In this document: piece by piece, positions 1 through 64,000 of the stretch
How positions within the stretch are numbered: position 1 is the stretch's first letter
Layout of the letters: each line of letters opens with the position of its first letter
Origin: Frigoribacterium sp. CG_9.8
Lineage (GTDB): Bacteria; Actinomycetota; Actinomycetes; Actinomycetales; Microbacteriaceae
Direction: 5' to 3'
Length of the DNA stretch: 64,000 nt
NCBI RefSeq assembly: GCF_015751965.1
Contig: NZ_JADOVH010000002.1
Span: forward strand, 62,001-126,000
Translations under genes and position numbers: made by a program
The notes under the pieces: generated by a model
Database searches by the model: none
Told to the model about the DNA's origin: nothing
Seen by the model: the letters and a program-made list of their open reading frames with translations, nothing else

Positions 1-1
1 C

Positions 2-448
2 GCACCGGTCTATTCGGTAGTGGCGCGACTCGCGGGCTCCTCGATCTGGACGCTCGCCTTCGCGTACGGGATCACCGTGTTGCCCTACGCCTATCGCGCA
101 ATCCAGTCCAATCTCAGCGCGGTAGATGTGGTGACTCTGTCTGAGGCCGCTCGCTCGCTCGGCGCGGGCTGGGGCAGTGTGCTGTGGCGAATTATTTTGC
201 CGAATCTGCGCCGGGGGACCCTCGCAGCCGCATTCATCACGGTGGCCGTTGTGCTCGGTGAGTTCACTATCGCCTCCCTTCTCAACCGGGTGAACCTGCA
301 GACCGCCCTCGTTCAGGTCTCCCGCAGTGATCCGTTCGTCGCCGTGATCTTCTCCCTGCTCGCTCTCCTATTTGCGTTCGTTCTGCTGCTTCTCATCGGT
401 CGCCTCGCGTCCGACCGCCGCACTCGCGACCACAGGAAGGCCTCATGA
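2..448 (+). CDS. ABC transporter permease, C-terminal part (truncated by window start)
   Basis: The frame is open to the left edge, so only about the last 148 residues are seen. They contain three to four hydrophobic segments and the EAA loop typical of binding-protein-dependent permeases (around SEAARSLGAGWG...ILPNL), which docks onto the ATPase. The stop overlaps the start of the next gene, an ATPase, by 4 bases (ATGA), so the two are translated together and form one importer. The match to Fe3+/spermidine/thiamine/phosphonate-type permeases is at family level only. The substrate cannot be read, because the binding-protein gene lies outside the window. Confidence 0.9.
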   Translation, partial: APVYSVVARLAGSSIWTLAFAYGITVLPYAYRAIQSNLSAVDVVTLSEAARSLGAGWGSVLWRIILPNLRRGTLAAAFITVAVVLGEFTIASLLNRVNLQTALVQVSRSDPFVAVIFSLLALLFAFVLLLLIGRLASDRRTRDHRKAS

Positions 449-1527
449 CCTCTACCCCGCATTCCACTCCGGCTGGCGCGGCAGTCGAGCTGATCGATGT
501 CGTGAAGGACTATGCGGCACACCGCGCCCTCACCGGAGTGAACCTCTCGGTGCGGCCCGGCGAATTCGTGGCGTTGCTCGGGCCGTCGGGCTGCGGCAAG
601 ACCACTGTGCTGCGCGCTCTGTCGGGACTCGAGCGGGTAGACGCGGGCAACATCCTCATCGATGGAGTCAATGTGGTCGATGTGCCTGTCAACAAACGGG
701 ACATCGGTATGGTTTTTCAGTCCTATTCGCTTTTTCCCCATCTCACATCGGTCGAGAATGTGGAGTTCGGGCTGCGGATGCGCAAAATTCCGACTGCCGC
801 CCGCCGCACTCGCGCGGCAGAGGCGCTCGATCTCGTGGGTCTCGGCCACCTCGCCGGGCGGTACTCACACCAACTCTCTGGAGGTCAGCAACAGCGGGTT
901 GCCCTCGCGAGGGCACTGGTGACCCGACCCCGGGTTCTGCTGCTCGACGAACCGCTCTCTGCTCTTGATGCCAAGGTTCGGGTGCAGCTACGCGATGAGA
1001 TCCGACGCATCCAGACCGACCTCGGTATCACGACGCTCTTCGTCACCCATGACCAGGAAGAGGCGCTCGCGGTCGCCGACCGGGTTGCTGTAATGAGGGA
1101 GGGCAACATCGAGCAGATCGGCACACCGGAAGAGCTCTACACCGCCCCCGCCACCGCGTTCGTGGCCGCATTTGTCGGCTTGAGCAACCGGATGCCCGCC
1201 ACACTGTCGGGTGCGCAGGTCACCCTCTATGGCCAGACCCTTGGGGTGCTCGGCTCCCCATCCGCGGCCGGAATTCTCACTGGTCCGGTGCTCGCCCTCG
1301 TGCGCCCGGAGGACCTGCTTCTGGTTTCTTCCGCAACCCCCGGCAGTATCGCGGCGACCGTCGTCGCGTCGAGCTTCCTCGGATCACTGCGGCGCACCCA
1401 ATTGGCACTCGCCGACGGCATCCTCGTGTCAGTTCAGCACGATGTATCGGAGCATCCGCAGCCCGGCGAAAGTGTGGCAGTGCGGTTGCGCGGAAACCCC
1501 GTCGCAGTGAGTAGCATCGACGGCTGA
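445..1527 (+). CDS. ABC transporter ATP-binding protein (PotA/FbpC type)
   Basis: A 360-residue cytoplasmic ATPase that powers the importer whose permease precedes it. Walker A GPSGCGKTT lies at residues 46-54, followed by a Q-loop (VFQSYSLFP), the signature LSGGQQQR near 143, Walker B VLLLDEP and the switch histidine in FVTHDQ. After about residue 235 comes a TOBE-like regulatory domain, as in the CUT1/PotA/FbpC families. ATGA overlap with the permease shows translational coupling. Substrate unknown: spermidine, ferric iron, thiamine and aminoethylphosphonate systems all use ATPases of this shape. Confidence 0.93.
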   Translation: MTSTPHSTPAGAAVELIDVVKDYAAHRALTGVNLSVRPGEFVALLGPSGCGKTTVLRALSGLERVDAGNILIDGVNVVDVPVNKRDIGMVFQSYSLFPHLTSVENVEFGLRMRKIPTAARRTRAAEALDLVGLGHLAGRYSHQLSGGQQQRVALARALVTRPRVLLLDEPLSALDAKVRVQLRDEIRRIQTDLGITTLFVTHDQEEALAVADRVAVMREGNIEQIGTPEELYTAPATAFVAAFVGLSNRMPATLSGAQVTLYGQTLGVLGSPSAAGILTGPVLALVRPEDLLLVSSATPGSIAATVVASSFLGSLRRTQLALADGILVSVQHDVSEHPQPGESVAVRLRGNPVAVSSIDG

Positions 1528-1578
1528 GACACATACTCGCCAGTGCATGTATTCGGGATTTGCGCAAGTGCACCGGCA

Positions 1579-1584
1579 TAGACT
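1579..1584 (+). promoter_or_regulatory. -10 TAGACT, leaderless promoter of the AI-2E family gene
   Basis: TAGACT is followed by 6 bases and then the ATG at 1591. A transcript starting about 7 bases after the hexamer would begin at or next to the start codon. No Shine-Dalgarno sequence is visible. Confidence 0.6.
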
Positions 1585-1590
1585 GACTCG

Positions 1591-2757
1591 ATGAAGTTCG
1601 GATCGCCCAAACGCACCCCCGCGGTGATCGCGTCGGCAGAGGCGAATACCGCGAGGCAGCAGGCCGATGCGACACTTCCGGTCGGCATTCGGATCGCGGG
1701 AGCCTGGTCGTGGCGGATACTTCCGATCGCCGCCGTGATCGCTCTGTTCATTTATCTTGTGATCACGCTGCGCGAGATCGTGGTTCCGTTCATGGTCGCC
1801 ATCCTGCTCGCGGCGCTGCTCGTGCCGCTCGTGAAATTTCTCGTGCGCCACCGCTGGCCCAAGTGGCTTGCCGTTGCTCTCGTGGAGATCGGGCTGTTGG
1901 CCGTGGTGTTCGGCCTCATCTTTCTCGTGGTCGTCCAGGTGCGCAGCGGGTTCCCCGATCTGCAAAAGCAGAGCATCGAGGCATACGACAACTTCACACG
2001 GTATCTTCTGGCATCGCCGTTGCACCTGACCAGCGCGGACATCACCGCCTATCTGGGCCAAGCGTGGGCGGCGATCCAGAAAAATAGCCAGGCTCTGGTT
2101 TCTGGCGCGGTGACCTTTGGAACAACGGCCGGACACGTTCTGGCGGGAACGCTACTTACGCTCTTCGCCACGCTTTTCCTGCTCATCGACGGGGGCGGCA
2201 TCTGGGCGTGGGTGGTGCGGCTGTTCCCCCGCAAGGCGCGTGGAGCCATTGATGGCTCCGGGCATGCCGGGTGGGTCACCCTCACCAACTTCGTTCGGGT
2301 GCAGATCTTCGTGGCCTTTGTTGATGCCGTCGGCATCGGACTCGGAGCCTGGATCATCGGGCTCTTCTTCGGAGGATTCCCCCTGGTGATCCCGATCACG
2401 GTCGCGGTGTTCCTCGGATCGTTCATCCCGGTCGTCGGTGCGCTGTTCTCTGGAGCGCTCGCCGTCTTTATCGCGCTCATCTATCTCAACCCCATTGCGG
2501 CACTGATCATGCTGGCCGTCGTGATCGGCGTGCAGCAGATCGAGGGTCACGTTCTGCAACCCTTTGTCATGGGCACGGCGGTGCGGGTGCATCCTCTCGC
2601 AGTCGTCTTCGCTGTCGCGGCCGGCGGATTCCTCGCGGGCATCCCCGGAGCCCTGTTCGCGGTGCCGGTCGTTGCCACCGTCAATGTGATGGTCAAATTT
2701 GTGGCCAGCGGGCGATGGCACAGCACCGTCGAAACCCGCGCGGAGACGAATGCCTGA
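1591..2757 (+). CDS. AI-2E family (UPF0118) membrane transporter
   Basis: A 388-residue integral membrane protein with about seven or eight hydrophobic segments. It has the family plan: two N-terminal helices, a soluble stretch around residues 110-160 (FPDLQKQSIEAYDNF), then a long membrane block ending with the conserved PLAVVFAVAAGGFLAGIPGALFAVP region. The family was named for autoinducer-2 export by TqsA, but many members move other solutes, including Na+(Li+)/H+ antiport, so no substrate is assigned. The end overlaps the threonine dehydratase start by 8 bases. The ATG at 1591 is supported by a -10 hexamer six bases upstream. Confidence 0.88.
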   Translation: MKFGSPKRTPAVIASAEANTARQQADATLPVGIRIAGAWSWRILPIAAVIALFIYLVITLREIVVPFMVAILLAALLVPLVKFLVRHRWPKWLAVALVEIGLLAVVFGLIFLVVVQVRSGFPDLQKQSIEAYDNFTRYLLASPLHLTSADITAYLGQAWAAIQKNSQALVSGAVTFGTTAGHVLAGTLLTLFATLFLLIDGGGIWAWVVRLFPRKARGAIDGSGHAGWVTLTNFVRVQIFVAFVDAVGIGLGAWIIGLFFGGFPLVIPITVAVFLGSFIPVVGALFSGALAVFIALIYLNPIAALIMLAVVIGVQQIEGHVLQPFVMGTAVRVHPLAVVFAVAAGGFLAGIPGALFAVPVVATVNVMVKFVASGRWHSTVETRAETNA

Positions 2758-3988
2758 ACTCACCCTCGCTGGCCCGACGCTCGCCGGCTTCGAAGCGGCC
2801 CGCATCGTTGTGTCCCAGGTTGCCGAGATCACTCCGATGGAGAGCTCTCGTTTTCTTGCTGAGCTGCTCGGCTCTCCGGTCTACCTCAAGTGCGAGAACC
2901 TGCAACGCACCGGTTCGTACAAGATCCGTGGGGCCTACAACCTCATCTCGCGACTCACCGACGAAGAAAAATCCCGTGGCGTGGTCGCGGCATCGGCAGG
3001 CAACCACGCCCAGGGGGTGGCCTTCGCGGCCCGCGAGCTCGGTATTTCTGCGACCATCTTCATGCCGGTCGGAGTCGCCCTTCCGAAGCTGCAAGCGACC
3101 CGCAACTATGGCGCAGAGGTCGTGCTTCGAGGCAATGCGGTCGATGAGGCGTTGCGCACGGCAGCCGAGTTCGCGGCGAATACCGGTGCCGTCTTCATCC
3201 CTCCGTTCGACCATGCGGATGTCGTGGCAGGCCAGGGCACAGTCGGTCTGGAAATGCTCGATCAGGTTCCCGACCTCCAGACCGTGATTGTGCCCATCGG
3301 TGGCGGTGGCCTCATCTCCGGGGTGGCGAGCGCGCTGAAGCAGAAGTTCGCGCTTCTTGGCCGCTCGGTTCGGATCATTGGCGTGCAGGCAGAGAATGCC
3401 GCACCGTATCCACTCTCGATCCTCAATGGTGTCTCGACAGCAATCAAGTTGCTGCCGACAATCGCTGACGGGATTGCGGTGAGCAAGCCGGGCATCCTCA
3501 ATTTCGAGATCATCAGGCATGCTGTCGACGAGATAATCACCGTCTCGGATGACGACATCGCGCGCGCAATGCTTGTGCTGCTCGAGCGGGCAAAACTGGT
3601 GGTCGAGCCCGCCGGGGCCGCCGCCGTTGCAGCGATCATGACCGGCCAGGTGACGGATGCCGGCGTCACTGTTGCAGTGCTCAGCGGAGGGAACATCGAC
3701 CCGCTCGTGATGGAGCGCGTGATCTCACGCGGGCTCTCGGTGTCCGATCGCTACCTCAAACTGCGGCTGATGTTGCCAGACCGTCCGGGTCAGCTCGCGC
3801 GAATCGCCGAACTTGTTTCCGAGGCGAACGCAAACGTTGTGGAGGTGTTGCATACTCGCAACGGTCGCAACGCCCTTTTCGGCGACGTGGAGCTCGAGCT
3901 CAGCATCGAAACTCGAGGGCCGGAACACGTGCAGCGCGTACTTGGCGTTCTCGTCGAGGCGGGCTACGAGCCCCGCATCGACTTCTGA
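2750..3988 (+). CDS. ilvA: threonine ammonia-lyase (threonine dehydratase) with C-terminal ACT domain
   Basis: A 412-residue PLP enzyme converting L-threonine to 2-oxobutanoate and ammonia, the first step towards isoleucine. The PLP lysine is K58 in GSYKIRGAYN, the phosphate-binding loop is PIGGGGLISG, and the N-terminal region up to about residue 320 is the fold-type II catalytic domain. A single ACT-like domain (LKLRLMLPDRPGQLARIAEL) fills roughly 335-412. This architecture is the short type, about 400 residues, shared by catabolic TdcB-like and actinobacterial IlvA enzymes. The ATG at 2750 was preferred over a frame extension to 2699, because conserved sequence begins there and the upstream stretch is only the end of the previous gene in another frame. 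Confidence 0.92.
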   Translation: MPELTLAGPTLAGFEAARIVVSQVAEITPMESSRFLAELLGSPVYLKCENLQRTGSYKIRGAYNLISRLTDEEKSRGVVAASAGNHAQGVAFAARELGISATIFMPVGVALPKLQATRNYGAEVVLRGNAVDEALRTAAEFAANTGAVFIPPFDHADVVAGQGTVGLEMLDQVPDLQTVIVPIGGGGLISGVASALKQKFALLGRSVRIIGVQAENAAPYPLSILNGVSTAIKLLPTIADGIAVSKPGILNFEIIRHAVDEIITVSDDDIARAMLVLLERAKLVVEPAGAAAVAAIMTGQVTDAGVTVAVLSGGNIDPLVMERVISRGLSVSDRYLKLRLMLPDRPGQLARIAELVSEANANVVEVLHTRNGRNALFGDVELELSIETRGPEHVQRVLGVLVEAGYEPRIDF

Positions 3989-4023
3989 CGCTGGTACGCA
4001 TTTGACCTACGACAGGTCAGTGT

Positions 4024-4515
4024 CTACGGCAGATATGTCTCGACCTTGTCGATCTGCACGGTGATCTCTTTGCCGTTCGGCGCGGTGTATGACACAGTTT
4101 CGCCGACCGAATGGCCGAGAATGGCAGTACCGAGTGGGCTGCCCTCGCTGTAGACATCGAGGACGCTGTCTTCGCCGACAATCTCGCGACTTCCGAGCAG
4201 GAAGACGCTCGTGTCCCCCAGAATGCGTGCGCTCACGACCGTGCCGGACTGCACCACTCCCGTACTGGTCGGAGCCGCGGCCACAGTGGCGTGACGCAGC
4301 AGCTCGGTGAGCACCCGGATGCGGGCCTCCATCTTGCCTTGTTCCTCTTTGGCGGCGTGGTACCCACCGTTCTCCTTGAGGTCACCCTCTTCACGCGCGG
4401 ACTCGATCTTCTTGGCAATATCGATGCGTCCGGTGGTCGACAACGACTCGAGCTCGGCGCTCCTACGCTCGAAGGCTTCCTGGGTCAGCCAGGTTTCGGT
4501 GGTCTCGGTAGACAC
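4024..4515 (-). CDS. greA: transcription elongation factor GreA
   Basis: A 163-residue factor that rescues backtracked RNA polymerase by stimulating transcript cleavage. The N-terminal half is the charged coiled coil with the acidic tip (AREEGDLKENGGYHAAKEEQ), and the C-terminal half is the FKBP-like domain ending in GKEITVQIDKVE. The start is GTG at 4515, preceded by a GGGAG ribosome site with 7-base spacing. It sits immediately downstream of the DUF4307 gene on the same strand, separated by a strong hairpin (4531-4565). The greA-DUF4307-mca neighbourhood is shared with mycobacteria. Confidence 0.96.
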   Translation of the reverse strand: MSTETTETWLTQEAFERRSAELESLSTTGRIDIAKKIESAREEGDLKENGGYHAAKEEQGKMEARIRVLTELLRHATVAAAPTSTGVVQSGTVVSARILGDTSVFLLGSREIVGEDSVLDVYSEGSPLGTAILGHSVGETVSYTAPNGKEITVQIDKVETYLP

Positions 4516-4530
4516 GATTCGCTCCCTCGA

Positions 4531-4565
4531 AAATGCAAATGAGACCGGCCGCCTGGCCGGTCTCC
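4531..4565 (-). terminator. hairpin between the DUF4307 gene and greA
   Basis: GAGACCGGCC and GGCCGGTCTC form a perfect 10-bp stem around a 4-base loop. Read on the minus strand it is followed by ATTTGCATTTT. This fits an intrinsic terminator for the DUF4307 gene just upstream of greA. Confidence 0.65.
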
Positions 4566-4582
4566 CATTAGTGACCTCCAGC

Positions 4583-5029
4583 TTAGGTCAGCCAGCACCG
4601 GTAGATCAAGCCGGTGACGCCCATCTCTGAGCTCAATACCGTGTGGGTGTAGGAGGTCGTGTAGCGGGTGGATGCCGGAACGCTGACGATGCGCCATCCC
4701 ACGATCCCGTGGGCTTCGTTCTGCACCTGCAGCGCGCAACTCGCCGTCTTGCCGACCGGCATCGACACCTGAAAGCTGATGCTCACCTCACGGTCATTAA
4801 CGATCGTGGAACCCTTGTCTTCGGCGTCAAGTGTTGCGCCGGCCTGGTCGAGACCCGCCCACAGCACCCACGCGGTCACGACAATCGCCGCAGCCGCGCC
4901 CGCGACAAGGTAGATGAGACGATCCCGGCGTTTCTTCTCTGGAGTGCGGCCGTAGCGGGCGGCCAGGCGCGAGGATTCGGGCGCAGAGACTTCCCGCACC
5001 TCGGGTGCTTCCTCATCTATCGCAGTCAC
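4583..5029 (-). CDS. DUF4307 membrane-anchored protein
   Basis: A 148-residue protein with an acidic N-terminus, a conserved RYGRTP...RDRLIY segment, one transmembrane helix at about residues 38-60 and an extracytoplasmic beta-rich domain with two cysteines (CALQVQN near 110 and C at the end, YRCWLT). This matches the actinobacterial DUF4307 family found between greA and mca. Function unknown. The start is GTG at 5029. A TAGGCT hexamer lies about 14 bases upstream, so the leader is at most very short. It is divergent from mca. Confidence 0.85.
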   Translation of the reverse strand: MTAIDEEAPEVREVSAPESSRLAARYGRTPEKKRRDRLIYLVAGAAAAIVVTAWVLWAGLDQAGATLDAEDKGSTIVNDREVSISFQVSMPVGKTASCALQVQNEAHGIVGWRIVSVPASTRYTTSYTHTVLSSEMGVTGLIYRCWLT

Positions 5030-5082
5030 GTCACATCCCGGAAAGCCTATTCTTGTACTCCAAGGCTATCTGCCAAACCCTG

Positions 5083-5118
5083 CATGTCTGCTAACCCCGT
5101 CATGCCCGCTAACCCCTA
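5083..5118 (+). repeat. 18-bp tandem duplication upstream of mca
   Basis: CATGTCTGCTAACCCC at 5083 recurs as CATGCCCGCTAACCCC at 5101, two units of 18 bp with two differences in the first 16 bases. The second unit ends at the mca ribosome site (AGGAG at 5118-5122). It lies in the divergent DUF4307/mca promoter region. Confidence 0.6.
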
Positions 5119-5126
5119 GGAGTTCG

Positions 5127-6002
5127 GTGACACAGCGCCTGCTTGCCGTGCACGCCCATCCCGACGACGAGTCGAGCAAGGGCGCCGCAACCTATGCCCA
5201 CTACCGCAGCATCGGCACTGAGGTGCTTGTCATCAGTTGCACCGGCGGTGAGCGCGGTGATATCCAGAACGAATTACTCGAGCCGAAGGCGATGGCGAAT
5301 CGCGATATGGCCGGCTTGAGGCGCATCGAGATGGCGAACGCTCAGGCGGCCGTCGGGTTCGAGCATCGCTGGCTCGGGTATGAGGACTCGGGGTTGCCAG
5401 AGGAGGGGGAGTCGGTGCCCGCAAATTCTTTCGCCGTCATCCCGCTCGAGACCTCCGCCGAGCCGCTCGTGAAGATCATCCGCGAGTTTCGACCGCAGGT
5501 GCTCATTACCTATGACGAGATGGGGGGATACCCTCATCCCGACCACATCCGCACCCATGAGATCTCGCTCTACGCCTACGAGGCAGCGGCGGATGCGACG
5601 CGCTATCCGAACGCGGGCCAGCCCTGGCAGATTTCCAAGGTCTACTACGACCGCATCTTCAACGCTCCGAAGATCGAGGCGATGTACCAGTTTCTGGTGG
5701 AAAACACCCCCGAGACACCGCAGCTCGCCCAGCTGGAGGAGATCCGCGAGCGCATGAAGGATCGCCCCAATCTCACCACCACGCAAGTGCGCGTGGATGA
5801 CTTCCTCGACGCTCGTGACGAGGCACTCCGGGCCCACGCCAGCCAGGTTTCACCGGATAGCGCATTTTTCTTTTGGCCGAACGACCTGCAGCGTGAGGCC
5901 TGGCCGTTCGAGGACTTCCAGCTCGCTCTGTCCCGTGTGGATTCGCCACTGCCCGAGACCGATCTTTTTGCGGGAATCATCGCCGAGGAGGTCAGCGCAT
6001 GA
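5127..6002 (+). CDS. mca: mycothiol S-conjugate amidase
   Basis: A 291-residue zinc hydrolase that cleaves mycothiol S-conjugates into a mercapturic acid and GlcN-Ins, part of electrophile detoxification in actinobacteria. The PIG-L/LmbE fold is shown by HAHPDDE at residues 9-15 and GGYPHPDH around 133-140, which carry the zinc ligands. The lysine after the first motif (SSKGA, K18) is the residue that separates Mca from MshB. The start is GTG at 5127 with AGGAG ending 4 bases before it. The stop overlaps the next small gene by 4 bases (ATGA). A second family member, MshB-like, lies at 52762. Confidence 0.95.
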   Translation: MTQRLLAVHAHPDDESSKGAATYAHYRSIGTEVLVISCTGGERGDIQNELLEPKAMANRDMAGLRRIEMANAQAAVGFEHRWLGYEDSGLPEEGESVPANSFAVIPLETSAEPLVKIIREFRPQVLITYDEMGGYPHPDHIRTHEISLYAYEAAADATRYPNAGQPWQISKVYYDRIFNAPKIEAMYQFLVENTPETPQLAQLEEIRERMKDRPNLTTTQVRVDDFLDARDEALRAHASQVSPDSAFFFWPNDLQREAWPFEDFQLALSRVDSPLPETDLFAGIIAEEVSA

Positions 6003-6262
6003 GCGGTCTGGTCGGTGGCCTGTACACCGCAATCGTGATGCTCGCGGCGACCCCGACACCCCAGCCGAACTTCAACGAAAACTCGGTCACGCCCACCTGG
6101 GTGGGCTTCGCTGCGACCTTCGGGGTGGCAGCGATCGTCGTGCTGCTCTGCATCGACATGGTGCGGCGGGTGCGGCGTGTGCGCTATCGCGGGGAGATCC
6201 GCGAACAGCTGGAGGCGGAGCGGGATGCCGCGGCGACTGACACGCCGCCGACGGCCCCCTAG
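5999..6262 (+). CDS. small membrane protein downstream of mca
   Basis: An 87-residue protein with an N-terminal hydrophobic segment (residues 3-18), a short hydrophilic link rich in Pro and Asn, a second helix at about 34-52 and a basic then acidic cytoplasmic tail (RRVRRVRYRGEIREQ). It is translationally coupled to mca through ATGA. A protein of similar size follows mca in mycobacteria, so the pairing is conserved, but no activity is known. A membrane partner or anchor for Mca is one possibility and is only inference. Confidence 0.85.
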   Translation: MSGLVGGLYTAIVMLAATPTPQPNFNENSVTPTWVGFAATFGVAAIVVLLCIDMVRRVRRVRYRGEIREQLEAERDAAATDTPPTAP

Positions 6263-6272
6263 CCGCTCAGCG

Positions 6273-6977
6273 TCAGAAGACCGGCGGGTTGGTGGCCACC
6301 AGGAAGATCGCGGTCCAGTGGCAGAGGAATGCCAGCAGGGTGAGTGCATGGAAGATCTCGTGGAATCCGAAGACCCCCGGCACCGGATTCGGACGCTTGA
6401 ATCCGTAGATCACCGCGCCGATCGTGTAGCAGACACCCCCGAGCAGGATGAGTGTCATCATCACAGCATTGGCCTGGTAGAAGTCCACGATGAAGGCGAG
6501 TGAGGCGTAGCCGAGCAGCAGATATAGCGGCACATAGAGCCAGCGCGGTGCACCGATCCAAAACACTCGGAATCCGATACCGAGCCCTGCACCGATCCAG
6601 ACGAGCCAGAGCAGCAGCACTGATTTGTCGTGCGGCAGAGCCAGCACAGTGATGGGGGTGTAGGACCCCGCGATCAGCAGGAAGATGTTGGCGTGATCGA
6701 GCCTCTTGAGCACACGCTTCGTGCGGTCGCTCCAGCGGAAGCGGTGATACAGCGCGGAGACACCGAACAGCAGCAGCGACGACAGCACGAACACCGAGCT
6801 CGACACCCGTGCCGGCACGCCGTCGGCCAGGACGATGAGAACAGCACCGAGGGCGATCGCCACCGGGAAAGTGACCGCATGGATCCAGCCGCGCCAGGTG
6901 GGTGTGCGGCCAAGCAGTTCGGCTCGCGTTGCGATCGCGTCATCCAACAGCGGGATGTTGTCCGATTCCGTGGCCAT
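6273..6977 (-). CDS. hemolysin III / PAQR family membrane protein
   Basis: A 234-residue protein with seven predicted membrane segments. Family marks are SALYHRFRW near residue 86, LDHANIFLLIAGSYTP near 107 and the C-terminal HEIFHALTLLAFLCHW. These histidines and the Asp/Ser residues form the metal site of PAQR/hemolysin III proteins, which have hydrolase-like chemistry. The name hemolysin is historical and does not show toxicity. ATG at 6977 is chosen over a TTG three codons upstream, because a TAAACT hexamer lies 8 bases before it. It is tail to tail with the mca operon. Confidence 0.9.
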   Translation of the reverse strand: MATESDNIPLLDDAIATRAELLGRTPTWRGWIHAVTFPVAIALGAVLIVLADGVPARVSSSVFVLSSLLLFGVSALYHRFRWSDRTKRVLKRLDHANIFLLIAGSYTPITVLALPHDKSVLLLWLVWIGAGLGIGFRVFWIGAPRWLYVPLYLLLGYASLAFIVDFYQANAVMMTLILLGGVCYTIGAVIYGFKRPNPVPGVFGFHEIFHALTLLAFLCHWTAIFLVATNPPVF

Positions 6978-6985
6978 AAAACCCA

Positions 6986-6991
6986 AGTTTA
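6986..6991 (-). promoter_or_regulatory. -10 TAAACT of the hemolysin III gene
   Basis: On the minus strand TAAACT precedes the ATG at 6977 by 8 bases, giving a leaderless or nearly leaderless transcript. Confidence 0.5.
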
Positions 6992-7052
6992 GTGTCGACC
7001 GATCGGGCCCGGCCCGGGTTCTAGACGGAACTGGTTACGGCGGCTTGTGCAG

Positions 7053-7058
7053 TAGCGT
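7053..7058 (+). promoter_or_regulatory. -10 TAGCGT, leaderless promoter of the prenyl transferase gene
   Basis: TAGCGT, six bases, then GTG at 7065. It supports the GTG start, where no ribosome site is visible. Confidence 0.5.
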
Positions 7059-7064
7059 ATTGGT

Positions 7065-7850
7065 GTGGCACAGCGGCAAGTTCCCTTCGGACGCGGCATC
7101 CTCTACGGGCTCTACCAAAACCGGATCCGTCGCTTTCTGGCCACCCAGCAACTGCCGAAGCACGTCGCGATGATCCTGGACGGCAATCGGCGCTGGGCCA
7201 GGCAACGGCTGCTCGAAACAGCGGCCCACGGGCATCGTGCCGGAGCGGCGAAGTTTCGTGAGTTCCTGGTCTGGTGTGACGACCTGTCGATCGCCACAGC
7301 CACGCTCTACCTGCTGTCGACCGATAACCTCACCGGTCGCACGACGGAAGAAATCGACGAGTTACTTCAGATCATCGCCGAGCTCGCAGAGGACCTCTCC
7401 CACTTTCGTGACTGGCGGGTGCAGCATGTGGGTTCCATCGACTCACTGCCACCCCACCTCATCGACGCCCTCACGACGGCAGAAAAGCGCACCGCCGCGA
7501 ATACCGGGATGCACATCAACCTCGCGGTCGGCTACGGCGGAAGGCGAGAGATCGCCGATGCGATGCGCAGCATCGTCACCACGCACGAGGAGGAGGGCGG
7601 CACGCTCGATGCACTCGCGGAGATCCTCACCCCCGAGCTCATCGGTGACCACCTCTACACCGGGGGTCAGCCCGATCCCGACCTCGTCATCCGCACCTCG
7701 GGCGAGCAGCGCCTCAGTGACTTCATGCTGTGGCAGAGCGCACACAGCGAGTTTTACTTCGTTGAGGCACTCGGGCCAGACCTGCGTGAGGTCGATTTTC
7801 TTCGTGCGCTGCGCGATTATGCCCGCCGCCAGCGACGCTTTGGAAGTTAG
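7065..7850 (+). CDS. uppS: cis-prenyl transferase (isoprenyl diphosphate synthase, UppS/Z-FPP synthase family)
   Basis: A 261-residue cytosolic enzyme adding isopentenyl units in cis to an allylic diphosphate. Motifs are MILDGNRRWAR with catalytic D39, HGHRAGA near 56, LSTDNLTGR, and the C-terminal DLVIRTSGEQRLSDFMLWQ block. Actinobacteria carry two homologues: a short-chain Z-farnesyl diphosphate synthase and a longer-chain decaprenyl enzyme for cell-wall lipid carriers. The position beside hemolysin III matches the mycobacterial Z-FPP synthase gene, but chain length cannot be fixed from the sequence. Confidence 0.93.
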   Translation: MAQRQVPFGRGILYGLYQNRIRRFLATQQLPKHVAMILDGNRRWARQRLLETAAHGHRAGAAKFREFLVWCDDLSIATATLYLLSTDNLTGRTTEEIDELLQIIAELAEDLSHFRDWRVQHVGSIDSLPPHLIDALTTAEKRTAANTGMHINLAVGYGGRREIADAMRSIVTTHEEEGGTLDALAEILTPELIGDHLYTGGQPDPDLVIRTSGEQRLSDFMLWQSAHSEFYFVEALGPDLREVDFLRALRDYARRQRRFGS

Positions 7851-7856
7851 TGATCC

Positions 7857-9011
7857 ATGACAACGATTGATGACTTCTGCTCCGGATTCGCCGAGGAAGC
7901 CGGCTACCTCGACTTCGCCTCGTTCGGCCCACTCGGCCGTGCCGCGATCGAGGAGCAGCTGGCTGTTCTCGAACTGATGCGTCGCGCCAGGTTCGGCAGC
8001 CTCGCAAGTCTTTTCGGGCAGGATGCGCGAGTGCGCGCCGCGGTCGGCACACTCACTGGCTTCCCCGCCGAACAGGTGGTGCTCCAGCCGAACACGGGTT
8101 CCGGCCTCATGCAGGCGATGTTCGGCATCACCGGGGGAGTGCTGCTCTCCGCGACGGAATTCCCCGCACTCCCGGTTGCCGCAGTGCGTGCCGCGGATGC
8201 CCTGTCAGTACTCGTGCCCCACTGGCTCGATACCGACGGCGGGCCGGTGACCCCGGGAGTGATCCGAGACCAGCTCGCTCCGAGCATCGTTGCGGTGGCC
8301 GTGAGCCTTGTCGATGTGCGCACCGGCTACCTCGCCGACCTCGAGGGCATCCGGCAGGTGATCGGTGATCGACTGCTCATCGTCGACGCGACGCAGGGTT
8401 TCGGCATCGTGGACGCGCCGTTTCACCTGGCGGATATCGTAGCGAGCGGCGGGCAGACCTGGGTGCGGGCCGGATGGGGCACCGGCTTTCTCGCGCTGAG
8501 CGAGCGTGCCCTCGAACGACTCACTCCCGTATTCAGCGGCCCGGCGGCCATGGATTCGTGTGAACGGGATTCCTGTGAACGGGACTCGTGTGAACTGACC
8601 GACGATGGGGTTGCACCGCCCGCACGGGATGCCGCGGCCTACAGCATCGGCAGGGCGAGCCCGATCGACCAGGCCCGATTCGCTGCGGCCCTCGAGGAAA
8701 TCGGTGCAGTGTCAGTTCCAGCGATCAGCGCCAGGCTGGCGGAGAAAGTGTCGCGGGTCATCGACCTCGCGGACGAGTTTGCTCTGCCGGTGGCATCCTC
8801 CCGGGCCGAGAACCAGCGGGCGGGAATCATCGTGCTGGAGCCGGCCGCCGACCAGCTCACGCCGCTCACGGCATCCCTCTTCAACCACGGGATTACCGCG
8901 ACTACGATCGGCGGCACGGTGCGCCTGAGCCCCCACGTGTCGACCACTGAAGAGACCTTCGCTGCGCTGCGCGGAGCCTTCATCAGCTATGCCTCGACCA
9001 TCACCGTCTGA
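7857..9011 (+). CDS. class V aminotransferase-fold protein without the PLP lysine
   Basis: A 384-residue protein of the class V aminotransferase / cysteine desulfurase superfamily. It keeps the small N-terminal segment (YLDFASFGPL), the cofactor-phosphate region (QPNTGSGLMQ), and the Asp that contacts the pyridine nitrogen (D177 in VDATQGFG). The position of the Schiff-base lysine reads GGQTW, with T201 (codon 8457-8459). The only lysine in the whole protein is K297, far from that site. It therefore cannot form the usual internal aldimine and may be a pseudoenzyme or an unusual PLP binder. Residues 233-247 are three copies of DSCE(R/L) from a DNA tandem repeat. It starts 6 bp after the prenyl transferase stop. 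Confidence 0.85.
   Translation: MTTIDDFCSGFAEEAGYLDFASFGPLGRAAIEEQLAVLELMRRARFGSLASLFGQDARVRAAVGTLTGFPAEQVVLQPNTGSGLMQAMFGITGGVLLSATEFPALPVAAVRAADALSVLVPHWLDTDGGPVTPGVIRDQLAPSIVAVAVSLVDVRTGYLADLEGIRQVIGDRLLIVDATQGFGIVDAPFHLADIVASGGQTWVRAGWGTGFLALSERALERLTPVFSGPAAMDSCERDSCERDSCELTDDGVAPPARDAAAYSIGRASPIDQARFAAALEEIGAVSVPAISARLAEKVSRVIDLADEFALPVASSRAENQRAGIIVLEPAADQLTPLTASLFNHGITATTIGGTVRLSPHVSTTEETFAALRGAFISYASTITV
8553..8597 (+). repeat. in-frame 15-bp tandem repeat, three units
   Basis: Units at 8553, 8568 and 8583 share GAYTCSTGTGAACKG and add DSCER-DSCER-DSCEL to the aminotransferase-fold protein. Copy changes keep the frame, so the loop length can vary without loss of the protein. Confidence 0.85.
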
Positions 9012-9201
9012 GGGCGACCGTCAGTTCGGCAAACGTTAATCTTCGGGTGACGCGGTGAAGGGTGTGTCGGTGATGGACCGGCCGTCCACAGCGGTAGCGT
9101 ACGAGCTATCAGGTATGGCGCCTGATCGAGACGGCCACGCAAGTTCGTCTGAGCAATCTGCACTGGCACAACGTGTGGTGGCCGTCACGAGGACTAGTTC
9201 C

Positions 9202-9218
9202 GGATGCGTAATGCATCC
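9202..9218. repeat. perfect 6-bp inverted repeat before phoH
   Basis: GGATGC-GTAAT-GCATCC forms a short hairpin 15 bases upstream of the preferred phoH start at 9234. It also overlaps the alternative ATG at 9204. It could be a small regulatory hairpin in the leader. Confidence 0.4.
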
Positions 9219-9233
9219 GGGGATGGAGCTCAC

Positions 9234-10610
9234 GTGGCCGCTTTCGACAAGACCAGCCCCGCACGCCGTTCTCAGAAACTTGGGGCGACAGACACGGCGG
9301 CAGACAGACAGGCCAAGCAAGCCGAACGCACCTATGTGCTCGACACATCGGTGCTGCTCTCTGACCCGAAAGCCATCTTCCGCTTTTCGGAACACGCGGT
9401 CGTGCTTCCGGTGGTCGTGATCTCGGAGCTTGAGGGCAAACGACATGATCCGGAGATCGGATATTTCGCACGCCAAGCTCTTCGCAATCTCGACGAACTG
9501 CGTGTGCAGCATGAGCGTCTCGACTTTCCGATCGCTGTCGGCGATGGGGGATCACTTCGAGTCGAGCTCAACCATTCGAATATGTCGGTCTTGCCCTCCG
9601 GACTGCAGCTCAACGACAACGATTCGCGGATCCTGGCCGTCGCCCTCAACCTGTCGAACGAGGGACTGAATGTCACCGTCGTTTCCAAGGATCTCCCGCT
9701 GCGGGTGAAGGCTGCGTCGATCGGTCTCGCCGCGGAGGAATATCGCGCGGAGCTTGCCGTCGATTCCGGCTGGACCGGCATGGAGGATGTCACGCTCGCG
9801 TCGGATCAGATGGCGAAGCTGTACGACACCGAGAAGCTCACCACCCGAGCGATCGGGGACACTCCGATCAACACCGGGCTCGTCATCCACTCCGACCGCG
9901 GTTCAGCACTTGGCCGGGTCACCGCGCGCGGGGAAATGCGACTCGTGCGCGGCGATCGCGACATCTTTGGACTGCACGGGCGCTCGGCCGAACAACGTCT
10001 CGCCATCGATATGCTGCTCGATCCCGAGATTGGAATCGTCTCGCTTGGCGGTCGGGCCGGAACCGGTAAATCAGCCCTCGCACTCTGCGCCGGCCTCGAG
10101 GCAGTGCTCGAGAAGCAGCAGCACAAAAAGATCATGGTGTTCCGTCCGCTCTATGCCGTGGGAGGCCAGGAGCTCGGCTTCCTTCCCGGTGATGCCTCAG
10201 AGAAGATGAACCCGTGGGCTCAGGCCGTATTCGACACGCTCGGTTCCGTTGTCTCGCAGAACGTGCTCGATGAAGTTGTGGAGCGTGGCTTGCTCGAGGT
10301 GCTGCCGCTCACCCACATCCGCGGCCGCTCGCTGCACGATGCCTTCGTGATCGTGGATGAAGCGCAGTCGCTCGAACGCAATGTGCTGCTCACCGTGCTC
10401 AGCCGGATCGGCCAGAATTCGCGGGTCGTACTCACTCACGACGTTGCCCAGCGCGACAACCTCCGAGTCGGTCGCCACGACGGTGTTGCCTCGGTGATCG
10501 AGACCCTCAAGGGACACGCTCTCTTCGGGCACATCACACTGACTAGGTCGGAGCGTTCGGCGATCGCAGCCCTCGTCACCGAGATGCTCGAATCGTATGA
10601 ATTGACCTGA
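9234..10610 (+). CDS. phoH2: PhoH family protein: PIN domain plus PhoH ATPase (PhoH2)
   Basis: A 458-residue fusion of an N-terminal PIN RNase domain and a C-terminal PhoH AAA-like ATPase. The PIN part shows [20 protein letters not shown] and [12 protein letters not shown], which carry the acidic metal ligands. The ATPase part has Walker [11 protein letters not shown] and Walker [10 protein letters not shown], then LTHDVAQRD. Mycobacterial PhoH2 is an RNA helicase and ribonuclease, so RNA unwinding and cleavage is the expected activity. Start: GTG at 9234 with GGAG 5 bases upstream. An in-frame ATG at 9204 is possible but has no ribosome site. The phoH2-fum-DUF4245 order matches mycobacteria. 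Confidence 0.93.
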
Positions 10611-10662
10611 TTCTGCACGGCGGATTGGCTCCGGTGAGCGTGATGACGAAAGGTAGACAGCT

Positions 10663-10668
10663 TAGGCT
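10663..10668 (+). promoter_or_regulatory. -10 TAGGCT, leaderless promoter
   Basis: TAGGCT followed by six bases and GTG at 10675. It fixes the start of the two-helix membrane protein, which lacks a ribosome site. Confidence 0.55.
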
Positions 10669-10674
10669 TGCGAG

Positions 10675-11490
10675 GTGAATCTCCCCCTCGTCATCGTGAT
10701 CGGTGGACTCTCGATTCTCACTCTGTGGGGGCTCGTCGCGCCACGCTCCCAGTGGCGCACCCTCAGTGGCTGGAGCACGCGGGAGGGGGCCGGTGCCGAG
10801 CCGGCAGCGGTACTCATCCGAATCCATCGCCTCGTTGCCGGCGTCGCCGTTGCGGCGCTCGTCGTCGTTGGCCTGACGGTGATCTCAGGCGCGCCGGTCG
10901 CCGGGGGCAGTTCTGAAATCGGGGGTATGGCAGGCCCGAGCAGCCAGGCCAGGGCACCGAAAATCAGCAACCCCGTCCGGTTGCTCTGGGGTGCGCCCGA
11001 CCCGGCGGTCGTCAACCGAGTGTTTGTGCCGGTGAGCACTCCGTCGCTCGACCTCACCCGGGTTCCGGTGCTGCGGTACCAGTCGCTGAGCCCCAAAAAC
11101 CGCAGTCCGGCTTATCTGTTCGGTCTGAACACCTATGCCAGGCCGTATGCGACCACAACCGATGGTTACCTTGGTGCCGATCCCACGGTTGGGTTCACTG
11201 CCCTCGACACCGCGAATATCGTCGTGCAGGTGCGCGCCGACAGTCGCTGCGTTCCACAGCAGGTGCTCGTGGTCGCCTCGGACACCGCCATCTCTCTCGC
11301 GGTCTATTACGGGCGCCCGGTGGGTGAGCCACTTGACGCGAAAGCTCTCGCCGCCCCCTGCGACCAGGGTGCGGCGGGTGCAGCGTCGACCTCGGTGCTT
11401 ATCCCGATCGACCTCGGGTCAGATCTCGGCGGTCGTGCCGTGCTGAACCTCGAGGGAACACCGATCTCACGCGCGCAGGTCGGGCAGTAG
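10675..11490 (+). CDS. uncharacterised membrane-anchored protein
   Basis: Not recognised. It has 271 residues. Helix 1 is at about residues 3-22 and helix 2 at about 51-73, joined by a short polar loop. The remaining 195 residues are probably outside the membrane and have a beta-rich look (VLRYQSLSPKNRSPAY, NIVVQVRADSRCVPQQVLVVAS). There are two cysteines in that part, C192 and C229, which could form a disulfide. Codon use is like its neighbours. It lies between phoH and fumC, tail to tail with fumC, and has its own leaderless promoter, so it is probably a single-gene unit. Confidence 0.75.
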   Translation: MNLPLVIVIGGLSILTLWGLVAPRSQWRTLSGWSTREGAGAEPAAVLIRIHRLVAGVAVAALVVVGLTVISGAPVAGGSSEIGGMAGPSSQARAPKISNPVRLLWGAPDPAVVNRVFVPVSTPSLDLTRVPVLRYQSLSPKNRSPAYLFGLNTYARPYATTTDGYLGADPTVGFTALDTANIVVQVRADSRCVPQQVLVVASDTAISLAVYYGRPVGEPLDAKALAAPCDQGAAGAASTSVLIPIDLGSDLGGRAVLNLEGTPISRAQVGQ

Positions 11491-11505
11491 TCCCCGTCTG
11501 ACCAG

Positions 11506-11544
11506 GCGTCTGGCTCGGGATGGTCTGGCTCAGGAAGGTCTGGC

Positions 11545-11550
<6 letters not shown>
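11506..11550 (+). repeat. 15-bp tandem repeat, three units, at the convergent gene ends
   Basis: Three units ending in GTCTGGCTC(A/G)GGA at 11506, 11521 and 11536 fill the gap after the membrane protein. The last unit runs into the fumC stop codon (11545-11547). Confidence 0.75.
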
Positions 11551-12948
<1,398 letters not shown>

Positions 12949-13034
12949 GGCGATGTGCTTCCTTAGCTCTCGTGGTGGAGTCACTCACGTGGCGTAAGCG
13001 GCTCATATGGTGAGGTCGGCGCGGTGTGATGTGC

Positions 13035-13754
13035 TCAGTTCGGGTTGGGGATCGCACCGACGATGATGTCGGGAACGGCCGTACCCTCGAGCAGCCGATA
13101 ATTCGCACCGACGATAGCCAGCGTACCGGCGGCGATCGCGTCGCTGATCAACTCGGAGGTGTGGAGGAGTTCAGCGACGGTGTCGCGCAGGTGTTCGCGC
13201 CCCACCTCTGTCGAGTCCGGGCCGATGGTCGGGGTGCCAGTGCGCAGGGTGACGCGCGTGACGGCGGGAATGATCTTCTCGATCAGCTGGTGGATGTGCG
13301 GGGGTAGGGGCGGAGCATCCGGCGCCTGGGAGTCGATCGCCGCCTTCACCGCACCGCATTCGTCGTGCCCGAGCACCACGATGAGCGGAACATGAAGCAC
13401 AGCGACGGCGTATTCGAGAGAGCCGATCACCGAATCGGAGATGACCTGGCCGGCGTTTCTCACCACAAACAGGTCGCCGAGACCGTTGTCGAAGATGATC
13501 TCGGCAGCAAGGCGGGAGTCGCTGCAGCCGAAGAGTGCGGCGCGCGGAGCCTGCGCAGCGACCAGTTGCTCGCGCCGTTCGACATCCTGTCTCGGATGGC
13601 TCGGCGTTCCCTCGACGAAACGCCGATTGCCGAGATGCAGCTCGGCCCAGGCATGCGCCGGAGACCGATCGTTGCCGTGCGCACCATCGTCATGAGCAGC
13701 GTTGTGGGGCTGATCGGGTGGTGGGCCGGTTGGCGGGTGCATTGCGCCGGTCAT
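13035..13754 (-). CDS. beta-class carbonic anhydrase
   Basis: A 239-residue zinc enzyme hydrating CO2 to bicarbonate. Zinc ligands and the dyad are visible: C77, D79 and R81 in FGCSDSRLA, and H130 and C133 in GHDECGAV. The first 30 residues are a low-complexity Pro/His/Asp tail (PPTGPPPDQPHNAAHDDGAH) absent from most members. The ATG shares ATGA with the stop of the upstream DUF4245 gene, so the two are translationally coupled. Role inferred: supplying bicarbonate for carboxylations. Confidence 0.93.
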   Translation of the reverse strand: MTGAMHPPTGPPPDQPHNAAHDDGAHGNDRSPAHAWAELHLGNRRFVEGTPSHPRQDVERREQLVAAQAPRAALFGCSDSRLAAEIIFDNGLGDLFVVRNAGQVISDSVIGSLEYAVAVLHVPLIVVLGHDECGAVKAAIDSQAPDAPPLPPHIHQLIEKIIPAVTRVTLRTGTPTIGPDSTEVGREHLRDTVAELLHTSELISDAIAAGTLAIVGANYRLLEGTAVPDIIVGAIPNPN

Positions 13755-14398
13755 CCGGTGCTGCCGGCGAGTTGGGCGACAACCGCCGAAGCAAGGGTGG
13801 TGAACTCTTTCGCGGACCCGGTGCCGTGCAACACGATGCTGCTGACTCCGATCACCGTGCTCAGCGAGTAGGCGTAATTGCCTGGATCCTGCTCGGTGCG
13901 TCGATCGTAGACTGCCCAGTCCTGGCCACCGATGGAGATCGAGCCGGTGGATCGGGTGTTAACCAGCTCGTTCGAGACCCAGGTGGGGTTGGCGTTGATG
14001 CCCTGTACCAGGCCGATGTATTGGGTCGACGGTGTGATGAACCCCACCTTCCAGGCGAGCACCGAGTCGGAGCCGGTCGTGAGGCCATCATCGTTCGCAC
14101 TCCAACCGGTGGGCAGTTCAGGGGCGGCGAGCGTGTGCCCGGCCCGGGGTTCAGATGCTGAGGCATCTGCGCGGTAGTCCACGGCGGCTCGCGGCGCTCC
14201 ATCCGGTCGCACGACGACGAGGACGAGAACCAGCACGACCGCCAGGCACGCAAGCAGCGCGAAAACTAGGTTGCGCAGAGTCTGGTTTGCGCGGTGTTTA
14301 CGCGAGTTCTCCGCTTTGCGGGCGGCGGTTTCGTCTGCCGTCTCCGGCCGGCCGAGCTCCGCGACGATGCGGGGTTGACGATCTTTTTCGGCGGCCAC
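13751..14398 (-). CDS. DUF4245 membrane-anchored protein
   Basis: A 215-residue protein with a basic cytoplasmic N-terminus, one transmembrane helix at about residues 43-64 and an exported domain with the family segments LPTGWSAN, WKVGFITPSTQYIGLVQG and GGQDWAVYD. This is the actinobacterial DUF4245 family, seen next to fum and glpX in mycobacteria as well. Function unknown. It starts at GTG 14398 without a clear ribosome site. A 15-bp duplication lies just upstream. It ends in ATGA overlap with the carbonic anhydrase gene. Confidence 0.88.
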   Translation of the reverse strand: MAAEKDRQPRIVAELGRPETADETAARKAENSRKHRANQTLRNLVFALLACLAVVLVLVLVVVRPDGAPRAAVDYRADASASEPRAGHTLAAPELPTGWSANDDGLTTGSDSVLAWKVGFITPSTQYIGLVQGINANPTWVSNELVNTRSTGSISIGGQDWAVYDRRTEQDPGNYAYSLSTVIGVSSIVLHGTGSAKEFTTLASAVVAQLAGSTG

Positions 14399-14406
14399 TA
14401 GCTCTG

Positions 14407-14436
14407 CACTGCTCTGCTCGACACTGCTCTGTTCTG
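14407..14436 (-). repeat. 15-bp tandem duplication between xseB and the DUF4245 gene
   Basis: CACTGCTCTGCTCGA and CACTGCTCTGTTCTG stand in tandem in the 45-bp gap, immediately upstream of the DUF4245 start. Confidence 0.55.
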
Positions 14437-14443
14437 CACGGTG

Positions 14444-14695
14444 TCAGGCACCGGGGTCGACCGCGGTGGAGCGAGCGGCATCCAGTCGTGCCTTCGCACC
14501 GATAAGCCACTCCTCGCAACGGCGGGCGAGCGCTTCGCCGCGCTCCCAGAGGGCAAGCGACTGCTCCAGGGTCGACGAACCCTGTTCGAGTTCGTTCACC
14601 ACCCGAATCAGCTCGTCGCGAGCCTGTTCGTACGATAACTCGGCGGTACCTGTCGCGGAAGCGTCAGCGCGCGAGGTGGAGGGGGTGGATGCCAC
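14444..14695 (-). CDS. xseB: exodeoxyribonuclease VII small subunit
   Basis: An 83-residue subunit. The family core [40 protein letters not shown] is two helices that wrap the XseA tail. The first 20 residues ([17 protein letters not shown]) are a non-conserved Ser/Thr/Ala tail. The start is GTG at 14695: TAGAAT lies 7 bases upstream, and a longer reading frame would run back into xseA. It follows xseA with 10 bases between the xseA stop and the xseB start. Confidence 0.92.
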
Positions 14696-14702
14696 GGTGA
14701 AG

Positions 14703-14708
14703 ATTCTA
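14703..14708 (-). promoter_or_regulatory. -10 TAGAAT for xseB, overlapping the xseA stop codon
   Basis: The TAG stop of xseA (14708-14706) is the first half of TAGAAT, and the xseB GTG follows 7 bases later. This allows xseB to be transcribed as a leaderless mRNA on its own, besides read-through from xseA. Confidence 0.5.
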
Positions 14709-15944
14709 CTCGGCCATGCCGGGTGCGTCCGGCAGTGGTGTGACCGTCGCCGAAGTCGAGCCGTCAGCGAGGGTGAGGAGGAGGAGAGCGCCCGGGTGGG
14801 CATCCGCCGAACTCCTCAGCACCGCACCGCCGGGCAACTGGGCGATGGCGTAGCCGCGATCGAGGGTGCGCTGGGGCGAGAGCGCGCGCAACTGGGACCG
14901 CAGGTCGAGCACACCAGAGCGCGACTTCTCGAGCAGGTGTCCGATGAGCTCTTCGTTCCGGCCGATATAGCGCCCGAGCTCCTCAGCGCGGGAGTCCACA
15001 ATCCAGGCGGATGCAGTGAGCACCGGGCGCGACCGCAGCTGTTCGAGCCGGTCGATCTCTGTGCGCACCTGGGTCGTCATGCGGCTACCGATGCGGGCGC
15101 GGGCCTGTTGCACGCGGGCAAGCTCGTCCGCGACATCCGGTACGACGCGCTTCGCCGCATCCGTCGGAGTGGATGCCCTCAGGTCGGCTACCTCATCGAG
15201 AAGTGGCCGATCGGCCTCGTGCCCGATCGCGCTGACGATCGGCGTGACGCACGCGGCAGCCGTGCGCACGAGCGTTTCATCGCTGAAGACCAGAAGATTC
15301 TGGAAATCGCCACCGCCGCGGGCCACGATGATCACATCGACATCGGGGTCTGCATCCAGTTTTTTCAGCGCCGCAGTCACTTCACCCGGAGCGCGATCGC
15401 CCTGTACTGCGGTGTGCACCACGCGGAACTCGACCGCGGGCCAGCGCAACTGGGCGTTGCGCAGCACATCCTTCTCGGCATCAGAATCCTTGCCGGTGAT
15501 GAGTCCGATGCAGCCGGGCAAAAAGGGGAGTGGTTTCTTACGATCGAGGTCGAAGAGTCCCTCGGTACGAAGCGTCTGCCGAAGGCGCTCGAGGCGCTCG
15601 AGCAGGTCTCCGAGGCCAACATGGCGCATCTCGATGACCTGCATGGTGAGTGAGCCGCCCTTGACCCAGTAATTCGGTTTGACCAGAGTGACGACCCGAT
15701 CACCCTGCTTGAGATCATTCGGCAGCTTCAACTTCACCGATGACCAAACGGTAAAACCAACCGTCACATCGGTATCCAGGTCTTTGAGTTTTCCGTAGAC
15801 GTTACTGCCGGAGAGCCCCCACTGGGTGATTTCGCCCTCCACCCAAACCGCACCGAGCCGATCGATCCAGCCTTTGATCTTGGCGGAGAGCAGCGCGACC
15901 GGCCACGGCGCATCGACGGTGGATGGCCCGACTTCGATCGTCAC
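14706..15944 (-). CDS. xseA: exodeoxyribonuclease VII large subunit
   Basis: A 412-residue catalytic subunit of exonuclease VII, which degrades single-stranded DNA from both ends. It has the N-terminal OB-fold ([23 protein letters not shown]), the catalytic domain ([47 protein letters not shown]), a long helical region about 260-360, and a C-terminal tail. The start is GTG at 15944, preceded by GGGAGG seven bases upstream. The longer frame to 16091 would overlap the divergent ispH start. Confidence 0.95.
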
Positions 15945-15980
15945 GGTCAGCCCTCCCAGTGCGTCGCCAGCGCACCCCCG

Positions 15981-15986
15981 TAGAAT
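15981..15986 (+). promoter_or_regulatory. -10 TAGAAT, leaderless promoter of ispH
   Basis: TAGAAT, seven bases, then GTG at 15994. It lies in the 49-bp divergent gap between xseA and ispH. Confidence 0.55.
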
Positions 15987-15993
15987 CTGCGAG

Positions 15994-17085
15994 GTGAGCA
16001 TCATTACCAACGGCGAGGCCGTCAGCCTGAACATGCCGCGGGTTCCCGCGGTACGCAACAGGCTACGGGACAACCCTGTCGCGGGAGGCAAACGGGTGCT
16101 GCTCGCGGCCCCGCGCGGCTACTGTGCAGGAGTGGACCGAGCGGTCATCGCGGTAGAAAAGGCGCTCGAGCACTACGGGTCACCGGTCTACGTGCGCAAA
16201 CAGATTGTGCACAACATCCACGTGGTGTCGACTCTCGAAAAGCAGGGTGCCATTTTCGTCGACGAGGTCGACGAAGTTCCTGTCGGTGCTCATATCGTTT
16301 TTTCCGCACACGGCGTCTCGCCGGCGGTCGTTGCGGCTGCGGCCGCGCGCAACCTCGAGGCCATCGATGCCACCTGCCCTCTGGTGACCAAGGTGCATCG
16401 CGAGGCGGTGCGCTTCGCCCGGGACAACTTCCAGATCCTTTTGATCGGCCATGCTGGCCATGAGGAGGTCGAAGGCACCATGGGCCACGCGCCCGAGCGC
16501 ACGACCCTCGTGAACGGACCGGCGGATGTCGCGACCCTCGAGGTCACCGACCCCGACAACCTGGTCTGGCTCAGCCAGACCACCCTGAGTGTCGACGAGA
16601 CGATGGAGACGGTGCGCCTGCTACGCGAGCGCTTTCCCGCCCTGCACAATCCGCCGAGTGACGACATCTGCTACGCCACCCAGAATCGCCAGGTCGCTAT
16701 CAAGAAGGTGGCCGAATCGGCGGAATTGGTCATCGTGGTCGGTTCAGCCAACAGCTCCAACACCGTTCGTCTGGTGGATGTCGCCCTCGAGAACGGCGCG
16801 AAGACCGCCTACCGCGTGGATTACGCCAGTGAGATCCAGCAGGAGTGGCTCGACGGCGTCGCAACCGTCGGTGTCACCTCCGGGGCATCCGTACCGGAAG
16901 TGCTCGTGCAGGAAGTGCTCGACGACCTCGCCGATGCGGGCTATACCGACGTGCGCCAGGTCGTCACCGCGGAGGAGGATCTGATGTTCTCGCTGCCCAA
17001 GGAGTTGCGCACCGACGTCAACGGTAAGGACGACGCTCGGGGGCTCGGGGGCCGCACCCGCCAGCTCGATTGGCAGCAGAAGTGA
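15994..17085 (+). CDS. ispH: 4-hydroxy-3-methylbut-2-enyl diphosphate reductase
   Basis: A 363-residue Fe-S enzyme for the last step of the MEP pathway, giving IPP and DMAPP. Counting from the GTG, cluster ligands are C44 (PRGYCAGV), C128 (DATCPLV) and C226 (DDICYAT). Substrate residues sit in IVHN, SAHG and HEEVEGT. GTG at 15994 fits a TAGAAT hexamer 7 bases upstream. ATG at 16033 is an alternative that would remove 13 poorly conserved residues. The end overlaps the next gene by 4 bases (GTGA). The IPP made here feeds the prenyl transferase at 7065. Confidence 0.95.
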
Positions 17086-17699
17086 CCGATCAGCCCGAGC
17101 GTCCGCAACCCGAGCGCCCGAAGCCGCAGTACGGTGAATATGCCTCGGCGCAGGAGCAGGCGAAGATCATCGCCGATTCTTTCCCGGCAGTGTCACCGCT
17201 GAGTGTGCCTTCTCAGACTGTTTCCCCTGTGCCCGTTCCGAATGAGCCTGTTCCGAACGCGCCTGTTCCACACACACCTGTTGCGCCCGCGTCTGTTCCC
17301 CCTGTGCCGAAGCCTGCGGCGGGCCGTCGCCGCCGCCGTTGGGACGTCATCCTCACCGCCGGGCTGCTCGGCTATGCCACCATCAACGTGATCGCACAAC
17401 TGCTCGCGCGTGACACCCTTGCAACGATCGCGAAGCAGTTTTTCGTCGCGCAGGGCATCGGCGACTACACCCCGACGGCGCTCACCGCGAGTCTCGGCAC
17501 AACCCTCAACGTGATTACGCTCGCGCTGTTCGTCATCACGTTACTGGTGACCACGTGGATGCTGCGAAGCGGCCGAATCGCCTTCTGGGTGCCGATCACC
17601 GGTGGGGTCGTTGCGACCATCGTGGCACTGGTTTTCGTCGTGATCCTGCTGCAGTCGGACCCGACCTTCGTGCAATTCTTCGATCGCACCCGGCGCTAG
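17082..17699 (+). CDS. DUF6264-like membrane protein
   Basis: A 205-residue protein. The N-terminal part is cytosolic and contains [14 protein letters not shown] followed by a run of Val-Pro repeats ([17 protein letters not shown]). A basic stretch RRRRRW leads into three membrane helices at about 90-110, 135-160 and 167-190. It resembles a family common in Microbacteriaceae, which I believe is DUF6264; the family name is from memory. Function unknown. It is coupled to ispH by GTGA overlap. Confidence 0.75.
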
Positions 17700-17702
17700 C
17701 TG

Positions 17703-17736
17703 CACCCCGCTGCCCGCACCACCCCGCTGCTCGCAC
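17703..17736 (+). repeat. 17-bp tandem duplication after the DUF6264-like gene
   Basis: CACCCCGCTGCCCGCAC is followed directly by CACCCCGCTGCTCGCAC, just after the stop codon and before the palindromic element. Confidence 0.6.
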
Positions 17737-17751
17737 CCACCCGAATCTCCA

Positions 17752-17815
17752 ACACGGGCGAATTCGGACATTCCGGGCCGGCGTGCTGGCCCGTACTGTC
17801 CGAACTCGCCCGTGT
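17752..17815. repeat. palindromic intergenic element, copy A
   Basis: Outer arms of 19 bases (17752-17770 and 17797-17815, one mismatch) flank an inner palindrome GGGCCGGCGTGCTGGCCC (17775-17792). It lies between convergent DUF6264-like and fba genes. Two related copies occur at 27123 and 56841. The long stem could act as a bidirectional terminator, although no clear T-run follows. Confidence 0.85.
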
Positions 17816-17872
17816 GAGAGGGGATCGACGGCCCGAGACGAGTTACCCCGGCGCTAGTTCGGTCCGTGCTCG

Positions 17873-18898
<1,026 letters not shown>

Positions 18899-19012
18899 TG
18901 GATCTCCTTCGGTCGCGCAGCACATCCGGATCCGGAGCGCACTCGAGTCTATTGAACTAAAGAACCCCGGATCTTTAGATTGTTCGCGAGTGTGATGGTT
19001 GCCGTCGCTGGG

Positions 19013-19018
19013 TACCCT
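19013..19018 (+). promoter_or_regulatory. -10 TACCCT, leaderless promoter of glpX
   Basis: TACCCT, six bases, then the ATG at 19025. It supports that ATG over an in-frame extension upstream to 18980. Confidence 0.5.
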
Positions 19019-19024
19019 TGTGGC

Positions 19025-20008
19025 ATGGACACTGCCACCGGATCGACCTTCCAGCACCCCGACCGCAACCTCGGAATGGAGCTGGTGCGAGCGACCGAGG
19101 CTGCCGCGATTCGTGCGGTGCCCTTTATCGGGCGCGGCGACAAGCTCGCTGCCGATGGAGCCGCCGTTGATGCCATGCGCAAGTTTCTCGGCACCGTCGA
19201 CTTCGATGGACTGGTGATCATTGGTGAGGGCGAGAAGGATCACGCCCCGATGCTTTACAACGGCGAGCGTGTCGGCACGGGGCAGGGGCAGGCCTGCGAC
19301 ATCGCGGTCGACCCGATCGACGGCACCTCACTCACTGCAGCCGGCCGGCAGAACGCCCTGTCGATGATTGCGGTGGCGGACCGCGGCAGCATGTACGACC
19401 CCTCTGCCGTCTTCTACATGGACAAGATCGTCACCGGTCACGAGGGTCACGGGGTCGTCGACCTCCGCAAGCCGATCGGCGAGAACATCCGCGCCCTCGC
19501 GAAGGCGATGCACAAAGATGTTGCGGATCTGGTCGTAGCAGTGCTCGACCGTCCGCGTCACGCCCAGCTCATCGAGGACATCCGCGAGGCGGGAGCCGGC
19601 ACCAGACTGCTGCTCGACGGGGATGTGGCCGGCGGCATCAACGCTGCGCGCTACGACGCCCGCATCGACATGTGTGTCGGCCGTGGCGGCACGCCGGAGG
19701 GCATCATCACCGCCTGCGCCCTCAAGGGACTCGGGGGATTCATCCAAGCCAAACTCGCGCCGCAGAGTGACGACGAGCGCCAGAAGGCAATCGACGCCGG
19801 GCACGATCTCGATCGCATTCTCGAGATTAACGACCTGGTCACAAGCGATAACACCTACTTTGTCGCGACCGGTGTCACCGACGGCCAGCTCGTCGGCGGG
19901 GTGCGCAAAAAAGGTCCGATCATCAGCACAGAGAGCATTGTGCTGCGGGGCCGCTCGGGCACGATTCGACGGGTCGTGGCCGATCACCTCGCCGAGAAAT
20001 GGCTGTAG
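19025..20008 (+). CDS. glpX: class II fructose-1,6-bisphosphatase
   Basis: A 327-residue metal-dependent phosphatase giving fructose 6-phosphate, needed for gluconeogenesis. Motifs are GEGEKDHAPMLYNGE, DPIDGTSLTAAG (metal site) and GRGGTPEGIITA with the substrate loop. The length is typical for GlpX. It is divergent from fba across about 125 bases and tail to tail with rmuC. Confidence 0.95.
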   Translation: MDTATGSTFQHPDRNLGMELVRATEAAAIRAVPFIGRGDKLAADGAAVDAMRKFLGTVDFDGLVIIGEGEKDHAPMLYNGERVGTGQGQACDIAVDPIDGTSLTAAGRQNALSMIAVADRGSMYDPSAVFYMDKIVTGHEGHGVVDLRKPIGENIRALAKAMHKDVADLVVAVLDRPRHAQLIEDIREAGAGTRLLLDGDVAGGINAARYDARIDMCVGRGGTPEGIITACALKGLGGFIQAKLAPQSDDERQKAIDAGHDLDRILEINDLVTSDNTYFVATGVTDGQLVGGVRKKGPIISTESIVLRGRSGTIRRVVADHLAEKWL

Positions 20009-20025
20009 GCGCCCAGTTCTGACTG

Positions 20026-21360
20026 TCAGTCGGACAAGCCCGGCTTCACCTCACGAGCACTCACGATCTCGAGCTCTTCGACGAGCTCGAAAGCGGTGAG
20101 GTCGCGGGGGAGTTCCTCGATCTCGGCGTGCGTACCGAGCACTTTCGACGGCTCGAGCAGGTTGAGTTTTCGAGCAGAGGGCAACACCTGGCGTTCGAGT
20201 GAACCGACGAATCCGTTGTAGTTCTTCACCGTGCTCTCGATCGAACGACCGAGCTTCTCGATGTGGCCGGCGAGGGTGGCAAGACGACCGTACAGTTCGC
20301 GACTGGTCTCGAAGAGCATCTTCGCCTCCTGCGTCACCACATCCTGCTGCCAGCTGAAGGCCACGGTCTTCAGCACTGACCATAGCGACACCGGGGAGAC
20401 CAGTGCCACTTTCTTGGAGAACGCGTAATCCATGATCCCAGGATCGGCTTCCATCGCAGACGAGACAAGCGACTCGGAGGGGATGAACGCCACCACGAAC
20501 TCCGGCGACGCATCCAGCCCATCCCAATACGCCTTGCTGCTCAGGGTGTCGACGTGGGCCCTGATCGCGCGCACATGCTGCTTGATGAGGGACTGCCGTC
20601 GCGCACCCTCCTCCCCGGTCGCGGTCACGGCAATCTGGCTCGCTTCGAGGTAGGCGGTGAACGGCACCTTCGCGTCGACGGCGATGTTCTTGCCGCCGGG
20701 CAGGTGGATGACCATATCCGGTCGGCCGGCACCGGCATCCGAGGAGATGGATGACTGCACGTCGAAGTCGACCCGCTCGATCAGGCCGGCTGCCTGCACC
20801 ACATTGCGCAGTTGGGTCTCGCCCCAGACGCCGCGCGTGGCGTTGTTGCGCAGCGCGGACGCGAGCGACTCTGCCGTGCTTCGCAGGCGCTCCTCCGACT
20901 CCGTGGCGTTGCGCAGCTGCTGGGTCAGTTCGCCGTGCTGCAGGCTGCGCTGGGTCTCGAGCTCTGTGACCTTCAGTTGCATGCTGCGGAGGGATTCTTG
21001 CACCGGGGTCAGCGCTTGCAGTACCTTGCTCTCCCGCTGCTGCCGGTCGGCCTCGGCTAGCTGGTCTTGGCGCTGACGATCAACCAGATCCTGATACTGC
21101 TGCTGTTGCGCGGCGACCTGCTCCTTCAGCGCGAGTGCAGTGGCCTGGATCGCGGCGAGCTCGGCTGCGAGTTGTGCTCTCACGGTCGCTTCCTCTGCGC
21201 GCACGGCACCGAGAGCGAGTTCGTTCTGGGATGCGAGGAGGGCCGGGTCGACCCCGAGTGGGGCATCCGCCCTCCGCGCGCGCGCAAACAACAGCCCGAT
21301 GACGGTGCCGAGCACGATTCCGATGACCAGTCCGACGATGAGCGATGCGATGGGATCCAT
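20026..21360 (-). CDS. rmuC: DNA recombination protein RmuC
   Basis: A 444-residue protein with one N-terminal transmembrane helix (residues 4-26), a long Gln/Glu-rich coiled coil (about 45-175) and the RmuC domain from about 190. Domain marks are RGVWGETQLRNVVQAAGL, RPDMVIHLPGGKNIAVDAK and the nuclease-like core. E. coli RmuC limits inversion at short inverted repeats, which is notable here because long palindromes occur in this chromosome. ATG 21360 is chosen since the extension to 21462 precedes the membrane helix and has no conservation. Confidence 0.9.
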   Translation of the reverse strand: MDPIASLIVGLVIGIVLGTVIGLLFARARRADAPLGVDPALLASQNELALGAVRAEEATVRAQLAAELAAIQATALALKEQVAAQQQQYQDLVDRQRQDQLAEADRQQRESKVLQALTPVQESLRSMQLKVTELETQRSLQHGELTQQLRNATESEERLRSTAESLASALRNNATRGVWGETQLRNVVQAAGLIERVDFDVQSSISSDAGAGRPDMVIHLPGGKNIAVDAKVPFTAYLEASQIAVTATGEEGARRQSLIKQHVRAIRAHVDTLSSKAYWDGLDASPEFVVAFIPSESLVSSAMEADPGIMDYAFSKKVALVSPVSLWSVLKTVAFSWQQDVVTQEAKMLFETSRELYGRLATLAGHIEKLGRSIESTVKNYNGFVGSLERQVLPSARKLNLLEPSKVLGTHAEIEELPRDLTAFELVEELEIVSAREVKPGLSD

Positions 21361-21472
21361 CCGGCCAGTCTGGCAGCGAGCTCCGACACTGCTGTCATCA
21401 CCCGCTCGGCACAAAACATTTCGAGAACAATACGGTGTGCCTGATCGGCTGGATCGCAGCAAATCGCGCGGC

Positions 21473-21478
21473 TAGCAT
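21473..21478 (+). promoter_or_regulatory. -10 TAGCAT, leaderless promoter of mmsA
   Basis: TAGCAT followed by six bases and the ATG at 21485. Confidence 0.55.
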
Positions 21479-21484
21479 GGCGGC

Positions 21485-22972
21485 ATGGACATCGTGAATC
21501 ATTGGATCGGCGGCTCATCCGTCGCAGGCGACTCGACCCGCACCGCTCCCGTATTCGACCCGGCGCTCGGCACTGTCGCCCGCGAAGTGCGACTGGCGAC
21601 GACCGCGGATGTCGACGGGGCCGTTGCCGTAGCGAAAGCCGCCTTCCCGGCGTGGGCCGAGACATCCCTCGCCAAACGACAGTCGATCATCTTCACCTTC
21701 CGCGAACTGCTGAACTCCCGCAAGCAGGAGCTTGCCGAGGTCCTTACCGCAGAACACGGCAAGGTGCTCTCCGATGCGCTCGGCGAGATCGCCCGCGGAC
21801 TCGAGGTGGTGGAGTTCGCCACCGGCTTTCCGCACATGATGAAGGGCGAGTACTCGGAGAACGTATCGACCGGGGTCGATGTGTATTCGACCCGTGAGCC
21901 GCTCGGCGTCGTCGGCATCATCAGCCCGTTCAACTTTCCGGCGATGGTCCCGCTCTGGTTCTTCCCGATCGCGATCGCAGCAGGCAATACCGTGGTGCTG
22001 AAGCCGAGCGAGAAGGATCCGTCTTCATCCAACTGGCTTGCCGCGCTGTTCACCGAGGCTGGGCTCCCCGACGGCGTATTCAACGTTGTTCACGGTGACA
22101 AGGTGGCCGTGGATGCACTGCTCGAGCATCCGGATGTCGCCTCGATCTCCTTCGTCGGCTCCACTCCGATCGCCCGCTACATCTACGAGACCGGATCCAA
22201 GCACGGCAAGCGCGTCCAGGCGCTCGGCGGGGCGAAGAACCACATGCTGGTGCTGCCGGATGCCGACCTCGACCTCGTCGCCGACTCTGCGGTCAACGCG
22301 GGCTTCGGCTCGGCGGGGGAGCGGTGCATGGCCATCAGTGTTCTCGTCGCAGTCGAACCGGTCGCCGATGAGCTGATCGCGAAGATCGCCTCACGGATGT
22401 CGCAGCTCACGGTGGGCGACGGACGCCGCAACTGTGACATGGGCCCGCTGATCACGAAGGAGCATCGCGACAAGGTCGTCGGCTACATCGACATCGCGAT
22501 CGAGGATGGAGCAACGGTGGTCGTGGATGGTCGCGGCATCAACGTGGATGGCGCGGCCGACGGCTTCTGGCTCGGCCCAACGCTCATCGATGCCGTACCG
22601 ACCGACTCCCGGGTGTACACGGACGAGATCTTCGGCCCGGTGCTCTCGGTGGTGCGGGTGGCCTCCTACGACGAGGGCGTTGCGCTGATCAATGCGTCAC
22701 GCTACGGAAATGGCACCGCGATCTTCACCAACGACGGCGGGGCAGCGCGGCGGTTCCAGCGCCAGGTGCAGGTCGGCATGGTGGGAATCAACGTGCCGAT
22801 CCCGGTGCCGGTTGCCTACTTCTCGTTCGGCGGCTGGAAGCAGTCGCTGTTCGGCGACACGAAGGCGTACGGGGCCGACGGTATCCACTTCTTCACGCGG
22901 CAGAAGGCGGTCACCATGCGCTGGCTCGACCCGAGCCACGGCGGCATCAACCTGGGCTTCCCGCAGAACTAG
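21485..22972 (+). CDS. mmsA: CoA-acylating methylmalonate-semialdehyde dehydrogenase
   Basis: A 495-residue aldehyde dehydrogenase using NAD+ and CoA to turn methylmalonate semialdehyde into propionyl-CoA (valine catabolism) or malonate semialdehyde into acetyl-CoA (inositol catabolism). The family-specific catalytic motif GSAGERCMAIS holds the nucleophile C281. FVGSTPIARYIYETG binds NAD, and PFNFPAMVPLWFFP is characteristic of MmsA. No valine or inositol pathway genes are adjacent. The stop and that of the exonuclease gene share the palindrome CTAG, so the two genes overlap tail to tail by 4 bases. Confidence 0.94.
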   Translation: MDIVNHWIGGSSVAGDSTRTAPVFDPALGTVAREVRLATTADVDGAVAVAKAAFPAWAETSLAKRQSIIFTFRELLNSRKQELAEVLTAEHGKVLSDALGEIARGLEVVEFATGFPHMMKGEYSENVSTGVDVYSTREPLGVVGIISPFNFPAMVPLWFFPIAIAAGNTVVLKPSEKDPSSSNWLAALFTEAGLPDGVFNVVHGDKVAVDALLEHPDVASISFVGSTPIARYIYETGSKHGKRVQALGGAKNHMLVLPDADLDLVADSAVNAGFGSAGERCMAISVLVAVEPVADELIAKIASRMSQLTVGDGRRNCDMGPLITKEHRDKVVGYIDIAIEDGATVVVDGRGINVDGAADGFWLGPTLIDAVPTDSRVYTDEIFGPVLSVVRVASYDEGVALINASRYGNGTAIFTNDGGAARRFQRQVQVGMVGINVPIPVPVAYFSFGGWKQSLFGDTKAYGADGIHFFTRQKAVTMRWLDPSHGGINLGFPQN

Positions 22973-23589
22973 GCGCGGAACATCGGGGCCGGGGCCGAGG
23001 CCTGGGCCGAGTCCGTTGCGCGAGGACCGATCGCTCCGATGCGTGCCCCCGTGATCCGCGCGAGCTCTTCGATCGAGCCCGCATCGTGTCGCCGGGCGGC
23101 GTGGACGATGATCGCGGCACAGGCTTCCGAGTCGGCGAGTGCGTCGTGGTGGGCGAAGTCCTCAAAGCCTGCCGCCATCGCCGCGACCGGCAGCCGGTAT
23201 GAGTCGAGCGTGTAGGTCTTGCGGGCAACCTGGAGGCTGCAGAGGTAGCCGAAACCGGGGATGTCCATGACGCTGGCTCGGCAGGCGGCGGAGATCACCC
23301 CCATGTCAAACCTGGCATTGTGGGCGACGAGCAGGTCATCGCCGGCGAAGGCCACGAGGTCGGGCAGCTGCTCACTCCAGAGCTTCGCGTCCGCGACATC
23401 CGGTGCCATGATGCCGTGGATGCGGGTGTTCCACTCGGTGAAGTGATCGAACCCGGCTGGCGGGCGGATGAACCAGGCCACCCGGTCGACGACGACGCCG
23501 TCACGCACCTTCACCAACCCCACCGAGCAGGCGGAGGCGGCCGAGGAATTAGCGGTCTCAAAGTCGATTGCGGTGAAGTTGAGAGCCAT
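22969..23589 (-). CDS. DEDDh 3'-5' exonuclease (DNA polymerase III epsilon-like)
   Basis: A 206-residue nuclease domain protein. Exo I AIDFETAN supplies D9 and E11, Exo II is VAHNARFDMGVI, and Exo III is HHDALADSEACA with the H and D of the DEDDh class. It is a stand-alone exonuclease without a BRCT or helicase domain and may be a proofreading or repair nuclease. Its C-terminal tail (QASAPAPMFRA) is low complexity. Confidence 0.9.
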   Translation of the reverse strand: MALNFTAIDFETANSSAASACSVGLVKVRDGVVVDRVAWFIRPPAGFDHFTEWNTRIHGIMAPDVADAKLWSEQLPDLVAFAGDDLLVAHNARFDMGVISAACRASVMDIPGFGYLCSLQVARKTYTLDSYRLPVAAMAAGFEDFAHHDALADSEACAAIIVHAARRHDAGSIEELARITGARIGAIGPRATDSAQASAPAPMFRA

Positions 23590-23721
23590 TGCGTCATCGT
23601 CTCACGGACGTGCGACGGTGCCAGCGGAGTGCGCTGGCGATCCGCACGATTGGGGTTCGCGCCTCACGGACCTGCGGCGCCCCCTTTTCGCGTTTTCGGG
23701 TTCCCGGTCTGCTCGCCTCCC

Positions 23722-23727
23722 TAGGAT
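23722..23727 (+). promoter_or_regulatory. -10 TAGGAT, leaderless promoter of the SseB-like gene
   Basis: TAGGAT, six bases, ATG at 23734. Confidence 0.55.
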
Positions 23728-23733
23728 TAAGGC

Positions 23734-24132
23734 ATGTCTGAGGTGCGCGACCCCACCGATCTTGAGCGCACGATCGTGCTGGCCCAGTCCGGGCGTGCGA
23801 CCACTGTCAACGTGCTCGAATCGCTCGCGGTGAGTCAGGTGATCGTGCCGAGTGCGACCGAAGTCGTCGACAACCTCAACCAGCTGCAGCCGGTGCTGTT
23901 CGAGGTCGACGGCATCTCGATGCTCGCGGTGTTCACCCACGACGACCAGATCGCCGAGTTCGGTCAGCTCGCCGAATTCGGGGTGTCGATAGTCGGACGC
24001 TCGCTGCTGGCATCGATCCCACCCGGTGCTGGGATCGTCGTAAATCCCAGCCGGTCGATCGGCTTCGAGCTGCTGCCGGAGGGCATCGGTCTGTTTCTGA
24101 CCGAGCTGCACGGTCGTGAGGTTGAGGCGTGA
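23734..24132 (+). CDS. SseB family protein
   Basis: A 132-residue cytosolic protein that looks like the SseB N-terminal domain: LERTIVLAQSGRATTVNVLESL, QPVLFEVDGISMLAVFTHDDQI, and GIVVNPSRSIGFELLPEGI. SseB proteins are widespread but poorly understood; one E. coli link is to rhodanese SseA. A 13-bp tandem repeat begins inside the last codons. A monocistronic unit before ychF. Confidence 0.8.
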   Translation: MSEVRDPTDLERTIVLAQSGRATTVNVLESLAVSQVIVPSATEVVDNLNQLQPVLFEVDGISMLAVFTHDDQIAEFGQLAEFGVSIVGRSLLASIPPGAGIVVNPSRSIGFELLPEGIGLFLTELHGREVEA

Positions 24133-24179
24133 GGTTGAGTCGTGAGGTCTCGTCGTGAGGTCTCGTCGTGAGGTTGAGC
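24115..24179 (+). repeat. 13-bp tandem repeat, five units, upstream of ychF
   Basis: Units beginning CGTGAGGT at 24115, 24128, 24141, 24154 and 24167. Units 1, 2 and 5 read GTTGAG after CGTGAG, while units 3 and 4 read GTCTCG. The stop codon of the SseB-like gene lies in unit 2, and the array ends about 75 bases before the ychF -10. Confidence 0.9.
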
Positions 24180-24254
24180 CGTGGACGATGCACGCGAGCC
24201 GCACGCTCTGCTTCCGGACGGTGCTGCGGTAACAGTCCAATGCGACGCGCTCGT

Positions 24255-24260
24255 TAGACT
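24255..24260 (+). promoter_or_regulatory. -10 TAGACT of ychF
   Basis: TAGACT followed by 8 bases and GTG at 24269. It gives a leaderless or nearly leaderless transcript. Confidence 0.5.
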
Positions 24261-24268
24261 TACCCGTC

Positions 24269-25342
24269 GTGGCTCTTACTATTGCAATCGTCGGTCTGCC
24301 CAATGTCGGCAAGTCCACCCTGTTCAACGCGCTCACCAAGAACCAGGTGCTGGCAGCGAACTATCCCTTCGCCACGATTGAGCCCAACGTGGGGGTCGTG
24401 AGCCTCCCAGATCCGCGTCTCGACACGCTCGCTGCGCTGTTCGGAAGCGAGCGTATCCTCGCCGCCCCAGTCTCGTTCGTCGACATCGCCGGCATCGTCA
24501 AGGGCGCCTCGGTCGGCGAGGGGCTCGGCAACAAGTTCCTTGCCAACATCCGGGAGGCGGATGCCATCGCCCAGGTGATCCGCGGATTCGCCGACCCGGA
24601 TGTGGTGCACGTCGACGGCAAAGTCGATGCGGCCTCCGACATGGAGACCATCAATACCGAACTCATCCTCGCCGACCTGCAGACCCTCGAAAAGGCCGTG
24701 CCGCGCTACGAGAAGGAAGTCAAAACCAAGCGCACCGAGCCGGCCGTGCTCGCCGCTGCCGTCGAGGCTCAGATCTTTCTCGACGCTGGCAAGCCGCTCT
24801 CGTCATCCACCATCGACATCTCGCTCATCCAGGAGCTCGGTCTGCTCACCACAAAGCCCTTCATCTATGTGTTCAACGTGGACGAGGACGTGCTGCAGGA
24901 TGCCGCGGCTCTGGCCACTCTCGCGGCACTGGTCGCCCCGGCCACGGCCATCTTCCTCGACGCCAAACTCGAGTCCGAGCTCATCGACCTCTCCCCGGAG
25001 GATGCTGCGGAACTGCTCGCCTCCACCGGCCAGGAGGAGAGCGGACTCAGCCAACTCGCCCGCATTGGCTTCGACACCCTCGGGCTGCAGACCTACCTGA
25101 CCGCCGGACCGAAGGAGGCGCGTGCCTGGACCATCCCGAAGGGTGCCAAAGCCCCGCAGGCGGCGGGCGTCATCCACACCGACTTCGAAAAGGGTTTCAT
25201 CAAGGCCGAGGTGATCGGCTTCCAGGACCTCGTCGATACTGGCTCGATCGCCGAGGCTCGCGCCAAGGGCAAGGCCCGCATCGAGGGCAAGGAATACGTG
25301 ATGCAGGACGGCGATGTCGTGGAGTTCCGCTTCAATAACTGA
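24269..25342 (+). CDS. ychF: redox-regulated ATPase YchF (Obg family)
   Basis: A 357-residue P-loop protein of the Obg family that prefers ATP and binds ribosomes, affecting stress survival. The P-loop is GLPNVGKSTLFNA. Other marks are VSFVDIAGIVKGASVGEGLGNKFL, a coiled-coil insert around residues 130-165, FIYVFNVDEDVL in place of the usual NKxD specificity motif, and a C-terminal TGS-like domain (GAKAPQAAGVIHTDFEKGFIKAEV). Start GTG with an upstream TAGACT. It follows xseA/ispH in mycobacteria too. Confidence 0.96.
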   Translation: MALTIAIVGLPNVGKSTLFNALTKNQVLAANYPFATIEPNVGVVSLPDPRLDTLAALFGSERILAAPVSFVDIAGIVKGASVGEGLGNKFLANIREADAIAQVIRGFADPDVVHVDGKVDAASDMETINTELILADLQTLEKAVPRYEKEVKTKRTEPAVLAAAVEAQIFLDAGKPLSSSTIDISLIQELGLLTTKPFIYVFNVDEDVLQDAAALATLAALVAPATAIFLDAKLESELIDLSPEDAAELLASTGQEESGLSQLARIGFDTLGLQTYLTAGPKEARAWTIPKGAKAPQAAGVIHTDFEKGFIKAEVIGFQDLVDTGSIAEARAKGKARIEGKEYVMQDGDVVEFRFNN

Positions 25343-25466
25343 CCCTGAGCCTGATGGATGCCGCACACGGTGCTGCGAACTGCGGCAAATGGTCGCCATT
25401 ACGCGGTTCAACCGACATTTCGCCGCAGTTCGCGAGCATCCACCGAGCCACTTTCGAAAGGACAGC

Positions 25467-27092
<1,626 letters not shown>

Positions 27093-27122
27093 TTGTGTGC
27101 AGCCGCGCCCACCTGCGCTCAT

Positions 27123-27188
27123 GATCCGGGCGAATTCGGCCTTTGTGGGCCGGCATGCCGGCCCACACTGTCCGAACTCGCCCGGATC
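27123..27188. repeat. palindromic intergenic element, copy B
   Basis: Outer arms of 17 bases (27123-27139 and 27172-27188, one mismatch) surround a perfect 22-bp palindrome at 27145-27166 (GTGGGCCGGCATGCCGGCCCAC). It lies between the convergent ABC-F and DoxX-like genes. It shares GGGCGAATTCGG, the GGGCCGGC core and TGTCCGAACTCGCCCG with copy A at 17752. Confidence 0.88.
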
Positions 27189-27214
27189 GGATGAGCCAGT
27201 CTGGACGTCGACCA

Positions 27215-27709
27215 CTAGCCGGGCGAGCGACTAGCCCGTATCGCCTTCCACGCCCCGGTCGACCAGAGCGCCCAGATGACGAGGATCGGCTGGAACAGTA
27301 GCCGGATGCCACGCGACAGGTCGCTGTTGAGGCCGAAGGAATCGGTCTGCGTGACCAACTGGGAGATGTTGCCCGGCAGAATCAGCAGGAAGAACACTGC
27401 GACGACCAGGCCCACAAGGACCCTTCGCCTGGCGAGAAGAACAAGCGCGAGTCCGAGCGTGATTTCGACGATTCCGGATGCGACCACAACGAAGTCTGTG
27501 TCGAGAGGTAGCCAGGGTGGCACCTGGGCGCGAAATGCCACTCGACTCACCGTGAGATGGCTGATGCCAGCCAGGAGAAGAAAGGCTCCGAGCAGGAGGC
27601 GGCCGATGGTGCGGGGCACGGAGGTGCGCAGTGCGGAGGGTTGCAGCACAGATTTGAGCAGCACAGATTTGCGTAGGGCAGGAGGACGGGACTCGGCTGG
27701 AGGGGTCAC
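27215..27709 (-). CDS. DoxX-like membrane protein
   Basis: A 164-residue protein with four membrane helices. The first region (IGRLLLGAFLLLAGISHLT) and VASGIVEITLGLALVLL are typical of DoxX/DoxD-type proteins. The role is not known for this member; relatives are linked to quinone or thiol redox systems. The first 30 residues (ALRKSVLLKSVLQPSALRTSVPRT) come from a 15-bp DNA duplication and have no conservation, so a shorter start is possible. GTG 27709 has TAGGAT six bases upstream. Confidence 0.78.
   Translation of the reverse strand: MTPPAESRPPALRKSVLLKSVLQPSALRTSVPRTIGRLLLGAFLLLAGISHLTVSRVAFRAQVPPWLPLDTDFVVVASGIVEITLGLALVLLARRRVLVGLVVAVFFLLILPGNISQLVTQTDSFGLNSDLSRGIRLLFQPILVIWALWSTGAWKAIRASRSPG
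27644..27673 (-). repeat. 15-bp tandem duplication in the DoxX-like gene 5' end
   Basis: CAGCACAGATTTGAG and CAGCACAGATTTGCG in tandem encode the repeated KSVL stretch near the N-terminus. Confidence 0.7.
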
Positions 27710-27715
27710 CCCATA

Positions 27716-27721
27716 ATCCTA
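27716..27721 (-). promoter_or_regulatory. -10 TAGGAT, leaderless promoter of the DoxX-like gene
   Basis: On the minus strand TAGGAT is followed by TATGGG and the GTG at 27709. Confidence 0.5.
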
Positions 27722-27799
27722 AACAGCACCTCAGCACCGAGCCGTCTCAGCACCGGGCGCAGGACCACCGGGCGCCGGCTCACCCACCGAGGCTCGTGC

Positions 27800-29431
27800 T
27801 CAGGTCGTGACCCCCACATGGCTGCGGGCGTGCACGATCGCCGCGTCGAGATCATCGAAGAGGTGATTCTCGTGGCGCAGGGAGCGGATCACGCCCACCC
27901 GTGTCGCGAGCCGCAGATGCTGTTCCTGGATGCCTTTGACGAGCACGGTGATCCCGCGTCCCTCGAGGCCGTCAATCATCTCCGTGATCACGCGTGCCCC
28001 CGTGGCATCCATCACCTGCAACTGAGAGAGGCGCAGTATCACGACGTCGACTCCGGTGATTTGCGTTACTTTATCGAGCATCCGCTCCGCTGCACCAAAG
28101 AAGAGTGCGCCCTCGAAGCGGAACAGCGCGATGTGTTCGTCACCGGGGAGGGCTGGTGCCGGTATCGGCTCGCGATGCACGCCCCCGGACTTCGACAGGG
28201 TACGCAGGGCGAAGAAGGCGGCGGCGGCGATACCGATACCGACGGCCACGATCAGGTCGAATGACACGGTGATCAGGGCGGTGAGTATGAAGACCACCGT
28301 GTCGGATCGCGTGGATCCCACGACACTGCGCACCGTGGTCAGAGAGACCATGCGCGTTGCAGTAACCATGAGAACTCCGGCGAGGGCCGCGAGGGGGATC
28401 TCGGATACCACGCCGGAAGCGAGGGCGACGATCCCGAGCAGCACGATCGAATGGATGATTGCGGCGAGACGGGAGCGTCCGCCAGATCGCACGTTCACCG
28501 CGGTGCGGGCGATGGCTCCGGTCGCGGGCATTCCCCCGAAAAAGCCCGAGGCAACCGATGCCAGCCCCTGGCCAACGAGCTCGCGGTCCGGGTCGTATGT
28601 ACCGGTGTCGGCAAGCGCGGCACCGACCCGTGCGGAAAGCAACGATTCAATGGCGGCCAGCGCTGCCACCGTGAGAATCGGGCCAACGAGCGAGCCGAAG
28701 ATTGCCGGGTCGAGAGGGGGAAGGCTCGGGGCGGGAAGGGAGCTGGGCAGGGCGCCGATTCGCGCAAGGGGCAGGTTACCGACGGCAGCGATAGCAGAGA
28801 CAATGACGATGGCGAGCAGCGATCCGGGGATCTTTGGATGGATGCGTGGTGCGAGCACCATAATGACCGCCACCAGCACGACGGCACCGATTGCCCACGC
28901 GAGAGTGGCCGGATTCACGGTCGCGAATGACTCGATCGCGGCGAGAAACGCGTTACTGCTTTTTCCGGCGGCGCTGCCGATTGCGGCGGGTACCTGCTGG
29001 AGGAAAATAATGACGGCGATGCCGAAGGTGAACCCCTCGATCACCGGCCACGGGATGTAGGAGACGACCCGGCCGAGCCGCAGCACCCCGGCAACGACGA
29101 CTACGATCCCCGCCGCAAGACTGACCAGCGCCACGACAGCGGTGCCGTGAGCGATGACCACCGGTCCGAGAACGACCACCATCGCCCCGGTCGGTCCGGA
29201 GACCTGGATGTTCGATCCTCCGAAGACCGCGGCCACAATTCCCGCGATAATGGCCGTCACGAGGCCGCTTTCTGCCCCGGCGCCGGAACTCACTCCGAAT
29301 GCCAGTGCCAGTGGCAGCGCGACGATACCGACGGTGATACCGGCCAGAAGGTCACCGCGCCACGTACGTTTCACCGAGGAATAGTCTCGCCAGCTGGGTA
29401 AAAGTGCACGCATCGAAGTGCTGGCTGCCAT
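27800..29431 (-). CDS. SulP family anion transporter with STAS domain
   Basis: A 543-residue transporter. The N-terminal 400 residues hold about twelve to fourteen hydrophobic segments, with the SulP signature near the first helices (GDLLAGITVGIVALPLALAFG) and the GLASVASGFFGGMPATGAIARTAVN stretch. The C-terminal part from about 440 is a STAS domain (VVILRLSQLQVMDATGARVITEMID). Sulfate or bicarbonate are usual substrates; here the ion is unknown. The ATG at 29431 has GGAGGAA 6 bases upstream, one of the strongest ribosome sites in the window. Confidence 0.93.
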   Translation of the reverse strand: MAASTSMRALLPSWRDYSSVKRTWRGDLLAGITVGIVALPLALAFGVSSGAGAESGLVTAIIAGIVAAVFGGSNIQVSGPTGAMVVVLGPVVIAHGTAVVALVSLAAGIVVVVAGVLRLGRVVSYIPWPVIEGFTFGIAVIIFLQQVPAAIGSAAGKSSNAFLAAIESFATVNPATLAWAIGAVVLVAVIMVLAPRIHPKIPGSLLAIVIVSAIAAVGNLPLARIGALPSSLPAPSLPPLDPAIFGSLVGPILTVAALAAIESLLSARVGAALADTGTYDPDRELVGQGLASVASGFFGGMPATGAIARTAVNVRSGGRSRLAAIIHSIVLLGIVALASGVVSEIPLAALAGVLMVTATRMVSLTTVRSVVGSTRSDTVVFILTALITVSFDLIVAVGIGIAAAAFFALRTLSKSGGVHREPIPAPALPGDEHIALFRFEGALFFGAAERMLDKVTQITGVDVVILRLSQLQVMDATGARVITEMIDGLEGRGITVLVKGIQEQHLRLATRVGVIRSLRHENHLFDDLDAAIVHARSHVGVTT

Positions 29432-29684
29432 CGGGGTTCCTCCACGAGTACCGAAGTCTCGGAAGCCGGTATCTACCTCAACGATACTTCTGCAGGGTCA
29501 TAGGTCCCGGGTCTTTGGTCCCGGCACGCGTCCCAGCGACTGTTCGGCTGTATCGAAACCACACTCACGAGACTCCTGTGCAGCGCACCCCGCAGTGAGC
29601 CGACAGGGCACAAATAGGGGTGTCCGGCGAATTCACAGGCTGTGCTCAGTGGTCCAGCACAAACCTTCGTGGTTGCCTGTAGGT

Positions 29685-30302
29685 ATGACCGAGATTCCGA
29701 TGTTCCCTTTAGGCTCCGTGCTCTTTCCTCACATGCCGTTACCGTTGCGGGTTTTTGAGGAGCGCTACCTCGTAATGCTGTCGCGGATCCTGCCCGATGA
29801 ACCATCTGAGTTCGGAGTCGTGCTTATCGAACGTGGCCAGGAGGTCGGCGGAGGGGAGCAGCGTTTCACCGTCGGTACCGTGGCCCAAGTGCAGCAACTG
29901 GATGCGACAGAGGACTTCGTCGTGCTGGTTGCGCAGGGGGAGCGTCGCATCGAGATTCTCGAATGGCTCGAAGAGGATCCGCATCCGGTCGCGCGGGTGC
30001 GAGACATCCCTGACCTCACGTGGACCGACGAACTCTTGCCCCTGCGGCAACGTGCGGAGGACGCCGTTCGCCGCACGTTACGGCTGGCGAGCGAGACCAG
30101 CGACCAGCTGTGGTCAGCGGATGTCGAGATCTCCGACGACCCCACAGCCGCGGCCTGGCAGTTGGCCGCGGTGGCTCCCCTCGGCGAACTGGACCAGATC
30201 GCTCTGCTGCGGTCCGAGACAATGGAAGCCCTTCTCACTGCCCTCATCGAGCTGATGGATACCGTGGAGCAGTCGCTGAGCACGCCCTGGCCCGGGGAAT
30301 AA
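29685..30302 (+). CDS. LON substrate-binding (LON-N) domain protein
   Basis: A 205-residue cytosolic protein consisting only of the Lon N-terminal PUA-like fold: IPMFPLGSVLFPHMPLPLRVFEERY, FGVVLIERGQEVGG, GTVAQVQQLDATEDF, and GERRIEILEW. It has no ATPase or protease domain. Homologues are common in actinobacteria and their role is unknown. The ATG at 29685 opens the conserved domain; an in-frame extension to 29418 crosses the upstream intergenic region and is rejected. Confidence 0.88.
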   Translation: MTEIPMFPLGSVLFPHMPLPLRVFEERYLVMLSRILPDEPSEFGVVLIERGQEVGGGEQRFTVGTVAQVQQLDATEDFVVLVAQGERRIEILEWLEEDPHPVARVRDIPDLTWTDELLPLRQRAEDAVRRTLRLASETSDQLWSADVEISDDPTAAAWQLAAVAPLGELDQIALLRSETMEALLTALIELMDTVEQSLSTPWPGE

Positions 30303-30328
30303 CCCGGCGTAGTAGCCCGGCGTAGGCT
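30303..30328 (+). repeat. 13-bp duplication carrying the -10 of the aldo/keto reductase gene
   Basis: CCCGGCGTAGTAG and CCCGGCGTAGGCT in tandem. The second copy contains the TAGGCT hexamer. Confidence 0.55.
30323..30328 (+). promoter_or_regulatory. -10 TAGGCT of the aldo/keto reductase gene
   Basis: TAGGCT followed by seven bases and the ATG at 30336. Confidence 0.5.
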
Positions 30329-30335
30329 TGACTGT

Positions 30336-31346
30336 ATGGAATTTAGATACCTCGGAAACTCAGGCCTCAAGATCTCGGAGCTCACCTACGGCAACTGGCT
30401 GACCCACGGATCCCAAGTGGAGAACGACACCGCGAAAGCCTGTGTGACCGCGGCTCTTGACGCCGGGATCACCACCTTCGACACCGCTGACGTCTACGCG
30501 AACACCGTTGCGGAGACCGTGCTCGGCGAAGCGCTCAAGGGCCAACGCCGTGCGTCGCTCGAGATCTTCACCAAGGTCTTCGGCCCGACCGGGCCGAAGG
30601 GGCACAACGATGTCGGGCTGTCACGCAAACACATCATGGAGTCGATCGATGGATCGCTGCAGCGGCTGCAGACCGACTATGTCGACCTCTATCAGGCCCA
30701 CCGCTTCGACTACGAGACGCCGCTGGAAGAGACCTTCCAGGCGTTCTCTGATGTCGTGCGGCAGGGCAAGGCGCTCTACATCGGCGTGAGCGAATGGACC
30801 GCCGAGCAGTTGCGCGATGGAGCCGCTCTGGCGAAGGAGTTCGGCGTGCAACTCATCTCCAACCAGCCGCAGTACTCCCAGCTGTGGAGGGTGATCGAGG
30901 CGGAGGTCGTGCCGACATCCAGGGAACTCGGCATTTCGCAGATCGTCTGGTCGCCGATCGCTCAGGGCGTGCTCACCGGCAAGTACGCGCCGGGTGCTGC
31001 GCTGCCGGCGGGCAGCAGAGCCACCGACGAGAAGGGCGGCGCCAACATGATCAAGCGCTTCCTCAACGACGAGGTGCTTACCCGGGTGCAGGCCCTGTCG
31101 CCGATCGCGGCGGAGCTCGAGCTCACACTCGCGCAGCTCGCGGTCGCGTGGGTCCTGCAGAACGAGAATGTGGCATCCGCAATCATCGGTGCGTCACGTC
31201 CGGAGCAGGTGCACGAGAACGTGAAGGCCGCGGGAGTCTCGATTCCCGCAGAACTGCTCACGCGCATCGACGATGCTCTCGGCGACAGTGTCGAGCGCGA
31301 CCCGGCCAGGACGCTGGAAAGCTCACCGAAGTCTCGCGAGGCGTAG
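30336..31346 (+). CDS. aldo/keto reductase (Kv-beta/YghZ-like)
   Basis: A 336-residue NADPH-dependent (beta/alpha)8 oxidoreductase. The catalytic tetrad is visible as D49 and Y54 (FDTADVYAN), K82 (IFTKVFG) and H124 (LYQAHRFD). The C-terminal cofactor segment is IIGASRPEQVHENVKA. Its closest resemblance is to the voltage-gated potassium channel beta-subunit and YghZ group. The physiological carbonyl substrate is not evident. It stands alone between the LON-N gene and the glycine riboswitch. Confidence 0.92.
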   Translation: MEFRYLGNSGLKISELTYGNWLTHGSQVENDTAKACVTAALDAGITTFDTADVYANTVAETVLGEALKGQRRASLEIFTKVFGPTGPKGHNDVGLSRKHIMESIDGSLQRLQTDYVDLYQAHRFDYETPLEETFQAFSDVVRQGKALYIGVSEWTAEQLRDGAALAKEFGVQLISNQPQYSQLWRVIEAEVVPTSRELGISQIVWSPIAQGVLTGKYAPGAALPAGSRATDEKGGANMIKRFLNDEVLTRVQALSPIAAELELTLAQLAVAWVLQNENVASAIIGASRPEQVHENVKAAGVSIPAELLTRIDDALGDSVERDPARTLESSPKSREA

Positions 31347-31629
31347 GCCTTTCGCGGGCGCCGCGCCTGTTACTTTCGCGCACCCGTCACTTGTGCCCAG
31401 CAGCACGGCTGGCAGCACGGTGCTCACAGCGGATGAGCTGGATGGCGCGCCGCCTGGGCCGATCCCAGTGCGGCGTGGCGTGCAAATCTCCGCTCTGGGC
31501 ACCGCCCGCAGCCGCACCTGCCTGCACCTGCTCGCACCGCCCGCAATATCTTGCGCAACATCCGCCGGTAACGGGTGGATGCCGCGGCAAGTTGATAAGA
31601 TGCTGCCACAACAAAATATCGGGCCCATC
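31347..31629. other. intergenic stretch without a supported gene
   Basis: About 280 bases between the aldo/keto reductase stop and the riboswitch. Open frames on both strands are short and Cys/Arg/His-rich, unlike real proteins here. Its only clear content is a probable promoter at its right end (TTGATA at 31592). Confidence 0.6.
31592..31619 (+). promoter_or_regulatory. probable promoter of the gcv operon
   Basis: TTGATA (31592-31597), 16 bases, then AAATAT (31614-31619). The start would lie near 31626, just before the aptamer. The -10 is imperfect. Confidence 0.4.
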
Positions 31630-31630
31630 A

Positions 31631-31770
31631 ACGCGATGCGGGAGAGCCGGACGCCAGTGCGCACAGCGATATTCGCTGTGCACGCCAGGCAGACCGGCAC
31701 CGAAGGAGCAAGCCTCCCCGCCAATCTCTCAGGTACGTGTACCGCATCGAACAGGCCACTCTGAAATGTC
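31631..31770 (+). ncRNA. glycine riboswitch (gcvT element)
   Basis: The conserved aptamer blocks appear in order: GGGAGAGCCGG at 31640-31650, a long hairpin arm with GCACAGCGA/TCGCTGTGC, GGCACCGAAGGAGCAA near 31696-31711, AATCTCTCAGG at 31723-31733, and a closing CACTCTGAAA near 31757-31766. These match the glycine aptamer. One aptamer is clear; no second full copy follows. About 115 bases of leader remain before gcvT, including an A-run and GCAGC/GCTGC arms that may be the expression platform. It should switch the glycine cleavage genes by glycine level. Confidence 0.9.
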
Positions 31771-31884
31771 ACGCGCCCAGCGCAGCTCTCTAAAAAAAAG
31801 ATTTACAGGGCTGCACACTTCATCGGCATACCGTGCACAACAGAGGGGGAGTTCTAACAGCCAACTCACGCGCCTGGAGAACTC

Positions 31885-33048
31885 TTGACCGATAGCACCG
31901 ATAGCACCGAAGGCGTCAGTAGCACCGATAGCACCGAGCCGGCAGAACGGTTCTCGCCGCTGCATCAGCAGCACGTGGATGCCGGGGCCAGCTTCACTGA
32001 CTTCGCCGGCTGGCAGATGCCGGTGCGTTACTCGAGCGACCTTGCTGAGCACCACGCCGTGCGCACCGCCGCGGGCCTCTTCGACCTCTCGCACATGGGC
32101 GAGATCGTGGTGATCGGACCGGAGAGCGCGGATGCCCTCGACTACGCCTTTGCCGGCAAGATCTCCGCCGTCGCAATCGGCCAGGCCAAATACAGTCTGT
32201 TGCTCGGCCGGGAGGGCGGCATCATCGATGACCTCGTCGTCTACCGCACGGGAGCAGACCGCTTCATCGTGGTCGCCAACGCGTCGAATCGGGAATCGGT
32301 CGCAACCGAGCTGGTCGAGCGAACGGCACCCTTCGAATGTGAGGTGTTCGATGAGAGCGATGACATCGCGCTCATCGCGATCCAGGGGCCAAAGTCGTTC
32401 GAGATCCTGAGCCAGGTGCCGGGCGTCGCCGCCGCCGGGCTCGCCGATCTCAAGTACTACTGGTCAACGTCCGGTCAGTTCGAGGGGCACGAGATCCTTG
32501 TTGCCCGCACGGGCTACACCGGCGAAGACGGCTTTGAAATCTACATTGCCCCGGACGCCGCGCCCGCACTGTGGCGGGCGATCGCCGAAACCGGGGCGGG
32601 GAGTGGCCTGGTGCCAGCAGGACTCGCCAGCCGCGACACCCTTCGTCTCGAGGCGGGGATGCCGCTCTACGGCCACGAACTCGGCCTCACGACATTCCCG
32701 GTGCAGGCCGGCCTCGGCCGGGTCGTGAACCTGAAGAAGGAGGGGGATTTCGTCGGCCGTTCCGCAGTAGAGACCGGCCCCGTCGATGGCGCCCGCGTTC
32801 TCGTCGGCCTCCGCGCCGACGGCAAGCGTGCCGGTCGCGCGGACTATCCCGTGCGTGATGCGCACGGCGTTCAGGTGGGAGTCGTCACCAGCGGGGCTCT
32901 CAGCCCCACGCTTGGCTACCCGGTCGCAATGGCCTACGTCGACCCCGCCGTGCAGGAACTCGGTACAGAGCTTTTTCTGGATGTACGCGGAACCAGCGTG
33001 CAAGCATCCGTCACCGCACTTCCCTTCTACACCAGAAAGGCCAACTGA
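31885..33048 (+). CDS. gcvT: glycine cleavage system T protein (aminomethyltransferase)
   Basis: A 387-residue tetrahydrofolate-dependent enzyme that releases ammonia from the aminomethyl-lipoyl H protein and makes 5,10-methylene-THF. Family segments are [40 protein letters not shown] and [18 protein letters not shown]. The start is TTG at 31885, with GGAGA four bases upstream. The first 17 residues ([17 protein letters not shown]) come from 9-bp repeats and precede the conserved part. First gene of the riboswitch-controlled gcvT-gcvH-gcvP operon, 2 bases before gcvH. Confidence 0.95.
31888..31938 (+). repeat. 9-bp tandem repeats in the gcvT 5' end
   Basis: ACCGATAGC occurs at 31888, 31897 and 31924, with variant ACCGA units between and after. 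It encodes an extra Thr/Asp/Ser-rich N-terminal tail. Confidence 0.7.
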
Positions 33049-33050
33049 TC

Positions 33051-33436
33051 ATGGCAGAGCACGGACATACCACGCAGGACACCCTGAAATACACCGCCGA
33101 ACACGAGTGGATCTCCGTGCAGGATGACATCGCCACTGTCGGCATCACGGCCTATGCGGCCGAGAAGCTCGGCGATGTGGTGTTTGTCGATCTTCCCGCC
33201 GTTGGAGCGTCCGTCGCGAGCGGCAAGATCGTGGGCGAGATCGAGTCGACCAAGTCGGTTGGCGAGCTCTTCGCCCCGGTCGACGGCACCGTCACCGAGG
33301 TCAATGACGCTGTCGTTGCGAACCCCGAGCTGGTCAATAGCGATCCGTTTGGTGAGGGATGGCTCATCAAGGTCAGTTTCACCGCGCTACCACCCCTTCT
33401 GAGCTTTGACGAGTACACCGCGCTGGTGGGCGAGTA

Positions 33437-33437
<1 letters not shown>
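33051..33437 (+). CDS. gcvH: glycine cleavage system H protein
   Basis: A 128-residue carrier with the lipoylated lysine K68 in [13 protein letters not shown]. The N-terminal [10 protein letters not shown] and C-terminal GEGWLIKV segments are typical. It shuttles the aminomethyl group between the P and T proteins. Its TAA stop overlaps the gcvP ATG by one base (TAATG). Confidence 0.96.
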
Positions 33438-36328
<2,891 letters not shown>

Positions 36329-36334
36329 CGGCTG

Positions 36335-37120
36335 CTACCTGGCGATGCCGAAGAGCCCGGGAAACGCGGATGCCGCCCACGGGTAGCCCACGAAGATCGC
36401 GGTGTCGATCACGAAATGGGCAATCACCAGGGGGAGCACTCGGCCGGAGCGCGAGTAAAGCCAGCCGAACAGCAGACCCATCGCGAAGTTGCCGACGAAC
36501 GCCCCAAAGCCCTGGTAGAGGTGGTAGGTGCCTCGCAGTAGGGCGGCGGAGAGGATGATCGGCCAGGTCGTCCACCCGAGGTCCCGCAGCCGGGCGAACA
36601 GGTAGCCGATCACGATCACTTCCTCCTGGAGCCCTGCGCGCAACGCCGAAAGTACCAGAATCGGGATGGTCCACCAGTAGGTGTCGAGCGGCGAGGCCGA
36701 GACCGTCACACCGAGTCCGAGTGCCTTGCCGCCCAGGTAGACGAAGATGCCGGGAATTCCGATTACCAGTGCGAGCCCGAGGCCGAGTAGCGCGTCACGC
36801 ACAGGGCGGTCGAAACCCAGTCCGAGACGCGCAAGATGTGGTCGTGCACCCTGCCAGAGCAGAAAGCAGACGAGAGCGACGGGCACGAGGTCGAAGAAAA
36901 GGGCGAGGAATTGGTAGATGAGGTCGAAGATCGCCCGATTGTTCAGAGAGTTATTGAGCGATTGCACCTGCCTGGACAGGGGAGTGGACCGGGAGAGGCT
37001 GTCAGCGATCGACACGATCGAATACACGGCGGATGCCCCGAGTGACAGCCCGAGAACGAGCAGGATCTCAGCCCTGATCCTGCTCCGGAAGGCACGAGGG
37101 ATCGAACCGTTTTCGTCCAT
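36335..37120 (-). CDS. CPBP family intramembrane metalloprotease
   Basis: A 261-residue protein with about seven or eight membrane segments. The CPBP (Abi/CAAX protease-like) motifs are in order: ALRAGLQEEVIVIGYLFARL with the EE pair, ALLRGTYHLYQG in place of the FxxxH motif, and VIAHFVIDTAIF with the last His. The family includes CAAX-prenyl endopeptidases, bacteriocin self-immunity proteins and scaffolds; here no partner is obvious. Its stop lies 6 bases from the gcvP stop. ATG 37120 has TACGAT seven bases upstream. Confidence 0.9.
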   Translation of the reverse strand: MDENGSIPRAFRSRIRAEILLVLGLSLGASAVYSIVSIADSLSRSTPLSRQVQSLNNSLNNRAIFDLIYQFLALFFDLVPVALVCFLLWQGARPHLARLGLGFDRPVRDALLGLGLALVIGIPGIFVYLGGKALGLGVTVSASPLDTYWWTIPILVLSALRAGLQEEVIVIGYLFARLRDLGWTTWPIILSAALLRGTYHLYQGFGAFVGNFAMGLLFGWLYSRSGRVLPLVIAHFVIDTAIFVGYPWAASAFPGLFGIAR

Positions 37121-37127
37121 ATCGAGA

Positions 37128-37133
37128 ATCGTA
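37128..37133 (-). promoter_or_regulatory. -10 TACGAT of the CPBP gene
   Basis: On the minus strand TACGAT precedes the ATG at 37120 by seven bases. Confidence 0.45.
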
Positions 37134-37290
37134 CGGTAGTTGATCCGGGACCATTCCCAGCACGATTGCAGTGCGGTGCAGCTTTGCGCGCAAATTTATT
37201 GTGAAAGTAGCAAGCTGAGCGCAAGATATTTTCTAAATCAACAACAATCAGTCGGCAATATTAAGGAAATGTTAATTGGGTCGTGTCAAT

Positions 37291-37319
37291 TTGGACATCG
37301 GTGCGGTCGTGCTTAGAGT
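37291..37319 (+). promoter_or_regulatory. promoter of the first dpp operon
   Basis: TTGGAC (37291-37296), 17 bases, TAGAGT (37314-37319). Start near 37326, giving a leader of about 140 bases. It lies at the right end of a markedly AT-rich stretch (37180-37290) in the 344-base gap after the CPBP gene. No gene is seen in that gap. Confidence 0.65.
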
Positions 37320-37332
37320 TCGATAAGTCTCT

Positions 37333-37368
37333 GCGGCGCAAGATGCGGCGCAAGATGCGGCAGAAGAG
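37333..37368 (+). repeat. 12-bp tandem repeat in the dpp leader
   Basis: GCGGCGCAAGAT twice (37333, 37345) and GCGGCAGAAGAG (37357), immediately downstream of the predicted transcription start. Confidence 0.75.
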
Positions 37369-37464
37369 TTTACGAACAGCGCTACACGGTCAATGAGTTG
37401 CCTGCCCTGCACATCTGGGAGGGGCGTTCATAGCGGTATCCAAAAAAGAGTGAGGTCACAGTCG

Positions 37465-38466
37465 ATGTCTCTACCCATGGGTGAACTCGAGGTCGTCGGA
37501 GAAAGCGCACCGCTCACGAACAAGACCGTTACGGGATCCTCAATCGTCGGGCGGTCGCTGTGGTCGATCGCATGGCGTCGTCTTCGCAAAGACAAAGTGG
37601 CCATGACCGCGGGCGTGGTGATCGTGCTGCTGATCCTCATAGCGACTCTCGCGGGGCCGCTCACCGCCCTCTACGGCCAGAACTATCTCACTCACCACAA
37701 CCTGCCGCCGAATGCACTGACCGATAGCGCAACGAACCTTCCGATCGGCGATTTCGGTGGAATCAGCTCCACTCACTGGCTGGGAGTGACCCCGGTGCTT
37801 GGCCAGGACATCCTGTCGCTACTCATCTACGGTGCGCGCACCTCGTTGATTATTTCCGGGCTCGCGACCGCACTGTCTCTCGTCCTCGGTGTGACCCTCG
37901 GTCTCATCGCCGGCTATTACCGTGGCTGGCGAGACACAGTGATCTCGCGCATCATGGACGTGCTCCTGTCCTTTCCCACCCTGCTTTTCTCGCTCTCCCT
38001 GATCGCAGTCGTGGGAATCGTCAACAGTTCGCCGGGAGCCCGCTACGCGATCATCATCTTCGTGCTCGGCTTCTTCGGTTGGCCGTATATCGGTCGCATT
38101 GTGCGTGGCCAGGTGCTCTCCCTGCGGGAGAAGGAATTTGTGGATGCCGCACGCAGTCTTGGCGCGAGCAATGGCTGGATCATGGCCAAGGAAATCATGC
38201 CGAACCTCCTCGGGCCGATCCTCGTTTATACGACCCTGACCATTCCGAACTACATGCTCGGCGAGGCTGGGCTCTCCTACCTCGGTGTGGGGATCCAGCC
38301 ACCGACCCCGTCCTGGGGCCAGATGCTTTCGGATGCCGGCAACTATTTTCAGGTCGACCCGATGTACCTGGTGCTGCCCGGCCTGGCAATCTTCATCTCA
38401 GTACTCGCGTTCAATCTCTTCGGCGACGGATTGCGTGACGCGCTCGATCCGAAATCAACACGATGA
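37465..38466 (+). CDS. peptide ABC transporter permease (DppC/OppC type)
   Basis: A 333-residue inner-membrane permease. It has the N-terminal OppC-type helix (AMTAGVVIVLLILIATLAGP), then a long periplasmic-side loop, the SRIMDVLLSFPTLLF segment and the EAA loop EFVDAARSLGASNGW...EIMPNLLGP that contacts the ATPases. It is the first gene of operon 1, ahead of the binding protein, which is an unusual order; binding proteins or DppB usually lead. ATG 37465 has GAGG upstream; a frame extension to 37393 lies in the leader. Confidence 0.93.
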   Translation: MSLPMGELEVVGESAPLTNKTVTGSSIVGRSLWSIAWRRLRKDKVAMTAGVVIVLLILIATLAGPLTALYGQNYLTHHNLPPNALTDSATNLPIGDFGGISSTHWLGVTPVLGQDILSLLIYGARTSLIISGLATALSLVLGVTLGLIAGYYRGWRDTVISRIMDVLLSFPTLLFSLSLIAVVGIVNSSPGARYAIIIFVLGFFGWPYIGRIVRGQVLSLREKEFVDAARSLGASNGWIMAKEIMPNLLGPILVYTTLTIPNYMLGEAGLSYLGVGIQPPTPSWGQMLSDAGNYFQVDPMYLVLPGLAIFISVLAFNLFGDGLRDALDPKSTR

Positions 38467-38593
38467 ATCTCCCACTGACGTCCGATCCGCCTCGAGAGGC
38501 ACCTCTCTCGGGACGGTTCGACGGGGCCCTACGGGCTCGATCCCACGCGGCTGAGGCCGCACACGCACCACCAACACAGAGAAGGCATCTTTT

Positions 38594-40342
38594 ATGAAGA
38601 TCACACGAAGGGGAGTAGTCGCCGTCGGCATTGTGCTGACGGCCGCACTGGCACTCGCCGGATGCACCGGAGGCACTTCGGGCACCCCAACAACAGGCAC
38701 CGCGGCTTTCAACGACGCAGTCAGCAAAATTGTCAACCCATCGACAGCGCAAGGCGGAACAGTCAAGCTCCTCGCGGCTGACGACTGTGATTCCTGGGAT
38801 CCTCAGCGCACCTATTACGGCTGGTGCTGGAACATGCAGCGCATCTTCACTCGCTCTCTCATCGGCTACGAGACGGTCAATGGCACGAAGCCAGTGCTCG
38901 CACCCGACCTGGCGACAGACATGGGAACCCACAACGCCGACTTCACCAAGTGGACCTACACGTTGCAGAAAGACCTCAAGTGGTCAGACGGAACGGCAAT
39001 CACCCCGATGGATGTCAAGTACGGCATCGAGCGACTCTTTGCCACCGACGTGATCAACGGCGGTCCGGCCTCGTACTTCATCGCAACGATCTCTCACCCG
39101 GCTGACTACCTCGGCCCGTACACCAGCGGTGATCTGGCGAGCATCGAGACCACGGCCGATTCGATCACCTTCAACCTGTCGACCCCGTACTCCGACTTCA
39201 ACTACCTCATGGCCATGGCTGCCGCAGCCCCTGTGCCGTACAAGGTCGAGGGTGGCGCGGACTTCACCGGAGCGAATTACACCAAGCGCCCGCTGTCGTC
39301 CGGACCGTTCAAGATCGAGTCGTACACGCCCACCCAGGAAATCACCTTCGTTCGTAACGAGTTCTGGAAGCAGTCGACGGACAAAATCCGCAAGCCCCTT
39401 GCCGACAAGATCACCCTGACGATCAACTCAGACGTGAACGACATCGACAGCAAGCTCAAAGCCGGAACCGCAGACGCGAAGGCCGACAACTCGATCGGAA
39501 CCACCCTGCAGTCCCAGGTGCTGACTCAGCCGAAACTGAAGAAAAATGCGGATAACCCGACAACGGCGTTCACGCGCTACTTCTCGGTCATGCCGTCGGT
39601 GATTCCCAACCTGTACTGCCGCCAGGCGATCTTCTATGCAACGAATAAGGCCGAACTCGTTCAGGCATTCGGTGGAACGACTGCCGGCACCGCAGCCGGT
39701 TCGATGACGCCTCCGACAATTGCCGGGTACAGCGCCACTGCCAACATGTATTCGACCGGAGCAGACAACACGGGAGATCTCACGAAGGCAAAGGAAGCAC
39801 TGAAGAAGTGCGGCCAGCCGGATGGCTTCACCACGAAGCTCGCGTACAGCACTCCGAGTGAGACCGGGCCAAAGGTGTTCGCCGCAATGCAGACGGCCCT
39901 TGCCCGAGTCGGAATCAAGATCACGGCAGCCACATCGGCCACCTCGAGCTACTACAGCTCGTTCATCGGTTCGCCGGCGAACATCGAGAGCCAGGGTCTT
40001 GGCATCGCGGTTGCCGCGTGGGGAGCAGACTTCCCAACCGGGTATGGCTTCTGGAACTCGATTGCCAACGGGGCCACCATCATCCCCGCGGGCAACACCG
40101 ATTACCCGAGCCTCAACGATCCGGCTGTCAATAAAATCCTTGACGCCGCCCCGGCCGGAACATCGAAGGACTCGGACTTCCGCGCCCTCGATGACCAGGT
40201 GATGAAAAATGCCGTGTACCTGCCGATCCTGTTCGGCAAGTCGCTGTACTACCGCAACGCTCGCCTCACGAACGTCACGTCGAACAACGCACTCGCGTTC
40301 GGCATCTATGACTTCGTAAACGTGGGTACCGGCGGCAAGTAA
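38594..40342 (+). CDS. peptide-binding lipoprotein of ABC transporter (family 5)
   Basis: A 582-residue solute-binding protein. The signal peptide ends in the lipobox LAGC (C24), followed by a Gly/Thr/Ser-rich linker, so it is a lipid-anchored surface receptor. The mature part has the SBP_bac_5 blocks YTLQKDLKWSDGTAITPMDVKYGIERLF, RPLSSGPFKIESYTP and FTRYFSVMPSVIPNLYCRQAIFYATNK. The binding pocket specificity is not readable. It lies 127 bases after the permease and is followed by a strong hairpin. Confidence 0.94.
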   Translation: MKITRRGVVAVGIVLTAALALAGCTGGTSGTPTTGTAAFNDAVSKIVNPSTAQGGTVKLLAADDCDSWDPQRTYYGWCWNMQRIFTRSLIGYETVNGTKPVLAPDLATDMGTHNADFTKWTYTLQKDLKWSDGTAITPMDVKYGIERLFATDVINGGPASYFIATISHPADYLGPYTSGDLASIETTADSITFNLSTPYSDFNYLMAMAAAAPVPYKVEGGADFTGANYTKRPLSSGPFKIESYTPTQEITFVRNEFWKQSTDKIRKPLADKITLTINSDVNDIDSKLKAGTADAKADNSIGTTLQSQVLTQPKLKKNADNPTTAFTRYFSVMPSVIPNLYCRQAIFYATNKAELVQAFGGTTAGTAAGSMTPPTIAGYSATANMYSTGADNTGDLTKAKEALKKCGQPDGFTTKLAYSTPSETGPKVFAAMQTALARVGIKITAATSATSSYYSSFIGSPANIESQGLGIAVAAWGADFPTGYGFWNSIANGATIIPAGNTDYPSLNDPAVNKILDAAPAGTSKDSDFRALDDQVMKNAVYLPILFGKSLYYRNARLTNVTSNNALAFGIYDFVNVGTGGK

Positions 40343-40362
40343 CACCGCGTTTTTTCCCCATC

Positions 40363-40395
40363 AGTGGCCGGCCGGGATTGACCCGGTCGGCCACT
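40363..40395 (+). terminator. strong hairpin between binding protein and permease genes
   Basis: A 14-bp stem (40363-40376 with 40382-40395, one G-T pair) closes a 5-base loop ATTGA, followed by TTCCCTT. It may act as a partial terminator or as a block to 3' decay, so that binding-protein mRNA exceeds permease mRNA. Confidence 0.75.
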
Positions 40396-40417
40396 TTCCC
40401 TTACTGAAAATCAGGTT

Positions 40418-41428
40418 ATGGTCCGATTCATCACTTTCCGACTGCTGGGCGCGATCGTTGTCGTGTGGATTGTCAGCGTCGTGACGTTTCTCATCTTCCA
40501 GGTGGTTCCCACCCTCACGGATACCTCTCCGGTCTACTACTACATCGGCAAGGTGCCATTCCCACCGGACTCGATTCAGTTCAAGGCGCTGGTTCACCGC
40601 TTCGGATTCGATCTTCCGCTGTACGCCCAGTACTGGCATTTTCTTTCGGGAATCCTGTTAGGGCAGAACATCACCGATGGAGTCAGTACCCCGATCGTCT
40701 GCCCCGCACCCTGCTTCGGCTACTCCTTCCGCCAGAACGAACTGGTCGGAACAATGATCCTGAATGCCGCACCGGTCAGCATCAGCCTCCTCGTTGGGGC
40801 AGCCATCCTGTGGCTCGTTGGTGGGGTCGCCGTTGGAACGCTGTCGGCACTGAAGCCGGGGTCGTTCGTCGACCGGGTCGGTATGACGAGTTCGCTTGCC
40901 GCGGTATCGCTGCCCATCTTCTTCACCGGGCCGTTGCTGCTCCTCATCTTCGAATACACGCTCGGCTGGCTGCCGGATACTTCCTACGCACCGATCACCG
41001 AGGATCCGGCTCAGTGGCTTCGCAGTATGATCCTGCCCTGGGTGAGCCTCGCCTTCCTGTTTGCGGCGCTGTATGCGCGCCTCACCCGCTCGAACATGAT
41101 CGAGACGATGGGAGAGGACTACATTCGAACAGCCCGGGCAAAGGGGCTCGGGCGAAGAACCGTCGTCGTCAAACACGGACTGCGAGCAGCGCTCACCCCG
41201 ATCGTGACCATCTTTGGAATCGACGTCGGAACGCTCATCGGTTCGACGATCATCACCGAAACAGTCTTCAATCTGCGGGGCATCGGCTATCTCTCCATCA
41301 AATCGATTCAATCGCTGGATCTGCCGGTAATCCTTGGAGTCACGATCATCGCGGCGGTCGCCCTCGTGGTGGCCAACCTCATCGTCGACATTCTGTACGC
41401 CGTCATCGACCCCCGCGTCACCGTCTAA
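40418..41428 (+). CDS. peptide ABC transporter permease (DppB/OppB type)
   Basis: A 336-residue permease with the OppB N-terminus (VRFITFRLLGAIVVVWIVSVVTFLIF), the periplasmic HRFGFDLPLYAQYWHFLSG segment, and the EAA loop DYIRTARAKGLGRRTVVVKHGLR. The C-terminus has the family VNLIVDILYAVIDPRV-like ending. It pairs with the DppC-type permease. An 11-bp duplication spans its stop codon. Confidence 0.95.
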   Translation: MVRFITFRLLGAIVVVWIVSVVTFLIFQVVPTLTDTSPVYYYIGKVPFPPDSIQFKALVHRFGFDLPLYAQYWHFLSGILLGQNITDGVSTPIVCPAPCFGYSFRQNELVGTMILNAAPVSISLLVGAAILWLVGGVAVGTLSALKPGSFVDRVGMTSSLAAVSLPIFFTGPLLLLIFEYTLGWLPDTSYAPITEDPAQWLRSMILPWVSLAFLFAALYARLTRSNMIETMGEDYIRTARAKGLGRRTVVVKHGLRAALTPIVTIFGIDVGTLIGSTIITETVFNLRGIGYLSIKSIQSLDLPVILGVTIIAAVALVVANLIVDILYAVIDPRVTV

Positions 41429-41443
41429 CAGCCGTCTAACAGC
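41422..41443 (+). repeat. 11-bp duplication spanning the dppB stop codon
   Basis: CGTCTAACAGC at 41422 and 41433, then a partial third copy. Duplication places a copy of the stop-codon sequence downstream in another frame. Confidence 0.65.
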
Positions 41444-41483
41444 CGTCTCACGTCGCACCGTCCAGCATCGAAAAGGGCTTCTC

Positions 41484-42554
41484 ATGTCAACCACTCTTCC
41501 CTCACCGGCCGTTCGCCCTGACGGCCGAAAGCGCGCCTTCCTCGAGGTCAACGACCTTCGCGTGCACTTCCCAACTGCAGACGGCGTCGTCAAGAGCGTC
41601 GATGGGCTGTCGTTCGAACTCGAGCGCGGTGAAATTCTGGGCATCGTCGGGGAGTCGGGATCAGGCAAATCGGTGACGAGCCTGGCGATTCTGGGCCTGC
41701 ACAAGGGCTCGAATGCCGAAGTGACCGGCGAGATCTGGCTTGACGGGCGCGAAATCATCGCTGCAACGGAAGAGGAGGTTCGCGATCTTCGCGGTAGCGA
41801 GATGGGGATGATCTTCCAGGATCCGCTCTCGTCGCTCCACCCGTTTTACACGGTCGGCGCACAGATCAGCGAGGCGTACCTCGTGCACACCAAGGTGTCG
41901 AAAAAGGAAGCACGGGCCGAGGCCATCCGCATGCTCGAAAAAGTCGGGATTCCGAATGCACCGAGCCGCTACAACGACTATCCCCACCAGTTTTCCGGTG
42001 GGATGCGGCAGCGCGCGATGATCGCGATGGCCCTGATCTGCAAACCCCGGTTGTTGATAGCGGATGAACCGACCACTGCTCTCGACGTGACGGTGCAGGC
42101 CCAGATCCTCGAGCTGATCAAGCAGCTTCACGACGAGCTGAACTCGGCCGTCATCCTGATCACGCACGACCTCGGTGTCGTCGCCGAGACCTGTGACAAG
42201 GTGCTGGTGATGTACGGCGGCCAGTGCGTCGAGACGGGCCCGGTCGACGAGATCTTCTATGCCCCGGAGATGCCGTACACCTGGGGACTGCTGCGCTCGA
42301 TGCCGCGAATGGATCGTGACCGCCAGACGCGTCTCACCCCGATTCCTGGGTCCCCGCCGTCGCTCATCAATGTTCCGAGCGGATGTGTGTTCAACACGCG
42401 CTGCCCGTTCACCGACCGGGTGGACGGCGACAAATGCCGCACCGTGCATCCGAATCTCGAGCAGGGTGCGACGCCCGGCCATGCGGTGCGGTGCCACATC
42501 CCGGCCGCACAGCGCCAGGAAATCTGGCTCACCGAGATCTCGCCAAGTCTCTAG
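41484..42554 (+). CDS. peptide ABC transporter ATPase (DppD type)
   Basis: A 356-residue ATPase. Walker [12 protein letters not shown], signature [15 protein letters not shown], Walker [13 protein letters not shown] and the H-loop [11 protein letters not shown] are present. The C-terminal oligopeptide/dipeptide extension holds a Cys cluster ([18 protein letters not shown]), the place of an Fe-S cluster in related DppD proteins. ATG 41484 has AAAAGGGC upstream; a longer frame runs into dppB. Confidence 0.95.
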
Positions 42555-42602
42555 TCCCGCCCGATACGCTCCTTTACGTCTCGCACAGAGAGAACCCTCG
42601 CC

Positions 42603-43694
42603 GTGATCAATGAAACCACCGCAGTACCCGCACCAGCATCGACACCGCGAGGTGAGCCGCTTCTGAGCGTGCGGAACGTCTCGAAGTACTTCCCGGGAAG
42701 TCATTCAGGCCTTCTCGGGCGCCGAGGCACACCGATCAAGGCCGTCGATGGCGTGAGTTTCTCTGTGGACCAGGGCCAGACTCTCGGTCTTGTCGGGGAG
42801 TCCGGATGTGGAAAATCGACGACGGGGCGAGTCATCAGCAAGCTCCTCGAGCCGACCTCTGGAGAGATCCGCTTCAACGGGCGCGATATCGCCGGGCTCA
42901 AGCCGCGCGAGATGAAGTCGTATCGCAGCGAAATCCAGATGATCTTCCAGGACCCGTTCTCCTCGCTCAACCCGAGGCACACCATCGGAACAATCGTCGG
43001 TGCACCTTTCCGCATCCAGGGGGTGAAGACCGAACACGGTATCAAAGCCGAGGTGCAGTCCATGATGGAGCGGGTCGGGCTCAACCCCGAGCACTACAAC
43101 CGGTACCCGCACGAGTTCTCCGGTGGACAGCGCCAGCGCATCGGCATTGCGCGTGCGCTCTCTCTGCGCCCCAAGTTGATCGTCTGCGACGAGCCGGTGT
43201 CGGCCCTCGACGTCTCAGTGCAGGCGCAGGTCGTCAACCTGCTCGAGGACCTGCAGAGCGAGTTCGGTGTGGCCTTCGTCTTCATCGCGCACGATCTGTC
43301 GGTCGTCCGACACATCGCGGATCGGGTCGCGGTCATGTACCTGGGCAAGATCATGGAGATCGCCGACCGTGACACGCTCTACTCCGAGCCGCTGCATCCG
43401 TACACTCACGCGCTGATGTCTGCTGTGCCGGTTCCCGACCCTCGCAAGGAACGACGTCGGGAGCGGATCCTGCTCACCGGCGATCTGCCGAGCCCCAGCA
43501 ATCCGCCCACCGGATGTGTTTTTCATACCCGATGCCAGAAGTTCCGCGAGGAGCTCACTGACGTGCAGAAGAACCGGTGTCGCACCGAGGTTCCGGTGGT
43601 CACCGAGAATGCGCCTGGCCACGAGGTCTACTGCCACTTCCCCGCGCCACGTGCCGGACTGACAGACCTCCTGAAGACCGGTGCCGCGACCTGA
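42603..43694 (+). CDS. peptide ABC transporter ATPase (DppF type)
   Basis: A 363-residue partner ATPase. Walker [12 protein letters not shown], signature [15 protein letters not shown], Walker [14 protein letters not shown]-loop [11 protein letters not shown]. The C-terminal extension has [12 protein letters not shown] and NRCRTE. GTG start at 42603. Last gene of the five-gene operon. Confidence 0.95.
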
Positions 43695-43744
43695 GGTGCT
43701 ACTTCGGCTCGCAGTGTTTAGGAGTATTCATTGAGCGTGATGGA

Positions 43745-44458
43745 TCACCATCCTGGGCTGAGAACCTGAAGCGCACAGAGCGCGACGAGGATCACCCCGA
43801 TGGCAACTGGCACAGTGGCGATCCGCGTTGAGACACGGGCCGCTTCGGCTGGTTGCGGTGCAGCGGGCCCCGTGGCGACCGTTGCTGCCACATCCGCACC
43901 TTCGCGAGAGAGCTCGCGTAGTTCCCAGGCATCACGCGCACGCTCGATGAGGCGTGATGTCGGCAGGGAGGGTATCGCCCGCACGTTGCGCCGTCGAACT
44001 CCGGACGCTCTCATGGATTGCTGGTCGGCGTCACGGCGGGAATAAGCCGACGCCACCGACGGGCGATCGGTGCCGATGGATGGTGCTCCCCAGCTGGTTA
44101 TTCTCCGGCCGTTATCGATATGGACGGTGAGCTGGAAACGGCTCGTCAAGTCGGTGACTCGAGCCCACGGCACCCGGTGGGTCCGAACGATATTCACAAT
44201 GGTCAACCCGGCTGGCTGCACCACGACACACGGCCGAAGGAGCAGCATGTACGCACTCCAGATTGCCAGCAGAATCCACGGGCTGGCACCCAATGCAAAG
44301 CTCACGGCACCGCGCAACACGGCATCTCCGACGAGGAATGCGAGAAACGCGCTAAGCACGACGAAGATCCAGACGCTGCTCGTCGAGCGGAGGACCATTC
44401 GATCGTCTGCCGTTGGGCTGGGCGACGCTGAGTCACCGAACCCTGCGCGTACATTCAT
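43745..44458 (-). CDS. PH domain-containing membrane protein
   Basis: A 237-residue protein with two helices near the N-terminus (about 29-55 and 58-76), a bacterial PH-like domain (PCVVVQPAGLTIVNIVRTHRVPWARVTDL...RRITSWGAPS), a basic region and a C-terminal helix (VPVAIGVILVALCALQVL). Function unknown; similar proteins are widespread in Micrococcales. The ATG has AAGGAGA upstream. It sits between the two dpp systems and shows no evident link to them. Confidence 0.82.
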   Translation of the reverse strand: MNVRAGFGDSASPSPTADDRMVLRSTSSVWIFVVLSAFLAFLVGDAVLRGAVSFALGASPWILLAIWSAYMLLLRPCVVVQPAGLTIVNIVRTHRVPWARVTDLTSRFQLTVHIDNGRRITSWGAPSIGTDRPSVASAYSRRDADQQSMRASGVRRRNVRAIPSLPTSRLIERARDAWELRELSREGADVAATVATGPAAPQPAEAARVSTRIATVPVAIGVILVALCALQVLSPGW

Positions 44459-44527
44459 TATTGCGCTGTCTCCTTCTGCAGGGCGAAGTCAGACGCCGAG
44501 GTCACAGGCCGAGATTACCCGCCGAGA

Positions 44528-46597
44528 TCACTGGCCGACCAGGAGGTTGCTCTCCGCGTGATGGCACGCGACCTGGCGTCCCAGGACCGGGCGTTCCGCA
44601 GGGTCATCTGTCTGGCAGAGAACCTTGCGATCATCCGGTAGAAGTTGATAGAGCGGGCATCTGGCCCGGAAATTACAGCCGACGATGTCGTCGGTGGGTG
44701 AGGGCAACTCGCCGGTCAACATGATGCGTTGGCGCGATTGCTCGACCTCCGGGTCGGGAATCGGCACAGCCGAGAGCAACGCCTGGGTGTACGGATGCCG
44801 CGGCTCGTTGAAGATCAGATCTGACGGTCCGTACTCCACGATCCGCCCGAGGTACATGACTGCCACGTCATCCGCGATCCGCCGCACGACGGCGAGGTCA
44901 TGCGCGACAAACAGGTACGACAACCCCATGCGCTCCTTGAGGTCCTCAAGCAGGTTGATCACTCCCGCCTGCACCGAGACATCGAGTGCGGACACTGGTT
45001 CATCAAGTACCAATATCTTCGGTTCGACGACGAGTGCGCGCGCGATGCCGATTCGTTGTCGCTGGCCGCCGGAGAATTCGTGCGGGTAGCGGCTGGCGAA
45101 GGATGGCTCGAGACCGACGAGTTCGAGAATGTTCGCGACCTTCCTCCGAATCTCTGAGCGTGGGGCGCCAAGCACCGTCAGCGGTTCACCGATGATGTCT
45201 TCGACGATCATGCGCGGATCGAGCGACGCCATCGGGTCCTGAAAGACCACCTGAATGTTGCCGCGGATCGCCCTGCGAGCCTTGTTTGTGAGCGTCGCGG
45301 TGTCGACCCCGTCGAGAAGTATCGAGCCGGACTCCGCCCCGGCGAGTTCGAGCACCTCCAGGATGGTGGTGGTCTTTCCACTGCCGGATTCGCCGACGAG
45401 CCCAAGCGTTCGCCCACGCCGTACTGTAAACGACACCCCATCGACAGCCTTTACGGTGCCGATTCGGCGGCGGAATATCGCGCCCTTGGTGAGTGGGAAC
45501 GTGCGCTTCAGATCCGTGACCTCGACCACGATATCGGGGTCGACAGTGCTCTTCTCGCTTGACGGAACCGCCGCCGGTATGGGGAATATCTCGTCCCGGC
45601 GGAGGGTCCCGGCCACGATCTCATCCGCTCGGTGGCAGGCGACATGACGCTCACCGGTAGGGGAGTGCACCTGGGCGAGCGGCGGTTCGCTCGTGCGACA
45701 GATCGCTTTAACGGCCGGGCAGCGATCGGCGAACGGGCATCCGGTCGGACGCGTGGTCAGCAGTGGTGGTCGTCCCTCGAGCGGTACCAGTCGCGTCGTA
45801 CTGGCATCGGACATATTCGGCATCGACCGAAGCAGGCCAATCGTGTACGGCATGACCGGGGTTCTGAACAGCGGGAGCACCGGCGCGTTCTCGACGATCT
45901 TGCCGGCATACATGACCGCGATACGATCGGCGTTACCGGCCACGACGCCCAGGTCGTGGGTGATCAGCACGACCGCGGCTCCCGTGATCTCCTTCGCCGT
46001 CTGGAGTAGCTCCAGGATCTGGGCCTGGATCGTCACGTCAAGTGCCGTCGTCGGTTCGTCGGCGATGATCAGCTGCGGATCGTTCGCGATCGCGATCGCG
46101 ATCATTGCCCGCTGTCTCATCCCGCCCGAGAATTCATGTGGAAAACCCTTCGCCCGCCGTTCGGCGTTGGGGATTCCGACCGTCTTCAGGAGCTCGACCG
46201 CCCGCGCTTCCGCTGACTTCTGGGTGAGTTTTGAGTCGTGGAGCCGCAATCCCTCGGCAATCTGCTGGCCGATTGTATAGACCGGGGTGAGGGCCGACAG
46301 TGGATCCTGGAAGATCATCGCGATTTCACTGCCGCGGATTTCCGAAAGCTGACGGTCATTCAGGCCGAGAAGCTCTCGCCCGTTGAATCGGATGCTTCCC
46401 TCGACGTGTGCGCTCGACGGGAGTAACCCGGCGACCGCGGTAGACGACACGCTTTTGCCCGAGCCGGACTCGCCGACGATCCCGAGGAATTCGCCCTTGT
46501 TGACGGTGTACGAGATGCCGCGAACGGCATATACCGATTTACCCTGATTGCTGAAGGTTACCGAGAGGTTGTCGACGACGAGAAGCGGCTCACTCAT
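44528..46597 (-). CDS. fused dual ATPase of peptide ABC transporter (DppD-DppF)
   Basis: A 689-residue protein holding both ATPases of importer 2. The N-terminal half has Walker [12 protein letters not shown], signature [14 protein letters not shown] and a Cys-containing tail (GCPFADRCPAVKAICRT). The C-terminal half, from about residue 315, has [25 protein letters not shown] and the tail GCNFRARCPLY. The stop of the preceding permease overlaps the start by 8 bases. ATG 46597 is used; the extension to 46660 lies inside the permease gene. Operon 1 keeps the two ATPases as separate genes. Confidence 0.94.
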   Translation of the reverse strand: MSEPLLVVDNLSVTFSNQGKSVYAVRGISYTVNKGEFLGIVGESGSGKSVSSTAVAGLLPSSAHVEGSIRFNGRELLGLNDRQLSEIRGSEIAMIFQDPLSALTPVYTIGQQIAEGLRLHDSKLTQKSAEARAVELLKTVGIPNAERRAKGFPHEFSGGMRQRAMIAIAIANDPQLIIADEPTTALDVTIQAQILELLQTAKEITGAAVVLITHDLGVVAGNADRIAVMYAGKIVENAPVLPLFRTPVMPYTIGLLRSMPNMSDASTTRLVPLEGRPPLLTTRPTGCPFADRCPAVKAICRTSEPPLAQVHSPTGERHVACHRADEIVAGTLRRDEIFPIPAAVPSSEKSTVDPDIVVEVTDLKRTFPLTKGAIFRRRIGTVKAVDGVSFTVRRGRTLGLVGESGSGKTTTILEVLELAGAESGSILLDGVDTATLTNKARRAIRGNIQVVFQDPMASLDPRMIVEDIIGEPLTVLGAPRSEIRRKVANILELVGLEPSFASRYPHEFSGGQRQRIGIARALVVEPKILVLDEPVSALDVSVQAGVINLLEDLKERMGLSYLFVAHDLAVVRRIADDVAVMYLGRIVEYGPSDLIFNEPRHPYTQALLSAVPIPDPEVEQSRQRIMLTGELPSPTDDIVGCNFRARCPLYQLLPDDRKVLCQTDDPAERPVLGRQVACHHAESNLLVGQ

Positions 46598-47513
46598 TGG
46601 TGGCTCCCGAGGTTGGGTCGATCGCATCGCGAAGCGCGTCTCCGAGAAGACTCGATGCAAGCACCGTGATTACGAGGATGGCGGCTGGGAAGACGAAGAG
46701 CCACGGTCGCGTGATCGCAGAACCGCTGCCGAGTGCGAGAAGAGTACCGAGCGAGACATCCGGCGGCTGGACGCCGAAGCCAAAGAAGCTCAGCGTTGTC
46801 TCCGCGAGGATCGCCGCTCCAATGCCAAGAGTTGCGTCGATGATGAGGAGCGATGCAACATTCGGCAGGATGTGACGCCGGATGATCGCGAATCCCGACA
46901 CGCCCATGAAGCGTGCTGCTTTTACGTATTCGCGCTCTCGGAGCGACATGGTCTGACCGCGGATAACGCGAGCGAGGACCATCCATCCGAACAGAGCGAG
47001 AAAGACAACGAGGGCGAGCCAGGAGAGCGACTTGAACAGTGGGCTCAGCAATACGAGAAGGTAGAGACTGGGAAGCACGAGTAGCAGGTCGATGAACCAC
47101 ACGATCACTCGGTCCCACATACCACCGAGATATCCGGCGGTGGCACCGACGAAGCCGGCGATGAGGGCGGCAAGGGGCCCGACGATCAGGCCGATGATGA
47201 GCGACTTCTGCAACCCGATGAGCGTCTGTGCGTAGACATCCTGTCCGATATCGTTGGTGCCAAACCAATGGCTCGCACTCGGTGGAACGCTGAAGGCAAG
47301 GCCGTCTTGGTCGAGGTAATTCCACTGGTACAGGTAGGGGCCGATGAACGCCCAGAGAATGATAAAACCAAGCACGGTCGAGCCGATCCAGGCGCGTTTC
47401 GTTGAAAAAACCCGGCGAAGGATGAGACTCGCTCGTGAGCGATTGCGGGAGTCGAGAGCCACGTCAGGTTCACTGATTTCGGTGCTCGGAAGGAGCGGCT
47501 GGAGGAGCGCCAT
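46590..47513 (-). CDS. peptide ABC transporter permease (DppC type), system 2
   Basis: A 307-residue permease. Marks are SASHWFGTNDIGQDVYAQ, the EAA loop EYVKAARFMGVSGFAIIRRHILPN and the C-terminal SLLGDALRDAIDPTSG typical of OppC/DppC. It starts 3 bases after the DppB-type gene and overlaps the ATPase gene, so the three are one operon. Confidence 0.94.
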   Translation of the reverse strand: MALLQPLLPSTEISEPDVALDSRNRSRASLILRRVFSTKRAWIGSTVLGFIILWAFIGPYLYQWNYLDQDGLAFSVPPSASHWFGTNDIGQDVYAQTLIGLQKSLIIGLIVGPLAALIAGFVGATAGYLGGMWDRVIVWFIDLLLVLPSLYLLVLLSPLFKSLSWLALVVFLALFGWMVLARVIRGQTMSLREREYVKAARFMGVSGFAIIRRHILPNVASLLIIDATLGIGAAILAETTLSFFGFGVQPPDVSLGTLLALGSGSAITRPWLFVFPAAILVITVLASSLLGDALRDAIDPTSGATNE

Positions 47514-47516
47514 TGT

Positions 47517-48500
47517 CTAAACCCTAACTCTCGGATCGAGGGCGGCATACACCACATCTGACAGCGTGCCAGCGATGAGCACGAGAATCGAAGTGAAAAG
47601 GATGGTTCCGGTCGCCGCGTTGATATCGGAATTACCGACGCTGTTGAACAGATACTCACCCATGCCATGCCAGCTGAAAACGGTCTCGGTGACACTTGCT
47701 CCGACCAGGATCAGGCCGAATGAATAGGCGAAGAATGTAGACATCGGAATGAGGGCGACCCGCACACCGTGGCGAATGATTGCTGACCCGCGCGTTCTGC
47801 CCTTGGAGCGCGCGGTGCGGATGTAGTCGGCCGACAGCACGTCGAGCATTGCGCTTCGTTGGTAGCGCGAGTAGGCGGCGACTGCGGTGACGGTGAGGGT
47901 GATCGTGGGGAGCAAGAGGTGAGCGGCCCGGTCTGCGAACAGGGTCCAGAAGCCACCTTCGAGTCCCGCGGTGTACTCACCGGTGAAGTTGATCACGTTG
48001 GTTCCGACTGCCTGGTTCAGCGTGGTCGCGATGATCATGAGCACAATTCCGATGACGAATACCGGTGTCGCGAGCACGGCGAACGACGCGTAGGTGATCA
48101 CCTGGTCGCTTGTCCGATACTGCTTCACCGCCCCCCACACTCCGAGGGCTACCCCAATCACAGCACCGAGGATCGAGCCCAGAATCAACAGGCGAAGACT
48201 GGTGCCGGCCCGCGCGGCGATGTCCGCGGTGACCTCGGTGCCGCGGGTGCTGATGCCAAGTGATCCGGTGGTCACCAACTGCGTGACCCAGGTCCACAGT
48301 CGTTCAAGAATCGGAATGTTCGGATTGGCGCCGAGCTTGTTTAGCGCCGCGTCGATCGATCCCTGCGGGATGGGCGGGTTGCGGCCGTAAAAACGTGCCC
48401 CGGGCTGAAGAGTCGCGCTGACAAGAACATAGGCGAGCATCGTCGCAAACGCACTCAAGAAAATGTAGTTGATGAGTCTTCGCGCAATAAAACCGATCAC
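47517..48500 (-). CDS. peptide ABC transporter permease (DppB type), system 2
   Basis: A 327-residue permease with the N-terminal FIARRLINYIFLSAFATMLAYVLV helix, the EAA loop DYIRTARSKGRTRGSAIIRHGVR and the SDVVYAALDPRVRV ending. GTG start at 48500, with a purine-rich GAGGAAAAGG ribosome site. It is divergent from the binding protein gene at 48799, so permeases/ATPase and receptor of system 2 are on opposite strands. Confidence 0.94.
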   Translation of the reverse strand: MIGFIARRLINYIFLSAFATMLAYVLVSATLQPGARFYGRNPPIPQGSIDAALNKLGANPNIPILERLWTWVTQLVTTGSLGISTRGTEVTADIAARAGTSLRLLILGSILGAVIGVALGVWGAVKQYRTSDQVITYASFAVLATPVFVIGIVLMIIATTLNQAVGTNVINFTGEYTAGLEGGFWTLFADRAAHLLLPTITLTVTAVAAYSRYQRSAMLDVLSADYIRTARSKGRTRGSAIIRHGVRVALIPMSTFFAYSFGLILVGASVTETVFSWHGMGEYLFNSVGNSDINAATGTILFTSILVLIAGTLSDVVYAALDPRVRV

Positions 48501-48691
48501 GCCTTTTCCTCTTTCTCATCGTTGGGAATGTGGAGTGAGATGTGAGCTGGAAATTAGTTCGTGGAAATGACTGTAACTCGCCCGCACGGTCGTTCTGTAA
48601 TCAAGCCCGAGGCGTGAACCCCACTCCGATGGGAGATTTTGATCGTCTCAAGCGGCAATGATCTGCCGGTGGTAACGATACGAGATCGAGT

Positions 48692-48721
48692 TTGTCTGGC
48701 TGCAGTGGTGCGGTCTAGAGT
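48692..48721 (+). promoter_or_regulatory. promoter of the second peptide-binding protein gene
   Basis: TTGTCT (48692-48697), 18 bases, TAGAGT (48716-48721). It uses the same TAGAGT hexamer as the first dpp promoter. The start would be near 48728, leaving a leader of about 70 bases. The rest of the roughly 300-base divergent gap shows no gene. Confidence 0.55.
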
Positions 48722-48798
48722 GAAAAAAAGTGTCACTTTTATACGCGCGTCGATTTTTCGCGGCGTGCATGATTTCGTTTCACGAAAGGCGAATCTGC

Positions 48799-50505
48799 AT
48801 GAAAACCACTATTAAGCGCGGGTTGATCCTCGCGACCGCAACACTGTCGGTATTTGCGCTCAGCGCATGCACCGGGGGCGGAAACGCTCAGCCGTCAGCA
48901 TCTTCATCGACGAGAGTAGCCGCAACCGGGTGGGAGACGGCTGACCCCGCCGCCATCAAGCAGGGTGGCTCGCTCACTCTCGCAGTTGACGCGACACCGG
49001 CGAACTGGAACTTGAACAACCTAGATTCCGGAACGGTCGATGACAACCTGCTGTCGACACTCTTCCTTCCGAGTTTCATCACCATCAAGAGTGATGGAAC
49101 CTGGGAGGCCGACAAAAACTTCGCCGAGTCGGTCAAACTCAAAAGCGATGATCCTCAGGTGGTCGAAGTCAAGATCAATCCGAAGGCGGTCTGGTCTGAC
49201 GGTACCCCGATGGGATATCAGGATTTTGCCGCGACCTGGAAGTCGCTCAATGGCGCGGAAGCCGCCTACGCGCCGGTATCCACCAACGTCTGGTCGGACA
49301 TCTCTTCCGTCGAGGCCGGCACAAACGACCAGGACGTTCTGATCACCTTCAAGAACAAGAATGCCGACTGGCCGTCCATCCTCGGGGCCATCTGGCCGCG
49401 GTGGCTCGGAGACACTCCAGAGCACTTCAATAAGTCATGGGCCACCGGCACATTTGCGGCCGACGGCACGACCCTTGTTTCGGGTGGACCGTTCATCACC
49501 TCGAAGTTCGACAGCACGGGGCAAGTTGTCTCGTTCGCACCGAACCCGAAGTGGTGGGGTGACAAACCGAAGCTCGATACGATCACCTTCAAGGCGGTCA
49601 GCAGAGCAGGTCTCGCCCAGGCCTATGCCAACAAAGAGATTGACGTACTCAACACTCAGAGCAATGCCGATAATTTTGCCACGGCGAAGAAGCGTTCCGA
49701 TGGAAAGATCCAGCGATCGCTCAGCACCACCTACCGCCACATCACCCTCAATGGCACCTCGAGTGTATTCAAGGACGTCAAGGTTCGTACCGCCTTTGCC
49801 AAGGCGCTGAACCGAACTGTGATCGCTCAATCACGGCTGTCTCCGGTTGGTTCCCCGGTAACGCTGCTCGGTAACCTGATTTACCTGCCGGGCCAGGATG
49901 GCTACGCCGATGACGCGCAGAGCGTCATCGGTTATGACACTGCCGCTGCGAAGAAGCTGCTCGAGAGCGCCGGTTACAAAGCGGGCTCGAATGGCATGTA
50001 CGCCAAGGACGGCAAGGAGCTCAGCGTGCGTTTCGTGATCCCGTCGGACAACCCGAACTCCGCAGCGGTTGCGCAGCAGGTTCAGGCACAGGAGAAGGCT
50101 GCTGGCATCGCGGTCAAGATCGACGTCGTCCCCTCGGCTGACTTCTTCACGAAGTACATCAACGTCGAGGCGCGTGACTTCGATGCGACGTTCTTCGCCT
50201 GGCAGGGCACTGCGTTCCCGATCTCGAGCGTCAAGTCGATCTTCTACCCGGCGGACTCCGGGCAGAACTTCCCGGGCGTGACGGATGCATCTCTCGGTGG
50301 CGACTTCGACAAGGCGAATGCCGAACTAGACCCGGCCAAGCGAATCATCCTCGCCAAGGCGATCGACAAAAAATTGGTCAAGCTCGCGACGACGCTTCCG
50401 CTATTTCCGGAAACCTATGTGTTCGGGGTGAAGGACGGCATCGTCAACTATGGTCCGACCCAGTTCCAGTCCGTGCAGTGGCAGAACGTCGGATACAAGC
50501 AGTAA
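48799..50505 (+). CDS. peptide-binding lipoprotein of ABC transporter, system 2
   Basis: A 568-residue family 5 binding protein. Lipobox LSAC (C23) follows a basic N-terminus and hydrophobic stretch. Blocks are VEVKINPKAVWSDGTPMGYQDFAATW, LVSGGPFITSKFDS, FAPNPKWWGDKPKLDTITFKAV, and VFKDVKVRTAFAKALNRTVIAQ. The ATG at 48799 with AAAGG upstream is taken over an extension to 48730. It lies upstream of typA, where mycobacteria carry the related lipoprotein gene lpqW. Confidence 0.94.
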   Translation: MKTTIKRGLILATATLSVFALSACTGGGNAQPSASSSTRVAATGWETADPAAIKQGGSLTLAVDATPANWNLNNLDSGTVDDNLLSTLFLPSFITIKSDGTWEADKNFAESVKLKSDDPQVVEVKINPKAVWSDGTPMGYQDFAATWKSLNGAEAAYAPVSTNVWSDISSVEAGTNDQDVLITFKNKNADWPSILGAIWPRWLGDTPEHFNKSWATGTFAADGTTLVSGGPFITSKFDSTGQVVSFAPNPKWWGDKPKLDTITFKAVSRAGLAQAYANKEIDVLNTQSNADNFATAKKRSDGKIQRSLSTTYRHITLNGTSSVFKDVKVRTAFAKALNRTVIAQSRLSPVGSPVTLLGNLIYLPGQDGYADDAQSVIGYDTAAAKKLLESAGYKAGSNGMYAKDGKELSVRFVIPSDNPNSAAVAQQVQAQEKAAGIAVKIDVVPSADFFTKYINVEARDFDATFFAWQGTAFPISSVKSIFYPADSGQNFPGVTDASLGGDFDKANAELDPAKRIILAKAIDKKLVKLATTLPLFPETYVFGVKDGIVNYGPTQFQSVQWQNVGYKQ

Positions 50506-50522
50506 CTGAATACAACCGCACC

Positions 50523-50552
50523 GTGGGCGTGAGCTATTGAGCTCGCGCCCAC
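50523..50552 (+). terminator. terminator-like hairpin after the second binding protein gene
   Basis: GTGGGCGTGAGCT and AGCTCGCGCCCAC form a 13-bp stem (one G-T pair) with loop ATTG, 17 bases after the stop. No T-run follows. Confidence 0.65.
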
Positions 50553-50567
50553 AGTCGTCTCGCGAGA

Positions 50568-50618
50568 GCGCATTTCGGTGAGTGGCGCATTCCAATGAGC
50601 AGCGCATTCCAGTGAGTA
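50568..50618 (+). repeat. 17-bp tandem repeat, three units, in the typA upstream region
   Basis: Units beginning GCGCATT at 50568, 50585 and 50602 with about 80 percent identity. The last ends 16 bases before the TAGGCT at 50635, so the array occupies the -35 and upstream region of typA. Confidence 0.8.
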
Positions 50619-50634
50619 AGCAGCAGCGACACGG

Positions 50635-50640
50635 TAGGCT
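50635..50640 (+). promoter_or_regulatory. -10 TAGGCT, probable typA promoter
   Basis: The TAGGCT hexamer lies 89 bases before the typA ATG, so this gene would have a leader of about 80 bases, unlike the leaderless genes. No good -35 is seen. Confidence 0.4.
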
Positions 50641-50729
50641 GCTTGATGCGGAGCACCGCTGTCGTGATTCTGCCGTCACTGAACGAATGTGGCCTCCCTC
50701 CTTCTCGAGACAAATCTGGACGTATACCT

Positions 50730-52637
50730 ATGGCTATTGCCACCCGTAATGATCTGCGCAACGTAGCGATCGTCGCTCACGTCGACCACGGTAAGACCAC
50801 CCTCGTCGACGCCATGTTGCGCCAGACCAACTCCTTTGCCGCACATGCGCACCTCGAAGAGCGCGCAATGGACTCGAATGACCTCGAACGCGAAAAAGGC
50901 ATCACGATTCTCGCGAAGAACACCGCGGTCTCGTACTCCGGTGTGCACGCAACCAACGGTCCCATCACCATCAACGTGATCGACACCCCCGGCCACGCCG
51001 ACTTCGGTGGTGAGGTCGAGCGCGGCCTCAGCATGGTCGACGGGGTTGTGCTGCTCGTCGATGCGAGTGAAGGCCCGCTTCCGCAGACGCGATTCGTGTT
51101 GCGCAAAGCGCTCGAGTCGAACCTCCCGGTCATCCTGCTCGTCAATAAGACGGACCGCCCGGACGCCCGCATCGACGAGGTCGTCACCGAGAGTCAGGAC
51201 CTGCTCCTCGGTCTCGCGAGCGACATGTCTGACGACTTCCCGGACCTCGACCTCGACGCGATCCTCAACGTACCGATCGTCTACGCCTCGGGCCGCAACG
51301 GTGCCGCAAGCTGGAACAAGCCGGAAAACGGCACGCTTCCTGACAACGAAGACCTCGAGCCGTTGTTCGATGCGATCCTGCAGCACATTCCGGCGCCCAG
51401 CTATGACGATGAGCACCCACTGCAGGCTCACGTGACCAACCTCGACGCCTCGCCGTTCCTCGGCCGCCTCGCACTGCTGCGTGTCTTCAACGGCACCATC
51501 AAGAAGGGCCAGACCGTCGCCTGGGTCAAGCACGATGGATCAGTGCACAACGTCAAGGTCACCGAGCTGCTCATCACGCGTGCTCTCGACCGCTTCCCGA
51601 CCGAATCCGCAGGCCCAGGTGACATCGTCGCCGTCGCCGGCTTCGAGGACATCACGATCGGTGAGACCCTCGCCGACCCCGACGACGTGCGCCCGCTGCC
51701 GACCATCACGGTCGACGACCCGGCCATCTCGATGACCATCGGCACCAACACCAGCCCGATGATCGGCAAAGTCAAGGGCCATAAGCTCACCTCCCGCATG
51801 GTCAAAGACCGCCTCGACCGCGAACTGGTCGGTAACGTCTCGATCAAGCTGGTTGATATCGGACGCCCGGATGCCTGGGAGGTGCAGGGCCGTGGAGAAC
51901 TGGCCCTGGCCATCCTGGTCGAGCAGATGCGGCGCGAGGGCTTCGAGCTCACCGTCGGCAAGCCGCAAGTGGTCGTCAAGCGCGTCGACGGCAAGATCCA
52001 TGAGCCGTTCGAGCATCTGACCACGGATGCCCCGGAGGAATACCTCGGCGCCATCACCCAGCTCCTCGCCTCACGCAAGGGCCGCATGGAGGGCATGTCG
52101 AACCACGGCACCGGCTGGGTGCGAATGGAGTTCGTCGTTCCCTCGCGCGGTCTCATCGGATTCCGCACCGAGTTCCTCACCATCACCCGCGGATCCGGTA
52201 TCGCCAACGCCGTATCGCACGGGTACGAGCAGTGGGCGGGCGAAATCACCACCCGGGTCAACGGCTCGATCGTCGCCGACCGCGCCGGCGTTGCCACCCC
52301 CTTCGCCATGGTGGCGCTGCAGGAGCGCATGTCGTTCTTCGTGGAGCCGACCCAGGAGGTCTACGAGGGCATGGTGGTCGGTGAGAATGCGCGCGCCGAC
52401 GACATGGATGTGAACATCACCAAGGAGAAGCAGCTCACCAACATGCGCCAGTCCACCTCGGACACGTTCGAGCGCATGACCCCGTCGCGCAAGCTCACTC
52501 TCGAGGAGTGCCTCGAGTTCGCCCGGGAAGACGAGTGCGTCGAGGTGACGCCGGAGTTCGTGCGGATCCGCAAGGTGGAGCTTGCTGCAGGTGACCGGGC
52601 CAGACGGGTCTCACGCCTGAAGAAGCAGAACGCGTAG
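50730..52637 (+). CDS. typA: GTPase TypA/BipA
   Basis: A 635-residue ribosome-associated translational GTPase important in cold and stress growth. G1 is AHVDHGKTTLVD, G3 is DTPGHADFGGE, and G4 is NKTDRPDAR. Domains II, III and V follow, and then the BipA C-terminal domain with PTQEVYEGMVVGENARADDMDVN. The ATG at 50730 opens the canonical MAIATRNDLRN start; an in-frame extension to 50643 is not conserved. Confidence 0.96.
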   Translation: MAIATRNDLRNVAIVAHVDHGKTTLVDAMLRQTNSFAAHAHLEERAMDSNDLEREKGITILAKNTAVSYSGVHATNGPITINVIDTPGHADFGGEVERGLSMVDGVVLLVDASEGPLPQTRFVLRKALESNLPVILLVNKTDRPDARIDEVVTESQDLLLGLASDMSDDFPDLDLDAILNVPIVYASGRNGAASWNKPENGTLPDNEDLEPLFDAILQHIPAPSYDDEHPLQAHVTNLDASPFLGRLALLRVFNGTIKKGQTVAWVKHDGSVHNVKVTELLITRALDRFPTESAGPGDIVAVAGFEDITIGETLADPDDVRPLPTITVDDPAISMTIGTNTSPMIGKVKGHKLTSRMVKDRLDRELVGNVSIKLVDIGRPDAWEVQGRGELALAILVEQMRREGFELTVGKPQVVVKRVDGKIHEPFEHLTTDAPEEYLGAITQLLASRKGRMEGMSNHGTGWVRMEFVVPSRGLIGFRTEFLTITRGSGIANAVSHGYEQWAGEITTRVNGSIVADRAGVATPFAMVALQERMSFFVEPTQEVYEGMVVGENARADDMDVNITKEKQLTNMRQSTSDTFERMTPSRKLTLEECLEFAREDECVEVTPEFVRIRKVELAAGDRARRVSRLKKQNA

Positions 52638-52749
52638 CGGGTCTCGATACGCTCGCTGGAGCGCACTACTCGACCGCCGGTACTCGGTAATCGAGTGGCG
52701 CGCGCCCGTTTCGAGCTGCGGTGTGTGTCGAATATCAGCTGGCCTGGTG
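52638..52749. other. intergenic region with possible repeat remnants
   Basis: The gap between typA and mshB contains CTCGATACGCTCGCT...ACTACTCGACC and a nearby GTACTCGGTAATCGAGT inverted pair. Sequences of this style recur between genes in Microbacteriaceae as far as I recall, but only one copy is in this window. Confidence 0.3.
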
Positions 52750-52755
52750 TAAATT
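52750..52755 (+). promoter_or_regulatory. -10 TAAATT, leaderless promoter of the mshB-like gene
   Basis: TAAATT, six bases, GTG at 52762. Confidence 0.55.
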
Positions 52756-52761
52756 CGGCAG

Positions 52762-53970
52762 GTGCATTCAGATCTTCTTGACGGCGTCCCAGCGCCATTG
52801 GAGCGCGTGCTCTTCGTTCACGCGCACCCCGACGACGAAACGATCACCACCGGTGGCACCATCGCGACTCTGGTGGAGAGCGGATCACAGGTCACGGTCG
52901 TCACCTGCACGCGGGGCGAGCTGGGAGAAGTGATCCCGGCTGACCTGCCCGGGCTGCAGGGCGACGGACCGCGCCTGGCGGAGGTTCGCACGGACGAACT
53001 AGCCGTAGCGATGGCGGCTCTGGGAGTCGTGGATCATCGCTTCCTCGGAGCCATCGGTGCCCGCTGGGTCGAACGGGAGCCACGACGCTACACGGACTCC
53101 GGCATGCGCTGGGGTCCGGACGGCGCGGAGCCGGCCGAAACCCTTTCGGAGGATGCTTTCTGCGCGGCGGACTTCGGTGAGGCCGCCGCTGACCTAGCGA
53201 CCGTCATCGACGAAGTGAAGCCGGGTGCGGTGATCAGCTACGACTCGAACGGCGGCTACGGGCATCCGGATCACAAGCGGGCACACGCCATCGCTCGGCA
53301 TGCCGCTGAGGTCATGGGCGTGCCGTTTTGGATCATCGACTCGGATGCGTCCGGCTCGACCCTGCGCGTGGATTTTTCCACCGTGCCAACAGTGCTCGAT
53401 CGCAAGACCGCGGCGCTTGCCGCGCATCGCACCCAGATCGTGATCGAGGGCGATCAATTCTCGCTGTCCAGCGGCCCGAGCCATGCGATCGCAACCGTGG
53501 AAGGCTTCACCCGCCTTCGCACTGTGGCCCCTGACATGGTGGCGCTGACGGATCAGCGACTGTCGATCAGGGTGTTCGCCGGAATTCTCGCGGCCCTCGT
53601 CGCCGCAGTCTTCGGAGGGATCACCGTCGTCAACCACCAGTTCATCCCGATGATCTTCGGAGCGGCGATTCCGGTGGGAATCGTTGTGTCGATGCTGGTC
53701 ATGGCGTGTTTGCTGGTCGGGCTGCGCATCGTCTTTCCCGGTCGCGTGATGACAGGATGCGCCGCGGTGGGTCTCCTCCTCGTCATCGGGCTGCTCTCGG
53801 TGCGGTCCACCGGAGGGTCCGTTCTGGTGCCGGCTAATACCGCCGGCTACACCCTGACCTACGGGTCGCTCGTGATCGCTGGAATCGTGCTTGCCTGGCC
53901 GAAATTCGGCACGTTTTCGCGGGATAAGCTTGCAAAAAGGCCTGTATCGAAAGGACCGATCCGACCGTGA
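52762..53970 (+). CDS. mshB: MshB-type deacetylase fused to a C-terminal membrane domain
   Basis: A 402-residue protein. Residues 1 to about 270 are a PIG-L/LmbE zinc deacetylase with HAHPDDE (20-26) and GGYGHPDHKRAH. The T/S residues after the first motif, instead of the Mca lysine, fit MshB, which deacetylates GlcNAc-Ins in mycothiol synthesis. From about 272 follow four hydrophobic helices (SIRVFAGILAALVAAVFGGI, FIPMIFGAAIPVGIVVSMLV, GCAAVGLLLVIGLLSV, YGSLVIAGIVLAW) and a basic tail. Mycobacteria have MshB of about 300 residues followed by a separate membrane-protein gene, so this looks like a fusion of those two. The stop overlaps the ferredoxin start (GTGA). Confidence 0.88.
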   Translation: MHSDLLDGVPAPLERVLFVHAHPDDETITTGGTIATLVESGSQVTVVTCTRGELGEVIPADLPGLQGDGPRLAEVRTDELAVAMAALGVVDHRFLGAIGARWVEREPRRYTDSGMRWGPDGAEPAETLSEDAFCAADFGEAAADLATVIDEVKPGAVISYDSNGGYGHPDHKRAHAIARHAAEVMGVPFWIIDSDASGSTLRVDFSTVPTVLDRKTAALAAHRTQIVIEGDQFSLSSGPSHAIATVEGFTRLRTVAPDMVALTDQRLSIRVFAGILAALVAAVFGGITVVNHQFIPMIFGAAIPVGIVVSMLVMACLLVGLRIVFPGRVMTGCAAVGLLLVIGLLSVRSTGGSVLVPANTAGYTLTYGSLVIAGIVLAWPKFGTFSRDKLAKRPVSKGPIRP

Positions 53971-54293
53971 CTTACGTCATCGCCCTCCCGTGTGTGGATG
54001 TCAAAGACCGAGCGTGCATCGACGAATGTCCCGTCGACTGCATTTACGAGGGCGACCGCATGCTCTACATTCATCCCGACGAATGTGTCGACTGTGGTGC
54101 GTGTGAACCGGTCTGCCCGGTCGAGGCGATCTACTACGAAGACGACGTACCAGCGCAGTGGGCCGAGTACTACACGGCCAATGTGGAGTTCTTCGACGAG
54201 GTCGGCTCGCCCGGCGGAGCAGCAAAGATTGGCGTCATCCATAAGGACCACGCGATCATCACTGCCCTTGCCCCCCAGGCGCCTGCAGCCTGA
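53967..54293 (+). CDS. fdxA: seven-iron ferredoxin
   Basis: A 108-residue electron carrier. C9, C17 and C50 fit the 3Fe-4S cluster. C21, C40, C43 and C46 fit the 4Fe-4S cluster, and C25 is the free cysteine seen in Azotobacter-type ferredoxins. The tail (AEYYTANVEFFDE) is the usual C-terminal helix. GTG start overlaps the mshB stop by 4 bases and dapC follows after 2 bases, so all three are co-transcribed. The partner enzyme is unknown. Confidence 0.95.
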   Translation: MTYVIALPCVDVKDRACIDECPVDCIYEGDRMLYIHPDECVDCGACEPVCPVEAIYYEDDVPAQWAEYYTANVEFFDEVGSPGGAAKIGVIHKDHAIITALAPQAPAA

Positions 54294-54295
54294 CC

Positions 54296-55411
54296 ATGGC
54301 CCTCAGCCTGCCGGACTGGCCCTGGGATGCGCTCGAGCCGTACGCAACCCGGGCGAAGTCGCACCCGCACGGAGTGATCGACCTGTCTGTCGGCTCGCCG
54401 GTAGACCCGACTCCGATTCTCATTCGTGACTCGCTGGCTGCGGCGGCGGATTCCCATGCCTACCCACTCACCGCAGGCATGCCCGCCCTGCGTGAGGCGA
54501 TCGTCGAGTGGTTCGGTCGTCGACGTGGTGTCGACGACCTCACCGTCGCCAATGTGCTGCCGACGATCGGCTCGAAGGAGTTCATCGCTGGTCTAGCGCT
54601 CTGGCTGGGCCTGGGTCCCGGCGACATCGTCGTGCAGCCGTCTCTTGCCTATCCCACCTATGCGGTCGGCGCAGCGCTGGTCGGTGCGACGGTCGTCTCC
54701 AGCGATGACCCGGCCGAGTGGCCGGTCGGCACCCGGCTGGTCTGGGTCAATAGTCCAGGAAACCCCGATGGCCGCATCCTCTCGGTTTCGCAGTTGGCCG
54801 CAGCGGTCGCCCGGGCCCGCGAACTCGGTGCGGTCATCGCCAGTGACGAGTGCTACGCGGAGCTCGGCTGGAGTGATGAGTTCGACACGACTGCGACCCC
54901 GAGCATCCTGGATCCCCGGGTCATTGCTGGCGATCGCAGCTCGGTGCTGTGTGTCTGTTCGCTGAGTAAGCAATCCAACCTCGCGGGATACCGCGCCGGT
55001 TTCGCGGCCGGCTGCAGCGACCTGATCGGGCAGTTGCTCACCGCGCGCAAGCACCTCGGTACGCTGCCGCCGGCACCGATTCAGGCGGCGATGATCACCG
55101 CGCTCGGTGACGACCACCATGTGCGCGCGCAAAAGGCGCTGTACCGTTCGCGGCGAGACCGGCTTAAGCCGGCGCTCGAGGCAGCGGGCTTTCGCATCGA
55201 TGGCAGCGAGGGAGGCCTCTACCTCTGGGCTACCTCAGGCGGTGATGCCTGGTCGGCGGTCGCCCGTTTGGCGGATCTCGGTATTCTCGTCGTGCCGGGA
55301 ACGTTCTACGGCGTGCAGACCTCCCAACACGTACGGGTTGCCCTCACCGCCACCGACACAGCCATCGATTCTGCGGTCAGCCGGCTCGCCGCGATCGTCC
55401 CGTCGGGCTAA
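54296..55411 (+). CDS. dapC: succinyldiaminopimelate aminotransferase
   Basis: A 371-residue class I/II aminotransferase. The PLP lysine is K225 in SLSKQSNLAGYRAGF. Other marks are VWVNSPGNPDGRI, ASDECYAEL and the C-terminal Arg in HVRVAL. DapC converts N-succinyl-2-amino-6-ketopimelate to succinyl-DAP. The assignment rests on placement after the ferredoxin, as in mycobacteria, and the nearby dapD and dapE. The actinobacterial family often carries this name without direct proof. Confidence 0.88.
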   Translation: MALSLPDWPWDALEPYATRAKSHPHGVIDLSVGSPVDPTPILIRDSLAAAADSHAYPLTAGMPALREAIVEWFGRRRGVDDLTVANVLPTIGSKEFIAGLALWLGLGPGDIVVQPSLAYPTYAVGAALVGATVVSSDDPAEWPVGTRLVWVNSPGNPDGRILSVSQLAAAVARARELGAVIASDECYAELGWSDEFDTTATPSILDPRVIAGDRSSVLCVCSLSKQSNLAGYRAGFAAGCSDLIGQLLTARKHLGTLPPAPIQAAMITALGDDHHVRAQKALYRSRRDRLKPALEAAGFRIDGSEGGLYLWATSGGDAWSAVARLADLGILVVPGTFYGVQTSQHVRVALTATDTAIDSAVSRLAAIVPSG

Positions 55412-55497
55412 ATCTAGCGACTACCTCTAATGGCAGCGCGTTTTCCTTAGTGAGTTTCGATATCGACTCGGGTGCTGAGGCTGTGCACGCGTGCAAT

Positions 55498-55503
55498 TAG
55501 GCT
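55498..55503 (+). promoter_or_regulatory. -10 TAGGCT, leaderless promoter of gltA
   Basis: TAGGCT, six bases, GTG at 55510. Confidence 0.55.
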
Positions 55504-55509
55504 GTAATT

Positions 55510-56811
55510 GTGAATTCCGCTGTCAATGACCCTGCCGCCGATACGGCCACTCTCCGGTTTCCGGGTGGTTCTGCCGAGTTCCCCATCAAGGCGGGTGCAG
55601 ATGGTGCTCACGCCATCGATATCTCCACATTCACCCGCCAGACCGGGTACACCACGCTCGACCCGGGCTTCGTCAATACCTCGGCGACGCAGAGCGCGAT
55701 CACCTATATCGATGGTGACAGAGGCATCCTGCGCTATCGCGGGTACGCCATTGAGGATGTCGCGGCCAACTCCACCTATCTCGAAGTTGCGTGGCTGCTT
55801 ATCTATGGCCAGCTCCCCTCCGCATCGGAGTTGTCCGCCTTCGAGGAGCGCGTGCGGCGCCATACCCTGCTGCACGAGGACCTGCGACGCTTCTTCGACG
55901 CCCTGCCCCATAACGCGCACCCGATGTCGGTGCTGTCAAGCGCTGTTTCGGCCCTGTCGACCTTCTACGAAGACTCGCTCAGCGTTCACGACCCGGAACA
56001 GGTCGAGCTCTCGACCATCCGCCTATTAGCCAAGTTGCCGGTGATTGCGGCCTACGCACACAAGAAAAGCCTCGGTCAGGCTTTCCTGTATCCGGATAAC
56101 TCCCTGAGTTTCACCAACAACTTTCTCAAGCTCAACTTCGGCACGATGGCGGAGCCGTATGAGGCAAATCCAATGGTGTCGAAGGCCCTCGAGCGCCTCC
56201 TCATCCTGCACGAGGATCACGAACAGAATGCATCCACCTCCACGGTGCGGCTGGTCGGGTCAACCGAGGCCAATATGTTTGCGTCCATTTCGGCTGGCAT
56301 CAACGCCCTGTACGGTCCGCTGCACGGCGGGGCGAATGAGGCGGTGCTCACAATGCTTGGCCAGATCAAGGAATCGGGCGAGTCGGTGGAGAAGTTCGTC
56401 GAGCGGGTGAAAAATAAGGAAGATGGCATCCGTCTGATGGGCTTTGGTCACCGGGTCTATAAAAACTTCGACCCGCGTGCCAGGCTCGTGAAGGAGAGCG
56501 CGGATGAGGTGCTCGCAGCCCTCGGCGTGAAGGACGACCTACTCGACATCGCAAAGGAACTCGAGGCCGTCGCACTGGCCGATGATTATTTCATCGAGCG
56601 CAAGCTCTACCCCAATGTGGACTTCTACACCGGTGTCATCTACAAAGCAATGGGATTTCCCTCTCGCATGTTCACGGTGCTGTTTGCGATTGGACGCCTC
56701 CCCGGATGGATCGCACACTGGCGCGAGATGAACAACGACCCGGCCACCAAGATCGGCCGACCGCAGCAGCTGTACGTCGGCGAGCCCCTGCGCGAGTGGC
56801 CAGTGCGCTAA
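55510..56811 (+). CDS. gltA: citrate synthase (type II)
   Basis: A 433-residue enzyme condensing oxaloacetate and acetyl-CoA, entry of the TCA cycle. It has the N-terminal beta domain (TLRFPGGSAEFPI) of the hexameric type, AGINALYGPLHGGANEAV with a catalytic His, and MGFGHRVYKNFDPRA with the second His. The conserved Asp follows in NVDFYTGVI. GTG start set by the leaderless -10 signal. Confidence 0.96.
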   Translation: MNSAVNDPAADTATLRFPGGSAEFPIKAGADGAHAIDISTFTRQTGYTTLDPGFVNTSATQSAITYIDGDRGILRYRGYAIEDVAANSTYLEVAWLLIYGQLPSASELSAFEERVRRHTLLHEDLRRFFDALPHNAHPMSVLSSAVSALSTFYEDSLSVHDPEQVELSTIRLLAKLPVIAAYAHKKSLGQAFLYPDNSLSFTNNFLKLNFGTMAEPYEANPMVSKALERLLILHEDHEQNASTSTVRLVGSTEANMFASISAGINALYGPLHGGANEAVLTMLGQIKESGESVEKFVERVKNKEDGIRLMGFGHRVYKNFDPRARLVKESADEVLAALGVKDDLLDIAKELEAVALADDYFIERKLYPNVDFYTGVIYKAMGFPSRMFTVLFAIGRLPGWIAHWREMNNDPATKIGRPQQLYVGEPLREWPVR

Positions 56812-56840
56812 AGTTTGTGCCCGGTCTGTGCTGCCCGAAT

Positions 56841-56900
56841 CCGGGCGTGTTCGGCCACAACGGGCCGGCGTGCTGGCCCAGTGTGGCCGCAATGGCCCGC
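56841..56900. repeat. palindromic intergenic element, copy C (degenerate)
   Basis: The inner core GGGCCGGCGTGCTGGCCC (56862-56879) is identical to copy A. GGCCAC/GTGGCC arms flank it, and the outer left arm CCGGGCGTGTTCGG matches copy B in 12 of 14 bases, while the right arm has diverged. It is between convergent gltA and dapD. Confidence 0.8.
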
Positions 56901-56939
56901 TTTCCCGGGCCAGCGGGGCGCGGGGCGGGCGCGCGCAGG

Positions 56940-57875
56940 TCAGGCGTGCAGCGCGGAGTTGAGCTCGATGCCGCGGCCACTTCGAGCGAGCACTTCGACC
57001 GCACCGGTGAGCGAATTGCGACGGAACAGAAGCCCGGCGACACCGGAGAGCTCGACGGCCTTCACCGTGCGAGGGGTGTCCCCGAGCACGGTCAGCTTCG
57101 TGCCAGCGGTGAGGTAGAGCCCAGCCTCGACCACAGAGTCGTCGCCGATCGAGATGCCGATGCCGGAGTTCGCACCGAGCAACGCGCGCCTGCCCACCGT
57201 CACGCGTTCGGTACCACCGCCCGACAGGGTACCCATGATGGAGGCCCCGCCGCCGACATCCGACCCGTCACCGATGACAACACCCTGCGAGACTCGGCCC
57301 TCGATCATCGACGCTCCGAGGGTACCGGCATTGAAGTTCACGAATCCCTCATGCATGACCGTGGTGCCGGGGGCGAGGTGGGCTCCGAGACGCACGCGCG
57401 AGGCATCCGCAATTCGCACCCGATCGGGCGAGACGTAATCGGTGAGGCGGGGAAACTTGTCGATCGAGTGTGCCGAGATCCCGAGGCGCTGCAGCGTCAA
57501 CCGCTGGTCGGCGTAATCGAGCGGATGCACCGGACCGGCGTTCGTCCAGGCGACAGTCGGCAGGTGGCCGAACAGCCCATCAAGATTGATGGTGTTCGGC
57601 GCCACCACGAGGTGGCTCAACAGGTGGAGGCGCAGGTACGCATCCGGGGTGGATGAGGGAGCCGCAGCCAGGTTGATCTGCACCATCGCGAAGTCGACGG
57701 TCACGTTGCGGCGCGCATCGCGGCCGACGACGGAGGCGAAGTCGGCCGGTGCGATGTGCTGATCACGACCGGCCGGGAACGAACCGAGTGTCGGCGTGCG
57801 AAACCAAGTGTCGAGCACGGTGCCGTCGCCGGCGATGGTCACGAGTCCGTAGCCCCAGGCTGGTCGATCAGTCAT
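56940..57875 (-). CDS. dapD: 2,3,4,5-tetrahydropyridine-2,6-dicarboxylate N-succinyltransferase
   Basis: A 311-residue acyltransferase of the DAP/lysine pathway. The first 150 residues are the actinobacterial N-terminal domain ([19 protein letters not shown]). The left-handed beta-helix repeats run from about 165 ([47 protein letters not shown]). The type matches M. tuberculosis DapD. It is divergent from dapE across 39 bases. Confidence 0.94.
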
Positions 57876-57881
57876 GGGTCA

Positions 57882-57887
57882 AGATTA
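57882..57887 (-). promoter_or_regulatory. -10 TAATCT, leaderless promoter of dapD
   Basis: On the minus strand TAATCT is followed by six bases and the ATG at 57875. Confidence 0.55.
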
Positions 57888-57902
57888 GCGAGAGCCAACT
57901 TA

Positions 57903-57908
57903 TAAACT
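57903..57908 (+). promoter_or_regulatory. -10 TAAACT, leaderless promoter of dapE
   Basis: TAAACT followed by six bases and the ATG at 57915. Only 15 bases separate it from the opposing dapD hexamer. Confidence 0.55.
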
Positions 57909-57914
57909 GACCGC

Positions 57915-59009
57915 ATGTCCGCCGCGGAAAGTTCTGTGCCCACGATCGATCTCACAGCGTCCTCGATCGAGATTGCCCGTCAACTCTGTGACATTGAATC
58001 GGTCTCCGGCGGCGAACGCACCATCACTGACGCGATTGCCGCCGCACTCGCCCCGTTGACGCATCTCGAGATCATCCGGGATGGCGATGCGATTGTCGCC
58101 CGCACCACCTACGGTCACCCCCGTCGCGTGGTCATTGCGGGGCACACGGATACGGTTCCGCTCAACGACAACCTGCCGACGCGCTTCGAAACCGAGGATG
58201 GCATCGACTATCTCTGGGGTCGGGGAACGGTCGACATGAAAGCCGGCGTCGCAGTGCAGCTCAAGCTGGCCTCAGAGCTCGCGGAGACGGCAGTCGACCT
58301 CACTTGGATCTGGTACGACAATGAGGAGGTCGCCACGGATCTGAATGGGCTCGGGCGTCTTGCCGCCAACTGCCCGGAGCTGCTCGCCGGTGACTTCGCC
58401 ATTCTCGGAGAGCCGACCAATTCTCGCGTCGAAGGGGGCTGCAACGGCACGATGCGCGTCGAACTGCGCACTGTGGGCGTTCGTGCCCACTCGGCACGGG
58501 CTTGGGTCGGTGTGAACGCGATCCACGCGGCGTCCCCGATCCTCGATATTCTCGCAGCCTATGAGCCTCGGTCGATCGAGGTCGATGGGCTCATCTACCG
58601 CGAGGGGCTCAACGCCGTGGCGATCAGTGGGGGAGTAGCCGGAAACGTGATCCCCGACGAGTGTGTAGTCACGGTGAACTACCGCTTCGCTCCTGATAAG
58701 GGAAGCGCCGACGCGGAAAGCTACCTGCGAAGTGTGTTCCCTGACCTCGCTCTCGTGGTCACCGACCGCGCAGACGGCGCTCGCCCCGGCCTCGATGCTC
58801 CGCTTGCTCGGCAATTTCTCGCCGCGGTCGGTGGGGAAGCGAAACCCAAATACGGCTGGACGGATGTCGCCCGCTTCGCCGCCCTCGGCATCCCCGCTGT
58901 CAATTACGGGCCGGGTGACCCGCTGCTGGCCCATACGGATAACGAGCGGGTGGCCGTCGATCAGATCACGGAGTGTGAACGCGGCTTGCGGGCGTGGCTA
59001 TCCGTCTGA
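57915..59009 (+). CDS. dapE: succinyl-diaminopimelate desuccinylase
   Basis: A 364-residue M20 zinc hydrolase giving LL-diaminopimelate. Metal and catalytic residues are in AGHTDTVP, LWGRGTVDMKAG, IWYDNEEVA and ILGEPTNS, and the C-terminal His lies in DPLLAHTDNE. The dimerisation domain occupies about 175-285. It overlaps the next gene by 16 bases. Confidence 0.95.
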   Translation: MSAAESSVPTIDLTASSIEIARQLCDIESVSGGERTITDAIAAALAPLTHLEIIRDGDAIVARTTYGHPRRVVIAGHTDTVPLNDNLPTRFETEDGIDYLWGRGTVDMKAGVAVQLKLASELAETAVDLTWIWYDNEEVATDLNGLGRLAANCPELLAGDFAILGEPTNSRVEGGCNGTMRVELRTVGVRAHSARAWVGVNAIHAASPILDILAAYEPRSIEVDGLIYREGLNAVAISGGVAGNVIPDECVVTVNYRFAPDKGSADAESYLRSVFPDLALVVTDRADGARPGLDAPLARQFLAAVGGEAKPKYGWTDVARFAALGIPAVNYGPGDPLLAHTDNERVAVDQITECERGLRAWLSV

Positions 59010-60202
59010 CGCGGGTGCAGAGGCACTACCGACTGACACCGTGGTGGGCGAAGGTCGTCGTGATCTGGCTGATCTCCAGACTGGTCTCGACGTCTCTGCT
59101 CCTGGTCTTCGCCGGGTGGCAGGAGGAAACTATCCGCACCCGGGCACACCCGGGGCTCTCCGAATTCTCGCAACTCTGGGACAGCGCCTGGTACCACTAC
59201 ATCGCTTTCGCCGGCTATCCGAGCACTGTGCCACTATCCGGCGACGGTCGCGTCGCCGAAAATGCCTGGGCGTTCCAGCCGGCTTATCCCTTTCTAGTGC
59301 GGGGCATCGGGGAGGTCAGCGGGATGCCGTGGGAGACCACCTCGGTGCTGGTCTCGCTGCTGTTCTCACTCGCCGCCGCGCTGATGATCTACCGGCTGCT
59401 GCATCTCGTGCTCCCGGGGGAGACGGCGTTGTTCTCGGTCGTGTTGTTCTGTGTGGCACCGCTTTCCCCGCTGCTGCAGGTGGCCTATGCAGAATCGATG
59501 TTCCTGTTCTTTCTTGCCCTTGCCCTTTACCTCCTCGTGAAGCGCCGATACGCCGCGCTGTTTCCCGTCGTCGCCGTCATGGCGCTTACTCGTCCGAGCG
59601 GTCTGGCCTTCGCCTGTGCACTCGGTCTCCACCTGGTGCACCGCTGGTGGATTCGGCGTCGAGAGCCATTCCCGGCCGCACAGGTGCGCGCCGGGATCGC
59701 TCTCACCGCCTTCAGCCTGCTGATGGGCTTCGTCTGGAGTATTGCCGCATGGGTGGTGACCGGCTCTGCCTCCGCCTACACCGACACCGAGCTGGTTTGG
59801 CGCTCGAGCTTTATTGGATGGGGTCCCCTCGTGCCATTCACCCCGTGGGTTCAGGGTGCGCAATTCTGGGGTGACCAGTGGGATATCGGGGCTCTCGCCC
59901 TGCCGATTCTTGCGGTTATCGTCGTAGCATTTTTCGCTGCGCTGTTCACCCCGGCGGTGAAACGGCTCGGTCCGGAGCTGCGGATCTGGTGCGCGAGCTA
60001 CGCCCTGTACCTTCTCGCGGTGTTCTTTCCCCAATCGAGTACTTTCCGGTTGCTGATGCCGCTGTTCCCACTCCTTGGGGCGGTGGCACTGCCACGATCT
60101 GCGGTGTACCGCGTCACGGTCGTCGCCCTGTCGATCGTCGGCCAATTCGCTTGGCTCTGGCTCTGCTGGTGGGTGAACGGCGTGGACTGGTCACCCCCGT
60201 AA
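58994..60202 (+). CDS. membrane glycosyltransferase, PIG-V/mannosyltransferase-like
   Basis: A 402-residue polytopic protein with about nine or ten helices. The loop after the first helix reads LWDSAWYHYIAFAGYP followed by AFQPAYPFLVRG, which resembles the WD-x-xWY and F-P-x-FP motifs of GT-C mannosyltransferases such as PIG-V. ESMFLFFLALALY and ALTRPSGLAFA also fit. It would use a lipid-linked sugar to glycosylate lipids, glycans or proteins; the acceptor is unknown. GTG 58994 overlaps dapE by 16 bases. Confidence 0.82.
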   Translation: MAIRLTRVQRHYRLTPWWAKVVVIWLISRLVSTSLLLVFAGWQEETIRTRAHPGLSEFSQLWDSAWYHYIAFAGYPSTVPLSGDGRVAENAWAFQPAYPFLVRGIGEVSGMPWETTSVLVSLLFSLAAALMIYRLLHLVLPGETALFSVVLFCVAPLSPLLQVAYAESMFLFFLALALYLLVKRRYAALFPVVAVMALTRPSGLAFACALGLHLVHRWWIRRREPFPAAQVRAGIALTAFSLLMGFVWSIAAWVVTGSASAYTDTELVWRSSFIGWGPLVPFTPWVQGAQFWGDQWDIGALALPILAVIVVAFFAALFTPAVKRLGPELRIWCASYALYLLAVFFPQSSTFRLLMPLFPLLGAVALPRSAVYRVTVVALSIVGQFAWLWLCWWVNGVDWSPP

Positions 60203-60284
60203 CCGCTGGTAGCACAGCCCCCGTTTTCGGGTTCAGGCGGAGTTACGAGATAATAGAGTCTTATTCCACGAAAGGGGATCCATC

Positions 60285-60461
60285 ATGGCAGCCATGAAGC
60301 CGAGGACCGGAGACGGACCAATGGAGGCTGTTAAAGAGGGACGCCTCATTATCGTGCGCGTGCCGCTCGAAGGTGGGGGTCGCCTTGTCGTTTCGGTCAA
60401 CGATGCCGAAGCGAAAGAACTGCACGACGCACTAGCCGGAGTCGTTGCGGCGGCCAGTTAG
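60285..60461 (+). CDS. DUF3117 small protein
   Basis: A 58-residue protein. MAAMKPRTGDGPMEAVKEGR and the IIVRVPLEGGGRLVVSVN strand are the near-invariant core of the actinobacterial DUF3117 family, ending in a short helix (EAKELHDALAGVV). Function unknown, yet it is one of the most conserved small proteins of the phylum. AAAGGGGA lies 5-6 bases before the ATG, an excellent ribosome site, implying high expression. In mycobacteria it is also not far from dapE. Confidence 0.93.
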   Translation: MAAMKPRTGDGPMEAVKEGRLIIVRVPLEGGGRLVVSVNDAEAKELHDALAGVVAAAS

Positions 60462-60491
60462 GGTGTGCGGTGGCCTTAGCGCTGGGTAACC

Positions 60492-61118
60492 TTACAGCTT
60501 GGTCACCTGAAGCAGTCCGTCGCCCACCGGTGACAGCGCACTGATCACGGCCGGGGATTCGGCCAACTCCGTAAGGAGTGACCGGAACCCGGTCACCGTG
60601 TCATCCCGCTGCGCCGGCTGGGCGACGCGATCGCGCCACAGCGCATGGGCCACGAGCAGAGTGCCTCCCGTCCGCAGGAGTCGAAGGCCATGCTCCACGT
60701 ACTGGATCACGGACTTCGGGTCGGCATCCACGAACACGACATCGTAGGACTGCTCGTTCATGCGCGGCAGCACGTCGATGGCCCGACCCGCAATGAGCCG
60801 CACCCGGTTCGCCGGGACACCCGCTTCGAGAAATGTCTTTTTCGCAGACTGCTGAAAATCCAGTTCGAAGTCAATCGAGGTGAGGGTGGCCTCGGGGGCC
60901 CCGGTGAGCAGCCACAGGCCGCTCACGCCAACGCCGGTGCCGATCTCGATAATGCTCGTCGCGGCAGTGGCTGCCGTGATCACCGCGAGCTGGGCACCCA
61001 TTGCCGGGCTCACCGCATCAATCCCCAATTCGATCGAATGCGCTCGTGCCTGGACTAGCGCCGCGTTTTCAACAATGTAGTCCTCAGCGAACTTCCAGCT
61101 CGACTCTTTGTCTGCCAA
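60492..61118 (-). CDS. O-methyltransferase (SAM-dependent)
   Basis: A 208-residue class I methyltransferase. Motif I is IIEIGTGVGVSGLWLL, the acidic residue after beta-2 is in LTSIDFELDFQ, and motif IV is VVFVDADPKSVIQY. It resembles the catechol/caffeoyl-CoA O-methyltransferase group (methyltransf_3). The gene lies next to tatB as in mycobacteria (Rv1220c). Substrate unknown. The start is TTG at 61118 with GAGGAG 5 bases upstream. Confidence 0.9.
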   Translation of the reverse strand: MADKESSWKFAEDYIVENAALVQARAHSIELGIDAVSPAMGAQLAVITAATAATSIIEIGTGVGVSGLWLLTGAPEATLTSIDFELDFQQSAKKTFLEAGVPANRVRLIAGRAIDVLPRMNEQSYDVVFVDADPKSVIQYVEHGLRLLRTGGTLLVAHALWRDRVAQPAQRDDTVTGFRSLLTELAESPAVISALSPVGDGLLQVTKL

Positions 61119-61171
61119 TTCTGCTCCTCGTCCACTCCCCAGCGTAGGGGAGGGTGTGCGTCGTGGAGCGT

Positions 61172-61177
61172 TAGTCT
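61172..61177 (+). promoter_or_regulatory. -10 TAGTCT, leaderless promoter of tatB
   Basis: TAGTCT, six bases, GTG at 61184. Confidence 0.5.
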
Positions 61178-61183
61178 TGGTGG

Positions 61184-61579
61184 GTGTTCGGCGGCCTGAC
61201 TATTGATAAATTTGTCGTGATCCTAGTGATCGCGGTCTTTCTGCTTGGCCCGGAGCGAATTCCACACTATGCGGCGCAGCTCGGTCGCCTGGTGCGGAGC
61301 GTTCGCAACATGGCGGACGGCGCGAAAGAGCGCTTGCGCGAGGAGATGGGACCAGATTTCGACGACGTCGACTGGAAGAAGCTCGATCCTCGTCAGTATG
61401 ACCCGCGCCGGATCATCCGCGAGGCACTGCTCGAGGATCCGGAGGCGCGCACAGATGTGCCGCTCACAATCGTGCAGCCGAACGGTGAGTCAGCCTATGC
61501 AAAACGCAAGCGGCTGATGGCCGAAAGCGCGGTGAGTGGCGCGACCGTCGGTGCTCCGTTCGACACCGAGGCGACGTAA
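61184..61579 (+). CDS. tatB: Sec-independent protein translocase protein TatB
   Basis: A 131-residue membrane component of the twin-arginine export receptor. The N-terminal helix FVVILVIAVFLLGPERIP contains the conserved Glu and Pro. An amphipathic helix follows (YAAQLGRLVRSVRNMADGAK) and then an acidic, disordered tail. Only one Tat gene is here; tatA and tatC must be elsewhere. Confidence 0.92.
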   Translation: MFGGLTIDKFVVILVIAVFLLGPERIPHYAAQLGRLVRSVRNMADGAKERLREEMGPDFDDVDWKKLDPRQYDPRRIIREALLEDPEARTDVPLTIVQPNGESAYAKRKRLMAESAVSGATVGAPFDTEAT

Positions 61580-61621
61580 GCGGATCGTCAGCTGCGGATC
61601 GTCAGCTGCGGATCGTCAGCC
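61580..61621 (+). repeat. 14-bp tandem repeat, three units, after tatB
   Basis: GCGGATCGTCAGC(T/C) at 61580, 61594 and 61608, starting directly after the tatB stop codon and ending about 50 bases before the SDR gene -10. Confidence 0.88.
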
Positions 61622-61669
61622 ACATTCAAAGTTGCCCGCGGCGTTCGGCGCGGTCCCAGACCGAGCCTC

Positions 61670-61675
61670 TAGTAT
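61670..61675 (+). promoter_or_regulatory. -10 TAGTAT, leaderless promoter of the SDR gene
   Basis: TAGTAT, six bases, ATG at 61682. Confidence 0.55.
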
Positions 61676-61681
61676 CGCGGC

Positions 61682-62362
61682 ATGAGTGATGTAACTGGGT
61701 CTGTTGTTCTTGTGGTCGGAGCGTCCGGAGTGTTGGGCGCTGAAATAGCGCAGCGACTCGAAACCAGCGGTGCGACGGTGATTCGTGCCGGACGCACTCC
61801 GGAGCACCTGAGTGGTGCCGATACCTTTCTGGGCGATCTCACCGATGAGGCTGCTGCGGCAGCGATTGTCACCGCCGCGTTCGGCGTGCACGGCCGCCTC
61901 GACGGCGTGGTCATCGCGGCCGGAGTTGTGGCTTTCGGGCCGGCGACTGAGGTTCGTGATGACACCTTGCACCAGCTCTTCGAGGTGAATGCTCTCGCGC
62001 CGATGCGACTCATCCGCGAGGCAGCCCCCCACCTGGCGGCCTCGGCGGCGGCCGGTGGAAAGCCGTTCATCGTGACGCTCAGCGGCGTCGTTGCCGAGTC
62101 TCCGACGGCGGGCCTGGCAGCCTACTCGGCATCGAAGGCGGCGCTGGCAGCATTCGTGCAGGCCTCGTCGCGGGAATTGCGACGCTCCGGCATACGCATG
62201 CTGGATTGCCGCCAGGGCCACACCGAGACGGGATTGGCCACTCGCGCCATTGCCGGTACCGCCCCCGCGTTCCCGGCCGGCCTCGAGCCTGCAGCGGTCG
62301 CGGAGCGCATCGTACGCGGGATTCTCGACGACGAGAAGGACCTGCCAAGCACCGCTTTCTAA
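61682..62362 (+). CDS. short-chain dehydrogenase/reductase
   Basis: A 226-residue Rossmann-fold oxidoreductase. The cofactor loop is GASGVLG at about 13-19, the catalytic motif is YSASK with the preceding Ser in TLSGVVAES, and GDLTDE follows beta-3. It is shorter than classical SDRs (about 250), lacking part of the C-terminal substrate loop. Substrate unknown. It is convergent with the LysR gene. Confidence 0.88.
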   Translation: MSDVTGSVVLVVGASGVLGAEIAQRLETSGATVIRAGRTPEHLSGADTFLGDLTDEAAAAAIVTAAFGVHGRLDGVVIAAGVVAFGPATEVRDDTLHQLFEVNALAPMRLIREAAPHLAASAAAGGKPFIVTLSGVVAESPTAGLAAYSASKAALAAFVQASSRELRRSGIRMLDCRQGHTETGLATRAIAGTAPAFPAGLEPAAVAERIVRGILDDEKDLPSTAF

Positions 62363-62394
62363 TTCTGGCTTGGTCGGGCCGGCAACGTGCGGGC

Positions 62395-63309
62395 CTAGCT
62401 CTGGTGCTGGGCCTCGACAGCGCGTGCCACCTCGGTCAGGGCCTCGACGACAATCCGTACCGATGGGCGCTCGGCCCGATCGGGTCGCATCAGCGCCGAG
62501 ATCTGACGGGTGGAGCGGATGCCGCTCAGCGGCCGGGTCACCAGACCGTTCTCGTGATCGCGGGTGGTGAAGCGTGGCAATATCCCGATCCCGTGCCCGG
62601 TGGCGACCAGGGCCTCGACGATGCCGTTGTCAAGGAACCGCTGGCCGATTCTCGCCGGAATGCCCGTGATGGCCTCCACTTGGCGCAGGATGCGATCGTA
62701 GGGGAAGCCGAGGGGTACACCGATCCAGGTGACGTCGACGAGATCCTTCGCCGAGAGGCTCGTCTTGCTGGCCAGAGGGTGCCCCTCCGGCAGTGCGATA
62801 TCGAGCGGCTCATCCATCAGCTTCACCACGGCGAGGCCACGTTGGCGCCATGACGGCATCAGGCCGGGAGCATCCGCGATCACGATGTCGTAGTCGGGGG
62901 TGAGGTCGGCGAAGTCGGGATGCAGCGGATCCTGGTCGCTCGCGACGAGCGTGAGGTCGGGAATCTTGGCCACGGCATCCAGCAGCCCCGGCAGCAGCAT
63001 CTGGCCGCCGGTGGGGAAGGTGGTGAGGGTGACTTCGCCGCGCGGGGAGAGCGTGAACTCTTTCCACACCGCATCGGCACGCTCGAGCGCGATGGCGACA
63101 TCCGTTGCCGTCTGAGCGAGCATCCGCCCGGCACCGGTGAGCACTATGCCGCGCCCGGAGCGCCCAGTGAGGGGGAGCCCGGCCTCGCGTTCGAGCACTT
63201 TCAGCTGTTGTGACACCGCCGAGACCGTGCGGTTGGTTGCCAGTGCGACGGCCGTGACGCTGCCGCGTTCGGCGAGCTCACGAAGTAACTGCAAGCGATG
63301 TACGTCCAT
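62395..63309 (-). CDS. LysR family transcriptional regulator
   Basis: A 304-residue regulator. The winged helix-turn-helix is at 1-60 (LQLLRELAERGSVTAVALA, SAVSQQLKVLEREAG), with a linker helix to 90 and then the periplasmic-binding-protein-like effector domain. It is divergent from a 38-residue membrane peptide gene across 105 bases, the usual place of a LysR operator. ATG 63309 has TAGAAT six bases upstream. Effector unknown. Confidence 0.92.
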   Translation of the reverse strand: MDVHRLQLLRELAERGSVTAVALATNRTVSAVSQQLKVLEREAGLPLTGRSGRGIVLTGAGRMLAQTATDVAIALERADAVWKEFTLSPRGEVTLTTFPTGGQMLLPGLLDAVAKIPDLTLVASDQDPLHPDFADLTPDYDIVIADAPGLMPSWRQRGLAVVKLMDEPLDIALPEGHPLASKTSLSAKDLVDVTWIGVPLGFPYDRILRQVEAITGIPARIGQRFLDNGIVEALVATGHGIGILPRFTTRDHENGLVTRPLSGIRSTRQISALMRPDRAERPSVRIVVEALTEVARAVEAQHQS

Positions 63310-63315
63310 AAAGAA

Positions 63316-63321
63316 ATTCTA
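63316..63321 (-). promoter_or_regulatory. -10 TAGAAT, leaderless promoter of the LysR gene
   Basis: On the minus strand TAGAAT is followed by TTCTTT and the ATG at 63309. Confidence 0.6.
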
Positions 63322-63414
63322 CACAGTGACTCTACTTCTATTTGATTGTGCTAAAGAGAAAATGGGTGTGGGATTAGAGAAATCAATCATCTGAAGCCAT
63401 AGCCCGAGGTCACC

Positions 63415-63531
63415 ATGTCTGTTTTCTTTATTCCTTCCGCCATTGCCGCTCTCTCCGTGTGGGGCATCGCCTCTGTTGTTGTCGTGAGCCTTCGCGACGG
63501 ATACCGCCAGGCGCCGACCCGCGAGGTCTGA
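63415..63531 (+). CDS. 38-residue membrane peptide
   Basis: A short frame starting at ATG 63415, with GAGG five bases upstream. The product has one hydrophobic helix (FFIPSAIAALSVWGIASVVVVS) and a short basic tail ending in RDGYRQAPTREV. Helix plus R-D-G-Y-R tail resembles tiny membrane proteins I recall beside LysR-type genes in other actinobacteria. It may be under control of the divergent LysR gene. Function unknown. Confidence 0.7.
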   Translation: MSVFFIPSAIAALSVWGIASVVVVSLRDGYRQAPTREV

Positions 63532-63556
63532 CCGCCGCTGGACCAGTGAGGGTGCG

Positions 63557-64000
63557 TCAGCCGACGCTGAAGCCGAGCTTGCGGCCGGCGAGGCCGCGAC
63601 CGAGGGCTGCAAGCTGATCGGCCACGGCGAGGATCGCCACGGATGCCGCATCCTGCGGATCTGACAGCACGATCGGCACTCCCGCATCGCCACCTTCGCG
63701 TAATGCAATGCTGAGCGGCACGGCAGCGAGCACCGGAACGGGTCGCTCCTGGCCAGCGGAAAGCCGAGCTGCGACATCCGCACCGCCCCCTGTGCCGAAG
63801 AGGTGGAGCACGCTGCCGTCGGATTGCACCAGCCCCGACATGTTCTCGATCACGCCGATCACGCGTTGGCCGGTCTGGCGAGCGACGGTTGCGCTGCGTT
63901 CGGCGACCTCGGCCGCAGCCCCCTGTGGAGTGGTGACCACGATCACCTCGGCGTGCGGAAGCAGCTGCCCAAGCGAGATCGCCACGTCGCCGGTGCCGGG
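63557..64000 (-). CDS. mrp: Mrp/NBP35 family P-loop ATPase, C-terminal part (cut by window end)
   Basis: The reading frame runs off the right edge; about 147 residues are seen. It begins with PGTGDVAISLGQL, the switch II-type motif of Mrp, followed by VVTTPQGAAAEVAERSA and VIGVIENMSGLV, typical of the ApbC/MRP Fe-S cluster carriers. The CxxC motif usual after ENMS is absent: the corresponding region reads QSDGSVLHLFGTGGG. The P-loop itself lies outside the window. Location near tatB matches mycobacterial Rv1229c. Confidence 0.9.
   Translation of the reverse strand, partial: PGTGDVAISLGQLLPHAEVIVVTTPQGAAAEVAERSATVARQTGQRVIGVIENMSGLVQSDGSVLHLFGTGGGADVAARLSAGQERPVPVLAAVPLSIALREGGDAGVPIVLSDPQDAASVAILAVADQLAALGRGLAGRKLGFSVG

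Follow-up and report, generated by a model that had tools for sequence, protein, structure and literature searches.

Three palindromes of 60 bp in the stretch of DNA analysed here (64,000 nucleotides, called the window below) belong to a REP-like repeat family of the Microbacteriaceae, and we hold with moderate confidence that this family is served by a partner protein which combines an AbiEi-like part with a nuclease-like one. What can be observed directly are the length, the dyad symmetry and the conserved blocks of the elements, their taxonomic range and copy number, their preference for the 3′ ends of genes, and the bracketing of the partner gene by pairs of copies. The analysis suggests a partnership between a repeat and an enzyme; in searches of the literature (open-licence full texts), no description of it, of the repeats, or of a link between AbiEi/DUF559 proteins and palindromes was found among the papers listed.

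In the following, G000 is the window's own genome (2.85 Mb), other G codes stand for the compared genomes, and L codes for fetched loci. Gene contexts were obtained throughout with our own ORF caller.

The palindromes of the window and their family

The three window copies and their neighbour genes are collected in Table 1. The preliminary description of this DNA had reported three palindromic copies with a common core, and both observations are borne out: each copy is 60 bp long, and all three share GGGCCGGC(A/G)TGC(C/T)GGCCC. The arms it gave, GGGCGAATTCGG/CCGAACTCGCCC, apply to copies 1 and 2, while those of copy 3 are GGGCGTGTTCGG/CCGCAATGGCCC. All three copies do lie between converging genes, but the name "DoxX-like" given to one of these genes does not stand, the 149-aa protein having no Pfam hit. 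RmuC, which had been brought into connection with the repeats, is indeed encoded about 2.2 kb from copy 1, but nothing was found that links it to them.

Table 1. Elements of the window, the genes on either side of them, and the partner gene of the same genome
Feature	Position	Strand	Remarks
Element copy 1	17754-17813	.	60-bp palindrome; stop of DUF6264 gene 54 nt before, stop of fba 59 nt away
Element copy 2	27126-27185	.	60-bp palindrome; flanks GAT...ATC lengthen the palindrome; stop of ABC-F type gene 33 nt before, stop of facing gene 29 nt away
Element copy 3	56841-56900	.	60-bp palindrome; stop of gltA 29 nt before, stop of dapD 39 nt away
DUF6264 gene	17304-17699	+	left of copy 1
fba, class-II fructose-bisphosphate aldolase	17873-19243	-	right of copy 1
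ABC-F type ATPase gene	25467-27092	+	left of copy 2
149-aa gene	27215-27664	-	right of copy 2; no Pfam hit at 1e-5
gltA, citrate synthase	55510-56811	+	left of copy 3
dapD	56940-57875	-	right of copy 3; ortholog L225:4193-5125 named DapD
Partner gene of G000	L084 5065-6027, contig C4 near 297 kb		outside the window

Copies 1 and 2 form near-perfect hairpins on both strands, with energies of -50 to -58 kcal/mol and folding z values of -8.0 to -9.6, and the hairpin of copy 3 is weaker (z -4.1 and -4.6). A z-score test applied to entire gaps was too coarse and is not relied on here. The earlier statement that no T-run follows the stems agrees with a terminator scan of positions 17000-28000, which reports nothing at copies 1 and 2; nor is a U-tract present in the flanks of the G000 copies or in the consensus. 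At the Rfam gathering thresholds the elements of the window match no described RNA family, and four element loci searched with E up to 1 give sub-threshold matches only, among which P15 (E 0.93) overlaps the element of L078. Elsewhere in the window, a glycine riboswitch is located at 31629-31754, upstream of a gene at 31885.

When up to two mismatches are allowed, the core pattern has 41 strand-matches in G000, compared with one for the reversed pattern; a few of the 41 are due to chance (L017, for example). With a covariance model built from 19 copies, 23 places are found, all of full length, with best-strand E values of 3e-15 to 4e-9 and a weakest strand of 1.8e-6; beyond these there is no further match among those listed up to E 10, where 150 of 2930 first-look candidates were scored. 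The genome-wide search proposed with the preliminary description gives 23 copies, which is also the highest number found in any genome. A blastn search of G000 with copy 2, up to E 10, returns nine partial matches besides the family copies, and the four inspected are in ORFs. G000 also contains an 87-bp palindrome of unrelated sequence (L086, near 7224-7311), which has TTTTT/AAAAA and occupies a convergent gap.

The taxonomic range was examined with model R2, built from 35 copies, and with its reversed form, R3, as a decoy. At E 1e-4 and with strict filters, R2 matches 24 of the 398 Microbacteriaceae genomes sampled, in 9 of 85 genera, and the decoy matches one of the 398; in that genome (G411, L160/L161) the decoy meets another palindrome. 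Most family matches are exactly 60 bp long. When R2 is applied at E 0.05 to 12 genomes of the same genus, four match and eight, several of them incomplete assemblies, do not. Outside the Microbacteriaceae, model R1 matches none of 23 genomes. A pattern scan of 84,980 named genomes, which is not exhaustive since its pattern recognises 18 of the 23 copies of G000, gives Lacisediminihabitans profunda (three contigs) and an Amnibacterium MAG. No relatives of the elements were found among plasmids or phages (blastn) or in IMG/VR (pattern).

Each arm of the element carries three blocks that are mostly common to six genome groups, namely CGGGC at positions 2-6, TTC(G/C)G at 10-14 and CGGGC at 21-25. 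They are spaced by roughly 9-10 bp, the consensus shows dyad symmetry, and the bases between the blocks vary from genome to genome. In the 35 copies, 17 of 28 pairs are changed on both sides. The covariance test of compensatory arm changes that had been suggested earlier shows that pairing is kept, with 81 compensatory cells compared to 38.8 in shuffles; slid controls collapse. Most G000 copies have a short A/T triplet next to them, and the flanks tend to AAT...ATT in G000 and to CGCAAC...GTTGCG in G103, which is an inverted rather than a direct arrangement. The G103 flanks (L193-L209) lengthen the palindrome to about 72 bp, a feature that is less marked in four other genomes compared. No target-site duplication was recognised at the elements.

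It is of interest to consider on which molecule this pairing is maintained. For a selected mRNA hairpin, G·U mismatches are expected to be commoner than A·C mismatches on the mRNA strand. Instead, 51 copies oriented by their upstream gene have 59 G·U and 62 A·C, a result that weakens a reading in terms of RNA only. G000 alone has 23 and 16, and the conserved stem columns have 33 and 22, a difference that is not significant (p 0.18) and leans the opposite way. Judged from the sequences, the constraint looks like one on double-stranded or cruciform DNA, or like the result of a copying process that restores symmetry.

Position relative to genes and between genomes

According to the preliminary description the elements are restricted to convergent gene pairs. 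This is wrong for the genome as a whole, as 12 of the 23 G000 copies lie in tandem gaps, 7 in convergent and 2 in divergent ones, and 2 are inside ORFs. The copies are not spread equally, however, and the idea survives in a weaker form, with convergent gaps enriched and divergent gaps depleted. The convergent excess is modest in G000 alone (7 of 21; binomial p 0.03 against a background in which the element gaps are counted too). In five genomes pooled, 36 of 85 intergenic copies are convergent and 6 divergent, compared with 14% and 25%, respectively, of the element-free gaps of at least 10 nt. The excess stays when each convergent gap is counted as two 3′ ends (36/79 vs 0.32, p 0.01).

A set of 122 copies from 13 genomes comprises 62 tandem, 45 convergent and 7 divergent ones and 8 inside called ORFs, four of the latter within 150 nt of the 3′ end. 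For the 62 tandem copies, the median distance to the preceding stop is 27.5 nt and that to the following start 103 nt (Wilcoxon 9e-9). Once a promoter zone of 60 nt is left out of account, their position in the gap is indistinguishable from uniform for all 62 (KS p 0.25) and differs from uniform in the 26 longer gaps (p 0.01). The 13-genome list omits L239 1377-1437, L240 2918-2978, L235 3190 and 2941 and the L099/L136 duplicates, and the counts omit L017 (the chance match, which is coding), L182 (a copy of L181), L096 (49 bp, G008) and the copies of G004, G011 and G026. Elements that are not exactly 60 bp are omitted from the distance and consensus counts, and L192 is retained in the G392 counts though it is of another sequence type. 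L181 and L182 (G392 at 34 kb and 3381 kb) are 99.98% identical over 6 kb and lie near both ends of one contig; this duplication is probably an assembly overlap.

One of the two in-ORF copies of G000 is in frame in a variable linker of recG, where the site measures 108 bp in G000 and 13 bp in G005 by an alignment in which the comparison is not sharp. The other occupies the coding tail of an ATP-grasp gene, which is itself followed by an Alpha-E gene; this position is common to G000, G008 and G103, the last of another genus. G103 also has an element (L197 3001-3060) inside a dnaX-like gene, beyond its conserved domains; recG and the dnaX-like gene are both replication/repair genes, as reported for REPs.

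Several positions behind genes recur between genomes. The 3′ end of gltA carries an element in G000, G392, G028, G285 and G192 (three genera). Elements are placed likewise behind guaB in G000, G103, G304 and G028, behind an M1 peptidase gene in G000, G005, G008 and G322, and behind lexA in G000, G103 and G304. Other copies are absent at matching places in relatives: L073a and the copy of the fba gap are missing in G005, and no comparable palindrome is present in the corresponding fba gaps of G005 and G003. The "mobile REP/MITE-like family" of the preliminary description is in keeping with a dispersed, REP-like family, with the compensatory changes, with the copies missing in relatives and with the 3′-end preference, its convergent-only restriction being the part that fails. 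Palindromes of other sequence were also seen at some of these positions. G008 has a second 60-bp family (GGCGGGAAAACTGC...) at L121 426-485 and L094 5111-5184, which are 92% identical and one of which is the gltA-dapD gap, and in G002 the same gap contains a 64-bp palindrome of yet another sequence (L123 306-369).

These positions also bear on the alternative of a bidirectional transcript-end element, close to the bidirectional terminator of the preliminary description. Here the hairpins would, on both strands, halt RNA polymerase or shield the 3′ ends of mRNAs, and selection for this would keep the copies behind stop codons. We consider this possible but rather unlikely. It would account for the very stable hairpins on both strands, for the 3′-end bias, the divergent depletion and the convergent excess that persists when two 3′ ends are counted, for the 3′ ends of gltA, guaB, lexA and the M1 peptidase gene that several genera have in common, for the unrelated palindromes in the gltA-dapD gap of G008 and G002, and for the A/T triplet at most G000 copies. 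It is at odds with the missing U-tract, with G·U not exceeding A·C on the mRNA strand, with copies that fall within the coding sequence of recG, of a dnaX-like gene and of an ATP-grasp gene, and with the empty fba gaps of G005 and G003; moreover, a near-fixed length of 60 bp and common blocks are unnecessary for a terminator. A role at transcript ends is also possible as a by-product of a partner-driven family.

Although positions are shared, the sequence of an element follows its genome and not its locus. Copies within one genome differ at 13.7 of 60 positions. In 22 between-genus pairs, which are not independent as several have an element in common, elements at shared loci show 22.3 differences per 60 against 21.9 at unshared loci (p 0.44), and the shared-locus element is the closer one in only 8 of the 22. 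Within genera, shared loci are slightly closer (15.6 vs 17.2, p 0.005; 15 of 17 pairs). Either each genome homogenises its own copies, or repeated insertion has occurred at the same 3′ ends, and the homogeneity at shared positions is a fact that any rival explanation must accommodate.

One explanation in which it could be accommodated is that the elements, placed behind highly expressed genes, are bound by a nucleoid or topology protein, since a changing binder could yield homogeneity across a genome. Gyrase or IHF act at BIMEs and provide a model for this. The dyad symmetry and the spacing of the conserved blocks would suit such a site, and several of the host genes are housekeeping genes. 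Nonetheless, we regard this as improbable, because the copy number, at most 23 found per genome, and the eight same-genus relatives in which none was found (at E 0.05, several assemblies being incomplete) speak against a core function.

The gene between paired elements

We now consider what lies between neighbouring elements. Nine element pairs were inspected, and five of them (in G000, G103, G304, G285 and G192) enclose genes of the same protein family, 306-344 aa in length, at two unrelated loci. A profile search over the ORFs of 167 fetched loci (1.11 Mb, with L106 left out) finds eight homologs, the additional ones being at L243 (G101), L272 (G315) and L273 (G200). In this DNA, which is centred on elements and thereby inflates adjacency, all eight overlap an element or stand within 123 nt of one. 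Six of them, from four genera, are flanked on either side by an R2-called element no more than 146 nt away; at L273 the second side is a 58-bp palindrome not called by R2, and at L272 there is one element only. As called elements were inspected, the eight of 24 element-bearing genomes in which the partner is seen at element loci represent a lower bound.

The partner gene is located between guaB and guaB3 in G000, G103, G304 and G200, and between gltA and dapD in G285 and G192. G101 was fetched for two elements 1.6 kb apart, with the partner expected between them. An aminotransferase gene is there instead, and the partner adjoins the pair, between R2-called copies at L243 1408-1467 and 2519-2578, so that the expectation proved correct in part. 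The partner of G101 adjoins guaB3, and the aminotransferase gene and a further element separate it from guaB; in all, three elements stand in a row behind guaB (L243 1408-4148), with the two genes in the two intervals. At L272 the neighbours are a short-chain dehydrogenase gene and a HipA-like gene, the latter facing the partner gene across the element (1756-3048). No AbiEii toxin gene occurs among the identified neighbours (guaB/guaB3, gltA/dapD, aminotransferase, short-chain dehydrogenase, HipA-like). The gltA-dapD gap of G000 holds one solo element, window copy 3, and in G028 the guaB 3′ end is followed by a solo element and then a LacI-type gene. This alternation between bracketed gene and solo element would fit an element that leaves footprints, although it is not proof.

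Conservation of the partner is lower than that of the genes beside it, with 48% between G000 and G103 against 80% for guaB3 and 83% for guaB. A protein search in IMG/VR and phages gives no relative, and the plasmids yield four distant ones, in Tsukamurella and Collinsella. Pairing is better in the copies of genomes that carry the partner gene (20.6 vs 18.9 of 26 pairs, p 0.002), but this comparison is not used as evidence, since G392, where no partner was seen, scores 20.5 and since presence of the gene was judged at element loci only.

Another option considered was that the elements serve as landing sites or represent scars of recombination, with the AbiEi/nuclease-like gene as one of several cargo genes that come and go. 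Four of the nine pairs, and one pair of G101, do bracket other genes: L073 has an ABC ATPase gene with its neighbour, L211 two aldo/keto reductase genes, L196 a SnoaL-like gene, L238 small genes and L243 the aminotransferase gene. The two L073 genes are, in addition, absent at the single-element locus of G008. However, among the bracketed proteins compared none recurs except the partner family, which is bracketed at two loci (guaB3/guaB and gltA-dapD), in four genera by called elements and in five with L273. We find the cargo explanation unlikely. With regard to the ABC ATPase gene and its neighbour, they have two bracketing elements in G000 (L073) and one element in G005 (L087), and their absence at L092 of G008 is possibly a loss by recombination between elements.

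For the N-terminal half of the partner, PADLOC gives an AbiEi match in all five proteins submitted (best per protein 7e-9 to 1e-14). In Pfam, AbiEi_4 or AbiEi_1 is found below cut-off in five of seven full-length proteins, above it only in L158, and not at all in L241. The C-terminal half has seven residues that are invariant in the seven sequences (E208, D240, E251, D253, K257, E276 and K277). When this part alone was searched against Pfam, none of the three proteins tested gave a hit, and a PDB search with the partner profile gave nothing. In an hhalign comparison, on the other hand, the partner aligns with the gltA-dapD proteins of G005, G003 and G012 (97.5%, E 6.5e-12, 259 columns), the two profiles being small alignments of seven and three sequences. 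The latter proteins have DUF559 above cut-off, MTES_1575 near cut-off and AbiEi_4 below cut-off, and their profile reaches PDB entries 3hrl, "Endonuclease-Like Protein", and 3r3p, "Mobile intron protein" (E 8e-4 and 2e-3), the second of which we take to be a Vsr-like homing endonuclease. On this basis the partner resembles an AbiEi protein with a DUF559/PD-(D/E)XK-like C-terminus, its putative nuclease nature following from the profile comparison and the conserved D/E/K residues. The AbiEi/DUF559 protein class is common in actinobacteria, and the partnership would suggest a role for part of it.

The related genes of G005 and G003 (L119, L120) stand beside palindromes of about 80 bp and of another sequence, starting CGAAATGCAGG, which flank the gene on both sides in G005 (blastn) and on one side in G003. 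In G012 (L129), a DUF559-type gene with a weak AbiEi match is found between gltA and dapD. The gltA-dapD gap of different species thus harbours different palindrome families and different genes of the partner kind, and the G005/G003 gene together with its palindromes may possibly be a second enzyme/palindrome pair.

Possible mechanism and relation to known systems

On the favoured reading of a repeat family served by the partner, the protein, probably as a dimer, would read the palindrome dyad as DNA and would cut or nick at or near it. Repair from other copies would then spread the palindromes and keep the copies of one genome alike. Solo copies, such as the one in the gltA-dapD gap of the window, would be derivatives or footprints of the bracketed gene, insertions would persist mainly behind stop codons, being harmless there, and an occasional element may be put to side use as a transcript end or hairpin barrier. 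The points in favour of this partner-based reading are that all eight homologs are beside elements, that the model finds 24 of 398 genomes where its decoy finds one, that pairing is kept by compensation with symmetry between the strands, that gene 3′ ends are preferred, that sequence follows the genome, and that copies are missing in relatives. It is weakened by the four of nine pairs and the G101 pair that bracket other genes, by the lack of a recognised target-site duplication, by the presence of the partner at elements in only 8 of 24 genomes (a lower bound), by the measurement of adjacency in DNA centred on elements, and by the 33 to 22 preponderance, not significant, of G·U over A·C in the conserved stem columns.

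More tentatively, and with rather less confidence, one may think of a class of selfish DNA in which a fusion of AbiEi with a DUF559/Vsr-like endonuclease acts on the 60-bp palindromes that bracket it, so that these spread and are homogenised across the genome by cutting and repair, i.e. by homing-like gene conversion, and not by transposition. If this is true, the gltA-dapD genes of G005 and G003 beside other palindromes would point to a general actinobacterial strategy of cognate enzyme/palindrome pairs. The bracketed AbiEi/nuclease-like gene would represent a second engine for the spread of palindromes, one that is directly testable, and the family lets one study how dispersed copies stay alike while some positions are inherited.

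The closest parallel is that of REPs and their RAYT transposases. According to PMC2817692 and PMC3733652, REPs likewise are GC-rich dispersed palindromes near gene 3′ ends, sometimes in replication/repair ORFs, with complementary changes that keep the pairing and a fast-evolving gene bracketed by two repeats. REPs lie between convergent as well as unidirectional genes, near 3′ ends, and also in replication/repair ORFs (PMC3733652), and RAYTs are stated to be less conserved than their neighbour genes (PMC2817692). According to the latter paper, REPs usually number more than 100 per genome, compared with 23 copies here, and the present elements also differ in being symmetric and in having no GTAG/CGTC tag. 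That they are ordinary REPs moved by a RAYT is highly improbable, even though the genomic distribution is that published for REPs (PMC3733652): the consensus lacks the tag, the elements are 60 bp and not 20-40 bp long, and the bracketed gene is AbiEi-like plus nuclease-like. Mobilisation by a RAYT was dropped for G000, where Y1_Tnp (PF01797) has no match, although 5 of the 14 genomes of the control search do give one.

The palindromic elements of Rickettsia can, like the present ones, sit in frame in ORFs, and 60 bp corresponds to 20 codons; they measure about 150 bp (PMC10969869), and the elements described here are mostly extragenic. With MITEs the family shares a short, non-coding, dispersed inverted repeat; no target-site duplication was recognised, and no transposon with matching ends was found among the four partial matches of copy 2 that were inspected in G000 (blastn). 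Integron attC sites, which are defined by GTTRRRY/RYYYAAC boxes, were discarded, as inspection of the consensus reveals no such boxes and there is no cassette array. Intrinsic bidirectional terminators are similar in that hairpins are placed just behind the stops of facing genes, and differ in that the elements have no U-tract, a stem of about 26 pairs, a near-fixed length and a common sequence.

On the side of the protein, the N-terminal half matches the AbiEi profiles of the AbiE type IV toxin-antitoxin system (PMC8436566), whereas the nuclease-like C-terminus and the identified neighbours, among which there is no AbiEii gene, set it apart. The C-terminal domain, by profile comparison, is akin to the DUF559/MTES_1575 nucleases and to 3r3p; the difference is that no intron or intein was seen and that the partner gene is instead bracketed by palindromes.
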